From Staphylococcus xylosus NJ (GTDB lineage Bacteria; Bacillota; Bacilli; Staphylococcales; Staphylococcaceae): a stretch of 64,000 nucleotides of DNA. This document shows positions 1-64,000 of the stretch, one piece after another. Position numbers and translations under genes: made by a program. The stretch covers positions 62,001-126,000 of the forward strand of contig NZ_ANMR01000019.1 of NCBI RefSeq assembly GCF_000338275.1, in the 5' to 3' direction. Position 1 is the stretch's first letter. Every line of letters starts with the position of its first letter. The notes beneath the pieces were generated by a model. That model worked only from the letters and a program-made list of their open reading frames with translations. It did not search any database and had not been told where the DNA came from.

Positions 1-70
1 TTTATTGGAAAGGATTCAAATTCATTTATTTGATGATAAAAAATATGATTAAAATAAAGGAGATTAAACT

Positions 71-1552
71 ATGAATAAAAAGTTAACAGGGCTATTTGGT
101 GCTCCTGTATCAGATAGAGAAAATAGTATGACTGCAGGTCCAAGAGGTCCTTTATTAATGCAGGATATTTATTTCCTTGAACAAATGGCACACTTTGATA
201 GAGAAGTAATTCCAGAGCGTCGAATGCATGCTAAAGGGTCAGGCGCATTTGGTACCTTCACAGTAACAAATGATATTACAAAATATACATGTGCAAGTAT
301 ATTTGCTGAAATCGGTAAACAAACAGAAATGTTTGCACGATTTTCAACTGTAGCAGGCGAACGTGGTGCAGGCGATGCAGAACGAGATATTAGAGGATTT
401 GCTTTGAAGTTTTATACAGACGAAGGTAACTGGGACTTAGTTGGTAATAATACACCCGTATTCTTCTTTAGAGACCCTAAATTATTCCCAAGTTTAAACC
501 ATGTGGTTAAACGGAATCCAAAAACAAATATGAAAGACCCACAAGCGAACTGGGATTTCTGGACATTATTACCAGAAGCTTTACACCAAATTACAATTTT
601 AATGACAGACCGTGGTATCCCTAAAGGTTTTAGAAATATGCATGGTTTTGGTTCTCATACATACTCTATGTATAACGATAAAGGCGAACGTTTTTGGGTC
701 AAATTCCATCATAGAACACAACAAGGTATAGAGAACTATTCTGTAGAAGAAGCCGAACAAGTGATGGCTAAAGATAGAGATTCTTCTCAAAGAGATTTAT
801 TCAATAATATTGAACAAGGCAATTTCCCTAAATGGAAAATGTACATTCAAGTAATGACGGAAGAACAAGCTCGTAATCATAAAGATAATCCTTTTGATTT
901 AACTAAAGTTTGGTATAAAGATGAATATCCATTAATTGAAGTTGGTGAGTTTGAATTAAATCGAAACCCTGAAAACTATTTCCAAGATGTTGAACAAGCT
1001 GCATTTGCACCAACAAACATCGTCCCTGGTTTAGATTTCTCACCAGATAAAATGTTACAAGGTCGACTATTTTCATATGGAGATACTCAAAGATACCGCT
1101 TAGGTGTTAACCATTGGCAAATTCCAGTGAACCAACCTAAAGGTGTCGGTATGGAAAACATATGTCCATTTAGTAGAGATGGGCAAATGCGTATCTTAGA
1201 TAATAATCAAGGCGCTAGTACACATTATTACCCAAATAGTAACGACGCATTTGAAGATCAACCACAGTACAAAAAACCCGCTTTAGATATTCAAGGGCAA
1301 GCATATGAATATGACTTTCGTGAAGATGACGATAATTATTTTGAACAACCTGGTAAATTATTCCGTTTATTATCATCTGAAGAACAACAAACATTATTTA
1401 AGAATACTGCGAATGAAATGAAACCCGTTACCGACGCATTAAAACACCGCCATATCAGACATTGCTATAAAGCCGATCCTGCGTACGGTCAAGGTGTAGC
1501 CGAAGCTATGGGAATTGATATCAATGAAGTAAACTTAGAGGTCGCAGACTAA
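71..1552 (+). CDS. katA: Catalase KatA (small-subunit, haem)
   Basis: Monofunctional haem catalase (2 H2O2 to 2 H2O + O2), cytoplasmic. The 493-residue length is normal for the small-subunit clade. Visible landmarks are the distal histidine in [12 protein letters not shown] (about H53), the distal asparagine in [12 protein letters not shown] (about N126) and the proximal haem-ligand tyrosine in [15 protein letters not shown] (about Y336). The ATG is preceded by AAAGGAG. Only 70 bases of upstream DNA are present, so the PerR box expected for staphylococcal katA cannot be checked. A second, larger catalase lies at 30424-32418. Confidence 0.97.
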
Positions 1553-1575
1553 TATACAAGAAAAAGGTGATTATT

Positions 1576-1902
1576 ATGATATTAGATAACGTAAATCCAG
1601 AAGATTTGTTTCCAACTGAGAAAAAAGGACCTGCCATTCTAGGTAAAATGGAATATCCTATCAATGGTAATGTAAAAACATATGATGCTGCATACATTGC
1701 AACAAATGAACGTCTTATCTTAAACGTAGATATGGACGGCCAATTTTACTATAGAAATATCCGTTATGATGAAATAGAAGATGTTCAATTAGATAATGAT
1801 ACACTAACAATACGTTTTAGTATTGGTACATTTCCAATTACAAATTTAAATAAAAATGACGCCGAACAATTCATAAGTTATATCGAAACTAAGCGTACTT
1901 AA
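1576..1902 (+). CDS. Small PH-domain-like protein of unknown function
   Basis: A 108-residue acidic soluble protein. The alternating beta-strand pattern (AAYIATNERLIL, FYYRNIRYDEIEDVQL, TLTIRFSIG) followed by a C-terminal helix (KNDAEQFISYIETKR) resembles bacterial YokE/PH-like domains; this is a fold-level inference. The ATG at 1576 is chosen because AAAAGGTGA sits about 6 bases upstream; an in-frame GTG at 1567 overlaps that ribosome site. It follows katA by 23 bases and ends at a strong terminator, so it is probably co-transcribed with katA. No signal peptide or TM segment. Confidence 0.7.
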   Translation: MILDNVNPEDLFPTEKKGPAILGKMEYPINGNVKTYDAAYIATNERLILNVDMDGQFYYRNIRYDEIEDVQLDNDTLTIRFSIGTFPITNLNKNDAEQFISYIETKRT

Positions 1903-1905
1903 ATA

Positions 1906-1953
1906 AAAAAGGATGACTTCTACCAATGATTGCATAGAAGTCATCCTTTTTAT
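1906..1953. terminator. Bidirectional terminator, katA unit / allB
   Basis: About 15-bp inverted repeat (AAAGGATGACTTCT / AGAAGTCATCCTTT) flanked by A and T runs. It lies between convergent genes and can serve both. Confidence 0.9.
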
Positions 1954-1958
1954 TAAGA

Positions 1959-3320
1959 TTATATAAATTGTCCGATGCGTTTTTCTGAAATACCAGTTTC
2001 TTGGTTGTAAATTTCTTCGCCTCTTAAAATAGTTTGTGTTACTTGCGCGCCAATTTCACGACCAATATAAGGGCTCATCTTATTACGATATGCTAAATCT
2101 TCTGCTGTTAAAGTATATGATGCATTCGGTTTGATTAATACAAAATCTGCATCTTTTCCAACAGCTATGCTACCTTTTGATTCCAATCCAAAACGTTTGG
2201 CAGGTGCTGTAGCAATAATATCTGCAAATTTATTTAATGACATATTACGTTTTTGGACACCTTCATCAAATAAAATATCGACATTATTTTGTAACCCCGC
2301 TATACCTCCCCATGCTTCAAAAGCATTATCTGTATCTTTTAAGTCAGGTGTACAAGGAGAGTGGTCGGAAGTAACAAATCCAATATCACCAGTTAGCACG
2401 CGATTCCACATACCTTCTAAGCGTGATTTTTCTCTGATTGGCGGAGAACATTTTACGACTGGGCCAATGTCATCTAATTCTTCCTTGTAGAAATAAAGAT
2501 AATGTGTACATGTTTCACATGAAATATCTACACCTTCTTGTTGAGCTTTGATAATTTCATCTACACCTTCTTCACAAGCAACATGTACAATATGTACACG
2601 ACAACCAGTTTCTTTTGCGAATAAGATAATCTTACGAATTGGCTCCACCTCAGTAAATACTGGCCTACTATCGACATACGCGCTTAAAGTTGTTTCACCG
2701 TTAGACTTAGCAATTTCACCTAAACGGTCAGTGATTGTTGCATTTTCAGCATGAATAGAAAGTAATTTACCAGTTTTAGCAATTTGTTTCATACCTTCAT
2801 ATAATGAATAATCATCCACATTTTCAAAGTCACCTTCTATTGAACGATCGCCACATGTTGCTAAAAATGCTTTGTATGCTACGACACCCGCTTCATCTAA
2901 CTCTTGAATACCACCGTTTAAATTATATGGTACTAAACCACCATAACTTGCAACATCAACTGATAATTCATCTTTACCAGCATCAAATTTTGCTTGAATA
3001 GAAGCTTGATCAGTTGTTGCAGGCACTTGGTTTAAAGGCATTTCGATAAATGATGTTACGCCACCTTTTGCTGCTGCGCGGGTGCCAGTAACATAACCTT
3101 CCCAGCTATCACGGTAACCGCCACCTGGTTCAGTAATATGCACATGTGCGTCTACCATACCTGGTGATACGATTTGGTTCTGAGCATCAATAACTTGTTC
3201 AGCTTCACCTAAATCTTGTCCAATAGCAGCAATCTTGCCATCCTTAACACCGATTTCTACATTTTGCTGACTATCTTCTAAAATGACTAAGCCATTTTTT
3301 AAAATTAAATCATATTTCAT
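1959..3320 (-). CDS. allB: Allantoinase
   Basis: Cyclic amidohydrolase that opens allantoin to allantoate, first step of allantoin use as a nitrogen source. The 453 residues are full length. Binuclear metal ligands typical of the family are visible: HxH in DAHVHITEPGG (H59, H61), the lysine expected to be carboxylated in VVAYKAFLA (K150), H190 in SIHAEN, H246 in VHIVHVAC and D319 in VTSDHSPC. The start overlaps the permease gene by 11 bases (translational coupling). No allantoate amidohydrolase is seen in the window, so the next step must be encoded elsewhere or be missing. Confidence 0.93.
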   Translation of the reverse strand: MKYDLILKNGLVILEDSQQNVEIGVKDGKIAAIGQDLGEAEQVIDAQNQIVSPGMVDAHVHITEPGGGYRDSWEGYVTGTRAAAKGGVTSFIEMPLNQVPATTDQASIQAKFDAGKDELSVDVASYGGLVPYNLNGGIQELDEAGVVAYKAFLATCGDRSIEGDFENVDDYSLYEGMKQIAKTGKLLSIHAENATITDRLGEIAKSNGETTLSAYVDSRPVFTEVEPIRKIILFAKETGCRVHIVHVACEEGVDEIIKAQQEGVDISCETCTHYLYFYKEELDDIGPVVKCSPPIREKSRLEGMWNRVLTGDIGFVTSDHSPCTPDLKDTDNAFEAWGGIAGLQNNVDILFDEGVQKRNMSLNKFADIIATAPAKRFGLESKGSIAVGKDADFVLIKPNASYTLTAEDLAYRNKMSPYIGREIGAQVTQTILRGEEIYNQETGISEKRIGQFI

Positions 3321-4800
3321 TATAGTTCACTCCTTCTTGTTTTTTTGAAAATAATTTAACTGAATAGTGTAAAACGATATAAACTAAACTGGATATAAAG
3401 AACCCAATAAACCATGAAAAATCAGAAATAACCTTAAATGCTGGTAAGAATCCGAGCAATGAAATGACCACACCTACTACCGTTGCAATATAAGCAGAAA
3501 TATTAACTCTTTCTATTTTTATATCTTTATCATGTAAATCAAAATACAATATATCAATATCAATACGACATTTAGATACTAAGTAGAAATGTACTATCAT
3601 TACACCTGCAACAGGACCAAGTATTGCACCAATAGCATTTAAGAATAAAAAAATGCTATCCTCATTTTCCATCATTTTCCAGGGCATAATAACAACACTT
3701 AATACAGAAGCAATAACTACACCACGTTTATAATTAATCCATTTAGGTAATAACGCACTTAATTGATATGCAGCTGGTATAATATTACTCGTTGCATTCG
3801 TAGAAATGGTTGTCATTAATAACACCCCTGTCGATATCAAGATCGCCCAGAAATTACTCCATTCATTAATAATCGTTAAAATATTCCACTCTTGGTGACC
3901 TAAGTAAATAGAACCACCAATGATAATAAACACACTAGCAATCGCAAATAACACATGCGCAACTACTATGCCCGAAATCTGACCAATAATTTGTGTTTTA
4001 GTAGATTTTGCATTTTGTGTAAAATCAGAAACACTTGAACCTGGTCCAGCCCAAACACCTAATAAAGAGTTGAAGATTAAAATAAATGATAAAATGGCTG
4101 GATATATAATACCGTCTGTTTTTGTTGATATTTCATAGTTCATGATATTGCTGAAACCGCCAGCAACAGTCACGCCCCATATTGCCATACCACCAAATAC
4201 TATATAAATGAGCGGGTTTAAAATAGCAGTGAATTTATTCAATATGTCACCACCACCAAATCCAATTGCAAAACTAATTGCCCAAAAGATTAAAAATGCA
4301 ATTAACCCTGGCACCGAAATACCTAGAATTGAAATGCCACTTCCAATATTTTCAAATCCTGGGAAAATCTTATTTAATAAAATTAGTAACGCTTGAGAAC
4401 CAGCAAATGTTTGTAAACCAAACCATGCGATACCAGCTACAACACCACGTAAAACACCAGGTAATTTAGCACCGATATCTCCATATGTATCTCGTAACTG
4501 CATTGCGAAAGGTATTCCGTATTTAGAACCAGCATATCCATTTGAAACGAGTAATAGCGCAATAACAAATGAACTTAAAATCAAGGCAAATATGACTTGT
4601 AATGGTGATAGACCTATTAATAGAAAACCACCTACTGCTGTATAGTTAGGTATATTATGAACAGCACCCATCCATAAAGTAAAAAAGTTGAATGCTGAAT
4701 TATTTCGTTGAGCTGATGTCTTAGGCATTATATCTTTATTATAACCACGCTTTTCAAAGAAAGCTTGATTATAAGCCGTTTCATTCCCCTGTGTCCCCAT
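3310..4800 (-). CDS. pucI: Allantoin permease, NCS1 family (PucI-like)
   Basis: Cation/nucleobase symporter of about 12 TM segments and 496 residues, importing allantoin or a related hydantoin. NCS1 features are the long cytoplasmic N-terminus before NFFTLWMGAVHNIPNYTAVGGF (TM1), the FGLQTFAGSQALLILLNK region and the Gly-rich FAIGFGGGDILNKF loop. GGAGAC precedes the ATG. It is the first gene of the permease-allantoinase operon, divergent from pucR, so substrate assignment rests mainly on context with allB. Confidence 0.88.
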   Translation of the reverse strand: MGTQGNETAYNQAFFEKRGYNKDIMPKTSAQRNNSAFNFFTLWMGAVHNIPNYTAVGGFLLIGLSPLQVIFALILSSFVIALLLVSNGYAGSKYGIPFAMQLRDTYGDIGAKLPGVLRGVVAGIAWFGLQTFAGSQALLILLNKIFPGFENIGSGISILGISVPGLIAFLIFWAISFAIGFGGGDILNKFTAILNPLIYIVFGGMAIWGVTVAGGFSNIMNYEISTKTDGIIYPAILSFILIFNSLLGVWAGPGSSVSDFTQNAKSTKTQIIGQISGIVVAHVLFAIASVFIIIGGSIYLGHQEWNILTIINEWSNFWAILISTGVLLMTTISTNATSNIIPAAYQLSALLPKWINYKRGVVIASVLSVVIMPWKMMENEDSIFLFLNAIGAILGPVAGVMIVHFYLVSKCRIDIDILYFDLHDKDIKIERVNISAYIATVVGVVISLLGFLPAFKVISDFSWFIGFFISSLVYIVLHYSVKLFSKKQEGVNYNEI

Positions 4801-4870
4801 CTGTTTGTCTCCTTTGCTTCAATAGGCTATAACTATCTTAATCAATCTTTAATTTACATTTTATTACGAA

Positions 4871-4884
4871 TGTAAGCGTTTTTC
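4871..4884 (-). promoter_or_regulatory. cre-like site upstream of the allantoin permease
   Basis: TGTAAGCGTTTTTC matches the CcpA consensus TGWAANCGNTNWCA except at the last two positions. It lies about 70 bases upstream of the permease start, where a repressor site could act. Inference only. Confidence 0.35.
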
Positions 4885-4986
4885 TTTGTTAGTAATGACA
4901 TATATTGAGTAGAAAGTTATATATTTCGAACAAAATATGTGTATAATAATTTTTATATAACATTATTTTTGATAAGATTTATAAAA

Positions 4987-5013
4987 TTATAAACGTATTT
5001 ACGATGTTTATAA
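4987..5013. promoter_or_regulatory. Candidate PucR operator (inverted repeat)
   Basis: Perfect inverted repeat TTATAAAC-N11-GTTTATAA in the 315-base divergent region between the permease and pucR. The AT-rich background makes short palindromes common, but 8-bp arms placed between a regulator and its presumed target fit an operator. Confidence 0.4.
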
Positions 5014-5115
5014 ATATACCATTAGATTAATAAATATACAAATGAACTTATATTTGTTCGTAAAATATAATAGTATGACTCATAATACAAGAAGACGGAA
5101 ACGGAGGATTAAACC

Positions 5116-6735
5116 ATGACTACACTTAACGAAATTTTGTCCGTTCCTCAGTTTAAAAAGTTAGAACTGATTAACAAAAACGGGGATTTATCATCAGAAG
5201 TTTCAAGCTTAGATATTACTGAAAATAATGATATTAAGCATTTTACTTCTCAAAATGCTTTTATCCTAACAACTGGCGTATTATTTCAAGACAACCAAGA
5301 AGATTTAAAAAGGTTAATTAAAGACTTGCATGATATTAATACAGCTGGTCTCGGCATAAAAGTTTCGAGGTTTTTACATGAGATAGATAAAGAGGTTATA
5401 GACTTTGCAGATAAATTAGAATTCCCTTTAATAGAAATACCAGAAAGTTGGAACTTAGGTGAAATCACACACCAAATTTCATCTTATATTTCAGACTCAG
5501 AAACTGGAAAATTAAACTACGCATTACACATTCAACAAGAGTTAAATCAGCTTCTTATCAAAGGTTATAGTATTAATACAATGATTCAGCGAATGAGTAA
5601 ATTACTTGGTGTACCGATTATTCTTTTTGATCCTTTCAAAGCACCAGAAGCATTAAGTCATCATTACGAGCAAAATAAACAATTAACTAATGAACATATC
5701 AGTTATTTTCTTAATCATTATCAACAATCAACTGTTTATGATAAAAATAAACAAGTATTTGAAAACAAAGACCATGTCATCTTCAAAGTTTTAGGATATA
5801 CTTACTTCCCGTATTATTTAATGGTTTCACAAGTCAATAAATTGTCGTATCCATTCAGTTTGTTAACTATTGAACAAGTGGTTAGCGTATTGAGTTTCGC
5901 ATTATACAAAAACACAAAAATCGAAGAAGCAGAACAAAATGACATTAATCGCTTTTTTGAAGCACTTGTTAATAATCAAAGCGATCAAACACTTTCAATT
6001 AAAAAGCATAACGACTTACTGAAACGCTATAATATTTTCGATTCTGATTATTATCAAATCATTATTTGTGATATTGATTCACCGAATAGCTTAGAGAATA
6101 GTTATTACCTTAATGAAAGGTATCAGTTAACATTCCACTGGCTTCAATATATGTTTACCGATCTTGATGATTATATTAGTATTTATAAAATACCAAGTAC
6201 GAATCGCTTCGCTATTTTATTACAAAATCGTCACGACTATTACTATGACTATCTTAAACGTCTACAAAATAGTTATGGAGAACATTTTGAAGGTACGATT
6301 TCTTTTGGTATTGGCAATGAAGTTACAGAATTCACACAAATATCTTCGTCATATTTTGAAGCTAATGAAGCCTTTGACAATGGATTAATGAATGATAAAG
6401 AAAACTTCATCTCTTATTATCATTCCAAAGATATTAAAGAACTTTTACAGTTAATACCAAAAGAGAAATTACGTCCTTTTATAAAACATACTTTAGGCCC
6501 ATTGAGTTACCCTAAAACTAAAAAAGACTTAGAATTAAAACAAACATTACAAGTCTATATGGATAACCAGTGCGATATAACTAAAACTGCAGAAAAGATA
6601 TATATTCACCGTAATACAGTTAAATATAGAATTAATAAATGTAGCAATTTAATCGGAGTGAATATTGAAGATCCAATGCATTCATTAAACATTCGTATCG
6701 CTTTATACGTTTCCGATATCACTCAATTTGATTAA
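5116..6735 (+). CDS. pucR: PucR-family transcriptional regulator
   Basis: 539 residues. The N-terminal purine catabolism PucR-like domain (about 1-125; NEILSVPQFKKLELI) is followed by a middle GGDEF-like/linker region and a C-terminal HTH of the PucR type (about 480-535; TLQVYMDNQCDITKTAEKIYIHRNTVKYRINK). In Bacillus, PucR activates purine/allantoin catabolism genes. Divergent placement against permease-allB supports local control by allantoin or another purine breakdown product. ACGGAGG precedes the ATG. Confidence 0.88.
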   Translation: MTTLNEILSVPQFKKLELINKNGDLSSEVSSLDITENNDIKHFTSQNAFILTTGVLFQDNQEDLKRLIKDLHDINTAGLGIKVSRFLHEIDKEVIDFADKLEFPLIEIPESWNLGEITHQISSYISDSETGKLNYALHIQQELNQLLIKGYSINTMIQRMSKLLGVPIILFDPFKAPEALSHHYEQNKQLTNEHISYFLNHYQQSTVYDKNKQVFENKDHVIFKVLGYTYFPYYLMVSQVNKLSYPFSLLTIEQVVSVLSFALYKNTKIEEAEQNDINRFFEALVNNQSDQTLSIKKHNDLLKRYNIFDSDYYQIIICDIDSPNSLENSYYLNERYQLTFHWLQYMFTDLDDYISIYKIPSTNRFAILLQNRHDYYYDYLKRLQNSYGEHFEGTISFGIGNEVTEFTQISSSYFEANEAFDNGLMNDKENFISYYHSKDIKELLQLIPKEKLRPFIKHTLGPLSYPKTKKDLELKQTLQVYMDNQCDITKTAEKIYIHRNTVKYRINKCSNLIGVNIEDPMHSLNIRIALYVSDITQFD

Positions 6736-6761
6736 ACTCCTATAAAATTATTTTAAATAAA

Positions 6762-6916
6762 GAAGTGGAGTAGAAATCAAATTTTTAAAAGATCTACCTG
6801 AGTTTGCGCTCATATATAAGTCCCACTAACTCTTAAAAGCGGAACACCTGAGTAAGTACTCAGGTGTAAGATGCACTCACTTAATAAATTACGAAGTGCT
6901 TCTTTAGAGAAGTGGG
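6762..6916. repeat. Staphylococcal GTGGGAC-type intergenic repeat
   Basis: Sits between convergent pucR and the GrpB-like gene. Contains AGTGGAGTAGAAATCAAATT and, about 130 bases on, AGTGGGACTTTA, with an internal perfect hairpin ACACCTGAGTA/AGTACTCAGGTGT at 6844-6867. A related element is at 44048-44209. Probably acts as transcript-end structure. Confidence 0.6.
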
Positions 6917-6924
6917 ACTTTAAA

Positions 6925-7437
6925 TTAATTCAAATACCAAGTTAATGCATCTTGTTCTAATTTTTTCATAAAGGGCTCTTTCCCGTCACAATAATTTTGC
7001 CTATCATCAGGAAAATGTTGAGCTAATTGTTCTTTTAATTGTTCATATTCACGAGCAATCTTTTCAAATTTACGTAAATAATCCCTTACCGCTATATGAC
7101 GGGTAATCTCATATATTTTATCCTGTTGAAATATATGAATATGATGTGTACGTGGATTTTCACCCTTTATAAAAAACCTTCTACCTGTAATCCCATTTTC
7201 CCCCAATGATGTATAACCCAAACTCATCAACACTTCATTGTAGTCATCAATTTTTTCTATTTTATTTACTACTACTAACATATCAATAATAGGTTTAGCT
7301 TTTAAATTTTCAACAGCAGTACTCCCAATATGATGTATTTTAATAACTTCTTCACTTAAAATAACTTTGATGTTAGATTTCTCAATTTCAAATAAAATCG
7401 GCCACTGTTTTTGATAAAGCTGTACTTCAATTTCCAT
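6925..7437 (-). CDS. GrpB/UPF0157 family protein
   Basis: About 170 residues with the nucleotidyltransferase-like GrpB core: HIGSTAVENLKAKPIIDMLV (the GS...D-like motif of the family) and RTHHIHIF. The exact biochemical function of these proteins is not established. The ATG at 7437 is preferred because GGGGAAGGTGA lies 5-6 bases upstream; an upstream in-frame start at 7473 has no such site. Single gene, convergent with pucR. Confidence 0.85.
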   Translation of the reverse strand: MEIEVQLYQKQWPILFEIEKSNIKVILSEEVIKIHHIGSTAVENLKAKPIIDMLVVVNKIEKIDDYNEVLMSLGYTSLGENGITGRRFFIKGENPRTHHIHIFQQDKIYEITRHIAVRDYLRKFEKIAREYEQLKEQLAQHFPDDRQNYCDGKEPFMKKLEQDALTWYLN

Positions 7438-7816
7438 CGTATTCACCTTCCCCAATATATTTAAAGAATGCATTGTAACACTTCCATCATCTCTTAAAAC
7501 CGCTCTATTCTTTTAAATTAAATTATATCTTTAAAATTGGCAGTTACAAATTTATTTTAATCCAACAGATAAAGTCACTTTCACATTTCACTCAACAATG
7601 TAATTATATTTTCTATATTAAATTCAATTTAATTCTATATATGAATTTTGTTTCCATTCATTATACTAATTACATTCAATCAACTTCATATTTACATAAT
7701 TATTTTTTTAAAGTTATTGCTTTTAATATTAGATTTTTAAACCTAATGGTTTGCTTTGCTAACTTAAAAGGATTAAAATTTATCGTTGGGATGTTATAAA
7801 AGGAGATGTAATTGAA
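7438..7816. other. Intergenic region without a gene
   Basis: Very AT-rich spacer between two divergent genes. It must hold the promoters of both, but no clear operator, RNA or coding remnant was recognised. Confidence 0.5.
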
Positions 7817-9256
7817 ATGTCGGAGAATGGAATATCGAATAAAAAAAGAAACACAATTATTTTAGTTATGCTCAGTAGTGCCTTTGTTGCAATGCTTAAC
7901 CAAACATTGCTCAACACAGCATTGCCAGCCATCATTAATGGCTTAGAAATAACTGAAACGACTGCTCAGTGGCTCATCACAGGATTTATGCTTGTTAATG
8001 GAATTATGATTCCTACGACAGCTTTCCTCATGGACCGCTTCCATACAAGATCACTCTATATTTTTTCAATGAGTGCGTTCTTACTTGGTTCTATTATAGC
8101 TGCACTTTCGCCGACATTTGGTTTATTAATGTTTGCACGAGTGATTCAAGCTATAGGTGCAGGTATCTTGTTACCATTAATGCAATTCACTGTCTTCACC
8201 CTCTTTCCAGCTGAAAAGCGTGGATTTGCCATGGGGCTTACAGGAATTGTTGCGCAATCAGCACCAGCGATTGGCCCTACTTTAACTGGTTTTCTAATTG
8301 ATACATTTAGTTGGAGAGCACCATTTATAGTAGTAGCAGTAATCGCTATAATCGCATTTATTATTGGTATCATTTTTGTAGAAAGTAACAATGAAACTAA
8401 ACACACTGAATTAGATAAGACTTCAGTGATATATTCTACATTTGGTTTCGGACTAATGCTTTATGGCTTTAGTAGTGCTGGTAATCTTGGATTTACTTCA
8501 CCAATTGTTATCATTTCATTAATAGTCGGGCTTATCATTGTCGGTATCTTTGTCTTGAGACAAATTAGAATAGACAATCCATTATTAAATATGCGCGTGT
8601 TTGCAAACAGAACATTTTCATTGTCTGCATTCGCTTCAATGGTTCTATTTATTGGTATTGTAGGTCCTGCATTATTGATACCCATGTATATTCAATCAGG
8701 ACTAGGTTTAACAGCAATACTTTCAGGTTTAGTCATCTTACCTGGAGCTGTGGTCAATGCATTTATGTCTGTATATACGGGTAAAATTTATGATAAATAT
8801 GGACTGAAGATATTGGCTGTCCCTGGATTTATCTTATTAATTATTATGACCATTCTACATTGTTTCTTAACTACAGAAACACCTTATTGGTATATTGTTG
8901 TCATCTATGCAGTCAGAATGTTTGCTGTTGCATTAATTATAATGCCGTTAAACACAATTGGTATTAATGCATTAGAAACTAAAAACATCTCACACGGTAC
9001 TGCTATTATTAATTCATTAAGAATTATAGCTGGTGCGATAGGTACTGCTATTATGATTACAATTTTAACTATTGTTAGATCAAACTACGTAGAAAATGCT
9101 AATGGTAGTCAAACAAAAACTGAAATAATGCAACACGCTACCGTACTCGGTGTAGACGCTGCATTTGCTTTCACAACAATTCTAATGATTATTGGTTTCA
9201 TCCTAATGTTGATGATTCGTACTAAAAAAGAAACTATCAATAGTCGAGAATTATAA
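7817..9256 (+). CDS. MFS multidrug efflux transporter, DHA2 (14-TM) family
   Basis: 479-residue drug:H+ antiporter of the EmrB/QacA/LmrB group. About 14 TM segments are visible, with the motif A-like loop DRFHTRSLY, motif-C-type GIVAQSAPAIGPTLTGFLID and motif D1 LNQTLLNTALPAI near TM1. Likely exports lipophilic or cationic compounds; the substrate cannot be read from sequence. AAAGGAGATG precedes the start. Monocistronic, ending at a strong terminator. MdeA/LmrB-type proteins have similar length, but orthology was not established. Confidence 0.88.
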   Translation: MSENGISNKKRNTIILVMLSSAFVAMLNQTLLNTALPAIINGLEITETTAQWLITGFMLVNGIMIPTTAFLMDRFHTRSLYIFSMSAFLLGSIIAALSPTFGLLMFARVIQAIGAGILLPLMQFTVFTLFPAEKRGFAMGLTGIVAQSAPAIGPTLTGFLIDTFSWRAPFIVVAVIAIIAFIIGIIFVESNNETKHTELDKTSVIYSTFGFGLMLYGFSSAGNLGFTSPIVIISLIVGLIIVGIFVLRQIRIDNPLLNMRVFANRTFSLSAFASMVLFIGIVGPALLIPMYIQSGLGLTAILSGLVILPGAVVNAFMSVYTGKIYDKYGLKILAVPGFILLIIMTILHCFLTTETPYWYIVVIYAVRMFAVALIIMPLNTIGINALETKNISHGTAIINSLRIIAGAIGTAIMITILTIVRSNYVENANGSQTKTEIMQHATVLGVDAAFAFTTILMIIGFILMLMIRTKKETINSREL

Positions 9257-9270
9257 CTGGAATAATTAAA

Positions 9271-9322
9271 GGAGCGAGCATATGATTTTAACTTTTAACT
9301 TCATATGTTCGCTCCCTTTTTG
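9271..9322 (+). terminator. Terminator of the MFS gene
   Basis: 15-bp stem GGAGCGAGCATATGA / TCATATGTTCGCTCC followed by CTTTTTG. Confidence 0.9.
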
Positions 9323-9440
9323 TATTTTATTAATTTATATTTAATGACAAGATTCTATCGCTTTTTCTAAAAATAATTGAGTTACCTTTGAATATGTATC
9401 TTAAGATTATATATTTTCGTTGAAAATAACTCATCATAAA

Positions 9441-9480
9441 AAATCCCCCCAACACATCAATCTATGCGTTAAGGGGGGAA
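9441..9480 (-). terminator. C6/G6 hairpin terminator, minus strand
   Basis: CCCCCCAAC / GTTAAGGGGGG hairpin with a T run on the minus strand (GATTTTTTATG). Lies about 60 bases beyond the cspA terminator and probably acts as a second stop. Confidence 0.65.
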
Positions 9481-9503
9481 TGTCGTATTTCTTATTTAAA
9501 TTT

Positions 9504-9535
9504 GCATAAAAAAAAGACGAGTTATACTCGTCTTT
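9504..9535 (-). terminator. Terminator of cspA
   Basis: AAAGACGAG / CTCGTCTTT hairpin directly after the cspA stop, with a long T run on the minus strand. Confidence 0.88.
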
Positions 9536-9544
9536 CAGCCGTTA

Positions 9545-9745
9545 TTATAATTTAACAACGTTAGCTGCTTGAGGACCGCGGTCGCCTTCAACGATTTCGA
9601 ATTCAACAGCTTGTCCTTCTTCTAATGATTTGTAACCTTCTTGAGCGATTGCTGAGAAGTGTACGAATACGTCGTTTCCACCTTCAACTTCGATGAAACC
9701 GAAACCTTTTTCTGCATTAAACCATTTAACTGTACCGTTATTCAT
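9545..9745 (-). CDS. cspA: Cold-shock protein CspA
   Basis: 66-residue single CSD domain, an RNA/ssDNA chaperone. RNP1 [13 protein letters not shown] ([12 protein letters not shown]) and RNP2 (VFVHFSAI) are intact. The ATG at 9745 ([14 protein letters not shown]) is the family start and has AGGAGG-like GGAGGAA upstream; an upstream in-frame start at 9775 would add non-family residues. A promoter at 9869-9897 implies a leader of roughly 115 bases, as expected for genes with a temperature-sensitive cold-shock 5' UTR. Confidence 0.96.
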
Positions 9746-9868
9746 AATTAAATTCCTCCATATGTGCTTTTGCACGAATATTTGTAATCTGTCTTAAAAA
9801 ATCAAAAGGAGTAAATTCAAAAGAATAACTCTACAAATCAATTTCACGAACTAAATTACTTAATACCT

Positions 9869-9897
9869 ATTATAACGAGTAATCATTCATTTGTACA
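9869..9897 (-). promoter_or_regulatory. SigA promoter of cspA with long leader
   Basis: On the minus strand TGTACA, 17 bases, TATAAT. The transcript would begin near 9862, leaving a long untranslated leader before the cspA ATG. Confidence 0.65.
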
Positions 9898-10109
9898 CCC
9901 TAAACCGTAAATTAGTTTATTAATTTAATTTTTAGTAACGATATAGTGTATTGTTCTATTTATTTTTATTCTTGTTTATAGATAATAATTCAACATACAA
10001 CCTTAAATTTCATAACGCACATCACCTAAAATAATAGCGTTCTACTTTTAAAATAATCTATTCTTAAAAAAATACAGTATCACATTATTCCCTTTTCAAA
10101 ACTTTAAAA

Positions 10110-10310
10110 TCAACCAACAATTAACGCGATGATGAATAAAATAACAGATATGATGAGTGATGACCACAAGTAAGGGGACATACGATCTATCATTCTTTTA
10201 TATTCACGATCAGGAGCCTGCTCTTTTTTTAATTTCAAAAGTTTCATTAATAAATATAATGCTCCTACCATATTTATTAAAAATACAATAATCAATAATG
10301 TAATTGCCAT
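10110..10310 (-). CDS. Small two-TM membrane protein
   Basis: 66 residues with two hydrophobic helices (about 2-24 and 47-65) separated by a charged loop KLLKLKKEQAPDREYKRMIDR. Strong ribosome site AGGAGGAG before the ATG. Follows the next small membrane gene by 42 bases on the same strand, probably one transcript. Function unknown. Confidence 0.65.
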   Translation of the reverse strand: MAITLLIIVFLINMVGALYLLMKLLKLKKEQAPDREYKRMIDRMSPYLWSSLIISVILFIIALIVG

Positions 10311-10352
10311 AATATGTAACTCCTCCTAGCGATTGGCTAATTGTTAAGTTCT

Positions 10353-10538
10353 TCATTCTTTAAATATATAGAATGCCTTATATAGTAAATAAATAGCATT
10401 TACCATCGTAATCAACGCAAATACAATAAGTATAGTTTGGCTAAATGTAGATATACCAAAAGCTACTAACAGTGCTAAAATAATATTGATAAAACTAGAA
10501 ATTACAAAACCAATATCTAATTTATTTTTTTGTTGCAT
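10353..10538 (-). CDS. Small two-TM membrane protein
   Basis: 61 residues, short charged N-terminus (MQQKNKLD) then two hydrophobic helices. AAAAGGTG ribosome site. Upstream gene of a two-gene unit with the 66-residue protein at 10110-10310. No family recognised. Confidence 0.6.
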   Translation of the reverse strand: MQQKNKLDIGFVISSFINIILALLVAFGISTFSQTILIVFALITMVNAIYLLYKAFYIFKE

Positions 10539-10655
10539 ATTATCGCACCTTTTACTTAATAATATTTTTGAAGATCTGAATTTGTGTTATCTTATAAGAA
10601 ATCATAACACAATTTATTTTTTATAAAAAATAGTCGACTTAAGGAGAGACATACA

Positions 10656-10865
10656 TTGAATCTTACTCTTAAAATTCTAGTAGGTATAATCTTTGTTAGT
10701 ATAATGTCTTGGAATAACACGGTACAAACACATCAAAATGTAAATAAAAAAGCATATAAAGAACGGACTTCCCCTATGAACGGAAAACAATTTCGTTTCA
10801 TGTTTTTCTTAAACATCATTATGGTTACACTTTTTTATATCCTTCTTACGTACACTTATTTTTAA
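10656..10865 (+). CDS. Small membrane protein, TTG start
   Basis: 69 residues: hydrophobic N-terminal segment, a basic central loop (NKKAYKERTSPMNGKQFRF) and a C-terminal TM helix. AAGGAGAG precedes the TTG by about 8 bases. Divergent from the two small membrane genes to its left. Function unknown. Confidence 0.55.
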   Translation: MNLTLKILVGIIFVSIMSWNNTVQTHQNVNKKAYKERTSPMNGKQFRFMFFLNIIMVTLFYILLTYTYF

Positions 10866-10896
10866 TATAAACAGTATCTAATTTTAAAAATTGCAT

Positions 10897-10936
10897 AAAA
10901 ATACCCTCCCTTACACTCTGTAAAGGAGGGGGCGTT
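10897..10936. terminator. Terminator between the small gene and gltT
   Basis: CCCTCCCTTACA / TGTAAAGGAGGG hairpin with T tracts on both strands, between convergent genes. Confidence 0.88.
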
Positions 10937-10950
10937 TTCTATATTGTTTT

Positions 10951-12225
10951 CTATATCGTCTTCAGATACTCTTCGCCTTCTTTTTTATCGTAAACACCTT
11001 CTGTTTTAGCAATAAAGATTGTAGCTACAGAGTTTCCTAATACGTTAACACATGTTCTAAGCATTTCTAAAATTCTGTCTACACCTATAATAAGTGCTAA
11101 ACCTTGTGGATTTAATCCAACCGAGCCTAATGTTGTTAATAACACTACGATCGAAGCTCCTGGCACACCAGCCATACCTTTTGATGTAAGCATCAATGTA
11201 ACCATTAAGATGATTTGTTCACCAATACTTAAGTCAACACCGTATAATTGTGCAACAAATAGTGCCGCAATAGATTGGTACATGGCCGCACCATCAAGGT
11301 TAAACGAATAACCAGTTGGTAACACAAAGGATGCGATATCTCTAGGCACACCAAATCTTTCCATTTTTTTCATAACTGTTGGTAATACTGCTTCTGAACT
11401 TGCAGTTGAAAACGCAAGCATTAAATCATTTTTCAACAACTTGATGATTTGCGTAATTCTCACTCCACAAATTCTCGAAACAATGCCTAATACAATGAAA
11501 ATAAAGAAAAGCATAGCAATAACTACTGTTAAACATAATTTGAACAGTGGAATTAATGCTGATAATCCAAAAGTAATAATCGTTGTAGTAATAAATGCAA
11601 ATACTGCAATTGGCGCTAATAATAATACTTTACCAATCATCCAGAATACTGCTTCTAATGCGCCACCTAAAAAGTCTTTAACAGGTTGTGCTTTTTGTCC
11701 AATAGCAGCTAACGCCAAACCGAAAAATACTGAGAAGAATATGACCGGTAAAAGTTCTCCAGATCCAAATGCTTCAACTACGTTAGTCGGTATAATATTA
11801 ACAATTGTATCGATTAAATGATTTCCATATGTAGAGCTTTCTGCAGCCTTAGCAGTTGATTCATATTTTGAAATATCACCTTTAGGTAATAAATCGGGAT
11901 TCAGTCCTTGACCTGGTTTAAATAAATTACCAAATATTAACCCCATAAAAATTGCAAAACTTGTCATAATAACAAAATATAATAATGTTTTACCGCCATA
12001 GCGTCCAATCGTTTTTGTATCTCCAACATTTGAAATAGATAGTGCTAAAGAACAAAATACAATAGGTACTACTAACATTTTAATTAAATTTATAAATACA
12101 TCACCGAATGGTTGTATATAGTTAATTACATCTTTATTTCCATGTAAGATACTACCTAAAATTACCCCTAATACCAATGCTATGATAATTTGCGTCGGTA
12201 GGTTTATTCTTTTAATTACTCTCAC
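10951..12225 (-). CDS. gltT: Dicarboxylate/amino-acid:cation symporter (GltT/GltP-like)
   Basis: 424-residue DAACS family Na+/H+-coupled glutamate/aspartate importer. The two hairpin-forming serine-rich motifs and substrate region are present: FSTASSEAVLPTVMKKMER, PTGYSFNLDGAAMYQSIA and GVPGASIVVLLTTL, followed by DRILEMLRTCVNVLGNSVA. The reading frame begins with GTG; an ATG 10 bases upstream is out of frame and quickly stops. Monocistronic. Confidence 0.88.
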   Translation of the reverse strand: MRVIKRINLPTQIIIALVLGVILGSILHGNKDVINYIQPFGDVFINLIKMLVVPIVFCSLALSISNVGDTKTIGRYGGKTLLYFVIMTSFAIFMGLIFGNLFKPGQGLNPDLLPKGDISKYESTAKAAESSTYGNHLIDTIVNIIPTNVVEAFGSGELLPVIFFSVFFGLALAAIGQKAQPVKDFLGGALEAVFWMIGKVLLLAPIAVFAFITTTIITFGLSALIPLFKLCLTVVIAMLFFIFIVLGIVSRICGVRITQIIKLLKNDLMLAFSTASSEAVLPTVMKKMERFGVPRDIASFVLPTGYSFNLDGAAMYQSIAALFVAQLYGVDLSIGEQIILMVTLMLTSKGMAGVPGASIVVLLTTLGSVGLNPQGLALIIGVDRILEMLRTCVNVLGNSVATIFIAKTEGVYDKKEGEEYLKTI

Positions 12226-12770
12226 TCTTGTTCATCCCCTTATCTAAGCTAACATTTGCATAAATGCTAGTTTTCTACAAAATACAGTTTATCACAAAGA
12301 AAATTCCACTCATATATTAAATTTACATGATTCTAAAAATTATTTATGATTTTTGTATAACTAAGCTATTATATCAGAAATTTGTATATTTTAGTTAAAA
12401 AATAATTCGCCTTCATTCTCATACCCGTAGGCCTTCAAAGGTTACAAAATCATAATAAGAAAACGTTTTCTACATTATACACAAATTTGTCAAAAACAGC
12501 TTTTTTGCATACAAAATTAGTGTCATTTATTTTAATATGCGTCATTTTACAATACATCTTCATTATTTTTATATATTCTAAATTACACTAGCTCGTTTTA
12601 TCAATAACCTAATATTATAGCCATACGCTAAAGCCTCTTTTGCTTTTATGAAAACCTACGTCCACAACCATCGTATTCTTTGATAATATAAAATTATACT
12701 TTGAATATATTGTCCACACTAAAAAACATTAATGTTTCATAAAAATTTTTACAAAAAAGGAGAAGTCATA
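12226..12770. other. Intergenic region without a gene
   Basis: About 545 AT-rich bases. Apart from a cre-like palindrome at 12458-12471 no coding, RNA or repeat signal was recognised. Confidence 0.5.
12458..12471. promoter_or_regulatory. cre-like palindrome
   Basis: AGAAAACGTTTTCT is a perfect palindrome matching the CcpA consensus at all but the two outermost bases. It lies about 230 bases upstream of gltT, which could be catabolite-controlled. Confidence 0.35.
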
Positions 12771-12948
12771 ATGGCAAGACATAAATCTAGAGGCCGTCCC
12801 CCCAAAAAAATATACTGTTATATTAGCTATAATTAGTTTAATGATTTTCTCGTCTCTATATACTTTGCTTTTCTACACTTTTTTAAAAAGCATAAGTGCA
12901 ATTGAACATACCTCATTTTACATAACTAAAGTAGCTACTTATCAATAA
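12771..12948 (+). pseudogene. Frameshifted small membrane-protein gene (C6A7 tract)
   Basis: ATG with AAAGGAG 9 bases upstream begins MARHKSRGRPPKK, then the frame runs through a C6A7 tract (12798-12810) and stops at 12834. In the +1 frame the sequence continues as a TM helix (TVILAIISLMIFSSLYTLLF) and ends at 12946-12948. Removing one base from the tract gives a coherent 58-residue protein: a basic AT-hook-like RGRPPKK head plus one TM helix. It may be broken, phase-variable, read by slippage, or a sequencing error. Function unknown. Confidence 0.7.
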
Positions 12949-12988
12949 CTTAGTATAAACAATCAACTATTTTAAAAAGGAACGTGCT

Positions 12989-13156
12989 ATGATGCAAATT
13001 ATAAATATCAGTGCAGTAACAGAAAAAGGATTAAATAAAAAGGTCAATGCGTTTTTAGAGGAAAATCCATATATTGAAATCATTAAATTCGATTATGCTA
13101 TCGGCTCTAGTAGTTATGGTGTAGGGATTTTATATCAAGATAAAGTAAAAATGTAA
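12989..13156 (+). CDS. Small Cse60-like protein
   Basis: 55 residues from an ATG with AAAAAGGAACG upstream. The pattern of an N-terminal strand, a helix with VNAFLEENPYIEIIKFDYAI and a C-terminal strand GVGILYQDK resembles the small Cse60 family known from Bacillus sporulation gene sets and found in non-sporulating relatives. The assignment is by pattern only. It follows the frameshifted gene by 40 bases and is closed by a good terminator. Confidence 0.6.
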   Translation: MMQIINISAVTEKGLNKKVNAFLEENPYIEIIKFDYAIGSSSYGVGILYQDKVKM

Positions 13157-13197
13157 TTTAAATTATTTTTATTCATATTGCTAAAACTGAACTACAT

Positions 13198-13256
13198 AAA
13201 AGGCATGAAACACGAAACTAAATTGCTAGTTTGATTCCGTATTCATGCCTTTTAAT
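13198..13256 (+). terminator. Terminator after the Cse60-like gene
   Basis: AAAAGGCATGAA / TTCATGCCTTTT stem with a long loop and T-rich tail. Confidence 0.85.
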
Positions 13257-13335
13257 TATATATTGCAGTAATATTTTTCCTAATATATTTGTTCATCACT
13301 AGTAGTTACACATAATATTTCACAATAAAATTGTA

Positions 13336-13437
13336 TCACTGGTTAAAATTATCTTTAACTGATTTAGGAACATCTTTCTCATCAACATTTTTTTGCTCTA
13401 CTATCGTCCCTTTATTTACTAGTGAATGATGAATATT
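13336..13437 (-). pseudogene. C-terminal gene remnant (DUF4889-like?)
   Basis: About 33 open codons on the minus strand with no usable start, ending in a stop. They read GTIVEQKNVDEKDVPKSVKD near the end, codon-like in composition. The ending resembles that of the intact DUF4889-type protein at 38768-39103 (KKEVVKHDDIPHGLMMKI), so it may be the tail of a decayed paralogue. Weak, short evidence. Confidence 0.35.
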
Positions 13438-13653
13438 TTAAACGCAAAATATTGGAATAAGTTACTTTACTACATAAAAATTTTAAAAATAACATATTGT
13501 TTTGGTGAAAGCTATTAATCCATATCTATTTTTGCTAACCTTATATTAGATGAAGAATATTATGTGATGTTTTACGTATCATTTAGAGAGTTTTTAAATA
13601 TAACATCAATATGTTTTACATTAAAAAACAACAAACTTTAAGGAGTATTACAA

Positions 13654-13860
13654 ATGACAAAAGCTATGTATGTACATCACATTATTAACATTGTACTTAT
13701 GATTGTATTAATCATCTTTAATAACACAGATATAGGAGGATTAACTTTATCAATAATATTGGCAGTCGTATTTATTACTAATACTGTATTACTAATAAGA
13801 GAAAATAGTAAAAAAGTAAGAAAAGAAGGCATTACTATAGAAGAACATAATAAAAAATAA
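13654..13860 (+). CDS. Small two-TM membrane protein
   Basis: 68 residues: hydrophobic helix at about 8-24, second at about 30-48, then a charged tail RENSKKVRKEGITIEEHNKK. AAGGAG ribosome site. Function unknown; one of several tiny membrane-protein genes clustered at 12.7-15.6 kb. Confidence 0.6.
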   Translation: MTKAMYVHHIINIVLMIVLIIFNNTDIGGLTLSIILAVVFITNTVLLIRENSKKVRKEGITIEEHNKK

Positions 13861-13887
13861 ATTACTTTTATCTTGGCGAGTGAAATC

Positions 13888-14025
13888 GTGAACTTCAGTA
13901 AATACAAATATGACTATAACTATATACTCATGGCTATACCTTTACTAATTTGTTCAATCTTTGTACCCGCCGTTTTTATTGCATTTCTTGTATGCCTGTT
14001 CTGTGGTTTTGAAGAACGTTATTAA
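13888..14025 (+). CDS. Very small membrane protein (45 aa), GTG start
   Basis: Short open frame from GTG: a polar, tyrosine-rich head (NFSKYKYDYNY) and one long hydrophobic helix containing three cysteines, ending CGFEERY. The ribosome site is weak (GGCGAG). Lies 27 bases after the preceding small membrane gene. Unrecognised. Confidence 0.4.
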   Translation: MNFSKYKYDYNYILMAIPLLICSIFVPAVFIAFLVCLFCGFEERY

Positions 14026-14144
14026 TGAAGAAATTTAGCAGTAAATTAATACATATTCGCTTTAATCAGTTTAAAATGAACTAAAAATCATAAAATAATG
14101 AAGATGATTATTAAATCAATAATGACTCACTGGAGGGTATTGTT

Positions 14145-14480
14145 TTGAAGACTTTTGCATTTTTTACTATCATTTTTATATTTAGTGCTTTATGGACATC
14201 TTTGGCAATTCGCTACTTGCCTTCCGAAACTACCGGGCGTAAAAACAAGAAAAATTCGTTTAACACTCAGCAACAATCAATGATTATTGAAATTTTCGCA
14301 AGAACTTTTGTATGGTTTGTATATTTCTTACTTTTAAATATAATCATGAAATATTTTGGTTATTGGCATAATAATAGCTTGGCAAAAGATTACTCTGAAT
14401 TAGTATACCTTTTAGCTATCATTTTGTTGGGAGTTATGAACTATTTTTATGTAAAAAGAAAATATAACTCTAAAAGATAA
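14145..14480 (+). CDS. Membrane protein of unknown function, TTG start
   Basis: 111 residues with three predicted TM segments (about 4-22, 52-72 and 86-104) and a basic loop GRKNKKNSF. TGGAGGG lies 6 bases before the TTG. No family recognised; it sits in the same small-membrane-gene patch upstream of guaA. Confidence 0.6.
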   Translation: MKTFAFFTIIFIFSALWTSLAIRYLPSETTGRKNKKNSFNTQQQSMIIEIFARTFVWFVYFLLLNIIMKYFGYWHNNSLAKDYSELVYLLAIILLGVMNYFYVKRKYNSKR

Positions 14481-14522
14481 TGCAGACTATTTTATAATCA
14501 AAAAAGTTTATAAAAACAAAAA

Positions 14523-14565
14523 GCAGTGTAGTTTAGTTTTTATAACGGTACTACACCATTTTTTG
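14523..14565 (+). terminator. Terminator
   Basis: GTGTAGT / ACTACAC stem followed by CATTTTTTG, 45 bases after the preceding gene. Confidence 0.75.
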
Positions 14566-14819
14566 AAAATATTTAATTCGAAAACTTAATTAACCTTATG
14601 AATTAAATAGGTAACAATATTTTTATTAAAATCTGATTTTGATTTTGCATAAATAATCATACAAGTGTCAATATACACTCAATCACTTTGAAAATAATAC
14701 TTTATAAAAGGCGTGGTTAAGTCATGGATATTTTATGTATATACTCTTAGTGCTTGTTAAACATCAAAATGTTGATTTAACAGTATCTTAGTTTAAGTAT
14801 TAGTTATATACAATCATTT

Positions 14820-15016
14820 GCAAATAGCATTGGCATAGAGAAGCACATCACAAGCCATACAATGAGACATAGCCATATCATGTTTTAAATCACTTAAGGC
14901 TATAATGGAGTGCGTGGGACATACTAGACCATAAGACAACATTACATATATATAGCCATGTCACTGAACAGATGGATAAAAATATGATGAATAAACTAGA
15001 GAAAGTAGGTAACTAA
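14820..15016 (+). pseudogene. Decayed tyrosine integrase, C-terminal part
   Basis: Two frames together read as the end of a phage/island tyrosine recombinase. Frame one gives ANSIGIEKHITSHTMRHSHI with the HxxR box, then a stop. A later frame gives DHKTTLHIYSHVTEQMDKNM ending KLEKVGN, with the catalytic tyrosine context IYSHVTEQM. The middle is broken by stops and frame changes. It lies about 640 bases from the guaA 3' end, a known integration site, and is the footprint of a lost element. Confidence 0.8.
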
Positions 15017-15017
15017 A

Positions 15018-15557
15018 ATGGTTTGGTTAAACGTTCTAACTATTTTAATATTATTTTTACTAACTGGCTTTTTATCAGGCAAACATAGAGACAAGCTATT
15101 ATTTCTAAAAGCATTTACTTCCGCAGTATTTATGGTTATAAGCGCCTTATTATCTATAACTATATCAGCTTTGATTACTTACTACCTATTTGCCATTATA
15201 CTAGATGACGGAAGTAGTATATTTATACTCGGACTAATAACCATACTTCTATCAGGTTTAATGAATTATTATTTAGTAAGACTTATCATGAAAATAAATA
15301 GTTATAATGAACTCTTAATCATGGTTATTGAGTATTATATTCAGTGGACAACTATATTTTTTACTTTGTATCAATTCTTCACTTCTTCAGGCGATACAAT
15401 TCGTGAATTAAAACATTTAAATATTTCAACGGCTACCCTTGATGTGAGCTTGATGAATATTATAATCTTACCAATTTTGTTAGTAAGTTGGATTTCAATT
15501 GCTATGGTTAAAGTATATATCAAGGATCATCAATCTAAAGAAAACAATCAACAATAA
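15018..15557 (+). CDS. Integral membrane protein of unknown function
   Basis: 179 residues with about five TM segments. The first begins at the N-terminus (VWLNVLTILILFLLTGFL), and the last (about 145-165) is followed by a charged tail KVYIKDHQSKENNQQ. It starts one base after the integrase remnant stop and ends about 95 bases from the guaA stop codon, convergent with it. It may be left over from the element that used this site. No family recognised. Confidence 0.65.
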   Translation: MVWLNVLTILILFLLTGFLSGKHRDKLLFLKAFTSAVFMVISALLSITISALITYYLFAIILDDGSSIFILGLITILLSGLMNYYLVRLIMKINSYNELLIMVIEYYIQWTTIFFTLYQFFTSSGDTIRELKHLNISTATLDVSLMNIIILPILLVSWISIAMVKVYIKDHQSKENNQQ

Positions 15558-15604
15558 GCGCAAATTTTAATACACTCGCCCTATTTACAATTTCAAATCC
15601 ACAA

Positions 15605-15640
15605 AAACAACCCCTTAAGCCATAGACTTAAGGGGTTTCA
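15605..15640. terminator. Bidirectional terminator, guaA / membrane protein
   Basis: AACCCCTTAAG / CTTAAGGGGTT hairpin between convergent genes; on the guaA strand it is followed by GTTTTTG. Confidence 0.88.
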
Positions 15641-15653
15641 TCATTCTATACTA

Positions 15654-15668
15654 TTATTCCCACTCGAT
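15654..15668. other. Island attachment core at the guaA 3' end
   Basis: TTATTCCCACTCGAT spans the guaA stop codon and last codons. From memory this is the core used by some S. aureus pathogenicity islands (SaPIbov1 type). No second copy was found in the window, so any element is gone or only one end survives. Confidence 0.6.
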
Positions 15669-17195
15669 TGTACTTGGCGGTTTAGATGTTATATCATAAA
15701 CAACGCGGTTAACGTGATCGACTTCATTTACGATACGGCTTGAAATCTTTTGTAAGACTTCCCAGTCGATACGGGCGAAGTCACTTGTCATGCCATCGAT
15801 TGAGGTTACGGCACGAATACCAACTGTATGGTCATACGTACGGTAATCTCCCATAACACCTACTGATTGGATACCTGGTAATACTGTGAAGTATTGCCAA
15901 ATTTCACGTTCAAGACCTTCCTCACGGATAACCTGTCTTAAAATCGCATCAGATTCACGTACAATTTCAAGTTTGTCTTCAGTGATTTCTCCAAGGACAC
16001 GGATACCTAAACCTGGACCTGGGAATGGTTGTCTCCAAACTAAGTGCTCTGGAATACCTAATTCGATACCTAGTTCGCGCACTTCATCTTTGAATAGTGT
16101 ATTAATAGGTTCGATTAACTGGAATTCCATATCTTCAGGTAAACCACCTACATTGTGGTGTGATTTAATCGTTTGAGCAGTTTTTGTGCCTGACTCGATA
16201 ACATCTGTATAAAGTGTACCTTGCGCTAAGAAATCTACACCTTTTAATTTAGATGCTTCATCATCGAAGACATAGATAAACTCATTCCCGATGATTTTAC
16301 GTTTTTGTTCTGGGTCTGACACGCCTTGTAATTTACTCATGAAACGTTCTTGTGCATCTACACGAATAATATTCATGTTGAAGCCTTCACCGAACTGCTC
16401 CATAACCATGTCGCCTTCACCTTTACGTAATAAGCCATGATCTACAAAGATACATGTAAGCTGATCACCAATTGCTTTGTGTAACAATACTGCTACTACA
16501 GATGAATCAACTCCACCACTCATAGCACATAACACTCTACGGTCGCCAACTTGATTGCGGATTTTTTCAACTTCGATTTCAATGAAGTTTTCCATTGACC
16601 ATTCACCAGTACATTCACATACGCGACGTACAAAGTTACGTAATAAGTCATTACCATATTCAGTATGACGTACTTCTGGGTGGAATTGTACACCATAAAT
16701 ACGGCGAGATTTATCTTCAATCGCTGCATAATTTGTGCTTGGGCTGTCAGCAATAACTTCAAAGCCTTCTGGAATCTCAATAACTTTATCTGAATGACTC
16801 ATCCAAACATTTTGTTCTTCCGGTAAACCGAAGAATAATTCATCAGTTTTAGCATTGATGATTGCTTTACCATATTCACGTTCATTGGCACGTTCAACTT
16901 TTCCGCCTAATAGTTTAGTCGTCAACTGCATACCATAACAAATACCTAAAATCGGCACTCCTAAATTGTATATTTCTGGATCAATTGTGAACGAATCTTC
17001 TTCATAAACTGAGTTTGGTCCACCCGAAAGGATAATACCTTTAGGGTTCAATTGTTTTATTTCTTCCATACTAATCTCATGGTCGTGTAACTCACTATAT
17101 ACGCCCATTTCACGAATACGTCGTGTAATTAACTGATTGTATTGGCTACCAAAGTCTAAAACAAGTATGAGCTCTTGCTCTTTCGCCATTTCCAT
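15654..17195 (-). CDS. guaA: GMP synthase (glutamine-hydrolysing)
   Basis: 513 residues. N-terminal class I glutamine amidotransferase (GICYGMQ nucleophile elbow, QFHPEV histidine/glutamate), then the ATP-pyrophosphatase domain with the P-loop [12 protein letters not shown] and the C-terminal dimerisation domain ending KPPSTIEWE. Converts XMP to GMP using glutamine and ATP. Last gene of xpt-pbuX-guaB-guaA, 21 bases after guaB. AAAGGAG precedes the first ATG; a second in-frame ATG (MAKEQ) follows two codons later. Confidence 0.98.
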
Positions 17196-17216
17196 AACTT
17201 TAAATCTCCTTTTAAC

Positions 17217-18701
<1,485 letters not shown>

Positions 18702-18721
18702 TTAATTGTTTTATAGTTCTA

Positions 18722-19990
18722 TTATTTCATAATTTCCGTGTCTTGTTGATGCTTTATGCCATTAAAAAAGAAATTCAAAACAATTGCTGAAATTGCACCT
18801 AGTACAATACCGTTTTGAGTTAACCATGCAAATTGTTCACCTAAGGCGTCAAACGCCTGAGGTACTGCACTTATACCCGTTCCTAGTCCTACAGATACAG
18901 CAATAACTAACAAATTATTTTGATTCTTAAAATTAATATTACCTAATATACTAACACCATATGCCATGACCATGCCAAACATAGCTATCATCGCTCCACC
19001 TAATACTGGTAGAGGAATCATATTTGCTAATGCACCTAATTTAGGAATACACCCACAAATAACTAGCAATATAACCATACCGTATATCACTTTATTCTTT
19101 TTCGCACCTGACAATGATACTAAGCCTACATTTTGTGAATACGCAGTATAAGGGAATGCGTTGAAGATAGAACCTAAGATGATAGCAATACCTTCTGCTG
19201 TATAACCTTTACGGAAATCTTTGCGTTCCAATGATTTACCTGTTATTTCACTTAATGCATGATATACACCGGTTGATTCTATTAAACTTACTAATGCAAC
19301 TATAAAGAATACAAGTGTCGCCCCAAAGTCAAAGCTGAAAGTTGAAAATCTAAACGGTTGAGGTAAAGCAAACCAATGCGCCGTACCAATTTGATTTACA
19401 TCTACGATTCCAAAGAAGCCGGCTAGCACCGTCCCCACAATAAGTCCGATAAGTATAGCGATAGATTTCAAAAATCCTACAGTAAAACGCTGTACGAGTA
19501 AAATGACAACCAAAGTGATGACACCTAAGATGATATTTTTAGAATCCCCGTAGTCTTTAGCACCTTCTCCTCCTGCCAAATAATTCATTGCAACTGGCAT
19601 TAGGTTAATCCCAATAATTGTTACCACACTTCCAGTAACAACTGGAGGGAAGAACTTCACCAAATAGGAAAAGAATGGTGCAATGATTACAACTAGAATA
19701 CCCGACAAGAAGAGCGAACCATATAAGTCACCAATACCTTTAGTTTGCCCAATTAAAATCATTGGTGCCACAGCAGTAAATGTACAGCCTAATACAATCG
19801 GCAAACCAATGCCTGTACCTTTCCATACTTGCAAGAAGGTCGCTACACCACACATAAAGATGTCCACTGTAACTAGGAAAGCAATTTGTTCAGGTGTGAA
19901 GTCTAAACTTGTTCCTACAATAATAGGTACGAGTATTGCCCCCGCATACATTGCTAATAAATGCTGTAAACTTAAAATGAAGGTTTTCAT
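18722..19990 (-). CDS. pbuX: Xanthine permease
   Basis: 422-residue NCS2 (nucleobase:cation symporter-2) transporter with about 14 TM spans. Family signature region QNVGLVSLSGAKKNKVI is present. Start overlaps the xpt stop by four bases (ATGA coupling). Imports xanthine, which Xpt then phosphoribosylates. Confidence 0.95.
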   Translation of the reverse strand: MKTFILSLQHLLAMYAGAILVPIIVGTSLDFTPEQIAFLVTVDIFMCGVATFLQVWKGTGIGLPIVLGCTFTAVAPMILIGQTKGIGDLYGSLFLSGILVVIIAPFFSYLVKFFPPVVTGSVVTIIGINLMPVAMNYLAGGEGAKDYGDSKNIILGVITLVVILLVQRFTVGFLKSIAILIGLIVGTVLAGFFGIVDVNQIGTAHWFALPQPFRFSTFSFDFGATLVFFIVALVSLIESTGVYHALSEITGKSLERKDFRKGYTAEGIAIILGSIFNAFPYTAYSQNVGLVSLSGAKKNKVIYGMVILLVICGCIPKLGALANMIPLPVLGGAMIAMFGMVMAYGVSILGNINFKNQNNLLVIAVSVGLGTGISAVPQAFDALGEQFAWLTQNGIVLGAISAIVLNFFFNGIKHQQDTEIMK

Positions 19991-20568
19991 GCTTCTTCGC
20001 CAACGAAAGTAACTTTATTTCCACTTAGCGAAGCCACTTTGCATAATGATGAAACTGTTAAACCTGCTTGTTCCAAACGTTCTCTCCCAGGTTGGAAACT
20101 TTTTTCTACTACAATACCTATACCAACTGTTGTACCTTTGGCTTGTTGTACAATTTCATTTAAGCCTAAAGATGCATCTCCATTGGCTAAAAAGTCATCT
20201 ACGATAAGTACTTTGTCATTTTCATCTAAAAACTCTTTAGACACAATCACTGTACTTGTCGTATTTTTAGTAAAAGAATGTATATCTGCTTGATACACAT
20301 CTTTTTTTAGTGTACTTGGTTTTGCTTTTTTAGCGAATAGGCATGGCACATCAAAGTGCATAGCTGCCATAATCGCCGGTGCAATACCAGACGCTTCAAT
20401 TGTTAAAATTTTTGTGATGCCCTCGTCCTTAAATTGTTCGTAAAAAGTTCGTCCTACATCATGCATCAGCTTGGCATCGATTTGATGGTTTAAAAAACCA
20501 TCTACCTTTAAAATCTTTTCGTCAATAACGACACCATCTGCTTCGACTTTCTGCTTCAACAAATCCAC
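19987..20568 (-). CDS. xpt: Xanthine phosphoribosyltransferase
   Basis: 193 residues; converts xanthine + PRPP to XMP. The PRPP-binding motif VLIVDDFLANGDAS is at about 124-137. First gene of the operon, preceded by an intrinsic terminator (20596-20634) and, further up, a guanine aptamer, so expression falls when guanine is plentiful. Confidence 0.97.
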   Translation of the reverse strand: MDLLKQKVEADGVVIDEKILKVDGFLNHQIDAKLMHDVGRTFYEQFKDEGITKILTIEASGIAPAIMAAMHFDVPCLFAKKAKPSTLKKDVYQADIHSFTKNTTSTVIVSKEFLDENDKVLIVDDFLANGDASLGLNEIVQQAKGTTVGIGIVVEKSFQPGRERLEQAGLTVSSLCKVASLSGNKVTFVGEEA

Positions 20569-20595
20569 TCGTAAAAAACCTCCTCATTTTGTGTA

Positions 20596-20636
20596 CAAAA
20601 AAAACCCTAAACTAACTTAGTTTCAGGATCTATGAG
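20596..20636 (-). terminator. Regulated terminator in the xpt leader
   Basis: On the minus strand CCTGAAACTAA-GT-TAGTTTAGGG followed by TTTTTTTT, just before the xpt ribosome site. It is the likely off-state hairpin of the guanine riboswitch. Confidence 0.75.
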
Positions 20637-20834
20637 TGAACGTGCAATACTATAAGCAGCTATTATCCTAATTTTAAATGATGTCTAAAGAGGTAAGATT
20701 TTTACATTCATTTCCCTATTAAATATGTAAAAAATATGTTTATAACATCGAATACGAGGAAACAGTTTAAAAAGCATAGTCGAATATGTACAACTTTTTA
20801 AATCGTTTTTAATTGCTAAAGCATTGTATAGGTT

Positions 20835-20904
20835 ACCCATAGTCATGTCGTTAATGGCAACATGGTAGAAACTTCTAAAGCCGTATCCTTTAGATTATAT
20901 GAGT
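20835..20904 (-). promoter_or_regulatory. Guanine (purine) riboswitch aptamer
   Basis: Minus strand shows P1 arms ACTCATA / TATGGGT, the J1/2 TATAATC segment, the conserved loop AGTTTCTACC and J3/1 GACTATG. A cytosine at the specificity position (GACTATG rather than GATTATG) marks guanine/hypoxanthine rather than adenine recognition. It sits in the leader of xpt-pbuX-guaB-guaA. Confidence 0.93.
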
Positions 20905-20922
20905 TAGATAAATTATTAACTG

Positions 20923-20951
20923 ATGATAGCAAATTTTGGTACATTTTTCAA
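20923..20951 (-). promoter_or_regulatory. SigA promoter of the xpt operon
   Basis: TTGAAA, 17 bases, TATCAT on the minus strand, placed so transcription starts about 10-15 bases before the aptamer. Confidence 0.75.
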
Positions 20952-21081
20952 TATACTTATTGATTGTAAGCGCTTTTTCAAGATGTTTTAATATATTTAA
21001 TTAAGTTTAGTAAACGGTATCATTTGCGTTAAAATGTTGTTTGCCAGGTGTAAAACTTCGTTATATAATTAAATTGTAATC

Positions 21082-21107
21082 GTTTCGTTATTTAAGTTAC
21101 TGGGTAA
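21082..21107 (+). promoter_or_regulatory. SigB-type promoter of the stress gene
   Basis: GTTTCG, 14 bases, GGGTAA; close to the staphylococcal SigB consensus (GTTTAA-N12-15-GGGTAT). A near-copy of the -10 region (GGGTAAATACATAATAA) occurs at 43760. Confidence 0.65.
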
Positions 21108-21148
21108 ACACATAATAATTAATAGAACAACGGATGGAGGAGCACAAA

Positions 21149-21562
21149 ATGTCAGAATTCACTATTATTCAAAAAAGCGAAGAGTTAATTGATGCAGTCA
21201 AAAACAAGATTGCAGAAGGTTATAATGAGTCAGAGATTTCTGTTATTAGTAAATCAAAACTGCATATCGACGAGTTGCATGATTCCGAAGTAAACTTAAC
21301 AGCTACAAGCGGTTCTTTCAGTGATAAAATGGCGAAAATGTTAACTGGCGAAGACGGTGAAGAGGCTGTTTTAGCCCATTATAAATTGCCGGACGCCGAA
21401 ATGGAACGCTATAAGAAAGAAATCTTAGACGGTCACTATCTTGTCGTTGCTACGAAAGACGAATCTTCACATGAAGAAGTAGAAAAAGCAAACGCAGCTT
21501 ATGAAAACGAAACAGTAGTCCAACATCATTACGCTGAAGAATCTAATGGACCAAAGTCCTAA
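21149..21562 (+). CDS. General stress protein, YflT/GSP17M-type
   Basis: 137 residues, acidic, no TM. The N-terminal half (FTIIQKSEELIDAVKNKIAEGYNESEISVISK) fits the YflT/heat-induced stress domain of general stress protein 17M. Start at 21149 because GGAGGAG lies 6-7 bases upstream; the earlier in-frame ATG at 21134 overlaps that site. A SigB-like promoter about 40 bases upstream matches a general stress role. Molecular function unknown. Confidence 0.8.
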   Translation: MSEFTIIQKSEELIDAVKNKIAEGYNESEISVISKSKLHIDELHDSEVNLTATSGSFSDKMAKMLTGEDGEEAVLAHYKLPDAEMERYKKEILDGHYLVVATKDESSHEEVEKANAAYENETVVQHHYAEESNGPKS

Positions 21563-21693
21563 ACTTAAAGCATATGAATTTAGAGTTTGGATAATCAACA
21601 CAATTCACTAGTTATAAAATGATATAAGCCAACATTGGCAGTTATCTAAAATTTATTTGTAATAAACATTTCAAATGACTAATTTATATTGAT

Positions 21694-21749
21694 GGAGCGA
21701 ACCAAGAAAATCAATTGTAACTTTTGATTTCTGTGTCGCTCCTTTTTTA
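21694..21749 (+). terminator. Terminator of the stress gene
   Basis: GGAGCGA / TCGCTCC outer stem with inner GAAAATCAA / TTGATTTC pairing, then CTTTTTTATT. Confidence 0.88.
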
Positions 21750-21835
21750 TTACCTAGCCATACTTCTACCTATAAATCACATTACAAATTTTGCTACTAT
21801 GTTATAATGAACGCAATAATTTCGGGGGTGTACAT

Positions 21836-22501
21836 ATGCAATTCAAAATTATCACATCAATTGATGATCCCTTCTTCAAATCAGCCATGAATTTGTATGA
21901 TGCTAAATTTGATATCGGATTATCTGAATACGAGCAAATCTTCAAACAATCACTTAAAAATGAGCACACTAAAGATGATTATATCTTTTTAGTTGGCATA
22001 GAGGCAGACACTGTCGTGAGTTTGGCAACTGCGCATTATGAGGCAACAACAAACTCAGCATTTTTAATCTACTTAATCGCCAATGATCAACCGAATCACG
22101 ATGAGCTAATTACTGAAACGCTTGCGCGTATCCAAAAAGAAATTAATATCTTATCAAACCAACTTCATGAACACGACGTTAATTTCATCATGTTAGAAGT
22201 AGAGAAAGAACCTGAAGAAATTTCTGAGGAAGACATACCTATCTTGGATAATAGACGCCAATTTCTATATCAGCATGGGTTCGAAAAACAATATGACATT
22301 AATTATTTAGCGCCAAATTTTGAAGGATATAGCGAAGGTAAACCCATGGATTTATTTATAAAATCTAATATTGAACTAACCAAAGACATTTATGGCCCTA
22401 GTATTAAATCAAACTATATTCTCAAATATGTCTTTGCCAACAGAATCTCTAGAAGTATTATTTATCCATTACTTGAGGAAATGGATTTACGTAAATCATA
22501 G
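21836..22501 (+). CDS. Putative GNAT-like acetyltransferase
   Basis: 221 residues from the ATG at 21836, chosen for its GGGGGTG ribosome site; the open frame begins 15 codons earlier without one. Soluble, acidic. The central FLVGIEADTVVSLATAHYE, FLIYLIANDQP and the late REFLYQHGF-like segment RRQFLYQHGFEKQYDINYL fit a GNAT fold without a clear acetyl-CoA signature. It keeps the synteny seen near xpt in S. aureus. Substrate unknown. Confidence 0.6.
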   Translation: MQFKIITSIDDPFFKSAMNLYDAKFDIGLSEYEQIFKQSLKNEHTKDDYIFLVGIEADTVVSLATAHYEATTNSAFLIYLIANDQPNHDELITETLARIQKEINILSNQLHEHDVNFIMLEVEKEPEEISEEDIPILDNRRQFLYQHGFEKQYDINYLAPNFEGYSEGKPMDLFIKSNIELTKDIYGPSIKSNYILKYVFANRISRSIIYPLLEEMDLRKS

Positions 22502-22622
22502 GAACCACCACTTGAAATCACTATTAAAACAGTTTAAACTAGCATAGAGGTAAGACTGACGTTTCACTAACCGAAGACAAACGTCCGTATACATAAATCC
22601 ATTAATGAAAGGACTTATTTCT

Positions 22623-23681
22623 ATGTTAACCAAAGAATTTGCACAACGTGTTGAGCTAAGTGAAAAACAAGTCCGTAAAATCGTTCAACATTTAGAAGAA
22701 CGCGGTTACCAACTTAGTAAAACAGAATATCGTGGCCGTGAAGCTACAGATTTCCAAGAAGAGGATATTGAATTATTCCAAGACATTGCTGAAAAAGTAA
22801 AACAAACAAATAGCTACGACTTAGCTTTTGAAGAATTAGAGAAAGAAAAAGACTTTTTACAAGTATTAGTAAAAGACGATAGTAGTAATTTACCTACAGA
22901 TCAAAATGTATCTAAACTTGTAGATGATTTACGCTCTGAAATTCAAAAAATGCGTGACGAACGTCATATGCTTGGCCAAATGATTAATCAAGTCCACCAA
23001 CAACAACAAGAATTACATGAAATGCAAAATCAAATCACGTCTAAATTGGATGCTAATACCGAATCATTACAAGCCATCCAATCTTCTACAAATGAAATTA
23101 AATCAACTCAAAATGCTATTCAAGATTCACAAAAAGAGCAATCTGAATTAGCTAAATCAAATGTTGAAACTGCTCATATCGCCGCTTCACAGTCTACAAA
23201 TGCTCAGAAAGATGAGGCTTTAACCGAAACTTCTACCGAATCAATAGGTGTAAAATCATCTCCAGAATCTCAGTCAGAAGCGAACAAAGGTGTTAACGAT
23301 AAAGGCAACAACGAAACATCAGACAACGTTATTTCAGATAGCAAACTAGATGCTACTATAGCAAAGGCGCATACTGACGAATCTGAAATTACACCAGTGA
23401 GCGAACAATCTGCTACTGATGCTGGTAATGGGAAGGTAGAAGAATCAAATTCAACTGAAGAGAAGTCAGCTAATCAAGCTACAGATGCTACTACCGCTAC
23501 TGACAAAGGTAATGAATTATCAACGTCAGCAACTGATGATGAAACAATTAAAGATGAAGTAACTGAAACAAGCACTCTAGACGAAACAGGTGATAATACA
23601 GCTTCCTACACATCAACTTCATCTAACGAAGCACCAAAAGAAGAACGTAAAGGTTTCTTCGCTCGTTTGTTTAATTTATAA
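22623..23681 (+). CDS. MerR-like HTH protein with coiled coil and Ser/Thr/Asp-rich tail
   Basis: 352 residues from ATG 22623 (AAAGGA 9 bases upstream; the ATG at 22605 lacks a site). N-terminal winged-helix/MerR-like segment (about 1-50; FAQRVELSEKQVRKIVQHLE). A coiled coil follows (about 95-185, rich in Q/E/K/L heptads). Then comes a long low-complexity Ser/Thr/Asp/Glu region (about 190-335) and a basic C-terminal tip KEERKGFFARLFNL that looks like an amphipathic or binding motif. No catalytic domain. The architecture resembles plasmid/nucleoid-associated DNA-binding coiled-coil proteins; function unknown. Confidence 0.72.
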   Translation: MLTKEFAQRVELSEKQVRKIVQHLEERGYQLSKTEYRGREATDFQEEDIELFQDIAEKVKQTNSYDLAFEELEKEKDFLQVLVKDDSSNLPTDQNVSKLVDDLRSEIQKMRDERHMLGQMINQVHQQQQELHEMQNQITSKLDANTESLQAIQSSTNEIKSTQNAIQDSQKEQSELAKSNVETAHIAASQSTNAQKDEALTETSTESIGVKSSPESQSEANKGVNDKGNNETSDNVISDSKLDATIAKAHTDESEITPVSEQSATDAGNGKVEESNSTEEKSANQATDATTATDKGNELSTSATDDETIKDEVTETSTLDETGDNTASYTSTSSNEAPKEERKGFFARLFNL

Positions 23682-23756
23682 AATTATCATTATTAATCTA
23701 AAGTGTACTATGATTAAAGTAAAGTCACTACCGAAAACAACGTCATTCATTATAAG

Positions 23757-23811
23757 AGCGAAAATATATAGTCGAGTTTTAGAACTAGATTATATATTTT
23801 CGCTTGTTTTA
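23757..23811 (+). terminator. Terminator after the coiled-coil gene
   Basis: 14-bp stem AGCGAAAATATATA / TATATATTTTCGCT followed by TGTTTTATAT. Confidence 0.85.
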
Positions 23812-24031
23812 TATATAAATTTTCTATATCTATCCATAAAACCCCAAAACATACCCCCTATTAATATAGTTGAATGTCTTATATAAACCCAAGTTTTATT
23901 ATCAGAAAATAAAGACATTTTAATTTCTCAAATTTCTTGAGTAATTAGCTTGAATATTATTGAGTTTGCTAATATCCTTAGTATACGTATCGGATTAAAA
24001 AATTAAATAAGAAAGTGTAGGTCCTTTTTTT

Positions 24032-25411
24032 ATGTTATTAACTATTCTTAACATCATTATTTTTGTGGCCTTCCTCATCGGATTATATATAATGGCTAAA
24101 AAACACGTTTCATTTCCAAAACGTGTTTTCTCTGCTTTAGGTGTTGGGATCATTTTTGGTATCGCAGTACACTTAATCTATGGTGTGGACTCTAAAGTTA
24201 CTAAACAAACTATGGATTGGTTTAGTATCGTTGGTGATGGCTACATTTCATTATTACAAATGATTGTAATGCCTTTAATATTCATTTCAATCGTTTCAGC
24301 ATTCACGAAAATTAAAGTAGGAGATAAGTTTGCTAAGATCGGCGTTTATATCTTTGTATTTCTTATAGGCACCGTTGCAATATCTGCAATTATTGGTATT
24401 ATCTCAGCACTTGCATTCGGTTTAGATGCTTCTTCTATTGATTTAGGTGGCGCCGAAAGTTCAAGAGGTAGCGAGCTTGCGAGCCAAGCTAAAGATATGA
24501 CAGCCAATACATTACCACAACAAATTTTACAATTATTACCTAGTAATCCGTTCTTAGATTTTACTGGTCAACGTACAACTTCTACAATCGCCGTAGTTAT
24601 ATTTGCAGCGTTTATAGGTTTTGCATTCTTACGTGTTATGCGTAAACAGCCAGAGAGTGGCAACTTACTTAAACGTGGTATCGATGCATTATACAGCTTA
24701 GTTATGGCAATCGTAACATTCGTATTGCGCTTAACACCTTATGGTATTTTAGCGATTATGACTTCTACAATTGCTACAAGTGATTTTGAGGCAATTTGGA
24801 CTTTAGGTAAGTTCGTAATTGCGTCCTATGCAGCACTTATCGTAATGTATATTATTCATTTAATCATAATCTCAGGCATTGGTTTAAATCCAGTGACATT
24901 CGTCAAAAAAACTGGTGAAGTACTATTATTCGCCTTCACTTCTCGTTCTAGTGCTGGTTCATTACCTCTTAATGTCCAAACACAAAAAAATCGCCTAGGT
25001 GTACCAGACGGAATTGCAAACTTTTCTGCATCCTTTGGTCTGTCAATTGGACAAAATGGTTGTGCCGGTATTTATCCTGCTATGCTTGCAGTCATGGTAG
25101 CACCAGCTGCTGGCGTGGAAGTTAACTTACAATTTATATTAGCTGTGATTGGCGTAGTCATAATCAGTTCATTTGGTGTAGCTGGTGTTGGTGGCGGTGC
25201 TACATTCGCTTCTATCATTGTATTATCTACATTAAATTTACCAGTTGCACTAGCAGGTGTCTTAATCTCTGTCGAACCATTAATCGATATGGGTCGTACA
25301 GCATTGAATGTTAATGATTCTATGCTTGCTGGTACAGGCACAGCAAAACTAACAAATAACTTAGATCAAGACACTTATAACCAAAAAGAATATGCTGAAA
25401 TTGCAAATTAA
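24032..25411 (+). CDS. tcyP: L-cystine importer TcyP
   Basis: 459-residue DAACS family symporter, longer than the glutamate type because of an extra N-terminal TM and a loop (GGAESSRGSELASQAKD). Core motifs: FTSRSSAGSLPLNVQTQ, SFGLSIGQNGCAGIYPAMLAV and GVAGVGGGATFASIIVLSTL, the last typical of TcyP cystine carriers. Supplies cysteine for low-molecular-weight thiols. Monocistronic; the ribosome site is weak. The upstream 350 bases show no riboswitch. Confidence 0.9.
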   Translation: MLLTILNIIIFVAFLIGLYIMAKKHVSFPKRVFSALGVGIIFGIAVHLIYGVDSKVTKQTMDWFSIVGDGYISLLQMIVMPLIFISIVSAFTKIKVGDKFAKIGVYIFVFLIGTVAISAIIGIISALAFGLDASSIDLGGAESSRGSELASQAKDMTANTLPQQILQLLPSNPFLDFTGQRTTSTIAVVIFAAFIGFAFLRVMRKQPESGNLLKRGIDALYSLVMAIVTFVLRLTPYGILAIMTSTIATSDFEAIWTLGKFVIASYAALIVMYIIHLIIISGIGLNPVTFVKKTGEVLLFAFTSRSSAGSLPLNVQTQKNRLGVPDGIANFSASFGLSIGQNGCAGIYPAMLAVMVAPAAGVEVNLQFILAVIGVVIISSFGVAGVGGGATFASIIVLSTLNLPVALAGVLISVEPLIDMGRTALNVNDSMLAGTGTAKLTNNLDQDTYNQKEYAEIAN

Positions 25412-25467
25412 TACCAAGTTATTTGTTGCTGCTCACTTCACATGTTTTAATTATTTATGAAATATTT

Positions 25468-25509
25468 AAAAAGGTCGGTATACTCGCAATGTATACCGAC
25501 CTTTTTTAT
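25468..25509 (+). terminator. Terminator of tcyP
   Basis: AAAGGTCGGTATAC / GTATACCGACCTTT stem followed by TTTTATT. Confidence 0.92.
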
Positions 25510-25524
25510 TATGCTCAACTAAGA

Positions 25525-25704
25525 TTATTTATTTCGCTTAAGCTCTATCATCAATTTTATATAATTAAATAGAAAAACAAGAATTAAACTTAAAGATAAT
25601 GACTTTAACAGTAGGTTGACCCAGGTACCCTCTGCAGTAAAGTAATGCGTCATTATGCTACATAGAATAAACGCCAAAAATATAAGCCCCAATTTAAATA
25701 ACAT
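25525..25704 (-). CDS. Small two-TM membrane protein
   Basis: 59 residues from ATG 25704 (an AGAGGTGG site overlaps an upstream in-frame GTG at 25713). Two hydrophobic helices separated by HYFTAEGTWVN, ending in a basic ELKRNK tail. Unrecognised. Confidence 0.6.
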   Translation of the reverse strand: MLFKLGLIFLAFILCSIMTHYFTAEGTWVNLLLKSLSLSLILVFLFNYIKLMIELKRNK

Positions 25705-25800
25705 GTCTCCCACCTCTTTTAATATAGTTTAGTGGGAAACATGTATTTTTTCAATTTAATTTTTATCTATTAATAAGTTTACTTATTTTCAAACTGAAGA

Positions 25801-26691
25801 TTATGAATTAACCCTTGATTGTCCGAAGATTTTTCTCTTAATTTCTTCTCCGGTGGGAGTACCCGCTAAACCACCTATACCCGTTTCACGTAATGAGGCA
25901 GGTAAATTACGTCCTACTTTATCCATGGCTTCAATGACTTCATCTACAGGAATTTTGCTTTCAACTCCTGCTAATGCAAGATCCGCTGAAATTAATCCGT
26001 TTCCTGATCCTATGGCGTTTCTCATAACACAAGGAATTTCTACTAACCCAGCGACAGGATCACATACAAGACCTAATAAATTGCTGATAGCTAGTGCCAT
26101 TGCATGACCACTTGCTTGCGGTGAACCTCCAAATATCTCTACTGCTGCCGCTGCTGCAATCGCAGATGCTGAACCAACTTTAGCCTGACAACCCCCTATT
26201 GCACCTGCCACGCTAGCATTATTTGCAATTACCTTACCGCATAACGCCGCAGCAAATAGGAAATCAATCATTTGATCTGTAGTTAAATGATGTGATTTTT
26301 CTAACTTAAACAGAATTCCGGGTATAGTACCCGAGGATCCAGCCGTGGGAGTCGCACAGATAATCCCCATTGCCGCATTAACCTCATTAGTAGCAATGGC
26401 CCCTTTTAACGCTTCGACCATTTCGTAACCAGACAATGCATGTTCTTGCTCATTATAAGTTGCTAATTTAACAGCATCCTGCCCAGTGTAACCTGTAACA
26501 CTTTTCACTCCTTCACCAGTTGTACCTTTTTCTACTGCTTCCCTCATAACATCTATATTGTGTTTCATAAGTGCTCTAACTTCATCTCTTGAAATGCCTT
26601 TTAATGACATTTCTTCACTAATCATAATTTCTGCAAAAGTTGTACCTTTTTCTACTGCATAATCAATGATTTCTTGCATCGAATTTAGCAT
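25801..26691 (-). CDS. sdaAA: L-serine dehydratase, alpha subunit
   Basis: 296 residues. Iron-sulfur serine dehydratase (L-serine to pyruvate + NH3). Conserved CATPTAGSSGTIPG loop and cysteines in CGKVIANN, GGCQAKVG and GLVCDPVAG for the [4Fe-4S] cluster. Starts 12 bases after the beta subunit. Third gene of the PfoR-like permease, sdaAB, sdaAA operon. Confidence 0.95.
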   Translation of the reverse strand: MLNSMQEIIDYAVEKGTTFAEIMISEEMSLKGISRDEVRALMKHNIDVMREAVEKGTTGEGVKSVTGYTGQDAVKLATYNEQEHALSGYEMVEALKGAIATNEVNAAMGIICATPTAGSSGTIPGILFKLEKSHHLTTDQMIDFLFAAALCGKVIANNASVAGAIGGCQAKVGSASAIAAAAAVEIFGGSPQASGHAMALAISNLLGLVCDPVAGLVEIPCVMRNAIGSGNGLISADLALAGVESKIPVDEVIEAMDKVGRNLPASLRETGIGGLAGTPTGEEIKRKIFGQSRVNS

Positions 26692-26703
26692 ACTGTCACT
26701 CCT

Positions 26704-27384
26704 CTAATGTATATACGAAAAGCGTAAAGCATCGTATCTTTTCCGTAATTCATCTACCGTCTCAATTGATAACTCTTTATTCAAATGCAACGCAATTAAA
26801 CATTTCCCTTCATTAATTGTTTTTATTTCTTCATTAATATCTATACGACGTTCTATCAAATCATTAATTATATGATTGATCATAGGTATATCCACAATAC
26901 CCTCTATTACTAAAATAGGTAAACCATGATTCATTAATATACACGCCCCATCAACATGTATGCTTTTTATTTTAATAGCACCTCCACCAATCGAAATACC
27001 ATTAATCTCCACATGTCTAGCGCAACAATCTAATTTTACAAGTGCACAATTGGGATGTTCTCCAAGACTTACTCCAGATTCTTCAATAATTTCCACTTCT
27101 ATATCACGCTCTTTTGCAATGTCCGTGGATTGTTTAATGCGCTCATCGAAGGTCCCAAAACCTAAAGCACCTCCCACTATAGCCAAATCTGTTCCATGTC
27201 CTTTATGCGTAGAAGCAAACGATTCGTAATAGTGAATCGTAATTTTTTTTGGCTCATGTTGCAACAATGTGCGGGCAGCATTACCAATTTTAACTGCGCC
27301 TGCTGTATGAGAACTCGACGGCCCCATCATAATCGGTCCAATCACATCAAATGCACTTTGATAATCTTGCTTTCTAGCCATCAT
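26704..27384 (-). CDS. sdaAB: L-serine dehydratase, beta subunit
   Basis: 226 residues with the substrate-anchoring GPSSSHTAGAVKIG motif (about 19-32) and a C-terminal ACT-like domain that senses serine. Two adjacent ATGs are possible; GGAG lies 5 bases before the first. Works with the alpha subunit encoded next. Confidence 0.94.
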   Translation of the reverse strand: MMARKQDYQSAFDVIGPIMMGPSSSHTAGAVKIGNAARTLLQHEPKKITIHYYESFASTHKGHGTDLAIVGGALGFGTFDERIKQSTDIAKERDIEVEIIEESGVSLGEHPNCALVKLDCCARHVEINGISIGGGAIKIKSIHVDGACILMNHGLPILVIEGIVDIPMINHIINDLIERRIDINEEIKTINEGKCLIALHLNKELSIETVDELRKRYDALRFSYIH

Positions 27385-27393
27385 TACATCTCC

Positions 27394-28428
27394 TTAATTA
27401 GCATGTTTTTTCATTCGAGATAAATTGAAATTTAGACTTGTCATATTGAATTTATTTATCGTTTTACCTATGACAAGGCTTAAAAGAATACTTGTAATTG
27501 AAACAGTAATAATAGTTATCATCGCACGAATTGGGTCGTTAAAGCCGAATAGTACAATGGCTCCTGCAATCGGTGTAGCCATACCTGTCACATTTATGAC
27601 CAATCCACTAAAAGTCACTATACATGCGTTAACAACACCAATAATCGCATTAGTTCCGTATAATTGTAGTGGATATTTAGCTATAATATCTATTTGTGTC
27701 AATGGTTCAATAGCTACCGCAAAAGCTTTAGAGCTATTACCAATTTTTAATTGTTTAAACATAATAAAGTTCACAAATGAACTGCCTGTACAAGTCAATG
27801 CACCTATCGCCATTGGTAAACCAGTAAGTCCTAATAAACTCGTCAACACCATTGAACTTAAAGGGGTCATACCAGTTACAGGTATAATTAGACCTAATAT
27901 TGTTGCAAGGATATATGGATTATTATTACCAACAGCAGTAACAGCACTGCCTATTTGTTGTAAAAGTGCAATAACACCAGGACTCATAATACTAGCTAAT
28001 AAGAAAGCTGTTGCTGGCGCAAACAAAATAACCGTAATTAAATCCAAACCTTCTGGTACTTTTTTCTCGATAAATTTAATTACAAAAGCTATCATGTAAG
28101 CTGCCAAAAACGCAGGTAAAAGTTTGAAATCATGTAATACTAGTCCAACAATTACTGCAAAGACTGGAGAAACTCCCAATTTCAAACATGTCAGAAAGCC
28201 TACAGCAACACCACTTAAACCTCCTGCCAAATCTCCTATATCTTGCAAAAATTTAATATTAAACACGCCACCAATCGCATAACTCAAAAATGCTTGTGGT
28301 AAAAACGTTGCACAGGCAGCTCCCGAAAGTGCCTGCAGCCCCTTTTTACCGTAAGGTGCAAAATTCAAAAACAAAGTCATTGCTAATAAGACAATTAACA
28401 AAGTACCTACACCTAAAATAATATCCAT
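27394..28428 (-). CDS. PfoR-like membrane protein, PTS EIIC_2 type
   Basis: 344 residues, about 9-10 TM segments, of the stand-alone PTS_EIIC_2/PfoR group. In S. aureus the same gene order (pfoR-like, sdaAB, sdaAA) occurs. No EIIA or EIIB domain is present, so PTS phosphotransfer is unlikely by itself. Operon position suggests a role in serine uptake or its control; that is inference. First gene of a cre-controlled operon. Confidence 0.82.
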   Translation of the reverse strand: MDIILGVGTLLIVLLAMTLFLNFAPYGKKGLQALSGAACATFLPQAFLSYAIGGVFNIKFLQDIGDLAGGLSGVAVGFLTCLKLGVSPVFAVIVGLVLHDFKLLPAFLAAYMIAFVIKFIEKKVPEGLDLITVILFAPATAFLLASIMSPGVIALLQQIGSAVTAVGNNNPYILATILGLIIPVTGMTPLSSMVLTSLLGLTGLPMAIGALTCTGSSFVNFIMFKQLKIGNSSKAFAVAIEPLTQIDIIAKYPLQLYGTNAIIGVVNACIVTFSGLVINVTGMATPIAGAIVLFGFNDPIRAMITIITVSITSILLSLVIGKTINKFNMTSLNFNLSRMKKHAN

Positions 28429-28486
28429 TACTCAAAACCTCTTCCTAAAAAAATTTTAATTGCATTTTTAAATATTTCACAATTCT

Positions 28487-28515
28487 ATAATATTGCTTAA
28501 TGTAAGCACTTACAA
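28487..28515 (-). promoter_or_regulatory. SigA promoter of the serine dehydratase operon
   Basis: TTGTAA, 17 bases, TATTAT on the minus strand. The -35 overlaps the cre palindrome at 28501-28514. Confidence 0.7.
28501..28514. promoter_or_regulatory. cre site (CcpA) over the -35 element
   Basis: TGTAAGCACTTACA, a perfect palindrome apart from its central pair and a 13/14 match to TGWAANCGNTNWCA. Placed to block RNA polymerase, so glucose repression of serine catabolism is expected. Confidence 0.75.
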
Positions 28516-28647
28516 TATATATAAAGCGATTTTTTTGAACTTTTTGTGAAATTATTCACAAAATAGGTCGGATAATTTTTTAGTAACTTTGAACTTGTTC
28601 GATTATAATGATATGTTGAACCGAGAACAACAAACTTCTCTTTACAA

Positions 28648-28703
28648 AGAAAAAAGCTTTTCGATCCACCATATAACTATGATGAATTGAAAAGCTTTTT
28701 TTA
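28648..28703 (-). terminator. Terminator of the 193-codon gene
   Basis: AAAAAGCTTTTCGAT / ATTGAAAAGCTTTTT stem overlapping the stop codon, T run on the minus strand. Confidence 0.85.
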
Positions 28704-29276
28704 ATATACTGGTTTGAAAGGCCCCCATGTTATTCGCTGTTTACCATCTAAAGGGATTGTATCAATTGATTTAGATACATCATCAAACCATTTTAAGAAT
28801 GCAGGGTATTTATCTAACTTAGCCTCAGCGCTATCTAGTGATACATCATGTAAATACCACGCTTTACTTTCGAATTCGTATTGAACTTGTGCATAGGCTA
28901 GCCTAGTCATATTAACACTATCATACAAACAGTTTACTTGTTTCGCTATGATAGACGCTTGTGAAACTAAACTTTGAGAAATAACCTTTTTGTGATCTTC
29001 ATTATCTAAATCATTCCACATTCTCAATTGTCCATTCATTTGAAAAAACATATCAATTGTAGGTTCTTTTTCATCAAAAGCAACCAAAATGAAGATACGT
29101 TCAGCAGTGTAATCTACAGAATTAATTGCACCGACAACGAGTTTTTGTGCCATCTTTGCCCAGTATTCTTGAGCCTCTTGAGGGGTGAGCTGACTTTTCG
29201 ATGAATAAACACGCTTATCCTTATCATCTTGAACTTCCGGCAACTGTTTTTTAAAAATCTTATCGAACATGTTCAA
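28701..29276 (-). CDS. Conserved soluble protein of unknown function
   Basis: About 191 residues. Acidic alpha/beta protein with YWAKMAQKLVVGAINSVDY, FILVAFDEKEPTIDMFFQ and a C-terminal ITWGPFKPVY. No TM or signal peptide. It faintly recalls YezG/DUF600-type immunity proteins, but this is not supported by a motif. Start uncertain: AGGGGG is spaced 8 bases from TTG 29276 and 14 from ATG 29270. Confidence 0.6.
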   Translation of the reverse strand: MNMFDKIFKKQLPEVQDDKDKRVYSSKSQLTPQEAQEYWAKMAQKLVVGAINSVDYTAERIFILVAFDEKEPTIDMFFQMNGQLRMWNDLDNEDHKKVISQSLVSQASIIAKQVNCLYDSVNMTRLAYAQVQYEFESKAWYLHDVSLDSAEAKLDKYPAFLKWFDDVSKSIDTIPLDGKQRITWGPFKPVY

Positions 29277-29350
29277 CTTCACTACCCCCTTTCTAGAGAA
29301 TGAACTTCACATTAAATACTCCTAGAATCCTCAGGCTATTTCCAGATGCG

Positions 29351-30106
29351 TTATTTTTTTATAAATCCTGATTTATTTAACTGTTCTAACATATCTAATC
29401 TTTGTTTCGAACTCATAAAGTTTGCAATTTGATTAGACCATGTTTCTGAACGTTCCCCGTTTGTGCGAGCGCTATAGTAATCACTAACTGTTTGGTCATA
29501 AGCTTTTAATTGTGCCCTTTGAGATTCTTCGTCATTATTATATTGGTTTTGATGGAAAACATGTTCAAATGGTAAACGAGGTTTAGGACTACCGTCTTCA
29601 TCATCTTCTGGAATACCAAGTGCCATGCCAAATAGTGGGAATGTATGTTCAGGCAAGTTTAAAACTTCTCTTACACGTTCAATATCATTTCTTAGAGATC
29701 CTAAATAAACAATACCGTATCCCATGTCTTCAGCTGTAGCAGCAATATTTTGAGCTACTAATGTGGCGTCAATGGTACCGACAAGCAAGCCTTCTGCTGA
29801 TTCAAACGACGTTTCCATATCGTGTTTTGATTCTTGGTTAACGATAGAATGTCTATAATAATCCATCACAAATACAAATAAATATCCATTTTCAACCACA
29901 TAAGGCTGCCCAGATACTTCTTTTAAATCTTCTTTTACTTCTGGGTCATTGATACCAATAATTGAATAAGCTTGTAAGTAACTAGAGGTTGAAGCGCTTT
30001 GTCCTGCTTCTATAAGTTGTTTGATATGCGATTCTGAAATAGGTTCTTTCTTAAATTTTCTGACTGAATGATGTTTCTTCAGTAGGTTGTACACGTGTTC
30101 AGACAT
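29351..30106 (-). CDS. nfrA: NADPH-dependent nitro/flavin reductase, NfrA type
   Basis: 251 residues from ATG 30106 (TGAGGAGTGG upstream; the open frame extends 19 codons further without a site). FMN-binding nitroreductase fold: KKHHSVRKFKKEPI (FMN phosphate contact), SASTSSYLQAYSII, and AEDMGYGIVYLGSLRND. In S. aureus the orthologue (NfrA/NtrA) is induced by oxidative and nitrosative stress and reduces disulfides and nitro compounds. Adjacent to a large catalase gene. Confidence 0.9.
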   Translation of the reverse strand: MSEHVYNLLKKHHSVRKFKKEPISESHIKQLIEAGQSASTSSYLQAYSIIGINDPEVKEDLKEVSGQPYVVENGYLFVFVMDYYRHSIVNQESKHDMETSFESAEGLLVGTIDATLVAQNIAATAEDMGYGIVYLGSLRNDIERVREVLNLPEHTFPLFGMALGIPEDDEDGSPKPRLPFEHVFHQNQYNNDEESQRAQLKAYDQTVSDYYSARTNGERSETWSNQIANFMSSKQRLDMLEQLNKSGFIKK

Positions 30107-30362
30107 CTTTCCACTCCTCATTTCTATATATGTACCCATAGCATAACAAACACACATTTCCATTGCTTATATTCTGTTTACCCGATTTTCACGATAGTTA
30201 AAAGGTTTAAATGTAATTATCTTTAAATTTTTATAATGTTTTACTGATTACTATAAAATTTTAAAACATCATCAATAAACATCTTCTTTAAATCGGCAAT
30301 ATAACATTTATACCGATGTGTAATTTTAAAACAATAGTGTATATGAATAATTGCAGAAACAT

Positions 30363-30387
30363 GTTTCTGTTTTGTTTTTAGTGGAAA
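30363..30387 (+). promoter_or_regulatory. Possible SigB promoter of the large catalase
   Basis: GTTTCT, 13 bases, TGGAAA. One mismatch to a GGGWAW -10. The B. subtilis large catalase KatE is SigB-dependent, which makes this worth noting, but the match is modest. Confidence 0.35.
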
Positions 30388-30423
30388 ACATATTATGAAA
30401 GTCTTATTTAAGGAGGGTTTCAT

Positions 30424-32418
30424 TTGGTTAATAAAAAACAAAAGCAATTAAATGAAGTAGAAAAAAGCAATGATGAGAAACCAATGACGACAAATAACGG
30501 TGTTAAAGTAAGCGAAGACGAAAATACTTTAACGGTTGGTGAACGCGGTCCCAGTCTATTAGAAGATTTTCATTTTAGAGAAAAAATTATGCACTTCGAT
30601 CATGAACGCATACCAGAGCGTATTGTTCACGCTAGAGGATTTGGTGCACATGGTGAGTTTAAAGTATATGAGGATTTATCTAAATATACCTCAGCAGACT
30701 TTTTAACTAACCCTGATAAAACTACACCTGTCTTTGTTAGATTTTCAACTGTGCAAGGCTCTAAAGGCTCACCAGACACTGTTAGAGATGTAAGAGGATT
30801 TGCTACTAAATTCTATACAGACGAAGGTATTTTTGACCTCGTTGGTAATGATATTCCTGTATTCTTTATTCAAGACGCTATCAAATTCCCTGACCTTATT
30901 CATGCAGTAAAACCAGAACCCCATAACGAAATACCACAAGGTGGCTCAGCGCATGATACTTTCTACGATTTCTTCGCCCAAAACCCTGAATCAACACATA
31001 CAACGGTATGGGCAATGAGTGACCGTGGTATCCCTAAGAATTTCAGACAAATTGAAGGGTTCGGTATCCATACGTTCCGCCTCGTTAATAGCGAAGGAGA
31101 TTCATATTTTGTAAAATTTCACTGGAAACCACTACAAGGCTTAGAATCTTTAGTTTGGGATGAAGCTCAAATATTACATGGTAAAGATGTAGACTTTCAT
31201 CGTAAAGACTTATATGAATCTATTGAAAAAGGCGATTATCCAGAATGGGAATTAGGATTACAAATTATTCGTCCAGAACAAGAATTTGACTTCGATTTTG
31301 ATATTTTAGACCCAACTAAAATTTGGCCAGAAGATCAAGTACCCGTTAAAATTGTGGGCAAAATGACATTAAATCAAAATGTAACCAATGTTTTTGACGA
31401 AACTGAACAAGCTGCCTTCCACCCTGGCCATATTGTACCTGGGATTGATTTTTCAAACGACCCATTATTACAAGGTCGTCTATTTTCATATACAGATACT
31501 CAAATTTCTAGGTTAGGAGGTCCAAATTTTAATCAAATACCAATTAACCGTCCAGTTAACGAGGTCCACAATAATCAAAGAGATGCTATGCATCAAATGA
31601 ATATCAATAAAGGTCAAGTGGCTTATCACAAAAATGCTCTAAATAATAACGACCCACATACAACACCTAAAAAAGAAGGTGGCTATGAGCACTATCAAGA
31701 AAAGGTAGAAGGCCACAAAATTCAAAAACGTAGTGAAAGTTTTAAAGATTATTATAGTCAGGCTAAGCTGTATTTAAATAGTTTGACGCAACCTGAATTT
31801 GATCACACTGTAGATGGCTTCTCTTTCGAAATAGGCATGTGTAATTCAGTTATGGTAAAACAAAACGCAGTGAATCAACTGAATAAAGTTGATCGCACAT
31901 TAGCAGAGCGTGTTGCTGAAAATGTTGGTGTTGAAGTCCCTAATATAAACGAAGAAGTTGAATCAGATGCAAAAGATAGTCAATTAACAATGGAAAAATT
32001 CGACATTCCATTAGCTGGCCATTCTGTCGCTGTAGTAGTAAATGGAGATATCAGTTCTGAAACATTGAAATCTTATGCCAAAATATTTACTGAAAACAAG
32101 TTAAACTATGCGTTTGTCGGACAACATCCTAAAGATATATCAGAGACGTTTGGTATCACAGAAACATTTGATACTGCACATCCCACACTATTTGATAGTC
32201 TGATAGTACTATCAGATGATAGTGAAATACTTCCAGCTGCTGAAGAATTTGCAGAACTTACGTATAAACACAACAAGCCTATTGTTGTAAATGAGTCTGC
32301 AGCACAAGGTTTAACAAATGCTAAATTAAATTTTGAAGCTCCTGGTATATTCGTTTCTGACGAACCACAAACTATCGTACAAGCATTCGACCGTAAAAGA
32401 TATTGGAACAGAAAGTGA
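30424..32418 (+). CDS. Large-subunit catalase (KatE/HPII-like), TTG start
   Basis: 664 residues, clade II monofunctional haem catalase with a C-terminal class I glutamine amidotransferase-like (flavodoxin-fold) domain (about 535-664). Catalytic His in RIVHARGFGAHG (H69), Asn in DLVGNDIPVFFI (N142) and haem-tyrosine context GRLFSYTDTQ. TTG start with AAGGAGGG 7-8 bases upstream; the next ATG is 20 codons in. S. xylosus-group species carry several catalases; which name applies (katB/katC/katE) cannot be decided here. Confidence 0.94.
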   Translation: MVNKKQKQLNEVEKSNDEKPMTTNNGVKVSEDENTLTVGERGPSLLEDFHFREKIMHFDHERIPERIVHARGFGAHGEFKVYEDLSKYTSADFLTNPDKTTPVFVRFSTVQGSKGSPDTVRDVRGFATKFYTDEGIFDLVGNDIPVFFIQDAIKFPDLIHAVKPEPHNEIPQGGSAHDTFYDFFAQNPESTHTTVWAMSDRGIPKNFRQIEGFGIHTFRLVNSEGDSYFVKFHWKPLQGLESLVWDEAQILHGKDVDFHRKDLYESIEKGDYPEWELGLQIIRPEQEFDFDFDILDPTKIWPEDQVPVKIVGKMTLNQNVTNVFDETEQAAFHPGHIVPGIDFSNDPLLQGRLFSYTDTQISRLGGPNFNQIPINRPVNEVHNNQRDAMHQMNINKGQVAYHKNALNNNDPHTTPKKEGGYEHYQEKVEGHKIQKRSESFKDYYSQAKLYLNSLTQPEFDHTVDGFSFEIGMCNSVMVKQNAVNQLNKVDRTLAERVAENVGVEVPNINEEVESDAKDSQLTMEKFDIPLAGHSVAVVVNGDISSETLKSYAKIFTENKLNYAFVGQHPKDISETFGITETFDTAHPTLFDSLIVLSDDSEILPAAEEFAELTYKHNKPIVVNESAAQGLTNAKLNFEAPGIFVSDEPQTIVQAFDRKRYWNRK

Positions 32419-32507
32419 TTAGAGTATCAACTGTTGCTATATCAATTGGTATAGCATAGGAGCATGACATTCTCACACACGTCAATTTGATAAGCACTCT
32501 ATAATAT

Positions 32508-32561
32508 AGGACGAGAAAGAAATCGGATTTTTACTAATTGATTTCTTTCTCGTCCTTTTTC
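32508..32561 (+). terminator. Strong terminator of the large catalase
   Basis: 17-bp stem AGGACGAGAAAGAAATC / GATTTCTTTCTCGTCCT followed by TTTTC. Confidence 0.93.
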
Positions 32562-32772
32562 ATTAATAAATTAACATATTGGGTAAATATATATTAAATT
32601 GGTTATCAATGAAGTGTAAAAATTGCATTACATCTTTTATAATTTTATAAATATTAGCTACGAAACCTTTGCTATTATAGTAATGCAACCCACAGTTGCA
32701 TCCATAGTAAACCATTTAGTGCGTGACATTATTAACCAATCATTTTACTTTTTATTAAAAGGAGTGATTCAC

Positions 32773-33126
32773 ATGGAAATTGGTTTAAGAATTAAGGAGC
32801 AACGTGAACTCAGAAATTGGTCTCAAGACGAATTAGCAGAAATATTAAATATATCGCGTCAGAGTATATCTAAATGGGAATTAAACAAAGTTTATCCTAG
32901 TATTGATATGCTAATAAAAATGAGTGATTTATTCGATGTATCTTTAGATGAACTTATCAAAGGAGATAAAGAATTAAAAAAAACCATTATAGAAACATAT
33001 CAGCAACCTGTTTCAACACAATCTAACAATCAGCCTATGAATGGATGGGAATTCTTAGCAAACTATTGGTGGTTATTCTTCCCTGTTGCTGTCGTGCTTT
33101 GGTGGATGATTCAAACATTTATTTAA
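32773..33126 (+). CDS. XRE-family HTH regulator with C-terminal TM helix
   Basis: 117 residues from ATG 32773 (AAAAGGAGTGA upstream). HTH_3 domain at 3-60 (LRIKEQRELRNWSQDELAEI, ISRQSISKWELNKVYPS), a short linker with polar QQPVSTQSNNQ and a C-terminal hydrophobic helix (WWLFFPVAVVLWWMIQTF). Membrane-tethered XRE regulators of this layout are common in Firmicutes; the target is unknown. Monocistronic. Confidence 0.85.
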   Translation: MEIGLRIKEQRELRNWSQDELAEILNISRQSISKWELNKVYPSIDMLIKMSDLFDVSLDELIKGDKELKKTIIETYQQPVSTQSNNQPMNGWEFLANYWWLFFPVAVVLWWMIQTFI

Positions 33127-33282
33127 TAGTTAGTTCAGTACAATGCGAGCAGTCTTAAGGAAGTCTTATTTCACGAAAAGTTTCCGATTACAAATTCCGC
33201 AAAAATAAAATGTTCATAAATTTGTAATAATTCTATTTACCCCTATCAAATCAATACTAAATAAACATATAATCATTTAAAG

Positions 33283-33335
33283 TAGCCTTTCTTCTCATTT
33301 TCATTGTTTAGTTGAGAATAAAAAGGCTATTTTTA
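33283..33335 (+). terminator. Terminator of the XRE gene
   Basis: TAGCCTTT-CTTCTC / GAGAATAAAAAGGCTA stem with TTTTTAA tail. Confidence 0.75.
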
Positions 33336-33461
33336 ATCTATAGGCAGTTTTCCCAAAAATAAACACGCCTACTTCACAGGTGTAAATTTCCACCATGAAA
33401 CTCAGTCACACGGTCGATTACAAGGCACCTATCTACTATTTATCTTAATGAGCTTTCTTTG

Positions 33462-33490
33462 TTGACGAAAATAATTGGAAATGCAATAAT
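33462..33490 (+). promoter_or_regulatory. SigA promoter of ahpCF
   Basis: TTGACG, 17 bases, AATAAT; transcription would start at about 33497, just before the PerR box. Confidence 0.65.
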
Positions 33491-33502
33491 AGTAAACGAA
33501 GA

Positions 33503-33517
33503 TTAGAATTATTATAA
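33503..33517 (+). promoter_or_regulatory. PerR box upstream of ahpC
   Basis: TTAGAATTATTATAA matches the PerR consensus TTATAATNATTATAA at all but one defined position. Located at the start of the ahpCF transcript, so peroxide-relieved repression is expected. Confidence 0.8.
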
Positions 33518-33587
33518 TTAAGAAATAATAATAATTTAACATCATAATTCTAATTAAAATTCAGTTCAAAAATAGGAGGATGTTTTT

Positions 33588-34157
33588 ATGTCTTTAATAA
33601 ATAAAGAAGTTTTACCTTTCACAGCTAACGCATATGATCCACAAAAGGATGAGTTTTTAGAAGTATCAGAAGAAATTTTAAAAGGTTCTTGGAGCGTAGT
33701 TTGTTTCTACCCAGCAGACTTCTCATTCGTTTGCCCTACTGAATTAGAAGATTTACAAGGTCAATATGATAAATTACAAGAATTAGGTGTCAATGTATAT
33801 TCAGTATCAACAGATACACACTTTGTACACAAAGCTTGGCATGATCACTCAGAAGCAATCAACAAAATTCAATATACAATGATTGGTGATCCATCTCAAA
33901 CAATCACTCGTAACTTTGATGTATTAGACGAAGATCTAGGCCTTGCTCAACGTGGTACTTTCATCGTTGACCCTGACGGTATCGTACAAGCAGCTGAAGT
34001 AAACGCTGACGGTATCGGTCGTGACGCAAGCACATTAGTACACAAAATCAAAGCAGCACAATATGTACGTCAACACCCAGGCGAAGTTTGCCCAGCAAAA
34101 TGGGAAGAAGGTTCAGAAACATTACAACCTGGTCTTGACTTAGTAGGTAAAATCTAA
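33588..34157 (+). CDS. ahpC: Alkyl hydroperoxide reductase subunit C (peroxiredoxin)
   Basis: 189 residues, typical 2-Cys peroxiredoxin. Peroxidatic Cys in [12 protein letters not shown] (C49) and resolving Cys in GEVCPAKW (C168). Reduced by AhpF, encoded 16 bases downstream. AGGAGG ribosome site. Expressed from a PerR-type promoter. Confidence 0.98.
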
Positions 34158-34173
34158 GGAGGCATTGATTTAA

Positions 34174-35697
34174 ATGCTAAATGATCAGCTTAAATCACAA
34201 TTACAACAATTACTTCAATTAATGGAAGGTGATGTTGTATTAAAAGCAAGTCTTGGTACTGATGACAAGTCTAACGAACTTAAAGAGTTATTAGATGAAG
34301 TCTCTGCAGCTTCTTCTCACATTACTATAGAAGAAACTGACTTAAAACGCACACCAAGTTTCTCAGTAAATAGACCTGGAGAAGAAACCGGCATTACTTT
34401 TGCCGGTTTACCTATGGGTCATGAATTCAATTCACTTGTACTTGCATTATTACAAGTAAGTGGACGCGCGCCTAAAGAAGAACAAGCCGTGATAGACCAA
34501 ATCAAAGCACTAGATCAACCACTACACTTTGAAACGTATATTAGTTTAACTTGTCAAAAATGCCCTGACGTTGTTCAAGCATTAAACTTAATGAGTTTAT
34601 TAAATCCTAATATTACGCACTCAATGATTGACGGTGCTATCTTTAGAGAAGAATCTGAAGATATCATGGCAGTACCAGCAGTTTTCTTAAATGGCGAAGA
34701 ATTTGGTAATGGCCGTATGACAATTCAAGATATCCTTGCAAATTTAGGTAGCCAAGCAGACCCAGCAGAGTTCAATGATAAAGATCCATATGACGTGTTA
34801 ATCGTTGGTGGTGGACCTGCAAGTGGTAGTGCCGCTGTTTATACAGCTCGTAAAGGACTACGTACAGGGATTGTTGCTGATCGTATTGGCGGACAAGTTA
34901 ATGATACAGCAACTATCGAAAACTTTGTCACTGTTAAAGAAACAGATGGTCCAAAATTTGCCTCTGCATTAGAAGATCATATAAAACAATATGACATTGA
35001 TGTAATGACAGGTATTCGTGCTAATGACATCGAAAAAACCGATAGTGGTATCGTTGTTTCTCTTGAAAATGGCGCAAAATTAACAAGTAAAACTGTTATC
35101 ATTTCAACAGGTGCACGTTGGCGCAAGCTTGAAGTGCCTGGTGAAGAGGCATTAATTAATAAAGGTGTTGCATTCTGTCCACATTGTGACGGGCCTTTAT
35201 TTGAAAATAAAAACGTAGCTGTAGTCGGTGGCGGTAATTCAGGTGTAGAAGCAGCAATTGATTTAGCAGGTATCGTTGAACACGTCACACTATTAGAACG
35301 TAACGCTAGCCTTAAAGCAGACAATGTTCTACAAGAGCGTTTAAACAGCTTACCTAACGTAACTGTTATTAAAAATGCACAAACAACTGAAGTACTTGGT
35401 GAAAATGCTGTAACTGGTATTAAATACCAAGATAAATCTCTAGGTGAAGAACACACATTAGAACTTGAAGGTATTTTCGTCCAAATCGGATTATTACCAA
35501 ATACTGAATGGCTTAATAATTATGTTGAACTAAATGAAGCTAATGAGATTATGATTGATCGTAAGAACGCTACAAGCATCCCTGGTATTTTTGCAGCTGG
35601 TGATGTTACTGACGATCGTAATAAACAAATTATTATCTCAATGGGCGCTGGTGCAAATGCTGCATTAAATGCCTTTGATTACATCATTAGACATTAA
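34174..35697 (+). CDS. ahpF: Alkyl hydroperoxide reductase subunit F
   Basis: 507 residues. N-terminal double thioredoxin-fold domain with CQKC (C127/C130), then FAD/NAD(P)H disulfide reductase with GGGPASGSAAVYTARKG and active-site CPHC (C335/C338). Transfers electrons from NADH to AhpC. AAGGAGG ribosome site. Confidence 0.98.
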   Translation: MLNDQLKSQLQQLLQLMEGDVVLKASLGTDDKSNELKELLDEVSAASSHITIEETDLKRTPSFSVNRPGEETGITFAGLPMGHEFNSLVLALLQVSGRAPKEEQAVIDQIKALDQPLHFETYISLTCQKCPDVVQALNLMSLLNPNITHSMIDGAIFREESEDIMAVPAVFLNGEEFGNGRMTIQDILANLGSQADPAEFNDKDPYDVLIVGGGPASGSAAVYTARKGLRTGIVADRIGGQVNDTATIENFVTVKETDGPKFASALEDHIKQYDIDVMTGIRANDIEKTDSGIVVSLENGAKLTSKTVIISTGARWRKLEVPGEEALINKGVAFCPHCDGPLFENKNVAVVGGGNSGVEAAIDLAGIVEHVTLLERNASLKADNVLQERLNSLPNVTVIKNAQTTEVLGENAVTGIKYQDKSLGEEHTLELEGIFVQIGLLPNTEWLNNYVELNEANEIMIDRKNATSIPGIFAAGDVTDDRNKQIIISMGAGANAALNAFDYIIRH

Positions 35698-35721
35698 TTA
35701 TTCTGCCAAAGTTATATCATG

Positions 35722-35770
35722 AAGAGTGGCCAACGAAATCATTAAAAAATATGATTGTCGTGCCACTCAT
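35722..35770 (+). terminator. Hairpin after ahpF
   Basis: GAGTGGC / GCCACTC stem with partly paired long loop, weak T tail. Resembles the local GTGGGA-type repeats. Confidence 0.55.
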
Positions 35771-35799
35771 TTACATATTGTCAAGAATGATCCCAAAGG

Positions 35800-35971
35800 G
35801 AGTGAGATGACGAAATTAAATTTATTAAAAAAGATTTCGTTGTTCCTCAGCAAAGATAATTAAGATTAAAAGGGGTAAAAACATTTAGCTTAGCTAAAGC
35901 TCATGTATAAATCCCATTAACTAAATATAATAATTTAGGCTGGGACAATTAAAACTTATCCCAGCCTATTT
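35800..35971. repeat. Intergenic repeat block with terminator
   Basis: Degenerate GGGAGTGAGATGACGAAATT segment similar to the other GTGGGAC elements, ending in a clear hairpin AGGCTGGGA / TCCCAGCCT at 35937-35967. Confidence 0.55.
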
Positions 35972-36368
35972 ATGCATGTATCCAGTTGTTCAAGTGTCAC
36001 CTATTCGCTCTACTCATACTTTAATATAAGCGTTATCTTAAACAAATCTATTACTTATGCTCTTTTATCCATTAACCTTTACCTCTGTTCAGATTAATTC
36101 AACCAAGTTTTATTACAAACAATAAACATCTACATACCACTTCAATAACATTTTAAAATTAAAATCTAATGAATGTTTTTAAATTAATTATGATAAATTT
36201 ATTGTTTTCCTATTTTGTTCAAAAGATTGTGCGTTTATCATTTAATCACTTATTCAAATCAATAGCTCTAAATGATACGCTTAAGTTATAATTTTTTATA
36301 AAGCGCGTTTAAACATTCATCATATTGTTATACTCGTACGATTATTATTAAAGGAGCAATTAAAATTT
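35972..36368. other. Intergenic region without a gene
   Basis: AT-rich, no coding remnant recognised; holds the promoter of the following lipoprotein gene. Confidence 0.45.
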
Positions 36369-36989
36369 ATGAAAAAAAGTATATTACTATCGTTAGTACT
36401 AGTGCTAACTGTTATACTCGCAGCATGTTCAAACGATAAACCTAATGATGACAATAGTCATAGCGAGAGACATGCACCTAAAAATGTGCACAAAATTACT
36501 GAAAAAGACATCTTTAACTCAGATAAAAAAGGTGAAACTTTAAGTGAATCTGAAGCAAATAATGCTATCAAAAAATACTTAGATGTAAACTCCGATATTA
36601 TTGATAATAAGTATCTACTTCAATATAGAATAGATAAACAAATTGGTACAGATAAAAAAATTACTGATGAACAGGCTGAACGTTTATCTGATTTATCACA
36701 TAATGCAGTTAAAAATGATGTACGATTCAAGAAATTCGTAGAAGGGAATAAACTACCACAAGGTTATCAAGAAAACGTCGACCGTATTATCAAATATTTC
36801 ACTGCTTTAAATACCACAATTAAAAATGCGGATGAAGATATAGAACAATTAGACTACCAACCACAGAATGAACTTAATGTTGTAGATGTATCTACTAAAT
36901 ACGCCGGAGATGTTAATGGAAAACAACAAGATAAAATCAAAAAATTCCTGAAAGACAAAGGCATTGAATCTGACGCTGTAGATAAATAA
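36369..36989 (+). CDS. NDxxF-motif lipoprotein
   Basis: 206 residues. Lipoprotein signal peptide with lipobox LAAC (Cys20) after a basic n-region and hydrophobic core. The mature part is helical, charged, and includes NDVRFKKF, the NDxxF motif that names this staphylococcal lipoprotein family. Membrane-anchored, extracytoplasmic; function unknown. AAAGGAGC ribosome site. Confidence 0.85.
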   Translation: MKKSILLSLVLVLTVILAACSNDKPNDDNSHSERHAPKNVHKITEKDIFNSDKKGETLSESEANNAIKKYLDVNSDIIDNKYLLQYRIDKQIGTDKKITDEQAERLSDLSHNAVKNDVRFKKFVEGNKLPQGYQENVDRIIKYFTALNTTIKNADEDIEQLDYQPQNELNVVDVSTKYAGDVNGKQQDKIKKFLKDKGIESDAVDK

Positions 36990-37142
36990 CTTGGACACTT
37001 CTTAATCGATTGAAATCAAGAGCATGTAATTATAGGATTATTCTATTAAATTACAATATGATTACAAGGCAATTGTTCTTGCTAACAAAGGCTTGAACGT
37101 CATTTTTATGTATAACACTCAATTGCCCTGACTTATTTCTGT

Positions 37143-37173
37143 AAAAAACCTTACTTAATTGTAAGGTTTTTTA
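37143..37173 (+). terminator. Terminator
   Basis: AAAAACCTTAC / GTAAGGTTTTTT hairpin about 150 bases after the lipoprotein gene. Confidence 0.85.
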
Positions 37174-37285
37174 ACATAAAATCCCTTTTTTTCTCAAAGT
37201 ATCATTTGTTAAGATTAATTTAAGTTAATAAACAAATGAATAGAAGCATAGCCACTCAGTAATAATTCTAAGGAGGCACACCTTT

Positions 37286-37501
37286 ATGGTTTTAACTATT
37301 TTAATAGGTGCAATGGCTGCTATCTTCATAGCTTTTAATCTCTTTGAGAAGAAAGAAAAATATGGTGTTGTTTCATTTAAAACAATCGCCCTTAGTGTAA
37401 CTTACGTTATACTTGCCGTTGTTGTCGGCAGTTTTTTAGACAATATTAATACAATATTCCAAGGATTTCATGATAGCTTAACAGCAGCTAAAAGATATTA
37501 A
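37286..37501 (+). CDS. Small two-TM membrane protein
   Basis: 71 residues: TM helix at 2-17, basic FEKKEKYG loop, second helix at 31-50, then an amphipathic tail DNINTIFQGFHDSLTAAKRY. AAGGAGG ribosome site. Immediately followed by a terminator, so monocistronic. Function unknown. Confidence 0.7.
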   Translation: MVLTILIGAMAAIFIAFNLFEKKEKYGVVSFKTIALSVTYVILAVVVGSFLDNINTIFQGFHDSLTAAKRY

Positions 37502-37536
37502 CCTGAACCGACAAAGTCGTAGTTCAGGTTTTTTTG
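37499..37536 (+). terminator. Terminator overlapping the stop codon
   Basis: ACCTGAAC / GTTCAGGT stem followed by TTTTTTTG. Confidence 0.9.
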
Positions 37537-37543
37537 TTTGTGT

Positions 37544-38122
37544 TTATTTTTCTAATACATATGGTACGCAATTTTCAATTTTACGCTCAATCACCATTGC
37601 TTGCGTATCATATCTTAGATAGACAAAGCAGCAACGAAGCACGACCTGATGTGCAACAATTACAATATTTTCTAAACTATTATCTACTTCATTTTCAAAA
37701 AATTGCGTTACACGTTGTAACACGTCTGCATAACTCTCCCCACCTGGCGCTTTTTGGCTAAAGCTATGGCGAAACGATAGATAATTCTCATCATTAAAAT
37801 AACGTGCATATTCAGGTTTTTGTTCAATTTTGTCCACCATTTCCCCTTCAAATTCACCAAGCGAGCGTTCTCTTAACGAAGATGTCACACTTGCAGGGAT
37901 AGCGTTATCGAATATCGCATTATATGTCTGCCTAGTACGCAGTAAATCTGATAAATACACATGATCTATGTCCTTTTTATTAAAATAACTTTGCAGCAAC
38001 TGCGCAGAACGTGTTCCCTTCTCCGTTAACGGCACATCTAATTGCCCACAAAAGTAATTTTTACCTTCTTTTTTATCATAATTTGATTGTGATTCACCGT
38101 GGCGCACTAAATATATTTTCAT
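37544..38122 (-). CDS. Histidine phosphatase family protein
   Basis: 192 residues, phosphoglycerate mutase-like. Catalytic LVRHGES at 5-11, YLSDLLRTRQT, acid/base E in RERSLGEFEG and second histidine in VIVAHQVV. Likely a phosphatase on a small phosphorylated metabolite; the substrate cannot be read. Convergent with the small membrane gene; only 6 bases separate it from that gene's terminator. Confidence 0.9.
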   Translation of the reverse strand: MKIYLVRHGESQSNYDKKEGKNYFCGQLDVPLTEKGTRSAQLLQSYFNKKDIDHVYLSDLLRTRQTYNAIFDNAIPASVTSSLRERSLGEFEGEMVDKIEQKPEYARYFNDENYLSFRHSFSQKAPGGESYADVLQRVTQFFENEVDNSLENIVIVAHQVVLRCCFVYLRYDTQAMVIERKIENCVPYVLEK

Positions 38123-38245
38123 ATGTCTTCCTCTTCTCTTTTATAGTCATTGTTCCACAATTGTACCTAACAAAAATGTAATATTAAATATCTCCACTAT
38201 ATTTATATCTAATTTATTGTTACTATCCTATTTGAGGTGATATAA

Positions 38246-38611
38246 ATGAACGAACAAGTTACACAAAATAATACACAAAGCGAGCGCATACTTGCATCTA
38301 TTAGTTATTTCAGTATATTTTTTGCACCTATTATTGTACCTATAATTATCTGGATTTTTGCTGATAAACCAGCTTCTATACATGCAGCGAAATCACTAAT
38401 TTATCATATTATAACTTACATCGGACCTATCTTTTTAATCATTAGTGTTGCTATGGGTGGTATTGTGATTGATTCACAAAATACAACTGTTAGTTTAGTA
38501 GCGCTCGCATTAAGTATATTACTATCTGCCATAACTATTTGGTATACGATAAAAAATATTTACCGTGGTATTAAAGTGCTCATTTCAGACTCAACACTTT
38601 ATAACCCATAA
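38246..38611 (+). CDS. DUF4870/Tic20-like membrane protein
   Basis: 121 residues. Polar N-terminus (MNEQVTQNNTQSERILASISYF) followed by three TM helices with the family-like AAKSLIYHIITYIG between them. Function unknown. TTGAGGTGA ribosome site. Confidence 0.75.
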   Translation: MNEQVTQNNTQSERILASISYFSIFFAPIIVPIIIWIFADKPASIHAAKSLIYHIITYIGPIFLIISVAMGGIVIDSQNTTVSLVALALSILLSAITIWYTIKNIYRGIKVLISDSTLYNP

Positions 38612-38767
38612 TCCTATATTTAATTGCTATTGATTTAAAACCCATTTTGAATTGTACATTGTCTTATCATGTCGTAATTAAAATATGACAAAGTTCAAAA
38701 CAATTTAAAATTTTGTATACTTAGACAGTAATATCTTTTATGCTTAGAGTTAAAGGAGACTGAGAAT

Positions 38768-39103
38768 ATGAGTAAAAAATTAACAATATCTTTAATTAGT
38801 ATTTTGGTTATTATAGGTTTAGCTTTCACTATATTCATGATATTTTCTGGTCAAAAAGATACTTATTATGGCTATATGTCTGAAAGTACAACTGCAGAAA
38901 AAGTTGTCAGCGAAAAAGATGGCATCGTAACGAAAGATGTCAAACTTGAACATGACGATGATTTCAAACCTAAAAAAGGTGATTTTGTAAAATTAGTATC
39001 TAAAGATGACGGTAAATCATTCTACAAAAAAGAAGTAGTAAAACATGATGATATCCCACACGGGTTAATGATGAAAATCCATGAAATGGATATGAATCAC
39101 TAA
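38768..39103 (+). CDS. DUF4889-type membrane-anchored protein
   Basis: 111 residues with an N-terminal TM anchor (5-27) and an extracytoplasmic domain containing YYGYMSESTTAEKVVSEKDG and DDFKPKKGDFVKLVSKDDGK. Belongs to a staphylococcal family of unknown function. AAAGGAG ribosome site. A possible degraded relative is at 13336-13437. Confidence 0.7.
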   Translation: MSKKLTISLISILVIIGLAFTIFMIFSGQKDTYYGYMSESTTAEKVVSEKDGIVTKDVKLEHDDDFKPKKGDFVKLVSKDDGKSFYKKEVVKHDDIPHGLMMKIHEMDMNH

Positions 39104-39142
39104 TTTTATAATAACGAGTGTTTCAAACATAACAATCCTATT

Positions 39143-39202
39143 AAAAGGGGGTGTAACACAAGATCAAATTAACTAATTTGATTCTGTGTCACACCCCTTA
39201 TC
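39143..39202. terminator. Bidirectional terminator
   Basis: Long stem AGGGGGTGTAACACA...TGTGTCACACCCCTT between convergent genes. Confidence 0.9.
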
Positions 39203-39209
39203 TATGCCT

Positions 39210-40550
39210 TTATTTCTTTTGTTTATTTCTTCGATCTTTATAATATAATAAAGCTTCGATAATAAATACGACAATCAATGAAAAACCAAATAACGGCATC
39301 AAGATACCAAGCACAATAAGGACGATAGCCAATGGGATTGACATCGGTTTTTTCACTCTTGGTGGTACCTTTACGTTACTATTTCTCAATTTTTTAATCC
39401 ATGATGTTAATCCTAATCCAACTGCTGTTAGTAAAGCAATACATACAAGTAAATTAATCACTTTATTAGTTACACCAAAGAGATGACCTTCGTGTAAAGG
39501 TATACCCCACGTAAACCATTTTCCGATAATGCCATATTCTTCATACTTCACTTTCCCTAAATCTTTCCCATTATATTGATCTAAATATAACGTTTGCTCG
39601 TCATATGGTGAAACATCTAACCCAGTAACACCTGTATTACTACCCTTAGAAACTGTAAAAGCTGCTGATTCATTAGATGGATAAACAATAGAATATGGTT
39701 TATCTATACCGTTCTTTTTGGCTTCAGTAGCTACTTTATCAATCGAAATTTGATTTTTAATATCTGTCCTCGGCATTTCGCCTCCACCATGGTGAGCAGC
39801 ATGTCCTTCTGAAGCAGGTTGTTTGTTTTCACGCGTTGCCCAAGGAATTTCATTCACATCTGATTTTGGAGGATTAATAGCTAATTCAGATTGTCCTAAT
39901 TCTCCAGAATTATCCATCACATTTGCAATCTTAGCCCCCATATAGCCTGACCAAGGTAAACCAGTAAGCACTAATACAAATACTGGTATTGCTATAACCA
40001 CACCTAAAATACCATGCCATTTTTGGAATCTAAGTTTTTTATTTTTGTTTGATATTAGTTTCTTCTTAATAAGCATATATGTCCCTGAAAGAATCATAAA
40101 AATTGTCCAACATGCAGTTAATTCTACAAGATAATTTATAAATGTATTTTCGGTGAATAATGAACTATGTATATTTCTTACAATATTTGCGTATGTATGT
40201 TTAGCATTTTGATCAGCTACTATTTGATTATTTTGATCTAAAAATACATAACGCTGATTACCTGCCATGTCATCCAATGTAATACGATTATTATATGGTT
40301 CATCCATCATACTTACTTTACTGATGTAAAATCCATCAAACTTATCTTCTACTTCATCTACAGCTTCATTCAATGTTTGATGTGTTTTGACGGAACTATC
40401 TCCGAAAAACTCTGTTTTATATATATTATTTTCTACTTCCTGAAAAAAAAGATAACCAATGCCCGAAATGGTTAATGTAATTAATAAAGGTGTTATAAAT
40501 AATGCAGCATAAAAATGTAATCTTTGTAACGGATTAAATATATTTTTCAA
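39210..40550 (-). CDS. PepSY-TM domain membrane protein
   Basis: 446 residues from TTG 40550, preceded by GGAGAAGGGGGA; the open frame runs 29 codons further upstream but that part is hydrophobic leader without a ribosome site. Four main TM helices and two extracytoplasmic PepSY-like regions; H-rich loop EGHAAHHGGGEMPRTD and WFTWGIPLHEGHLFG are typical of PiuB/PepSY-associated proteins linked to iron or haem reduction. No Fur box was recognised upstream. Substrate unknown. Confidence 0.82.
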   Translation of the reverse strand: MKNIFNPLQRLHFYAALFITPLLITLTISGIGYLFFQEVENNIYKTEFFGDSSVKTHQTLNEAVDEVEDKFDGFYISKVSMMDEPYNNRITLDDMAGNQRYVFLDQNNQIVADQNAKHTYANIVRNIHSSLFTENTFINYLVELTACWTIFMILSGTYMLIKKKLISNKNKKLRFQKWHGILGVVIAIPVFVLVLTGLPWSGYMGAKIANVMDNSGELGQSELAINPPKSDVNEIPWATRENKQPASEGHAAHHGGGEMPRTDIKNQISIDKVATEAKKNGIDKPYSIVYPSNESAAFTVSKGSNTGVTGLDVSPYDEQTLYLDQYNGKDLGKVKYEEYGIIGKWFTWGIPLHEGHLFGVTNKVINLLVCIALLTAVGLGLTSWIKKLRNSNVKVPPRVKKPMSIPLAIVLIVLGILMPLFGFSLIVVFIIEALLYYKDRRNKQKK

Positions 40551-40717
40551 AATTCTTCCCCCTTCTCCCTTAACATTATAAATAAATAACAAAATTATTA
40601 TGTAGATAATTTGTGAATATTTTATAAAAAATTGCATTTAATCAGTTAATCTCTTTTAAAGTTAATTGCATTATTCTAATACCTTATGTTCTGTATTATA
40701 TCGACTTTCAAATCATT

Positions 40718-40780
40718 AAAAAAGGAACGGAATTGAAATCAAATTTTGCAACTTGACTTCAGATTTCCGCTCCTATTTTG
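40718..40780 (-). terminator. Terminator of the LysE-type gene
   Basis: GGAACGGAA / TTCCGCTCC stem with extra pairing around GAAATC, and a T7 run on the minus strand. The GAAATCAAATTTT core is shared with other intergenic repeats. Confidence 0.8.
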
Positions 40781-40862
40781 CATGTGTGTTTTTATATTTG
40801 TCAACATAACATGATGCTATTTGCATTAACTTCTAGAAAATAAGCTTATTTTGATTTAATAC

Positions 40863-41489
40863 TTAACTACTTTTACTGAATAGTAAATTAAGTGATAAGC
40901 CAATCAATATTGCACCAACTGTATAATCAAAAATTGCCTTTACAGTTCTATTAGCAAATAATAATTTAATATACTGGAAAATATAAACACAAAATATAAA
41001 CCACAACAGAATAACAGTCGTAACAATTGCTGATAATATGGCAATCTGAGACGTTACCCCTTCTCCAGTAGTTAAAAATTGAGGTAAAATACTTATGTAA
41101 TAAAGTAATGCTTTAGGGTTTAATATCGTACTTAATAAACCTTGCCTATAAGAACTCAAATAACTAATTTTTTGAGCTCTCATCTGAGACGTAGAAAAAT
41201 TCATACCTTGGCGTGCGCTAATAATACTTCTGATACCTAAATAGATCAGATAGAATGCACCTAATATTTTAATAGCCATGAAAACATAGTACATATTTGC
41301 CAAAATAAATATGATACCAAATACTGCTAATAATGAATACAGTACATGACCAGATGTAATACCTAATGCTGCCATAGCACCATTGCCTTTTCCAGAAGTG
41401 ATGGAATTTTTCATTACTACGAAAAAGTCTGGACCAGGTACAATAATAATCATCAAAGTAATTGTAATAAAAGCTGCAAGTCCTTCCAT
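40863..41489 (-). CDS. LysE/RhtB family exporter
   Basis: 208 residues from ATG 41489 (AAGGTGGG upstream; an in-frame GTG lies three codons earlier). Six TM segments and the family signature VPGPDFFVVMKNSI near the N-terminus, plus NPKALLYYISILPQF. Amino-acid efflux pump; the exported amino acid is unknown. Confidence 0.88.
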   Translation of the reverse strand: MEGLAAFITITLMIIIVPGPDFFVVMKNSITSGKGNGAMAALGITSGHVLYSLLAVFGIIFILANMYYVFMAIKILGAFYLIYLGIRSIISARQGMNFSTSQMRAQKISYLSSYRQGLLSTILNPKALLYYISILPQFLTTGEGVTSQIAILSAIVTTVILLWFIFCVYIFQYIKLLFANRTVKAIFDYTVGAILIGLSLNLLFSKSS

Positions 41490-41576
41490 ATCAAACACCC
41501 ACCTTCATGCTTTATGGTATCAATTACAATGTGTGTCTGCAACATGAATAATCTGATATTTTAACCCTCTTTTTTA

Positions 41577-41606
41577 TTGAAGTTATAGTCTTAACTATGA
41601 TATATT
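41577..41606 (+). promoter_or_regulatory. Promoter of a candidate small RNA
   Basis: TTGAAG, 18 bases, TATATT in a gene-free interval. Confidence 0.4.
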
Positions 41607-41612
41607 AAAAGT

Positions 41613-41694
41613 GTAGTTGGAAACCGACTACTAGTCTTTTATATTCATGAACATATTACTCTTAAGGCGACACTAATGTGTCGTCTATTTTTTT
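41613..41694 (+). ncRNA. Candidate small RNA (~80 nt)
   Basis: Between a promoter-like pair and a terminator (GGCGACAC / GTGTCGTC then ATTTTTTT) lies about 80 bases with an internal hairpin GTAGT-TGGAAACCGA-CTAC and no open frame. The shape resembles antitoxin RNAs of staphylococcal type I toxin systems, but no toxin peptide was found on the opposite strand. Inference. Confidence 0.4.
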
Positions 41695-41783
41695 AATATA
41701 AGGACATATGTACAAAATCCCCCCTCTCATTTTCACGAATTTGCATACACCTAATAACGTCCTCATCTCCATTTCAAATCATT

Positions 41784-42098
41784 TTAACTTACTAATTTCA
41801 AACCTACTGTGCTGCCTAAAATCACTAAAATACATATTACTCTCTTAATATCTTTAGATTCTTTATAAAATATCATACCTACTAATGCGCCACCCACAGC
41901 ACCTATGCCTGTCCATACTGCATATGCTGTACTCATAGGTAATTCAAGCATTGCTATTGATAATGCCAAAAAACTCATACTAAAGAAACCAAATAAACCT
42001 ATTAATGCACGAAATTTCCCACTATTTACATATGCGTTTAAAAAAGTAATACCAATCATTTCAAACAGACCAGCAACTACCAATAATATCCAAGCCAT
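41784..42098 (-). CDS. ykkD: SMR exporter subunit, guanidinium type (YkkD/GdnD-like)
   Basis: 104 residues, four TM helices, small multidrug resistance family. Conserved Glu in LLVVAGLFEMIGI (E13) and YAVWTGIGAVGGALVGMIFYKE match the YkkD half of a heterodimeric SMR pair. Start overlaps the stop of the partner gene (one shared base). Control by a guanidine-I riboswitch argues that the physiological substrate is guanidinium, with drug resistance a side activity. Confidence 0.85.
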   Translation of the reverse strand: MAWILLVVAGLFEMIGITFLNAYVNSGKFRALIGLFGFFSMSFLALSIAMLELPMSTAYAVWTGIGAVGGALVGMIFYKESKDIKRVICILVILGSTVGLKLVS

Positions 42099-42424
42099 TA
42101 TGTTTCTCCTCCTTTACTTGAAGTCACTAATTTCAGACTGATTACTCCAACTAATAACATAAATATCAAAATAACTTTAATCATGCTGAAAGGAGCACCG
42201 AAAAAGACAAAGTCAAATATTGTTACACCAGTAGTCCCTAAACCTACAAAAACTGCATAAGCACTTCCCACAGGTAACCACTTTGATGCTTCAATTAATA
42301 AATAGAAACTTAGAAATATAGCAATCATTGTAAATAGCCATTCAATTACTGATGTGGCATGAGTTAAACCGATGACCCATCCAACTTCAAATAGCGAAGC
42401 AATAATTATTTTTAACCAATTCAT
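42098..42424 (-). CDS. ykkC: SMR exporter subunit, guanidinium type (YkkC/GdnC-like)
   Basis: 108 residues, four TM helices. Glu13 in IIASLFEVGWVIGL, LPVGSAYAVFVGLGTTGV and the basic/acidic tail SSKGGET match YkkC. AAGGAGG ribosome site follows the riboswitch terminator. Forms a pair with the downstream SMR subunit. Confidence 0.87.
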   Translation of the reverse strand: MNWLKIIIASLFEVGWVIGLTHATSVIEWLFTMIAIFLSFYLLIEASKWLPVGSAYAVFVGLGTTGVTIFDFVFFGAPFSMIKVILIFMLLVGVISLKLVTSSKGGET

Positions 42425-42440
42425 AACGAATCCTCCTTAA

Positions 42441-42494
42441 AAAATAAAAAAGCCTAGGAGATAGTGTTAGCTACTATCTCCCAGGCTTTTATCC
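42441..42494 (-). terminator. Riboswitch-controlled terminator
   Basis: Minus strand AAAGCCTGGGAGATAGT / ACTATCTCCTAGGCTTT then TTATTTTTT. The left arm includes the 3' conserved GCCTGGGAGA of the aptamer, so ligand binding would prevent hairpin formation. Confidence 0.9.
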
Positions 42495-42567
42495 TTCCGT
42501 GTCACATATAAAAATGTGGCTTTCTCTCGGACCAGACCAAGTCATATCATTGCGGAACCCTAGAAAG
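42478..42567 (-). promoter_or_regulatory. Guanidine-I riboswitch (ykkC RNA)
   Basis: Conserved blocks in order on the minus strand: CTAGGGTTCCG, CTGGTCCGAGAGAAA, a GCCACA...TGTGAC hairpin arm, ACGGAAGGATAAAAGCC and GGGAGA. This is the ykkC/guanidine-I consensus as I recall it. It directly precedes an SMR exporter pair, its commonest regulon member. Confidence 0.93.
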
Positions 42568-42587
42568 CATTTATTTAATTCAGTAAA

Positions 42588-42615
42588 TCGTATCAAATTA
42601 CTTCATATTTTTCAA
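42588..42615 (-). promoter_or_regulatory. SigA promoter of the SMR operon
   Basis: TTGAAA, 16 bases, TACGAT on the minus strand, about 20 bases before the aptamer. Confidence 0.6.
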
Positions 42616-42863
42616 CAATTACTTTCCAAACCCTGTAATTTAAAATTATTATAATTTACAAAGAGCTAAAGTACGCGCTTACATGTATTTTTCACTCAAA
42701 ATCCACATTTTTTTGAGTCTAAACCCTCTACATTTGATTAATTTTAATGTATACTAAGTATTAGATAATAACAATTATAATCTAGAACGAAATTACTGAC
42801 ATTCATTCTCAATTAATTCACTTTGTTACTAGGTTTAAAAATTTATAAAAGCGAGGGATTTTT

Positions 42864-43088
42864 ATGCAACTTCTTAATTACAAGATGCACAATGACGAAC
42901 TTATTGCCACAGTGTTATCGGATAAAAAACAAGTGTTCAAATACACATTTGATGTTACAACACCTGAATATGAAATCTTAGATGTTCTCGAAGAAATTAA
43001 CGAATACGTAGACAATGGTCAGCATCCATTAGGCTGTTCTTTACTTAAAAACTATTCTTATGAGGACGTGAGTCACAATATTTTATAA
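42864..43088 (+). CDS. Small acidic protein of unknown function
   Basis: 74 residues, soluble, acidic, probably mixed alpha/beta (VFKYTFDVTTPEYEILDVLEEINEYVDNG). GCGAGGGA ribosome site. Unrecognised; ends at a terminator shared with the convergent acetyltransferase gene. Confidence 0.6.
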   Translation: MQLLNYKMHNDELIATVLSDKKQVFKYTFDVTTPEYEILDVLEEINEYVDNGQHPLGCSLLKNYSYEDVSHNIL

Positions 43089-43102
43089 TCTAGATTACAC
43101 AC

Positions 43103-43153
43103 CAAAAAGATGAGTATAGCTGTTAATTACTAAACAGTATACTCATCTTTTAA
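43103..43153. terminator. Bidirectional terminator
   Basis: AAAAGATGAGTATA / TATACTCATCTTTT stem between convergent genes, overlapping the end of the acetyltransferase gene. Confidence 0.88.
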
Positions 43154-43549
43154 TTTTTCATTAGTATATACAGCCATACCAGTTTTTAGGTTCTTGAAAC
43201 CTAACTGTCTGTAAAAGCCTTCATAGCCTGTAGTTGCAACTAGATGAACACAAGACAGCTCTCCTAAATACACCAATATTCTTCGGATGATTTCTTGACC
43301 GATACCTTGTTTTTGATGTGACACATCTACCATTACATCATAAATTGCTGCGTTAAAAACACCATCCGACATCGCCCTTGCAAATCCGATAACTTTCCCC
43401 TGGCATTTTGCAATAATCACATGTGTTGCCGTATTAAAAATTGTTATCACTTTTTCTTTATCATGACCTGTCCAACCGTTATCATGATAAATCCGAATAA
43501 GTTCATCTACATCTTTTATGTCTAACGCATATTCATAATCAATATCCAT
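43130..43549 (-). CDS. GNAT family N-acetyltransferase
   Basis: 139 residues. Acetyl-CoA binding motif A in DVMVDVSHQKQGIGQEIIRRI (Q/RxxGxG/A form QKQGIG) and C-terminal GFYRQLGFKNLKTGM. Start uncertain: ATG 43549 or TTG 43564 (GGCGGG four bases before it). Substrate unknown. Confidence 0.85.
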   Translation of the reverse strand: MDIDYEYALDIKDVDELIRIYHDNGWTGHDKEKVITIFNTATHVIIAKCQGKVIGFARAMSDGVFNAAIYDVMVDVSHQKQGIGQEIIRRILVYLGELSCVHLVATTGYEGFYRQLGFKNLKTGMAVYTNEKLKDEYTV

Positions 43550-43739
43550 TTCTACACCGTCCAATCAAACCCGCCGTATATTTATCTACTCCATATTATA
43601 ATCTAATTTCGGAACTGTTAGTTTCTTATTTTCCTTTTCATCATCTTAACACGGCTAATTTATATTTAATAATTCCTTTCGATTATTCAGTTTACTACTT
43701 TTCAAAAATATTCTTACAAAAAATGCTTTGATCTATAAG

Positions 43740-43765
43740 GTTACTACTTAGTAATTGGTGGGTAA
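43740..43765 (+). promoter_or_regulatory. SigB-type promoter
   Basis: GTTACT, 14 bases, GGGTAA, about 50 bases before the small membrane gene at 43815. The -10 and downstream bases nearly duplicate those at 21102. Confidence 0.55.
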
Positions 43766-43814
43766 ATACATAATAAAGAGATTGTAATAAATATAAATCA
43801 AGGAGGGACACATC

Positions 43815-43994
43815 ATGTGGATAGCTTCAATTGTTCTTATTATTGTTGGTATTGTGTTACTCATTTTGAATAAACGTACTTCTAAAAAAGAAGGTGTTTC
43901 TAAAAAACAAAGTTATATTAGTATCGGAGTTGTATGTATTATCGTTGGCGCTTTTTATTTCGTAGGACAAATCATTAGAGTAATAGTGTCATAA
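43815..43994 (+). CDS. Small two-TM membrane protein, probable stress gene
   Basis: 59 residues. N-terminal TM helix (WIASIVLIIVGIVLLIL), basic loop NKRTSKKEGVSKKQS and second helix (ISIGVVCIIVGAFYFVG). AAGGAGGG lies 8 bases before the ATG. A SigB-like promoter upstream points to general stress induction. Function unknown. Confidence 0.75.
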   Translation: MWIASIVLIIVGIVLLILNKRTSKKEGVSKKQSYISIGVVCIIVGAFYFVGQIIRVIVS

Positions 43995-44047
43995 CGATTT
44001 AAATTAGTCCTGTTAAAATACTTAACATATATGCTCAAAATATAAAG

Positions 44048-44212
44048 AGCGAGTGGGACAGAAATCAAATTTTCTAATATAGATTTCGTAGTCCCGCCCC
44101 GGCAACGGTGACTAGGATTGAAAAAAGCTTGATATAAGCGTATTTTCAATTCAGTCACCTACTGCCAAATTGAAAATGAGCCTGAGACATCTATTTATGT
44201 CCCAGGCTCTTA
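44048..44212. repeat. GTGGGAC intergenic repeat with terminator
   Basis: GAGTGGGACAGAAATCAAAT ... GTAGTCCCGCC, the well-known staphylococcal intergenic repeat, followed by a hairpin GAGCCTGAGACAT / ATGTCCCAGGCTC at 44178-44209 that probably terminates merA (minus). Confidence 0.75.
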
Positions 44213-44247
44213 TATCTATGCCGTAAAACAGATATTCCTTTTAGCTA

Positions 44248-45570
44248 CTACATGTTAAATAAATCATTAAACGATTCTACCATTGTAGGGTGTGTATATA
44301 TGTTTTCTTTTAATACTTTATAAGATAATTTTTGATCTATTGCTAATTTAATTAAATTTATAATTTCTTCTGATTGTAAACCGTATAGAGATGCACCTAA
44401 AATTTCTCCGTTATCTTTATTAACCACTGCTTTATACAATCCTCTAGTATCATTGTTTATTTTATGTCTAGGGATTGTATTAACAGGTATAGCATTTTCT
44501 ATCACGTTATACCCTTGTTTTTTCGCTTCTTCTCCTGTTAATCCAACACGTGCTAATGGTGGATCTATAAATACTGTGTAAGGCACAGCCCCGCGATTTT
44601 CCGTAGAACGCTGTCCTTCCCCAAACAATTGCTCTTTTACAATTCTGAAGTCATCTAATGAAATATATGTGAATTGCATGCCTCCTTTGACATCACCTAA
44701 GGCGTACACATCAGATGCATTTGTTTGTAGATATTCATTCACTATGATTTCACCATGGTCACCAATTTTTACATCAGTGTTTTGAAGCTCTAAATCAGTA
44801 TTAGGTTTACGTCCTGTTGCTATCAGTACAGCATCAGCTGCATACTTACCATTTGATGTATGCACAACTGTACCCTTATCTGTGTCCTCAAATTTCTTAG
44901 TATCTACATTTAAGACGATATTCACGTTTTTATCTGCTAAGTCTTTTTTCACCTCAGCAACAATATCTTTATCTTCTTTAGTCATAATATCGTTACCACG
45001 TTCTAATACAGTTACTTGCGTTCCAAAATTCGCAAACATTGAGGCAAATTCTAACGCGATATAACCTCCACCAACAATTACTAGATGACTAGGTTGAGAT
45101 TTCAAATTCATAATACCTTCAGAATCATATAAATGTTGTGAAGTATCTATACCTTCAATTGGCGGAATAACAGATTTTGCCCCAGTATTAATGACGACTT
45201 GTTGTGCACTAATAGTTTCTACAACTTCGTCTTGATCATTTAATAAATTTAATTCGTGATTAGATTTAAATTTAGCAGTATAATCTAACACCTCTATATT
45301 ATCATCATCAGCTAAGTTATGATAATTCTTACTATTTAATGCATTGACAACATCTGATTTTCTTGAAAATGCTTGATCAAATGAGCCATGTTCCAAGCCT
45401 TCATGGACTAACGTTTTAGAAGGAATACAACCTATATTGATACATGTACCTCCGTACATCTTTTTCGATTTTTCAATAACTGCTACTTTTTTATTTTGTG
45501 CAGAAGCAAATTTTGCTAGCGTTTTTCCACCCTTACCAAATCCTACAATGATTAAGTCAAACTTTTTCAT
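44248..45570 (-). CDS. merA: Flavin disulfide reductase MerA (hypothiocyanous acid reductase)
   Basis: 440 residues. Pyridine nucleotide-disulfide oxidoreductase with FAD motif VGFGKGGKTLA, redox pair GGTCINIGC (C43/C48), NADPH domain GGGYIALEFAS and C-terminal dimerisation domain ending HPTMVESF. Despite its name it lacks an N-terminal mercury-binding domain; the staphylococcal MerA paired with HypR protects against hypochlorous and hypothiocyanous acid. Its first codons overlap the hypR end by 14 bases. Confidence 0.92.
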   Translation of the reverse strand: MKKFDLIIVGFGKGGKTLAKFASAQNKKVAVIEKSKKMYGGTCINIGCIPSKTLVHEGLEHGSFDQAFSRKSDVVNALNSKNYHNLADDDNIEVLDYTAKFKSNHELNLLNDQDEVVETISAQQVVINTGAKSVIPPIEGIDTSQHLYDSEGIMNLKSQPSHLVIVGGGYIALEFASMFANFGTQVTVLERGNDIMTKEDKDIVAEVKKDLADKNVNIVLNVDTKKFEDTDKGTVVHTSNGKYAADAVLIATGRKPNTDLELQNTDVKIGDHGEIIVNEYLQTNASDVYALGDVKGGMQFTYISLDDFRIVKEQLFGEGQRSTENRGAVPYTVFIDPPLARVGLTGEEAKKQGYNVIENAIPVNTIPRHKINNDTRGLYKAVVNKDNGEILGASLYGLQSEEIINLIKLAIDQKLSYKVLKENIYTHPTMVESFNDLFNM

Positions 45571-45991
45571 GAGAATCCTCCTTTAATATGTCTTTTAATA
45601 CATCTTTTATCGTAATAGTTTTATAATATGCCACTAATAAGTCTTGCTCTCTTTGGTGAAATTGAGACATTGTGTGACCTATTTCCCTGGAAATTTCACA
45701 ATCGCTACCTTGATTGCCAGTAAATATTCTACCTTCTGATTTTTCTTCATTGAATAATACAAATAAATCTGCAAGGTTTACATCTTTGGTTGATTGATTT
45801 GATTGGTAACCACCAAACTTACCTCGGGTGGCATGCAAATATTGCTGTTCATTTAACTTCCTAGTCACACGACGTAATTGCACTGGATTGACGCAAATAC
45901 GTTCTGCTAATTCACCACTTGAATACCGTTCATCTGAGTGTTTCAGCAAAAACGTTAAAAGATGCACTGCAATGTTAAATTCTAAATTCAT
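45557..45991 (-). CDS. hypR: Rrf2-family redox repressor HypR
   Basis: 144 residues from ATG 45991. N-terminal winged helix (YSSGELAERICVNPVQLRRV). Cys33 lies in the recognition region and Cys98 in the effector part (GSDCEISRE), the positions of the pair reported to form the intersubunit disulfide in S. aureus HypR (C33-C99). The third S. aureus cysteine near 142 is absent. Controls itself and merA under hypochlorite stress. AAAAGGTGA ribosome site. Confidence 0.9.
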   Translation of the reverse strand: MNLEFNIAVHLLTFLLKHSDERYSSGELAERICVNPVQLRRVTRKLNEQQYLHATRGKFGGYQSNQSTKDVNLADLFVLFNEEKSEGRIFTGNQGSDCEISREIGHTMSQFHQREQDLLVAYYKTITIKDVLKDILKEDSHEKV

Positions 45992-46103
45992 AATCATCAC
46001 CTTTTAATTGTAACTTTTATAATTACATTATAACTTTCATCGCTTTAATAGTAAAATCATTTGCTTACAATTACTATATTCCCAAATAACTTTAAATTAT
46101 TAA

Positions 46104-46150
46104 TAAAGCAGGATAAAAAACTAAAATAATTAGAATTTTATCCTGCTTCC
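46104..46150. terminator. Terminator near the SRPBCC pseudogene
   Basis: AAGCAGGATAAAA / TTTTATCCTGCTT hairpin. Confidence 0.8.
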
Positions 46151-46212
46151 AAATCTTTAATACATATTATATTTTGTTGATCTATATTAACTTTTCAGCA
46201 TTATACAATTAT

Positions 46213-46616
46213 TATAATATTGCAGCTCGAATACTTACGTTGTGTTCTAAATATGTTTTTAAACAACTAAGCATATATACCCAACCTTCTTTTTGATCTA
46301 ATAATTGCTCTACATCTTGTGCATCAAAATCTTTTTCTATTGTAGTTACTACCGTACTTTCACCAATACCTTCAAATTGAATCAACACGGGATGCTCTCC
46401 CCAAATAAATTCAATACTTTTATTTTCCTCTAAGCTTTTTATCTGAATATCTAATTCAGCGTTATATTCTTCATAACAGAGGATAATGGTTTTACCTTGT
46501 TCCCACCTTTCTAAACTTGAAGAAAACCAAAAACCTCCAATTTAATCTGGATTTACAAAAGCTTTAAACACATTTTCTTTCGGTACGTTTACTTGCATTT
46601 TCGTAACAATATCCAA
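46213..46616 (-). pseudogene. SRPBCC/AHSA1-domain gene with one premature stop
   Basis: From TTG 46616 (GGATAGGTG upstream) the minus strand reads DIVTKMQVNVPKENVFKAFV, NPD, then TAA at 46542-46544, then IGGFWFSSSLERWEQGKTII onward to a normal stop at 46213, all in one frame. The position of the stop is normally a lysine (PDKIGGFWF in such proteins), so AAA to TAA is likely. Otherwise intact over about 134 codons, ending EHNVSIRAAIL. Recent inactivation or a sequencing error. Confidence 0.85.
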
Positions 46617-46857
46617 GTCACACCTATCCTTTCTTCAAGTAAAATACTACATTTTGCACTAATGTCACAAAACACATACCATTACAAAATTCATGAAATT
46701 ATACGCTAAAGATTATGCATTATAAAATTATATTTATTAAGATTGTAAATATTAAATACTCAATTGGTAATACAATTGTAAAAAACCTATTAGTCGGTAT
46801 TATCCTAATTTCTGTTATAATTTCATCATCGCAACTATAAAATTAAGGGAGATTTCT

Positions 46858-47598
46858 ATGAAAAATATAATCCATTCTTATTTATATTATTTAATCATGT
46901 TACTTATAGTAGGTGTAATTCTAACTTCCTTATATATTTTATATGTCTGGAAAAATGATCAACCACAAAATCAAGATTACTATAAAAATTTTTCAGAACT
47001 TAAAGCCGATACAACAGAAGGACGCGATTGGCAGATTAATACAAAGACAACAAATAATAAAGATATATTGATTACTGCTATTCATGGCGGTGGAATTGAA
47101 CCAGGAACCTCTGAATTAGCAAAAATCATTTCTAAAAAAGGGAATTTCAATTTATATAGTTTTGAAGGACTATTAAAATCTAATAACGCCAAACTGCATA
47201 TTACTTCAACTAGTTTTGACGATCCTAAACTTAAAGATATGATTTATAAGTCTAATGAGTCTATTTCTATCCATGGAATTAAAGACAAGAAAAAAGTAGT
47301 CTATATTGGCGGAAAAGATAAAGATATGTCTCGATCCATTCGAAAAGAATTAGAAAAAGAAGGATTTAATGTAGAACAGAGTCCCAATTATGTAAATGGA
47401 GATTCTAACAACAACATCATCAATAAAAATGATACAGGGTCTGGGGTTCAATTAGAAATTTCAACAAAATATCGTAAATCTTTTTTTGATAATGGAGATT
47501 TCAATCGAAAAACGCGTGAAAACACTAATGACTACAAACAATCTATTTACGATTTTGCAGAAGCCGTTACTAAAGGTATCAAACAACAAACAAATTAG
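46858..47598 (+). CDS. Membrane-anchored poly-gamma-glutamate hydrolase family protein
   Basis: 246 residues. One N-terminal TM helix (9-30), then a domain of the PghP/YjqB (DUF867) family: ILITAIHGGGIEPGTSELA carries the HGG-E metal-site motif, YSFEGL, HITSTSFDDP, ISIHGI and the late GVQLEIS. The phage enzyme cleaves poly-gamma-glutamate capsule with zinc. Anchoring on the outer face suggests action at the cell surface. AAGGGAG ribosome site. Substrate here is unproven. Confidence 0.87.
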   Translation: MKNIIHSYLYYLIMLLIVGVILTSLYILYVWKNDQPQNQDYYKNFSELKADTTEGRDWQINTKTTNNKDILITAIHGGGIEPGTSELAKIISKKGNFNLYSFEGLLKSNNAKLHITSTSFDDPKLKDMIYKSNESISIHGIKDKKKVVYIGGKDKDMSRSIRKELEKEGFNVEQSPNYVNGDSNNNIINKNDTGSGVQLEISTKYRKSFFDNGDFNRKTRENTNDYKQSIYDFAEAVTKGIKQQTN

Positions 47599-47611
47599 AA
47601 TTAATTCTACT

Positions 47612-47663
47612 AGCATCCAGAAATGTCTTTATTTATAAAGGCATTTCTGGATGCTTATTTTTT
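47612..47663 (+). terminator. Terminator
   Basis: GCATCCAGAAATG / CATTTCTGGATGC stem followed by TTATTTTTT. Confidence 0.92.
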
Positions 47664-47747
47664 AAATATTTTCTTTTTCATTTGCTTGCTTTTTAAAACA
47701 ATAGGTATAAAATACTGTTTATTAAAATCAGTAAAGGAAATGACATA

Positions 47748-49052
47748 ATGAAAATATTAAATAAGCCTTTGTATTTTTACCTTTTACTTTTTATAACTAC
47801 AACATTAATTGGCGCGTTACTTTTATATTTACCTGTTACCGGTAAAAAGCCCATTGATTTTATAGATGCTTTTTTCATAGCTTCTAGTGCTTTTACAGTG
47901 ACCGGACTAGTGACTGTTGATGTCTCAACACAATTCAATTGGTTAGGCGACTTTATTATTATGCTCTTAATTCAAATCGGTGGCCTTGGTATTGTGACAG
48001 TCACATTATTAACCTTTATATTAATCAATAAAAAAATTAGTATAAAAAATCGTTATCTAGCAATGACGATGTGGAATATCGATAAACCAGGGGGAATTAT
48101 ACGCCTGATTCTTCAATTTGTGTTATACAGTGTTGCAACAGAGATTTTAGGGGCTGTATTTATTGCCCTCTCATTTGTCCCTAAATACGGCCTTGGACAA
48201 GGTTTATTTTTAAGTATTTTTACATCAATCTCTGCATTTAACAATGCAGGTTTTGCTCTTTTCAGAGATAATTTAATGAGTACAATTAATGATCCAATTA
48301 TTACAATTACTATTCCGTTACTCATCATTATGGGAGGCATCGGGCCTCTAGTGTTCTTTGATTTAATTTTGTCTCAAAAATTAGTAAACTTAAAATTACA
48401 TTCTAAGATTGTGCTAAGCACATCACTTATATTAATTATTTTAGGTTCTATACTATTTTTCATTTTAGAGTATCACGCTACATTAAATCATTTATCACTT
48501 CCTGAAAAAATTGGAGCTTCATTCTTCCAATCTGTCACAACACGTACTGCGGGATTTAACACTGTAGACATTGGAGAAATAACGGCGCCGACTTCAATGA
48601 TGATGATGCTATTAATGTTTATTGGGGGAGCGCCTATAAGTGCTGCTGGTGGTATTAAAGTAACAAGCCTAGTTTTAACTCTATTATTCATCATCAGTAC
48701 ACTAAGAAACGAAACGCATCCTTCCATATTTAAACGATCTATTTCAAATCGAACTTTAAATATAGCCGTTACAATAACACTTTGTGCTACCATATTTGTC
48801 TTAAGCGTCTCTATGATTGCCAGTATGCTTAACCCACACACGCCATATATAACCGTATTATTTGAAGTTATTTCAGCTTTTGGCACTGTAGGATTAAGTA
48901 TGAATTTTACAACAGATTACCATACTGCTACGAAAATCATCATTATTGTAACGATGCTGATTGGAAAAATTGGTATTCTCACTTTTGTTCAATTGTTCAT
49001 TACTGAAAAGAAAACTTTATTCTATTACGCTAAAGGAAATGTACATTTATAG
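47748..49052 (+). CDS. TrkH/KtrB-type potassium uptake membrane subunit
   Basis: 434 residues, about eight TM helices with four P-loops: SSAFTVTGLVTVD, TSISAFNNAGFALF, SVTTRTAGFNTVD and SAFGTVGLSMNFT, each holding a selectivity-filter glycine. Forms the K+ (Na+-coupled) pore and needs a KtrA/KtrC gating ring encoded elsewhere. S. aureus has two (KtrB, KtrD); which one this matches cannot be told here. Confidence 0.92.
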   Translation: MKILNKPLYFYLLLFITTTLIGALLLYLPVTGKKPIDFIDAFFIASSAFTVTGLVTVDVSTQFNWLGDFIIMLLIQIGGLGIVTVTLLTFILINKKISIKNRYLAMTMWNIDKPGGIIRLILQFVLYSVATEILGAVFIALSFVPKYGLGQGLFLSIFTSISAFNNAGFALFRDNLMSTINDPIITITIPLLIIMGGIGPLVFFDLILSQKLVNLKLHSKIVLSTSLILIILGSILFFILEYHATLNHLSLPEKIGASFFQSVTTRTAGFNTVDIGEITAPTSMMMMLLMFIGGAPISAAGGIKVTSLVLTLLFIISTLRNETHPSIFKRSISNRTLNIAVTITLCATIFVLSVSMIASMLNPHTPYITVLFEVISAFGTVGLSMNFTTDYHTATKIIIIVTMLIGKIGILTFVQLFITEKKTLFYYAKGNVHL

Positions 49053-49133
49053 TTAATGCAACAAACTAAAACAGCTAATGAAACCTAGTGTTTCAAATCT
49101 AATACACTGAATAATAATTATCTATGCAAACAT

Positions 49134-49184
49134 AAAAATGATGATTGCCAACCTAATTTAAATGGAAATCATCATTTTTTATTT
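49134..49184 (+). terminator. Terminator
   Basis: AAAATGATGATT / AATCATCATTTT stem with a T6 tail. Confidence 0.88.
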
Positions 49185-49241
49185 TTCTGAATGATTAAAA
49201 CCCTAGGCATAATAATTTCAAACTATTATCTATTAAAATAC

Positions 49242-50204
49242 TTAATTAGAATTCGATGATTTTGCTTTTCTCTTATCCATAATAATTGGTACTACAATGA
49301 TTAGCACACTGATAAGCAATAAAATAACTGTAATCGGAGAATGGAATAATGATAAAAACTCCCCATTGTTAATTAACAAATGTCTTCTTAATGATGTTTC
49401 CATCAACGGACCTAGTACAATTCCTAAAATTAATGAAGCAATTGAGAAATGATATATTTTCATTAAATATCCTACAACACCAAATAATAGCATAATCCAA
49501 ACATTCAATAAGTCATTGTTTGTAGCATATGCACCGAGTAAAGAAAGTATAATAATAAATGTCGCTATAATACTATAAGATGCTTTTAATAATAATGTAA
49601 ATACTTGGACGCCCGCTCTACCAGCAACCAATGTCATGATACTTGCGAATAACATAGCTAAAAATATTGAATATAAAAGTATAGGTTGATCTGATATAAG
49701 TTGTGGCCCTGGCTGTACACCTTGAAGCACTAAAGCTGCTAATATTACTGCAGTTGTTGGACTACCTGGTATTCCAAGAATTAGTGTAGGAATCATTGAA
49801 ACTCCTGCTGCTGCATTATTAGATGATTCAGGTGCAACTACGCCTTCTGCTTTTCCTTTACCGAATTCTTCAGGATCTTTGTTTGTTTTCATAGCTACTC
49901 CATAACTAACAAATGACGCTATAGACCCTCCTGTTCCTGGTAATACGCCAAGTATGCTACCTATGGCCGCTGATTTTAAAGCAGTCCATTTATATACAAA
50001 GAAGTCTTTAAACTTAAACATACCTTGTGATAATTTTGAATTTGCATTTAAATCTTGCGGATTACCGTTGGTAATTTGTGAAAATACTTCTCCTAATGCA
50101 AAGGCCCCAATCATGATTGGAATATAATCAATTCCATTCATCAATTCTAAAGTATTAAATGTAAATCTATCTGTGGCTGTTAATGGGTCTAAACCTAATG
50201 AAAG
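49242..50204 (-). pseudogene. TctA tricarboxylate transporter, N-terminally truncated
   Basis: About 320 codons matching the C-terminal two-thirds of TctA (normally about 500 residues): SLGLDPLTATDRFTFNTLEL, GVLPGTGGSIASFVSYG, FGKGKAEGVVAPESSNNAAA, IPGSPTTAVILAA. Homology stops at about 50204, exactly where a truncated LysR gene begins in the opposite direction. The N-terminal TMs and the tctB/tctC partners are missing, so transport is not expected. Some expression as a stable fragment cannot be excluded. Confidence 0.85.
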
Positions 50205-50587
50205 AAAAGATTTACGTCGTCTCAAAACCTCCAATTGATATAACTGATTTACCTCATTTACCCAGAATATATTATAACACCGATACCTCCCTCAATAAGT
50301 TAATTGATGATTGGTGGATTGGAAAATTTATCGAGCCACCTTCTATTACAATAAATGCCGATAATATGGAAACAAGTAAAGAATTTGTTCAAAATGGGTT
50401 AGGTTTTTCTATTTTGCCTGGCATTTTATTACGTGATGATGATAATTTGTCTAAAATACCATGTTTAGACCAACAAGGTAACTATATCATTAGAAATACA
50501 CACATGATTTTAAAAGAACAATATCTAAATAATACCGTAGTGAGAGCATTTTATAATTTCATGAAAGAGGTTAATTTAGAATTTTAA
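50201..50587 (+). pseudogene. LysR-type regulator, C-terminal fragment
   Basis: About 128 codons of a LysR substrate-binding domain: EKIYVVSKPPIDITDLPHLP, ADNMETSKEFVQNGLGFSIL. No HTH. The frame is open from an incidental ATG at 50183 that belongs to antisense tctA sequence. The HTH half was lost in the same deletion that truncated tctA; originally a divergent regulator of a tct operon. Confidence 0.82.
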
Positions 50588-50802
50588 TATAATATATGAT
50601 TATATTAATGCATTTCACCTAAATATTATACTTTAATTCAATTATATGTCGTTACTCACTTCTATCTAATTTACTCAAAGGTACAGTACTCTTACACATA
50701 AAAATATAAAGTTACACTCGCAACTGAAATGTAGTACAATATATTTAAAGTTTTATATTTTTGTGTTCAATAAAATATGAATTAAAATTAAGGGAGAATG
50801 AG

Positions 50803-51369
50803 ATGAACGATAATAAAAAGAACGGATGTATCGGTTGTTTAGGTTGTTTGGTTATAATTTTACTCATTATATTGTTAGTTGGCGGATGTAGTGCTTTCTT
50901 CTATACAGAAAATAATAGCGATAGTACCAAAAAAGAAACTCAAAAGAATTCTGATACTAAAAAGAAAGAGAAAGAAAATAAAAATTCTGACACTAATAAT
51001 AGCAAAAATGAAGAGATTAATGCTCAAGAAAATGGCTCTCAAGAATCAAATGATAATAATTACGAAGAGTCAAGTAATGCTTCTGATAATAGCGAAAATA
51101 GTAATGCTAATGATAATGGCGATACTTATAATAATAATCAAAGCCAATCATCTAACAACTATAATAACGGCACAAATCAACAAAACAACTCAAGCACAGA
51201 TATCGATACACCTGATCCTAATGCACCAGACATTGATGCACCTGAAAAGAATGATTTACCAAAAACGCCAGATGTCGACGTGCCTAAGCCAGGTGAAATA
51301 ACAAAAGATATGCCAGGTTATGATTCATCCAAAGATAGAGATAACGATGGTATAATAAACGAAAAATAA
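50803..51369 (+). CDS. Asn/Ser-rich surface protein with C-terminal EF-hand-like loop
   Basis: 188 residues from ATG 50803 (AAGGGAGAATGAG upstream). Short N-terminus with CIGCLGC, a TM/signal segment ending VGGC (possible lipobox) and a long low-complexity Asn/Ser/Asp/Lys region (about 35-135). Repeated PD motifs follow (DTPDPNAPDIDAPEK, TPDVDVPKPGE), and the tail SKDRDNDGIINEK resembles a DxDxDG calcium-binding loop. Extracytoplasmic; function unknown. Confidence 0.68.
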   Translation: MNDNKKNGCIGCLGCLVIILLIILLVGGCSAFFYTENNSDSTKKETQKNSDTKKKEKENKNSDTNNSKNEEINAQENGSQESNDNNYEESSNASDNSENSNANDNGDTYNNNQSQSSNNYNNGTNQQNNSSTDIDTPDPNAPDIDAPEKNDLPKTPDVDVPKPGEITKDMPGYDSSKDRDNDGIINEK

Positions 51370-51371
51370 GC

Positions 51372-51427
51372 AAAAACGACACTTCACAATTGCTGATATC
51401 AACAAATGGTGGAGTGTCGTTTCGTTT
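51372..51427 (+). terminator. Terminator
   Basis: AACGACACT / AGTGTCGTT stem just after the stop codon. Confidence 0.82.
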
Positions 51428-51445
51428 ACTAATATTCTTCTTCAC

Positions 51446-52753
51446 TTATTTAATTTTTAATATTTGTCCTACTTTAATACTATTAGAATCCAACTTATTG
51501 TCTGATTTAATTTTGTCTACTGTTGTTTTTTGATTTTTAGCTATACTATACAAAGTATCGCCTTTCTTCACAGTGTATGTTTTCACTAAATATAATGTTT
51601 GTCCCTTGCTAATACTATCATTTTTCAAGTTATTCCATTTCTTGATATTTTCAACGCTTACATTACTTCTTTTAGAAATATTATACAAAGTATCGCCAGC
51701 GACTACTTTATGCGTATCTCCAGTTATCGTACCACTATTACTTGGCGCTTTTAATTTTAATATTTGTCCTACTGATAATGTGTTATTGCTTAAATTATTC
51801 CATTTCTTAATGTCATCGATAGCTACGCCGCTTCGTCTTGATATACTATATAATGTATCACCTTTAGCCACTTTGTAAGTTGAGCCAGTTATTGCGTCAT
51901 CATTACCGCCACCGTTTAGTGCTTTATAGTGTTTTTGAACTAAACTGTAAAATTGGTCCATGTTATATCCCCATTGATTGAAATAACCTACTGGGTCTGT
52001 ATGATCCGTACCACCCCAATATTGACTAATAGCATTGTGACTAATAATTGTACCTGTACCTTGATTATTATCTGCCAATGATGGAGCCAATCCATTTTGT
52101 TTCAACATTTTAGCAGCTAAATAAGCTTGGTTATTTACAGATTTAGCAAAACCATCAAATGTATTTGACCTCGTCAACTCTATTTGATAGAAATACGGGT
52201 TTGCATTCGCGCCTGCACCCCAAGCTAAATAATTACTTGGTGCTGTTTGAATAATTTTATCACTACTTGCATAAGCATGTACAAAAGCACTCTGATAATT
52301 GTTATACATATAGTTTACTTCGCCTTCAATCGTACTATTAGGGTTAGCTGTTTCATGTATAACAACTCCTATAAATTTTCCTGATTTATAATTATATTTT
52401 GGTAAATTATTAATACGTGAATCTTGAACGATTTGCGCTGGTTTAATATTATTATTTGCAATATATGTATTTACGTCTTGATAAGATCTATTTGCAAAAG
52501 TACGCATTTCTACTGAATTAGAATTATGCTCTGCAACTTTATTGTGTAATCGTAAATCTTCAGGTGTTAGTTGGTCTTTTAAAGCTTGAGGGCTCATCTT
52601 TTGTGCTTTATCAAAATCGATTGGCTTGCTTGTATTCTCTTTCTTATCTTTTTCTGTCGTTTGCTTTCCATTATCTTCCTGTGCATATGCTACTGTAGTA
52701 CTTAGTACTAAGCTCGTCGCTACTATTAATGATAAACTTAACCTATACTTCAT
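51446..52753 (-). CDS. Secreted N-acetylmuramoyl-L-alanine amidase with three LysM
   Basis: 435 residues. Sec signal peptide ending AYAQ (cleavage near 24) and a helical linker. The amidase_2 (zinc) domain (about 115-265) has VVIHETANP, IISHNAISQ and TDHTDPVGYF as metal/active-site segments. Three LysM modules follow (YKVAKGDTLYSI, HKVVAGDTLYNI, YTVKKGDTLYSI). A peptidoglycan hydrolase for cell separation or autolysis. Domain order (amidase then LysM) is the reverse of the Sle1-type CHAP enzymes. Confidence 0.92.
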   Translation of the reverse strand: MKYRLSLSLIVATSLVLSTTVAYAQEDNGKQTTEKDKKENTSKPIDFDKAQKMSPQALKDQLTPEDLRLHNKVAEHNSNSVEMRTFANRSYQDVNTYIANNNIKPAQIVQDSRINNLPKYNYKSGKFIGVVIHETANPNSTIEGEVNYMYNNYQSAFVHAYASSDKIIQTAPSNYLAWGAGANANPYFYQIELTRSNTFDGFAKSVNNQAYLAAKMLKQNGLAPSLADNNQGTGTIISHNAISQYWGGTDHTDPVGYFNQWGYNMDQFYSLVQKHYKALNGGGNDDAITGSTYKVAKGDTLYSISRRSGVAIDDIKKWNNLSNNTLSVGQILKLKAPSNSGTITGDTHKVVAGDTLYNISKRSNVSVENIKKWNNLKNDSISKGQTLYLVKTYTVKKGDTLYSIAKNQKTTVDKIKSDNKLDSNSIKVGQILKIK

Positions 52754-53075
52754 TTAAAACACTCCTTTTATTATAGAACACTATTTTATCGCAACGTCTA
52801 TATTAATTAATTCATCTTATTCTTACAGTTTATAATATTATCCAAATGTTTACAAAAAACTTTATAATTTCGTACTATTTTTTGGACATTATATATATTA
52901 AGTGCTTTAAATATAATAAAAATGAGTAAGATAATGAAATCACAAATACTTTTGACTTCATTATCTTACTCTCTCCACATTTACTAATTATACATTTGTT
53001 TGTCATTAAATTTATTGTCCTTAAACTCTACATTGGTACGTGTTGAGGATTACAACTTTGTATCCTGTTCAAAAA
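52754..53075. other. Intergenic region with one terminator
   Basis: Promoter region of the amidase and, at 52915-52973, a minus-strand terminator; nothing else recognised. Confidence 0.5.
52915..52973 (-). terminator. Terminator, minus strand
   Basis: GAGTAAGATAATGAA / TTCATTATCTTACTC stem, T-rich on the minus strand; closes the small membrane gene to its right. Confidence 0.85.
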
Positions 53076-53264
53076 TTATAAATCCATAATTACACTTGAT
53101 AATATCGCAATTAATGCAACTATAAGTACAAACACAAGTAAGGTATCAATTTTCCTTTGGTTACGCTCTTTATATGATTTTCTAAATTCTTTTAATGCCA
53201 CAAAACCTGCTATTAACACTAATAATAAACACACTAAATGTAAAACCAATGCTATTACGGCCAT
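53076..53264 (-). CDS. Small two-TM membrane protein
   Basis: 62 residues from ATG 53264 (GAGGTG six bases upstream; two earlier in-frame starts lie inside that site). Two hydrophobic helices joined by the basic loop KEFRKSYKERNQRKID. Unrecognised. Confidence 0.65.
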   Translation of the reverse strand: MAVIALVLHLVCLLLVLIAGFVALKEFRKSYKERNQRKIDTLLVFVLIVALIAILSSVIMDL

Positions 53265-53476
53265 CTTCATCACCTCACACACGTTTATTAAATTATGATT
53301 TCACTTATTTGTTTAAAAATGCTTCATGAACAATTAATTAGAAATAGTTACTCAGTAAACTGATAAATAGAGGAATGGTTACTTGCGTAGTCTTTATAAT
53401 ACGCTACCCTTTTTAATGTCTCAAAAAACGCAAAGTAGTATTTCACTACATTCTAGATACATTGAGTTTTAAGACA

Positions 53477-53518
53477 TAAAAAAACAAACCACACGCTAAA
53501 ATTAGCAAATGGTTTGTC
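53477..53518 (-). terminator. Terminator of the CxC/CxxC protein gene
   Basis: ACAAACCA / TGGTTTGT stem followed by a T7 run on the minus strand. Confidence 0.82.
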
Positions 53519-53568
53519 GATTATATATTATCTATATTTATCTATAATAATTATATACTGTAAAACAG

Positions 53569-53811
53569 TCAGTTATTTTCAAAGAAATCTTTTGAATATG
53601 TTCTTAATCTACCACAATTTTCACACAAAACGTTTATCAACGTAATGGGTTCATTACCGTAAGTAGCAGATAGTAATGGTAAATAATATTGGCCATCCAA
53701 TACTCTCATGTTAGGGTTATCGCAATTGCAAATGCCTTTGTTTGTAGCTTTTGACTCAATAATACTTATGATACGTTCTTTTTGAATATCAGTGAATTTT
53801 TGCATTGTCAT
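53569..53811 (-). CDS. Small Cys-rich, possibly zinc-binding protein
   Basis: 80 residues, soluble. CNCDNPN near the middle and CENCGRL near the C-terminus give four cysteines suited to a zinc ribbon. N-terminus FTDIQKERIISIIESKA is helical. GGGAGGC lies 7 bases before the first ATG. No family recognised. Confidence 0.65.
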   Translation of the reverse strand: MTMQKFTDIQKERIISIIESKATNKGICNCDNPNMRVLDGQYYLPLLSATYGNEPITLINVLCENCGRLRTYSKDFFENN

Positions 53812-53884
53812 AAACTTTGCCTCCCAACATATTATATTGCATCCATTATAATATGTTGATCACATTAAATAAAGCTTAATTTAA

Positions 53885-53994
53885 AAAAGGCCCTCAATTA
53901 AGAGGACCACAGGATTAAAGGAGTTGCGTTCTCCTACACGTCATAGGACGTATAAGAGATTGACCCATTTAATCACTCACGCCCTAAGACGTGC
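53885..53994 (-). ncRNA. Candidate structured small RNA (~110 nt)
   Basis: Minus strand has a promoter (TTTACT, 17 bases, TATAAT at 54001-54029). Three successive hairpins follow (CACGTC/GGCGTG, TACGTC/GACGTGTA, AGGAG/CTCCT with loop AACGCAA). A terminator closes it (GGTCCTC / GAGGGCC then TTTTTT). No open frame. Looks like a trans-acting regulatory RNA; I could not match it to a named one. Confidence 0.55.
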
Positions 53995-54182
53995 AAAATT
54001 ATTATAAGTTAATTACTTGTATAAGTAAAATATAAATCATCTCGAAAACGTAAACACTTTCTTAATAATCAGAAACATAATATTTATTGGAGGAAATTCA
54101 AATACTGCTGTTAATGGTTTTCTTTAGTAAGCAAGATACTGTAAAAGACATTAAACCACGTAACTCCCTTAACCCAACCAAA

Positions 54183-54209
54183 AATAAACCGCCCCGAAAG
54201 GCGGTTTAT
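54183..54209 (-). terminator. GC-rich terminator, minus strand
   Basis: ATAAACCGCC / GGCGGTTTAT hairpin with GAAA-type loop and TTTTTGG on the minus strand. No annotated minus-strand gene precedes it, so it may end another small RNA; a hairpin GAAGTA-TCTCCAG-TACTTC lies just upstream of it. Confidence 0.6.
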
Positions 54210-54531
54210 CACGAATGAAGTACTGGAGATACTTCATATATATAGCGTAACATATAAAAATTAGTATTGCCACGCCTATATTGTTTAATTCATTTTTATA
54301 TTAAGTTTTTAAATACAGTTACTATAGCCGTAAGGTTATTTCTACAAAAAATATCTGACTTTATGATCATATAGTTTAAGTCTCTAAATAAAAAGGTAAA
54401 TAAAAGTATTATAATAGGAGTCCATCACACCTATTAACCAAAATACAGTCTACCTATGTTCTATTTTAAGACGGCTCATTAATAACACACTTTTATAATT
54501 TAAACAGTACTTACTAAAAGGAATGATTAGT

Positions 54532-54972
54532 ATGCAATATACACAATACTTACCTGGAACATGGCACATTATAGCTTCTACATTTAAAATGTGGACTTCA
54601 GGCAAAAAAACAAATCCTTCTATCACTTATTCAATAATACAATCTCATCCCTTAAGAATTCATGATGAAGTAACATACCAAACGCGAAATAAATCAAAAT
54701 CCATTGTCGGTTACGATACACTAGATGACGACCAATTCAATTGGAGGGGTAAAGGCATTTTAAGACTATTTTCGAGCAAGTGGGGCATTATTTATATTGA
54801 TGATGAAGTGCTAATTATTAATTTTTCTGCTACTTTGGCAACACCATCTGGGATGGATATACTTTTACGTAATAAGCAAAATGTTGATTCATATAAAAGT
54901 CAAATACTAAATCATCCAGAAAAATTCAACTTAAACACCAAAACTATACAGAAATTTAAATGGTTACTTTAA
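54532..54972 (+). CDS. Conserved protein of unknown function (lipocalin-like?)
   Basis: 146 residues from ATG 54532 (AAAAGGA nine bases upstream; the ATG at 54523 abuts that site). LPGTWHIIASTFKMWTSGKK at the N-terminus and alternating beta strands (DEVTYQTRNKSKSIVGYDTL, WGIIYIDDEVLIINFSATLA) suggest a beta-barrel of lipocalin type. No signal peptide. Function unknown. Confidence 0.65.
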   Translation: MQYTQYLPGTWHIIASTFKMWTSGKKTNPSITYSIIQSHPLRIHDEVTYQTRNKSKSIVGYDTLDDDQFNWRGKGILRLFSSKWGIIYIDDEVLIINFSATLATPSGMDILLRNKQNVDSYKSQILNHPEKFNLNTKTIQKFKWLL

Positions 54973-55040
54973 TTTTAGACTAAAAACAGTTACATATAGA
55001 TTAAATTACTAATCTTCATGTCTATTAATACTAATAAAAC

Positions 55041-55078
55041 AAAAATAACCCCGTAGGTATATGCCTACGGGGTTTTCA
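55041..55078. terminator. Bidirectional terminator, rpsR
   Basis: 14-bp perfect stem AACCCCGTAGGTAT / ATGCCTACGGGGTT between convergent genes. Confidence 0.93.
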
Positions 55079-55088
55079 GATACAATAT

Positions 55089-55106
55089 CTATTATTGTTC
55101 TTCTTT
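55089..55106. other. Island attachment core at the rpsR 3' end
   Basis: On the rpsR strand AAAGAAGAACAATAATAG, covering the last codons and stop. From memory this is the rpsR-type SaPI attachment core (SaPI4 class) with one terminal mismatch. No second copy was seen in the window. Confidence 0.55.
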
Positions 55107-55334
55107 AACATATGGTAATAATGCCATATGACGAGAACGTTTAATAGCTAATGTCAACATACGTTGATATTTAGCTGAAGTACCTGTTACACGACGTGGT
55201 AAAATTTTACCGCGTTCTGAGATAAAACGTTTTAATAATTCTGTGTCTTTATAGTCGATGTGTGTAATACCGTTTGCTGTGAAATAACAAACTTTTTTAC
55301 GACGACGTCCGCCTCTTCTTGGTCCACCTGCCAT
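55092..55334 (-). CDS. rpsR: 30S ribosomal protein S18
   Basis: 80 residues, full length and typical ([20 protein letters not shown] to [12 protein letters not shown]). AAGGGAGGC ribosome site. In staphylococci rpsR normally follows rpsF and ssb closely; here neither is upstream. Instead there are 239 non-coding bases with its own promoter and then an NRPS operon. It may be a second copy brought in by, or split off by, an integrated element. Confidence 0.97.
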
Positions 55335-55497
55335 GGTAACTGCCTCCCTTTAAGTTATTTTTTAATTACCGTCTAATTTTAATGTTTATTAATCATTTAT
55401 TATGATTCATGTGTTTTTATTTTCTATTATTAAAAGATTTATAATGCGTGTGAAACATTGTATTAAATCTTTGCGTGTGTGTGCATGTGTAATATTA

Positions 55498-55526
55498 ATC
55501 TTATAAAATTATAGACTATTTGTCAA
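55498..55526 (-). promoter_or_regulatory. SigA promoter of the lone rpsR
   Basis: TTGACA, 17 bases, TAAGAT on the minus strand, giving a leader of roughly 155 bases before rpsR. Confidence 0.6.
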
Positions 55527-55573
55527 CACGTTCAGAATAAATAAACAAGCTGATTTTGAAATAAATTAAATAT

Positions 55574-56269
55574 CTAACTATTAAGTACTAATTTTACTTC
55601 TTCACTTATATCTTTATAATGATTATTTATAAAGAAATGATCACCTTCAAAGAATCGATAATCTACTTTACCTTTGGTCAGGTCCGACCATTTATACAAA
55701 GTATTAGCACAAATGGAATCTTGTTTACCTACAAATACTGATAAATTGATATCTACTTGTCTTTCCTTGGGCTTATCGCAATAATAATCAATTGCTAAAA
55801 AGTCATTTTTCAATGCTGGTTTCACAAGTTGCCATAACTCTTCATGATTTAATACTTCTTCAGATGTACCGCCTTTTTCTCTTATAAACTGTTTAAATTC
55901 TTCATCATCCATGGCTTCTATATCATTATATTTATCCAAATAGCCAATCGGTTCACTCGCACAGAGGAACATATGCTTTGGTCGATAACCTAATTGATCC
56001 AATTTATAATAAAGTTCATATGCTAATATTGTCCCTAAACTGTAGCCTAATAGAATAAATTCTTCAGGTTTTTCATTAATAATTTGCTTAACTAAGTCAT
56101 TTACCATATCATCAATGCTATCTAACGCCTCTTCGATTAACCTTTCACCACGTCCCGGTAATTCTAATGGCTTAAATTGAATATAACTTGGTAAATTATT
56201 CTTCATTGGATAATATAATGCCTTATTTCCACCTGCAAATGGTATACAAAATAATGTTGTTTTAACCAT
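55574..56269 (-). CDS. Type II thioesterase of the NRPS operon
   Basis: 231 residues, alpha/beta hydrolase of the GrsT/SrfAD type. Catalytic triad visible: S77 in LLGYSLGT, D184 in FVGKQDS, H211 in EGDHFF. Removes wrong acyl groups from carrier domains. Starts 11 bases after the phosphopantetheinyl transferase gene, third gene of the operon. The aureusimine operon of S. aureus has no such gene. Confidence 0.92.
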   Translation of the reverse strand: MVKTTLFCIPFAGGNKALYYPMKNNLPSYIQFKPLELPGRGERLIEEALDSIDDMVNDLVKQIINEKPEEFILLGYSLGTILAYELYYKLDQLGYRPKHMFLCASEPIGYLDKYNDIEAMDDEEFKQFIREKGGTSEEVLNHEELWQLVKPALKNDFLAIDYYCDKPKERQVDINLSVFVGKQDSICANTLYKWSDLTKGKVDYRFFEGDHFFINNHYKDISEEVKLVLNS

Positions 56270-56280
56270 ATACTCGCCCC

Positions 56281-56913
56281 TTAAAGTATAAATTCTGTAT
56301 TAAAATTCTTTGTTATATCTAACATCTCTACTTCTAAATCGTGGTTATCCACGTCTAAAATCACTGACAATGCATATTTTCCATAAAAAATCTCATGAAA
56401 AAATGAACACCGTTGTATCACTTCATCTTCAGTTTCAATAAGTTGATAACGACCTTGAACTGGTGTAATAGAAAAAGAATCTAATGGTTTATACATGCCC
56501 ATACCAAGTAATTTTAAATAGCATTCTTTCATCGTCCACACTTCAAAAAAACGGTTAAATTGAGAAATTGTACTTTGTGCCTCGGTAATGTATCGATATT
56601 CTAATAATGCAAAGTATTTTTGGGCAATATCTAAATCTATATTTTCAATTTTTTCCACATCTACGCCCACGTTCGTATCACTCACAACACATACTGAATA
56701 ACCATCTGTATGAGACACATTGATGTGTATATCTTTAGGTAATTTTAATAACGGTTTACCATGTGTATTTTCGTCAAATTGAATATGCTCAAATTGCATT
56801 CCTGTGTGTGCTCGTACACAATAATACTTAAACCATTTAGAGTATTTAGGATGCCTCTTAAGATTATGATAATCAAAATTCTGCGTATTTAATACATATA
56901 TCGTTATTTTCAC
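56281..56913 (-). CDS. 4'-phosphopantetheinyl transferase, Sfp type
   Basis: About 210 residues. Core motifs VGVDVEKI (D87, E89 counted from the upstream GTG) and EVWTMKECYLKLLG (W, K, E). Converts apo carrier domains of the neighbouring NRPS to holo form using CoA. Start is GTG 56913 (GGAAG seven bases upstream); GTG 56919 is two codons earlier. Lies 77 bases after the NRPS stop. Confidence 0.92.
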   Translation of the reverse strand: MKITIYVLNTQNFDYHNLKRHPKYSKWFKYYCVRAHTGMQFEHIQFDENTHGKPLLKLPKDIHINVSHTDGYSVCVVSDTNVGVDVEKIENIDLDIAQKYFALLEYRYITEAQSTISQFNRFFEVWTMKECYLKLLGMGMYKPLDSFSITPVQGRYQLIETEDEVIQRCSFFHEIFYGKYALSVILDVDNHDLEVEMLDITKNFNTEFIL

Positions 56914-56990
56914 GGTCACACTTCCACATCACTTAATCAATCAAAACAAATGAAGTAGCAAGTTATTATTTTGCTACTTCATAGTTGTAA

Positions 56991-59900
56991 TTAGAAATTA
57001 TTTTTTGGGTGGCTAATCATTTTAGATAATGTTTCATCTTCAGTAGGTTGCCACTTGAAGTTTAACTTTTCAAGTATGAAATTAGTTTTAAAGTCTAATA
57101 CTTCAAAATGAGATTTGTTGAAAATATTGTTATCTAGTACACCTGTATGCAATAGGAAATCGTTGATTTGATCGCTCATTACATCTTCTTTAATACAATG
57201 CATTAAGTAATCCACAAATTCATTCCACTGTACATCTTTAATATGGTAATTATTTTGATTATACACATGCATCAATTGTTTAAGTGAAAGGTGGTTATTA
57301 TTATATATATGATGGATCTCGTTATTTAGTTGATTATTTTTAATCAATTGGCTACATGCTTTAGCTGCCTGATCAACAGGAGTAAATTCTAAATCATCAT
57401 TTTCTAAATCTGGGAATATTTCTAGGTTTCTAAATGATTTTATAATGCTATAGAAAGCATTGTTTTCTTCATTCTTCTGGAATACTCCTGTACGAGAATC
57501 ACATTGTAAATTACCTAATCTATAAATATTTGTTTCTACACCTTGCTCTCTACTAGCAATCAATACTTTTTCAGCTTCTATCTTAGTATCTAAGTAAACA
57601 TTATTCATTACCTGACCTAAATCTAAGTCATGTTCTGAAAATGTTAACTGTGCTTTCTCGTCTACCTTACCTGAAGCAATAGAAATTGTAGACATGTGGT
57701 GAATCTCTTTAGATTGATTGTATTTTGCAAATTGAATTAGTTGTTCAATACCGCCAACGTTTGCACCGTATGAAGCATCTGTTGTCGCAAAGTGGCTAAC
57801 ATTCGCCGCAGCGTTCACAATCATATCGATATTTTGAGATAACGACTCGTAAGTTTCTGATGTCATGCCTAGTTTTTCTAACTCGATATTACCTTCAATG
57901 ATATGGATTCTTTCTGCATATTCAGGGTCAATTTGAGATTCAAAGTAATAAATCCAGTTACGATATAATTTCGTTTCTCCGTTAACCTCTTTATTACTTC
58001 TTACCATGACATAAATATTGAAGTCTGTATCTTCTAATAAATTGTTCAACATGTATATACCAAAGAATCCAGTAGCTCCTGTGAGCAATACATTTTTACC
58101 TTGTTTAACCGCTCCAGAGCTAATAACTTCATAATTTTCTACACTTTCTTCTTTATATTCATTAATTTCTTGAATAAATTCACTACTGAATTGATGTCCT
58201 TGTGCAGTATCTATATTTTTAAGCATTTCTAACTTAGTTAGAATATTTGTTTGATCTTTTGCAGCTATAGACTCACTGATACGATCAATCGTTTGTAGTT
58301 CGAAAATATCTTTAATTGAAATGTTATATGATTTTGATAATAACGATGTCAGTTTAATCGCTATGATAGAATCGCCACCAATTTCAAAGAAATTGTCATA
58401 AACACTTATGCTATCAGTGTTTAATACTTCTTTCATTGCTTGAACAACATCTGCTTCGATTTCATTTCTAGGTTCAACAAATTCCTGTCTTTCAACTTCA
58501 ATTTCAGGTAATGCACGCTTGTTTAACTTACCATTAGATGTAACCGGCAATTGTTCTATTTGCGTCATATAAGCTGGCACCATATAGTCTGGTACTTTGC
58601 GTGCAAGTTCAGTCTTAATATCAGCAAATGAAATTGGCTGATCAGCAACAAGATAGGCACAAATCGCTAGTTCTTCGCTAGCCATTGGTTTAGCAATGAC
58701 ACCTGCATCAGAAATGTTTTCAATACGTAATAAGTGGCTAGAAATTTCACCAAGTTCAATACGATAACCACGAATTTTAACTTGTTCGTCTATACGACCT
58801 AAATATTCTATTTCTCCATCTGTTGTCCATTTTGCTAAGTCACCTGTACGGTATACTTTTCCTTCACCGAATGGATTATCAATAAACTGTTGTTGTGTTA
58901 ATTCAGGACGATTGAGGTAACCATTTGTTACAGCAACACCTGCAATACAAAGCTCTCCTGGAACGCCGATACCTGTATGTTGATTATTATTATTTAGAAC
59001 ATACATTTGCACATTAGCAATTGGTCGACCAATTGTTATAATATCGTACTCTTGATTTGGTGGTAACGGATTATAAGTTACCTCAATTGATGCTTCTGTC
59101 GGACCATATAAATCAATTAGCAATGTATCATTGTGCTGACCGATTATCGAATTAAAGCGGTTTGCTTGTTCAGATTTCAGTGCTTCACCTGTTGCAAGAA
59201 CTGTATTAATAGATGCTATTTCAGCCACTTCATTTGTTGATTTAATATAATCAACAAACACACCTAACATCGAAGGTACAAAATGAATCATAGTAATTGC
59301 ATGTTGTTGAATTAATGATGTGATTTTACTTGGATTTCCTTCTTCTCCAGACGGCAGTAACACGGCTTGCGCACCTACCATAGCGAATCCGAAAATTTCC
59401 CAAACTGATACATCAAATGTATATGGTGTTTTAAACATGATGATATCTTCTTCAGTAAAGTCATACTCATCAATCATCCAATTCAGACGGTTCAACACAC
59501 CTTCGTAAGGAACAACCACCCCTTTAGGGTTACCTGTCGTACCTGACGTATATATTACATACATTAAATCAGATACATCTGTAATGTGGTTTAAATTGTC
59601 CATTGATAAATTAGCAAATTCATCTTTCTCAGTTACGTCAATTACATTTCTATCAAATTCAATACTTGTATCTAATGGGCGATCTGTAATCAACAATGTT
59701 GGCTGACTATCATTCAAGATATAGTTAATACGGTCACTAGGTTGACTAGGATCCATTGGTACATAAGCACCGCCAGCTTTTAATATTCCGTATATACTTA
59801 CCATCATTTCTATGCTACGATTCGTCATTAAACCTACAAGTGAATTAGCTTCTACCCCTTCTGCACGTAATTTATGAGCTAGTTGGTTCACACGTACATT

Positions 59901-62900
59901 AAGTTCTTTGTAAGTTAAACTTTCACCTTCAAATGTGATGGCTGTTTGATTTGGTGTATTCGCAACTTGTTTTTCAAAACGTTCAACAAATGTTTGATTA
60001 TTAGGTAAATCGGCATACGTATCGTTAAATGCATCGAGAATCTGTGTTCTCTCTTCTTCTGTAGTCATATCAATGTCACTAATATTTTGGGCTGGATGTT
60101 GTACCACTTCGCTTAATATTTTCAGATAGTGATTCAACATACGTTCAACTGTTTGTGGTTCAAATAATTCTGCAGCGTATTCTAGTGACACTTTGTATGC
60201 TTCGTTATCTTCAATCATCATATTTAAATCAAACTTAGCTTTTGTGTTTGTTGCTTGTTTTTCTTTAATGTCCCAATCTTCAATTTGAAGATCTTGTGTT
60301 TCATTATTTTGTAACGTGAATAGCACATCAAAGAGTGGGTTACGTGTTAAGTCGCGTCTTTCTACAACCTCATCCACTAATTCTTCTAATGGATACTCTT
60401 GATTATCATATGCTTTCAGTGCAGTATCTCTCACTTCATCTAAAAATTGATTGAATGCTTTGTTATTTTCAGGATAAGCACGCATAGGCAACGTATTAAC
60501 AAACATACCTAATAAATTATCTGTATCTTGGTGTGTACGCCCTGAGATTGGGCTACCTATAACCACATCTTCTTGTCTACTATATTTATGCAATAAAATC
60601 ATAAATGAAGACAGTAAAATCATATAGTCTGTACTATTAGTTCTTTGAGCCAATTCATGTAATGCATCTCTTGTCTCTTTAGGCATTTCAGCTGATATCG
60701 TTTTACCTGTAAAGCTTTGTTGTTTAGGTCTTGAATGATCATAAGGTAAATCTAATACTGGTGCTTCATCTTCGAATTGAGACAACCAGAAAGCACGTTG
60801 ATCACTTAAATCACGACTATGCATCCATTCACTATAATCTTTGTATTGTACTTTTAGCTGTTCTAAAGTTCTTTCGTGATATAGTGCGATAAATTCTTTA
60901 ATAATTAGATTAATAGAGAAACCATCTGAAATAATATGGTGAATATCAAAGAGTAAGATATGACGTTTGTCAGCCAATTTAACGATTTTCACTCTTAATA
61001 ATGGTGAGTGTCTTAAATTAAATGGTCTTACAAAGTTATTCAATAATGTTTCATAATCATCTATATCTGTTTCTTCATAATCTACAGTTATATTTGCCTG
61101 TTCATCTATAATTTGTACGGGCTCCCCGTCTATCGTTTCAAAATGAGTTCTCAATACTTCGTGACGTTCCACTAAGCTTTGGAATACATCTTCAACACGT
61201 GCTACATCAACGACACCATTAATTTCTAGCATACTTGGCATATTGTAAGCCGTTTGACCTTGCACCATTTCATTCAACACATATAAGCGTTTTTGCGGAG
61301 AAGATGCCAGATAGTATGACTTCGATTCAGCTATAGGAATATTTTGTCCATCCAAGCTACTTTCCTGGTCATTTAATACTTTTCCAAGTTGTGCAACTGT
61401 AGGACTTTCAAATATTACTTTTAATGGTAAACGTATACCAGTTTCACCTTCGATTTTATTAATCACATTGATGGCTTTTAGTGAGTGTCCTCCTACTTCA
61501 AAGAAATTATCATATATACTTACTCGTTCAATATTTAATACTTCACCAAAAATATTTGTGAGCATTTCTTCTATCTCATTTGTAGGAGCAACATAATTTT
61601 CACTTTCAACCTGGATTTCAGGCAATTGCTTTTTATCTAATTTACCATTTGATGTTACTGGTAAAATATCGATTTGAGTCATATATGTTGGTACCATATA
61701 ATCTGGTAAATTTTGATTAAGTTGTGATTTAATCTCATCAAAGTCAATACTTTCATCTGAAACTAAATAAGCGCAAATTGCCAATTCTTCACCAGCCATT
61801 GGTTTAGCAACGACTGCTACGTCTGAAATCAGATTAATCTGACGTAATAAACTTTCAATTTCACCTAACTCAATACGATAACCACGAATCTTAACTTGCT
61901 CATCAATACGGCCAAGATATTCAACGTTACCTGTCGTACTCCATTTTGCCAAGTCGCCCGTACGATATAATTTACCTTCACCAAATGGATTATCAATAAA
62001 TTTCTCGTCCGTCAAATCCGGTCGATTTAAGTAACCTTTCGTAACACCTACGCCACCGATACATAATTCTCCTGGAACGCCGATACCCATTAAACTTTCA
62101 TCTTCATTCATAATATAAGCCTGAATGTTTGCGATTGGACGACCAATTGGGATCTTGTCATACGTTTCACCCGGCGCACATGGGTAATAAATCACTTCGA
62201 TTGAAGCCTCTGTTGGACCATATAAATCAATCAATAATGAATTGTTTGGTTCGCCAATTAAAGCATTAAATTGATTTACTTGTTCTGCTTTTAATGCTTC
62301 ACCACTAGCAAGTACATAGTTAACTGTAGCAATATCTTCTACTCTATTAGTTGATTTAATAAAGTCGATAAACACACCTAACATAGATGGCACAAAATGA
62401 ACCATTGTAATGTTGTGATAATCAATAAGTGAAGTTATTTTTTCAGGATTACTTTCTTCACCTGAAGGTAAGAGTATTGCTTGACCGCCAACCATAGTTG
62501 GTCCGAATACCTCCCAAACAGAAACATCAAACGTAAATGGTGTCTTAAATAAAATCGTATCTTCATTGTTGATGTAATATTTATCAATCATCCAATGCAG
62601 ACGGTTCATTACTCCTTTATACGGTACCATAACGCCTTTTGGTTTACCTGTTGTACCAGATGTATAAATAACGTACATCAAGTCTTTGACATCTGTAACC
62701 TTGGATAAATTATCTGTTGATTGTGTCTCTACTACTGAATCGTCTGTTAAGTTCAATACGGCTTTATTAAAGTCGATTGTTGCATCTAACGTTTGGTCAG
62801 TTAACAGTACGTTTGGTTGACTATCTCCTAAAATGTAGTTGATACGATCACTTGGATAGTTTGGATCGATAGGAACATAAGCACCACCAGCTTTGAGAAT

Positions 62901-64000
62901 ACCGTAGATACCAATCATCATTTCTAATCGACGATTCGTCATCAAGCCGACGAGCGTATTAGGTTGAACACCTTCAATACGTAAATAGTTCGCAAGTTGG
63001 TTCGCTTTAGCATTTAACATTGCGTAAGTTAAACTTTCACCTTCATAGGTAATAGCTATTTCATTAGGTGTTTTGGCTACTTGTGCTTCAAAAATTTCCA
63101 CAAAAGTTTTAGTGTTGTTGAACGGAACAGCTGTATCATTGAACTCATTAAATATTTTAGCCTCTTCTTGTTTGGTAATCATTTGAAGATCACTGATTTT
63201 TTGTTCAGGTTGTTGAACACTATGCTTCAATATTTCTAAATAATGATCTAACATACGCGCGACTGTATCTTGATTAAACAATTCTTCTGCAAACTCCAAT
63301 GAAATCTTATAACCATCATCATCAAAAATCGTCATACTTAAATCAAATTTCGCGTTAGTCGTTGAAGGTTCTTTCTGTTCAATAGACCAATCTTCTATTT
63401 GAAGACTTTCTGTTTCGTTGTTTTGCAATGTGAATAGTACATCAAATAATGGATTACGTGTTAAGTCACGTGTTTCAACTATTTCATCTACAAGAGCTTC
63501 TAACGGATATTCTTGATTATCGTATGCTTTCAATGCAGTATCTTTGACTTCAGAGAGTAATTGATTAAACGTTTTACTTCTCTCTGGGTATGCACGCATA
63601 GCTAACGTATTTACAAACATACCTAGCATATTTTCTGTATCTTTGTGTGTTCTTCCTGAAATAGGGCTACCGACAACAATATCTTCTTGGCGACTATACT
63701 TATGCAATAATACATTAAATGAAGCCAATAGAATCATAAAGTCCGTGCTACCTGTTGTCTGTGATAATTCTTGTATCTCTTGACGTAATTCTTCCGGTAC
63801 TTCAACACTTACAGATTTTCCTGTGTAACTTTGTTGAATAGAACGCGCGTGATCATAAGGTAAATCTAGAACTGGTGCATCTTCTTCAAATTGTGATAAC
63901 CAGAAGGCGCGTTGATCACTTAAATCACGTGTGTGCATCCATTCACTATAATCTTTATATTGCGCAGTCAAGGTTTCTAACGCTTGTCCGTGATATAAAG
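56991..64000 (-). CDS. Nonribosomal peptide synthetase, (C)-A-T-C-A-T-reductase, 5' partial
   Basis: Open to the right edge, so the N-terminus is outside the window; more than 2326 residues are visible. Domains, numbered from the ACT codon region at 63971: C-terminal half of a condensation domain (1-265); A1 (287-785, YTSGTTGKPKG); carrier T1 (GGHS, S830); full C domain (884-1305, HHIISDG at 1011, LCL-like); A2 (1327-1825, YTSGTTGNPKG); carrier T2 (GGDS, S1868); terminal NAD(P)H reductase (1957-2320, GATGFFG, catalytic Y2126/K2130). Pocket residues read DVWHLSLIEK (A1) and DVWHLTLIEK (A2), both close to the serine code. Release by reduction predicts a peptide aldehyde. Confidence 0.95.
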   Translation of the reverse strand, partial: LYHGQALETLTAQYKDYSEWMHTRDLSDQRAFWLSQFEEDAPVLDLPYDHARSIQQSYTGKSVSVEVPEELRQEIQELSQTTGSTDFMILLASFNVLLHKYSRQEDIVVGSPISGRTHKDTENMLGMFVNTLAMRAYPERSKTFNQLLSEVKDTALKAYDNQEYPLEALVDEIVETRDLTRNPLFDVLFTLQNNETESLQIEDWSIEQKEPSTTNAKFDLSMTIFDDDGYKISLEFAEELFNQDTVARMLDHYLEILKHSVQQPEQKISDLQMITKQEEAKIFNEFNDTAVPFNNTKTFVEIFEAQVAKTPNEIAITYEGESLTYAMLNAKANQLANYLRIEGVQPNTLVGLMTNRRLEMMIGIYGILKAGGAYVPIDPNYPSDRINYILGDSQPNVLLTDQTLDATIDFNKAVLNLTDDSVVETQSTDNLSKVTDVKDLMYVIYTSGTTGKPKGVMVPYKGVMNRLHWMIDKYYINNEDTILFKTPFTFDVSVWEVFGPTMVGGQAILLPSGEESNPEKITSLIDYHNITMVHFVPSMLGVFIDFIKSTNRVEDIATVNYVLASGEALKAEQVNQFNALIGEPNNSLLIDLYGPTEASIEVIYYPCAPGETYDKIPIGRPIANIQAYIMNEDESLMGIGVPGELCIGGVGVTKGYLNRPDLTDEKFIDNPFGEGKLYRTGDLAKWSTTGNVEYLGRIDEQVKIRGYRIELGEIESLLRQINLISDVAVVAKPMAGEELAICAYLVSDESIDFDEIKSQLNQNLPDYMVPTYMTQIDILPVTSNGKLDKKQLPEIQVESENYVAPTNEIEEMLTNIFGEVLNIERVSIYDNFFEVGGHSLKAINVINKIEGETGIRLPLKVIFESPTVAQLGKVLNDQESSLDGQNIPIAESKSYYLASSPQKRLYVLNEMVQGQTAYNMPSMLEINGVVDVARVEDVFQSLVERHEVLRTHFETIDGEPVQIIDEQANITVDYEETDIDDYETLLNNFVRPFNLRHSPLLRVKIVKLADKRHILLFDIHHIISDGFSINLIIKEFIALYHERTLEQLKVQYKDYSEWMHSRDLSDQRAFWLSQFEDEAPVLDLPYDHSRPKQQSFTGKTISAEMPKETRDALHELAQRTNSTDYMILLSSFMILLHKYSRQEDVVIGSPISGRTHQDTDNLLGMFVNTLPMRAYPENNKAFNQFLDEVRDTALKAYDNQEYPLEELVDEVVERRDLTRNPLFDVLFTLQNNETQDLQIEDWDIKEKQATNTKAKFDLNMMIEDNEAYKVSLEYAAELFEPQTVERMLNHYLKILSEVVQHPAQNISDIDMTTEEERTQILDAFNDTYADLPNNQTFVERFEKQVANTPNQTAITFEGESLTYKELNVRVNQLAHKLRAEGVEANSLVGLMTNRSIEMMVSIYGILKAGGAYVPMDPSQPSDRINYILNDSQPTLLITDRPLDTSIEFDRNVIDVTEKDEFANLSMDNLNHITDVSDLMYVIYTSGTTGNPKGVVVPYEGVLNRLNWMIDEYDFTEEDIIMFKTPYTFDVSVWEIFGFAMVGAQAVLLPSGEEGNPSKITSLIQQHAITMIHFVPSMLGVFVDYIKSTNEVAEIASINTVLATGEALKSEQANRFNSIIGQHNDTLLIDLYGPTEASIEVTYNPLPPNQEYDIITIGRPIANVQMYVLNNNNQHTGIGVPGELCIAGVAVTNGYLNRPELTQQQFIDNPFGEGKVYRTGDLAKWTTDGEIEYLGRIDEQVKIRGYRIELGEISSHLLRIENISDAGVIAKPMASEELAICAYLVADQPISFADIKTELARKVPDYMVPAYMTQIEQLPVTSNGKLNKRALPEIEVERQEFVEPRNEIEADVVQAMKEVLNTDSISVYDNFFEIGGDSIIAIKLTSLLSKSYNISIKDIFELQTIDRISESIAAKDQTNILTKLEMLKNIDTAQGHQFSSEFIQEINEYKEESVENYEVISSGAVKQGKNVLLTGATGFFGIYMLNNLLEDTDFNIYVMVRSNKEVNGETKLYRNWIYYFESQIDPEYAERIHIIEGNIELEKLGMTSETYESLSQNIDMIVNAAANVSHFATTDASYGANVGGIEQLIQFAKYNQSKEIHHMSTISIASGKVDEKAQLTFSEHDLDLGQVMNNVYLDTKIEAEKVLIASREQGVETNIYRLGNLQCDSRTGVFQKNEENNAFYSIIKSFRNLEIFPDLENDDLEFTPVDQAAKACSQLIKNNQLNNEIHHIYNNNHLSLKQLMHVYNQNNYHIKDVQWNEFVDYLMHCIKEDVMSDQINDFLLHTGVLDNNIFNKSHFEVLDFKTNFILEKLNFKWQPTEDETLSKMISHPKNNF

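Follow-up and report, generated by a model that had tools for sequence, protein, structure and literature searches.

A predicted oligoserine synthetase ending in a reductase at the ssb-rpsR site of staphylococci

A three-gene operon beside rpsR

The window analysed here is a stretch of 64,000 nucleotides from Staphylococcus xylosus NJ, and its right end holds three genes that lie next to rpsR on the reverse strand (Table 1). ORF reading gave a single open frame for the largest of them, which runs past the right window edge, and the Pfam matches within the window part of this gene were Condensation, AMP-binding, PP-binding and a terminal NAD_binding_4 reductase (9.1e-48). On the extended contig (G000:C19), the full NRPS gene encodes 5598 aa over 16.8 kb (56991-73787 in window coordinates), with a TTG start codon and an AGGGGGG ribosome-binding site ahead of it. 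Pfam, motifs and a reading of the whole gene place five condensation-adenylation-carrier (C-A-T) modules in a row, spaced 1038 residues apart, followed by one reductase domain (R); no epimerisation domain was found in the NRPS. The first-pass annotation, made from the window alone, had expected at least one further module beyond the edge and had read a reductase rather than a thioesterase at the end of the last modules. The extension supplied three more modules along with the missing part of C4, and the terminal match is indeed to a reductase. The same annotation had placed a phosphopantetheinyl transferase and a type II thioesterase in the operon, in agreement with the Pfam matches to both genes. 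The three genes probably form one transcript, and none of them encodes a fatty-acyl ligase, a transporter or a resistance function. Elsewhere in the same genome lies an orphan NRPS of the order C-A-T-C, without a reductase.

Table 1. Features of the locus in window coordinates
Feature	Position	Strand	Remarks
rpsR (S18), one flank of the insertion	55092-55334	-	
Predicted rpsR promoter	55498-55526	-	TTGACA-17-TAAGAT (consensus match)
Type II (stand-alone) thioesterase	55574-56269	-	PF00975, 2.9e-38; GYSLG and GDHFF
4'-Phosphopantetheinyl transferase	56281-56919	-	PF01648, 4.1e-16
3' part of the five-module NRPS gene	56991-64000	-	Open frame; rest beyond the window
R, terminal thioester reductase core (NAD_binding_4)	57357-58085	-	GATGFFG and YxxxK
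T5, carrier motif of the last module	58368-58379	-	GGDS
A5 adenylation domain	58914-59978	-	Code DVWHLTLIEK, serine-type
C5 condensation domain	60036-61316	-	Clusters with ordinary chain-extending C domains
T4 carrier domain	61380-61562	-	Pfam
A4 adenylation domain	62028-63092	-	Code DVWHLSLIEK, serine-type; limits from the 1038-residue module spacing
C4 condensation domain	63153-64000	-	Cut by the window edge; runs on to 64433
ssb, other flank of the insertion	74293-74808		Beyond the window

Chain release, substrate codes and the first condensation domain

After the C-A-T modules comes an NAD(P)-binding reductase that has the GxxGxxG and Y-x3-K motifs, and GATGxxG together with YxxxK is present in R at 11 of the 11 loci of the site. 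R shares 25-34% identity with other staphylococcal NRPS reductases, most of which come from proteins of about the length of AusA. The solved chains nearest to R are NRPS reductases, among them that of AusA (4f6c, 5.7e-29) and MxaA (4u7w), which we take to be a four-electron reductase. If R were likewise to reduce twice, the product would be an N-acyl-pentaserine alcohol with a serinol end, which would serve as a surfactant or signal in place of a reactive aldehyde, and two- and four-electron outcomes are not separable by sequence. However, the AusA reductase is described in a review as performing a two-electron reduction with release of an aldehyde (PMC8210680), and we regard the alcohol as unlikely; release of the chain as an aldehyde is the probable outcome.

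The adenylation domains were aligned together with E. coli EntF, which is annotated in its own record as a serine-activating enzyme and which gave the code DVWHFSLVDK in this alignment. The five codes of the S. xylosus gene are DVWHLSLIDK (twice), DVWHFSLVEK, DVWHLSLIEK and DVWHLTLIEK, and the last two match exactly those read earlier within the window. All five have the EntF-type serine-activating pocket code DVWHxSLxDK with variation between modules at five positions (299, 301, 322, 330 and 331): position 331 is Glu in 3 of the 5 codes where EntF has Asp, A5 has Thr at position 301, and the A5 domains of three other genomes (G031, G072 and G078) have Pro at position 299. Across 12 oligoserine genes, 51 of 51 adenylation domains were serine-type and kept DVWH (D235, V236, W239 and H278) and K517; this count excludes one locus (L066, in G028) which is ended by a contig boundary. 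The remaining 4 of the 55 domains read belong to paralogous genes with the code DPWVLGVIDK, and the tree of adenylation domains took in 10 of the 16 genes of the code comparison. A strong match of A5 to linear gramicidin synthetase (845 bits) was set aside, as the alignment showed two separate matches whose scores had been summed.

These codes suggest that the adenylation domains very probably load five serines. The product with two serines at its end that the first-pass annotation had proposed agrees with the serine codes but is too narrow; since all five modules are serine-coded, the predicted chain is a homo-oligoserine, which goes beyond a peptide that merely terminates in Ser-Ser. Code-based prediction is not the same as an assay, and the five variable positions could mean that some modules take another small or hydroxylated residue to give a mixed peptide aldehyde. 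Yet D235, V236, W239 and H278 are constant in every one of the 51 domains and the serine-annotated EntF gives a like reading in the same alignment, so we consider a mixed chain improbable.

The first condensation domain stands apart from the others: C1 shares 23-26% identity with C2-C5, while these share 68-74% among themselves. In a tree of C domains, C1 fell into a clade (support 1.0) that includes three N-terminal C domains. One of them belongs to P0016, a synthetase of 3599 aa which has four C-type domains, the first code DAQDLGVVDK and a layout that we take to be surfactin-like; the comparison is with P0016 and not with a real surfactin starter domain. The C1 clade leaves out eight further N-terminal C domains of the tree, and N-terminal position by itself proves nothing. 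The tree covered 7 of 17 staphylococcal loci and 14 of 101 proteins, picked by eye, after removal of domains shorter than 300 residues, and the HMM used to find the domains was built from the five C domains of the S. xylosus gene. A PDB profile search with C1 gave no clear starter-domain match, and its predicted fold was poor (pLDDT 61, pTM 0.46, from 8 sequences only). One further candidate comparator, P0050, taken as the first surfactin subunit, was dropped when the fetched sequence proved otherwise.

Because C1 is of a separate type and shares its clade with the N-terminal domain of the surfactin-like P0016, the chain is likely to carry an N-acyl cap. The alternative is a free N-terminus, in which case C1 would be idle or vestigial and ring closure by the aldehyde would give a macrocyclic imine, or a hydrated form of it, in the manner of lugdunin. 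The gene opens with a C domain, whereas AusA has none before its first adenylation domain, and all 11 loci of the ssb-rpsR site keep the C1 motif HLISD[AG]W. In two of these (G029 and G068), however, C1 reads NHLISDGW and so lacks the first His, and aureusimine and lugdunin, both products of staphylococcal reductase NRPSs, are described as cyclising after aldehyde release (PMC8210680). On balance we think a free N-terminus has little to recommend it beside an acylated one. The cyclisation to an imine or pyrazinone suggested by the first-pass annotation requires a free N-terminal amine and is not supported by a gene in which C1 leads; with a C domain ahead of A1, we rank such a product low.

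Distribution and selection at the ssb-rpsR site

Of 84 Staphylococcus genomes, 11 have the operon inserted between ssb and rpsR; S. xylosus and S. equorum, both common food bacteria, are among the carriers. The gap between ssb and rpsR is 44-125 bp in the other 73. Eight of the 11 carriers have five modules per gene and three have three, and one additional genome holds a two-module gene at another site. The TTGACA box of the predicted rpsR promoter is aligned and unchanged in all 11 insert loci. That the rpsF promoter had been copied before rpsR was not borne out by short-word BLAST of four loci, where the best E-value was only 0.065. A T-box or riboswitch ahead of the gene was likewise rejected, the Rfam search (L008, E<=1) giving nothing but a tmRNA match, which was below threshold and lay within the gene; an Rfam scan of window positions 54000-58000 returned two sub-threshold matches only. 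Beyond the genus, R-like matches were present in 164 of 398 genomes sampled from the class. From these we took 10 non-staphylococcal loci (E-values of 4e-88 to 8e-61, not strictly the ten best). The serine code was found in none of 10 adenylation domains from 8 of these loci, the fourth code position being gapped in three, and the remaining two loci had no adenylation domain by motif.

The reading frame is unbroken in 11 of 11 loci and dN/dS is 0.05-0.09 over 5598 codons between the S. xylosus gene and its copies in four other species, a pattern of purifying selection on the NRPS gene. No described product for a five-serine NRPS appeared among the literature matches listed, as the first-pass annotation had anticipated, and one might suppose from this, from the varying number of modules between species and from the orphan C-A-T-C gene that we are looking at a cryptic or decaying operon from which nothing is made under natural conditions, but the intact frames and low dN/dS leave this only a slim chance.

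Predicted product and relation to known systems

We propose that all five carrier domains would be primed by the operon's transferase and that C1 would place an acyl group, probably a fatty acid, on Ser1 from a donor encoded outside the operon. C2 to C5 would then append Ser2 to Ser5, all predicted to be L as no domain for epimerisation was found, and R would free N-acyl-Ser4-serinal, with the type II thioesterase clearing misloaded carriers. By the same scheme the three-module relatives would make N-acyl-Ser2-serinal and the two-module relative N-acyl-Ser-serinal. The calculated [M+H]+ values of N-acyl-Ser5-al are 620.350 (C12:0), 648.381 (C14:0), 662.397 (C15:0) and 676.413 (C16:0), to which the alcohol would add 2.016 and the acid formed by hydrolysis 15.995, and each Ser lost would account for 87.032; for the Ser3 series predicted from the three-module gene of S. 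equorum they are 474.317 (C14:0) and 488.333 (C15:0). Taken as a whole, an N-acylated five-serine chain which is released as an aldehyde and possibly inhibits proteases is, to our mind, an even call.

The component domains are of known kinds; what is unusual is an all-serine chain with a reductase end, built by two, three or five modules, at a fixed site. Through the grouping with P0016, C1 may link the gene to surfactin-type synthetases, yet surfactin leaves its synthetase as a lactone of mixed residues by the action of a thioesterase, whereas the present NRPS has a reductase and serine-coded modules only. EntF and AebF resemble it as serine-only scaffolds, but the enterobactin type yields an ester-linked lactone with catechols by reusing one module that carries a thioesterase domain; here each serine has its own module, the five modules end in R and the operon has no catechol gene. 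The lugdunin synthetase, another staphylococcal NRPS with a terminal reductase, consists of several proteins. According to a review it differs further in making a thiazolidine macrocycle and in having three consecutive valines and epimerisation domains (PMC8210680). AusA/PznA is an NRPS of the same genus with a homologous terminal R domain, but AusA is dimodular with an adenylation domain first, and its dipeptide aldehyde is reported to cyclise to a pyrazinone (PMC8210680); with five modules and a C domain in the lead, the present gene is unlike the aureusimine system, as the annotation had stated. Peptide aldehydes are also made by the NRPSs for ruminopeptin and other gut dipeptide aldehydes (PMC8210680), those being dipeptides where the staphylococcal oligoserine genes would specify 2, 3 or 5 residues, all serine. 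In amphi-enterobactin, a fatty acid loaded as acyl-CoA is described as being carried on one serine (PMC9470620).

That the product inhibits a protease is possible but rather doubtful. Gut-commensal dipeptide aldehydes are said to block proteases of the host, and an N-acyl tail may stabilise some of these aldehydes (PMC8210680); for ruminopeptin the aldehyde is said to be the active form (PMC12327764). To name a protease as target, signal peptidase perhaps, is guesswork. Decanoyl-PTANA-aldehyde, reported as an inhibitor of signal peptidase I, is a pentapeptide aldehyde that bears a fatty-acyl group and ends in a small residue (PMC9360617). The predicted product shares this layout, but decanoyl-PTANA-aldehyde is synthetic and has different residues. 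Six of the 11 carriers have a third match to Peptidase_S26; among 10 non-carriers searched, nine have two matches and one (G069) has four, two of them adjoining. Self-resistance through an extra signal peptidase was rejected, as the S. xylosus genome has two matches and lacks the third, like 9 of the 10 non-carriers. We would give little credence to the fullest version of the idea, namely that N-acyl-Ser-Ser-Ser-Ser-serinal is a chemotype new to the literature searched, of a length set by gain and loss of whole modules (2, 3 or 5), and a natural inhibitor of bacterial type I signal peptidase that would be nature's equivalent of decanoyl-PTANA-aldehyde.

Such NRPS genes are easily overlooked. 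One genome paper on S. shinii treats two proteins, 1442 and 3023 aa long, as copies of dltA that stand alone (PMC11161930); we take these to be NRPSs, and neither matches the 5598-aa length. Another genome paper reports three NRPS clusters, none matching a known product (PMC12388102). If our reading is correct, the operon would represent a new staphylococcal reductase-NRPS chemotype beside aureusimine and lugdunin, and the three- and five-module genes, built from modules for the same residue at a fixed site, would be a natural experiment in chain length.

Layout and serine coding of the synthetase

The NRPS region flagged by the first-pass annotation is real and was correctly read, and the further modules that it expected past the window edge were found along the same contig. 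The complete gene encodes 5598 aa from a TTG start codon preceded by AGGGGGG, and its motifs comprise five condensation (C), five adenylation (A) and five carrier (T) domains at a spacing of ~1038 residues, or five modules in all, with the terminal reductase (R) that had been claimed at the C-terminal end. Two genes lie 3' of the NRPS gene, one for a phosphopantetheinyl transferase and one for a type II thioesterase of the stand-alone kind, and the operon is flanked by ssb upstream and rpsR downstream. From gene order and spacing, we infer a single transcript for all three.

Coordinates of the NRPS locus and of related features elsewhere
Feature	Location	Coordinates (strand)	Remarks
NRPS gene, 3' part	window	56991-64000 (-)	frame open to window edge, extends beyond it on same contig
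13-bp inverted repeat	window	56950-56982	between NRPS stop and transferase start
rpsR leader	window	55335-55530 (-)	stretch includes promoter-like site; inverted repeat AAAGATTTA...TAAATCTTT follows it
Orphan C-A-T-C NRPS (L010)	window's own genome, contig C22	8702-13078 (-)	1458 aa; no reductase; code DPWVLGVIDK; adjoins SDR-like gene
Two-module diserine version (L062)	genome G027	3182-10630 (-)	A1 and A2 nearly identical; paralogue-type neighbourhood

The ten pocket positions of each A domain were read twice, by motif and then from a multiple alignment that included E. coli EntF, an annotated serine-activating enzyme, as a yardstick (code DVWHFSLVDK). All five modules carry a serine-type code: DVWHLSLIDK in A1 and A2, DVWHFSLVEK in A3, DVWHLSLIEK in A4 and DVWHLTLIEK in A5, the last two as originally reported. 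Against the serine reading stand Glu in place of Asp at position 331 of A3-A5 and Thr at position 301 of A5. Over the whole domain the five A domains are 58-74% identical to one another, and because the pocket stays serine-type while the remainder diverges, the pattern argues for selection on serine. An alignment of 55 A domains gave a serine-type code for 51 of 51 across the 12 serine-coded genes; the other four, from paralogous or orphan genes, have the code DPWVLGVIDK. Pairwise dN/dS over 5598 codons, with the window's NRPS gene as one partner, was 0.052 for the gene of S. shinii, 0.059 for S. pseudoxylosus, 0.063 for S. xylosus and 0.090 for Staphylococcus genome G078.

Start and end of the chain

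C1 shares 23-26% identity with C2-C5, which are 68-74% identical among themselves. A C-domain tree built from seven staphylococcal loci and 14 other synthetases placed C2-C5 among extending domains, and C1 and its relatives in one clade with the N-terminal C domain of each of three of the other synthetases, P0010, P0011 and P0016 (support = 1.0). The size, domain set and first code of P0016 (3599 aa, four C-type domains, DAQDLGVVDK) match what we take to be the surfactin layout, and its last C-type domain clusters with the most diverged, epimerisation-like domains. N-terminal position is by itself not decisive for the C1 type, since eight other N-terminal C domains (P0012, P0030, P0034, P0037, P0039, P0050, P0054 and P0055) fall outside the C1 clade; neither a PDB search nor the predicted fold was decisive for the subtype. 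The C1 motif reads HHLISD[AG]W in nine of the 11 Staphylococcus loci with the three genes between ssb and rpsR (insert loci) and NHLISDGW in two, the three-module loci L056 and L057, where Asn replaces the first His. No carrier domain precedes C1, and the operon contains no NRPS gene upstream of this one. The acyl donor must therefore be supplied by another source, the simplest being an acyl-CoA. An N-terminal acyl cap is likely on these sequence grounds.

At the other end, the R motifs GATGxxG and Y-x3-K are kept in all 11 insert loci. Among solved structures, R comes nearest to 6vtj, an NRPS reductase, to the reductase of AusA (4f6c) and to MxaA (4u7w). The AusA reductase is described as giving an aldehyde by two-electron release (PMC8210680). 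The sequence is also compatible with a second reduction by R, in which case the product would be an alcohol.

Distribution, module number and transcription signals

At a cut-off of E = 0.001, 34 of 84 Staphylococcus genomes gave a match of any kind in a genus-wide search with R; the close family comprises the serine-coded genes of 12 genomes together with paralogues. The ssb-rpsR distance is 44-125 bp in 73 of the 84 and 12.8-19.0 kb in 11, and each of these 11 has the three operon genes in an identical order. Carriers include S. xylosus, S. pseudoxylosus, S. shinii, S. gallinarum, S. equorum (one strain), S. arlettae, two further Staphylococcus genomes and, by protein name, probably S. succinus; the site is empty in S. 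equorum strain BC9. A protein search with residues 1-450, restricted to candidates 0.55-1.75 times the length, returned eight clusters of this NRPS family with 683 member sequences (2+3+38+306+47+84+199+4).

Eight insert loci have five modules and three have three (S. equorum, NAM3COL9 and S. arlettae). The A-domain tree pairs A4, A5 and A3 of the five-module genes with A2, A3 and A1 of the three-module genes, respectively, and puts A1 and A2 of the former in a clade of their own. These pairings suggest that two modules near the front were gained or lost between the two forms. The two-module version in G027 occupies a different site, where its neighbours are an SDR gene and a free-standing C domain, and looks as if a module had recently been duplicated. 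Three genomes (L063, L064 and L065) carry a paralogous synthetase of 1442 aa with a single C-A-T-R module, whose R is 58-59% identical. On one side of it lies a C-domain-like protein of 424 aa and on the other an SDR-like protein of 272 aa, both neighbours being named by eye.

A sequence scan placed a terminator-like hairpin after ssb, a promoter-like site ahead of the NRPS gene (16 such sites in the scanned stretch vs 9.1 expected) and a promoter-like TTGACA-17-TAAGAT ahead of rpsR (21 vs 14.9 expected), all of them consensus matches only apart from the conservation of the rpsR site, whose TTGACA box is invariant across all 11 aligned loci. These signals fit an insert that would bring its own start and supply rpsR with a new promoter. 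That the rpsR site is a copy of the rpsF promoter was rejected in the four loci compared. The inverted repeat of the rpsR leader recurs at the same place in the 10 other loci, and the leader folds no better than shuffled sequences (z = -0.57).

Predicted product and its possible use

Most likely, the carriers would first be primed, C1 would acylate Ser1, C2-C5 would extend the chain with L-Ser, and R would release N-acyl-Ser4-serinal, with the thioesterase keeping the assembly line clean. An aldehyde with a capped N-terminus cannot close to an imine, and, with the cap likely, the imine closure proposed in the first-pass annotation is unlikely. Dehydration of the beta-hydroxy aldehyde to an enal is also possible.

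By analogy, we would guess at protease inhibition, including that of signal peptidase. Gut-bacterial dipeptide aldehydes reportedly inhibit host proteases (PMC8210680), activity being attributed to the aldehyde form (PMC12327764), and decanoyl-PTANA-aldehyde, a synthetic fatty-acyl pentapeptide aldehyde, appears in one list of signal peptidase inhibitors (PMC9360617). No self-protection gene for a signal peptidase target was consistent among carriers. Six of 11 carriers (G053, G078, G072, G031, G005 and, on contig C2, G083) have a third match to type I signal peptidase, which is absent from the window's own genome.

Among the matches listed from the open-access PMC literature, there was no account of this operon's product and, as first proposed, no described staphylococcal product of this type. 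One S. shinii genome paper reports three NRPS clusters for which no known match is given (PMC12388102). In another, dltA_1 and dltA_2 are the names given to a protein of 1442 aa and one of 3023 aa, respectively (PMC11161930), and we take the former, from its equal length, to be the 1442-aa paralogue found here. The parts are known and the combination is new. The all-serine line with a reductase end, the ladder of two, three and five modules and the fixed ssb-rpsR site make this family both unusual and testable, with the product and its use as the predictions.
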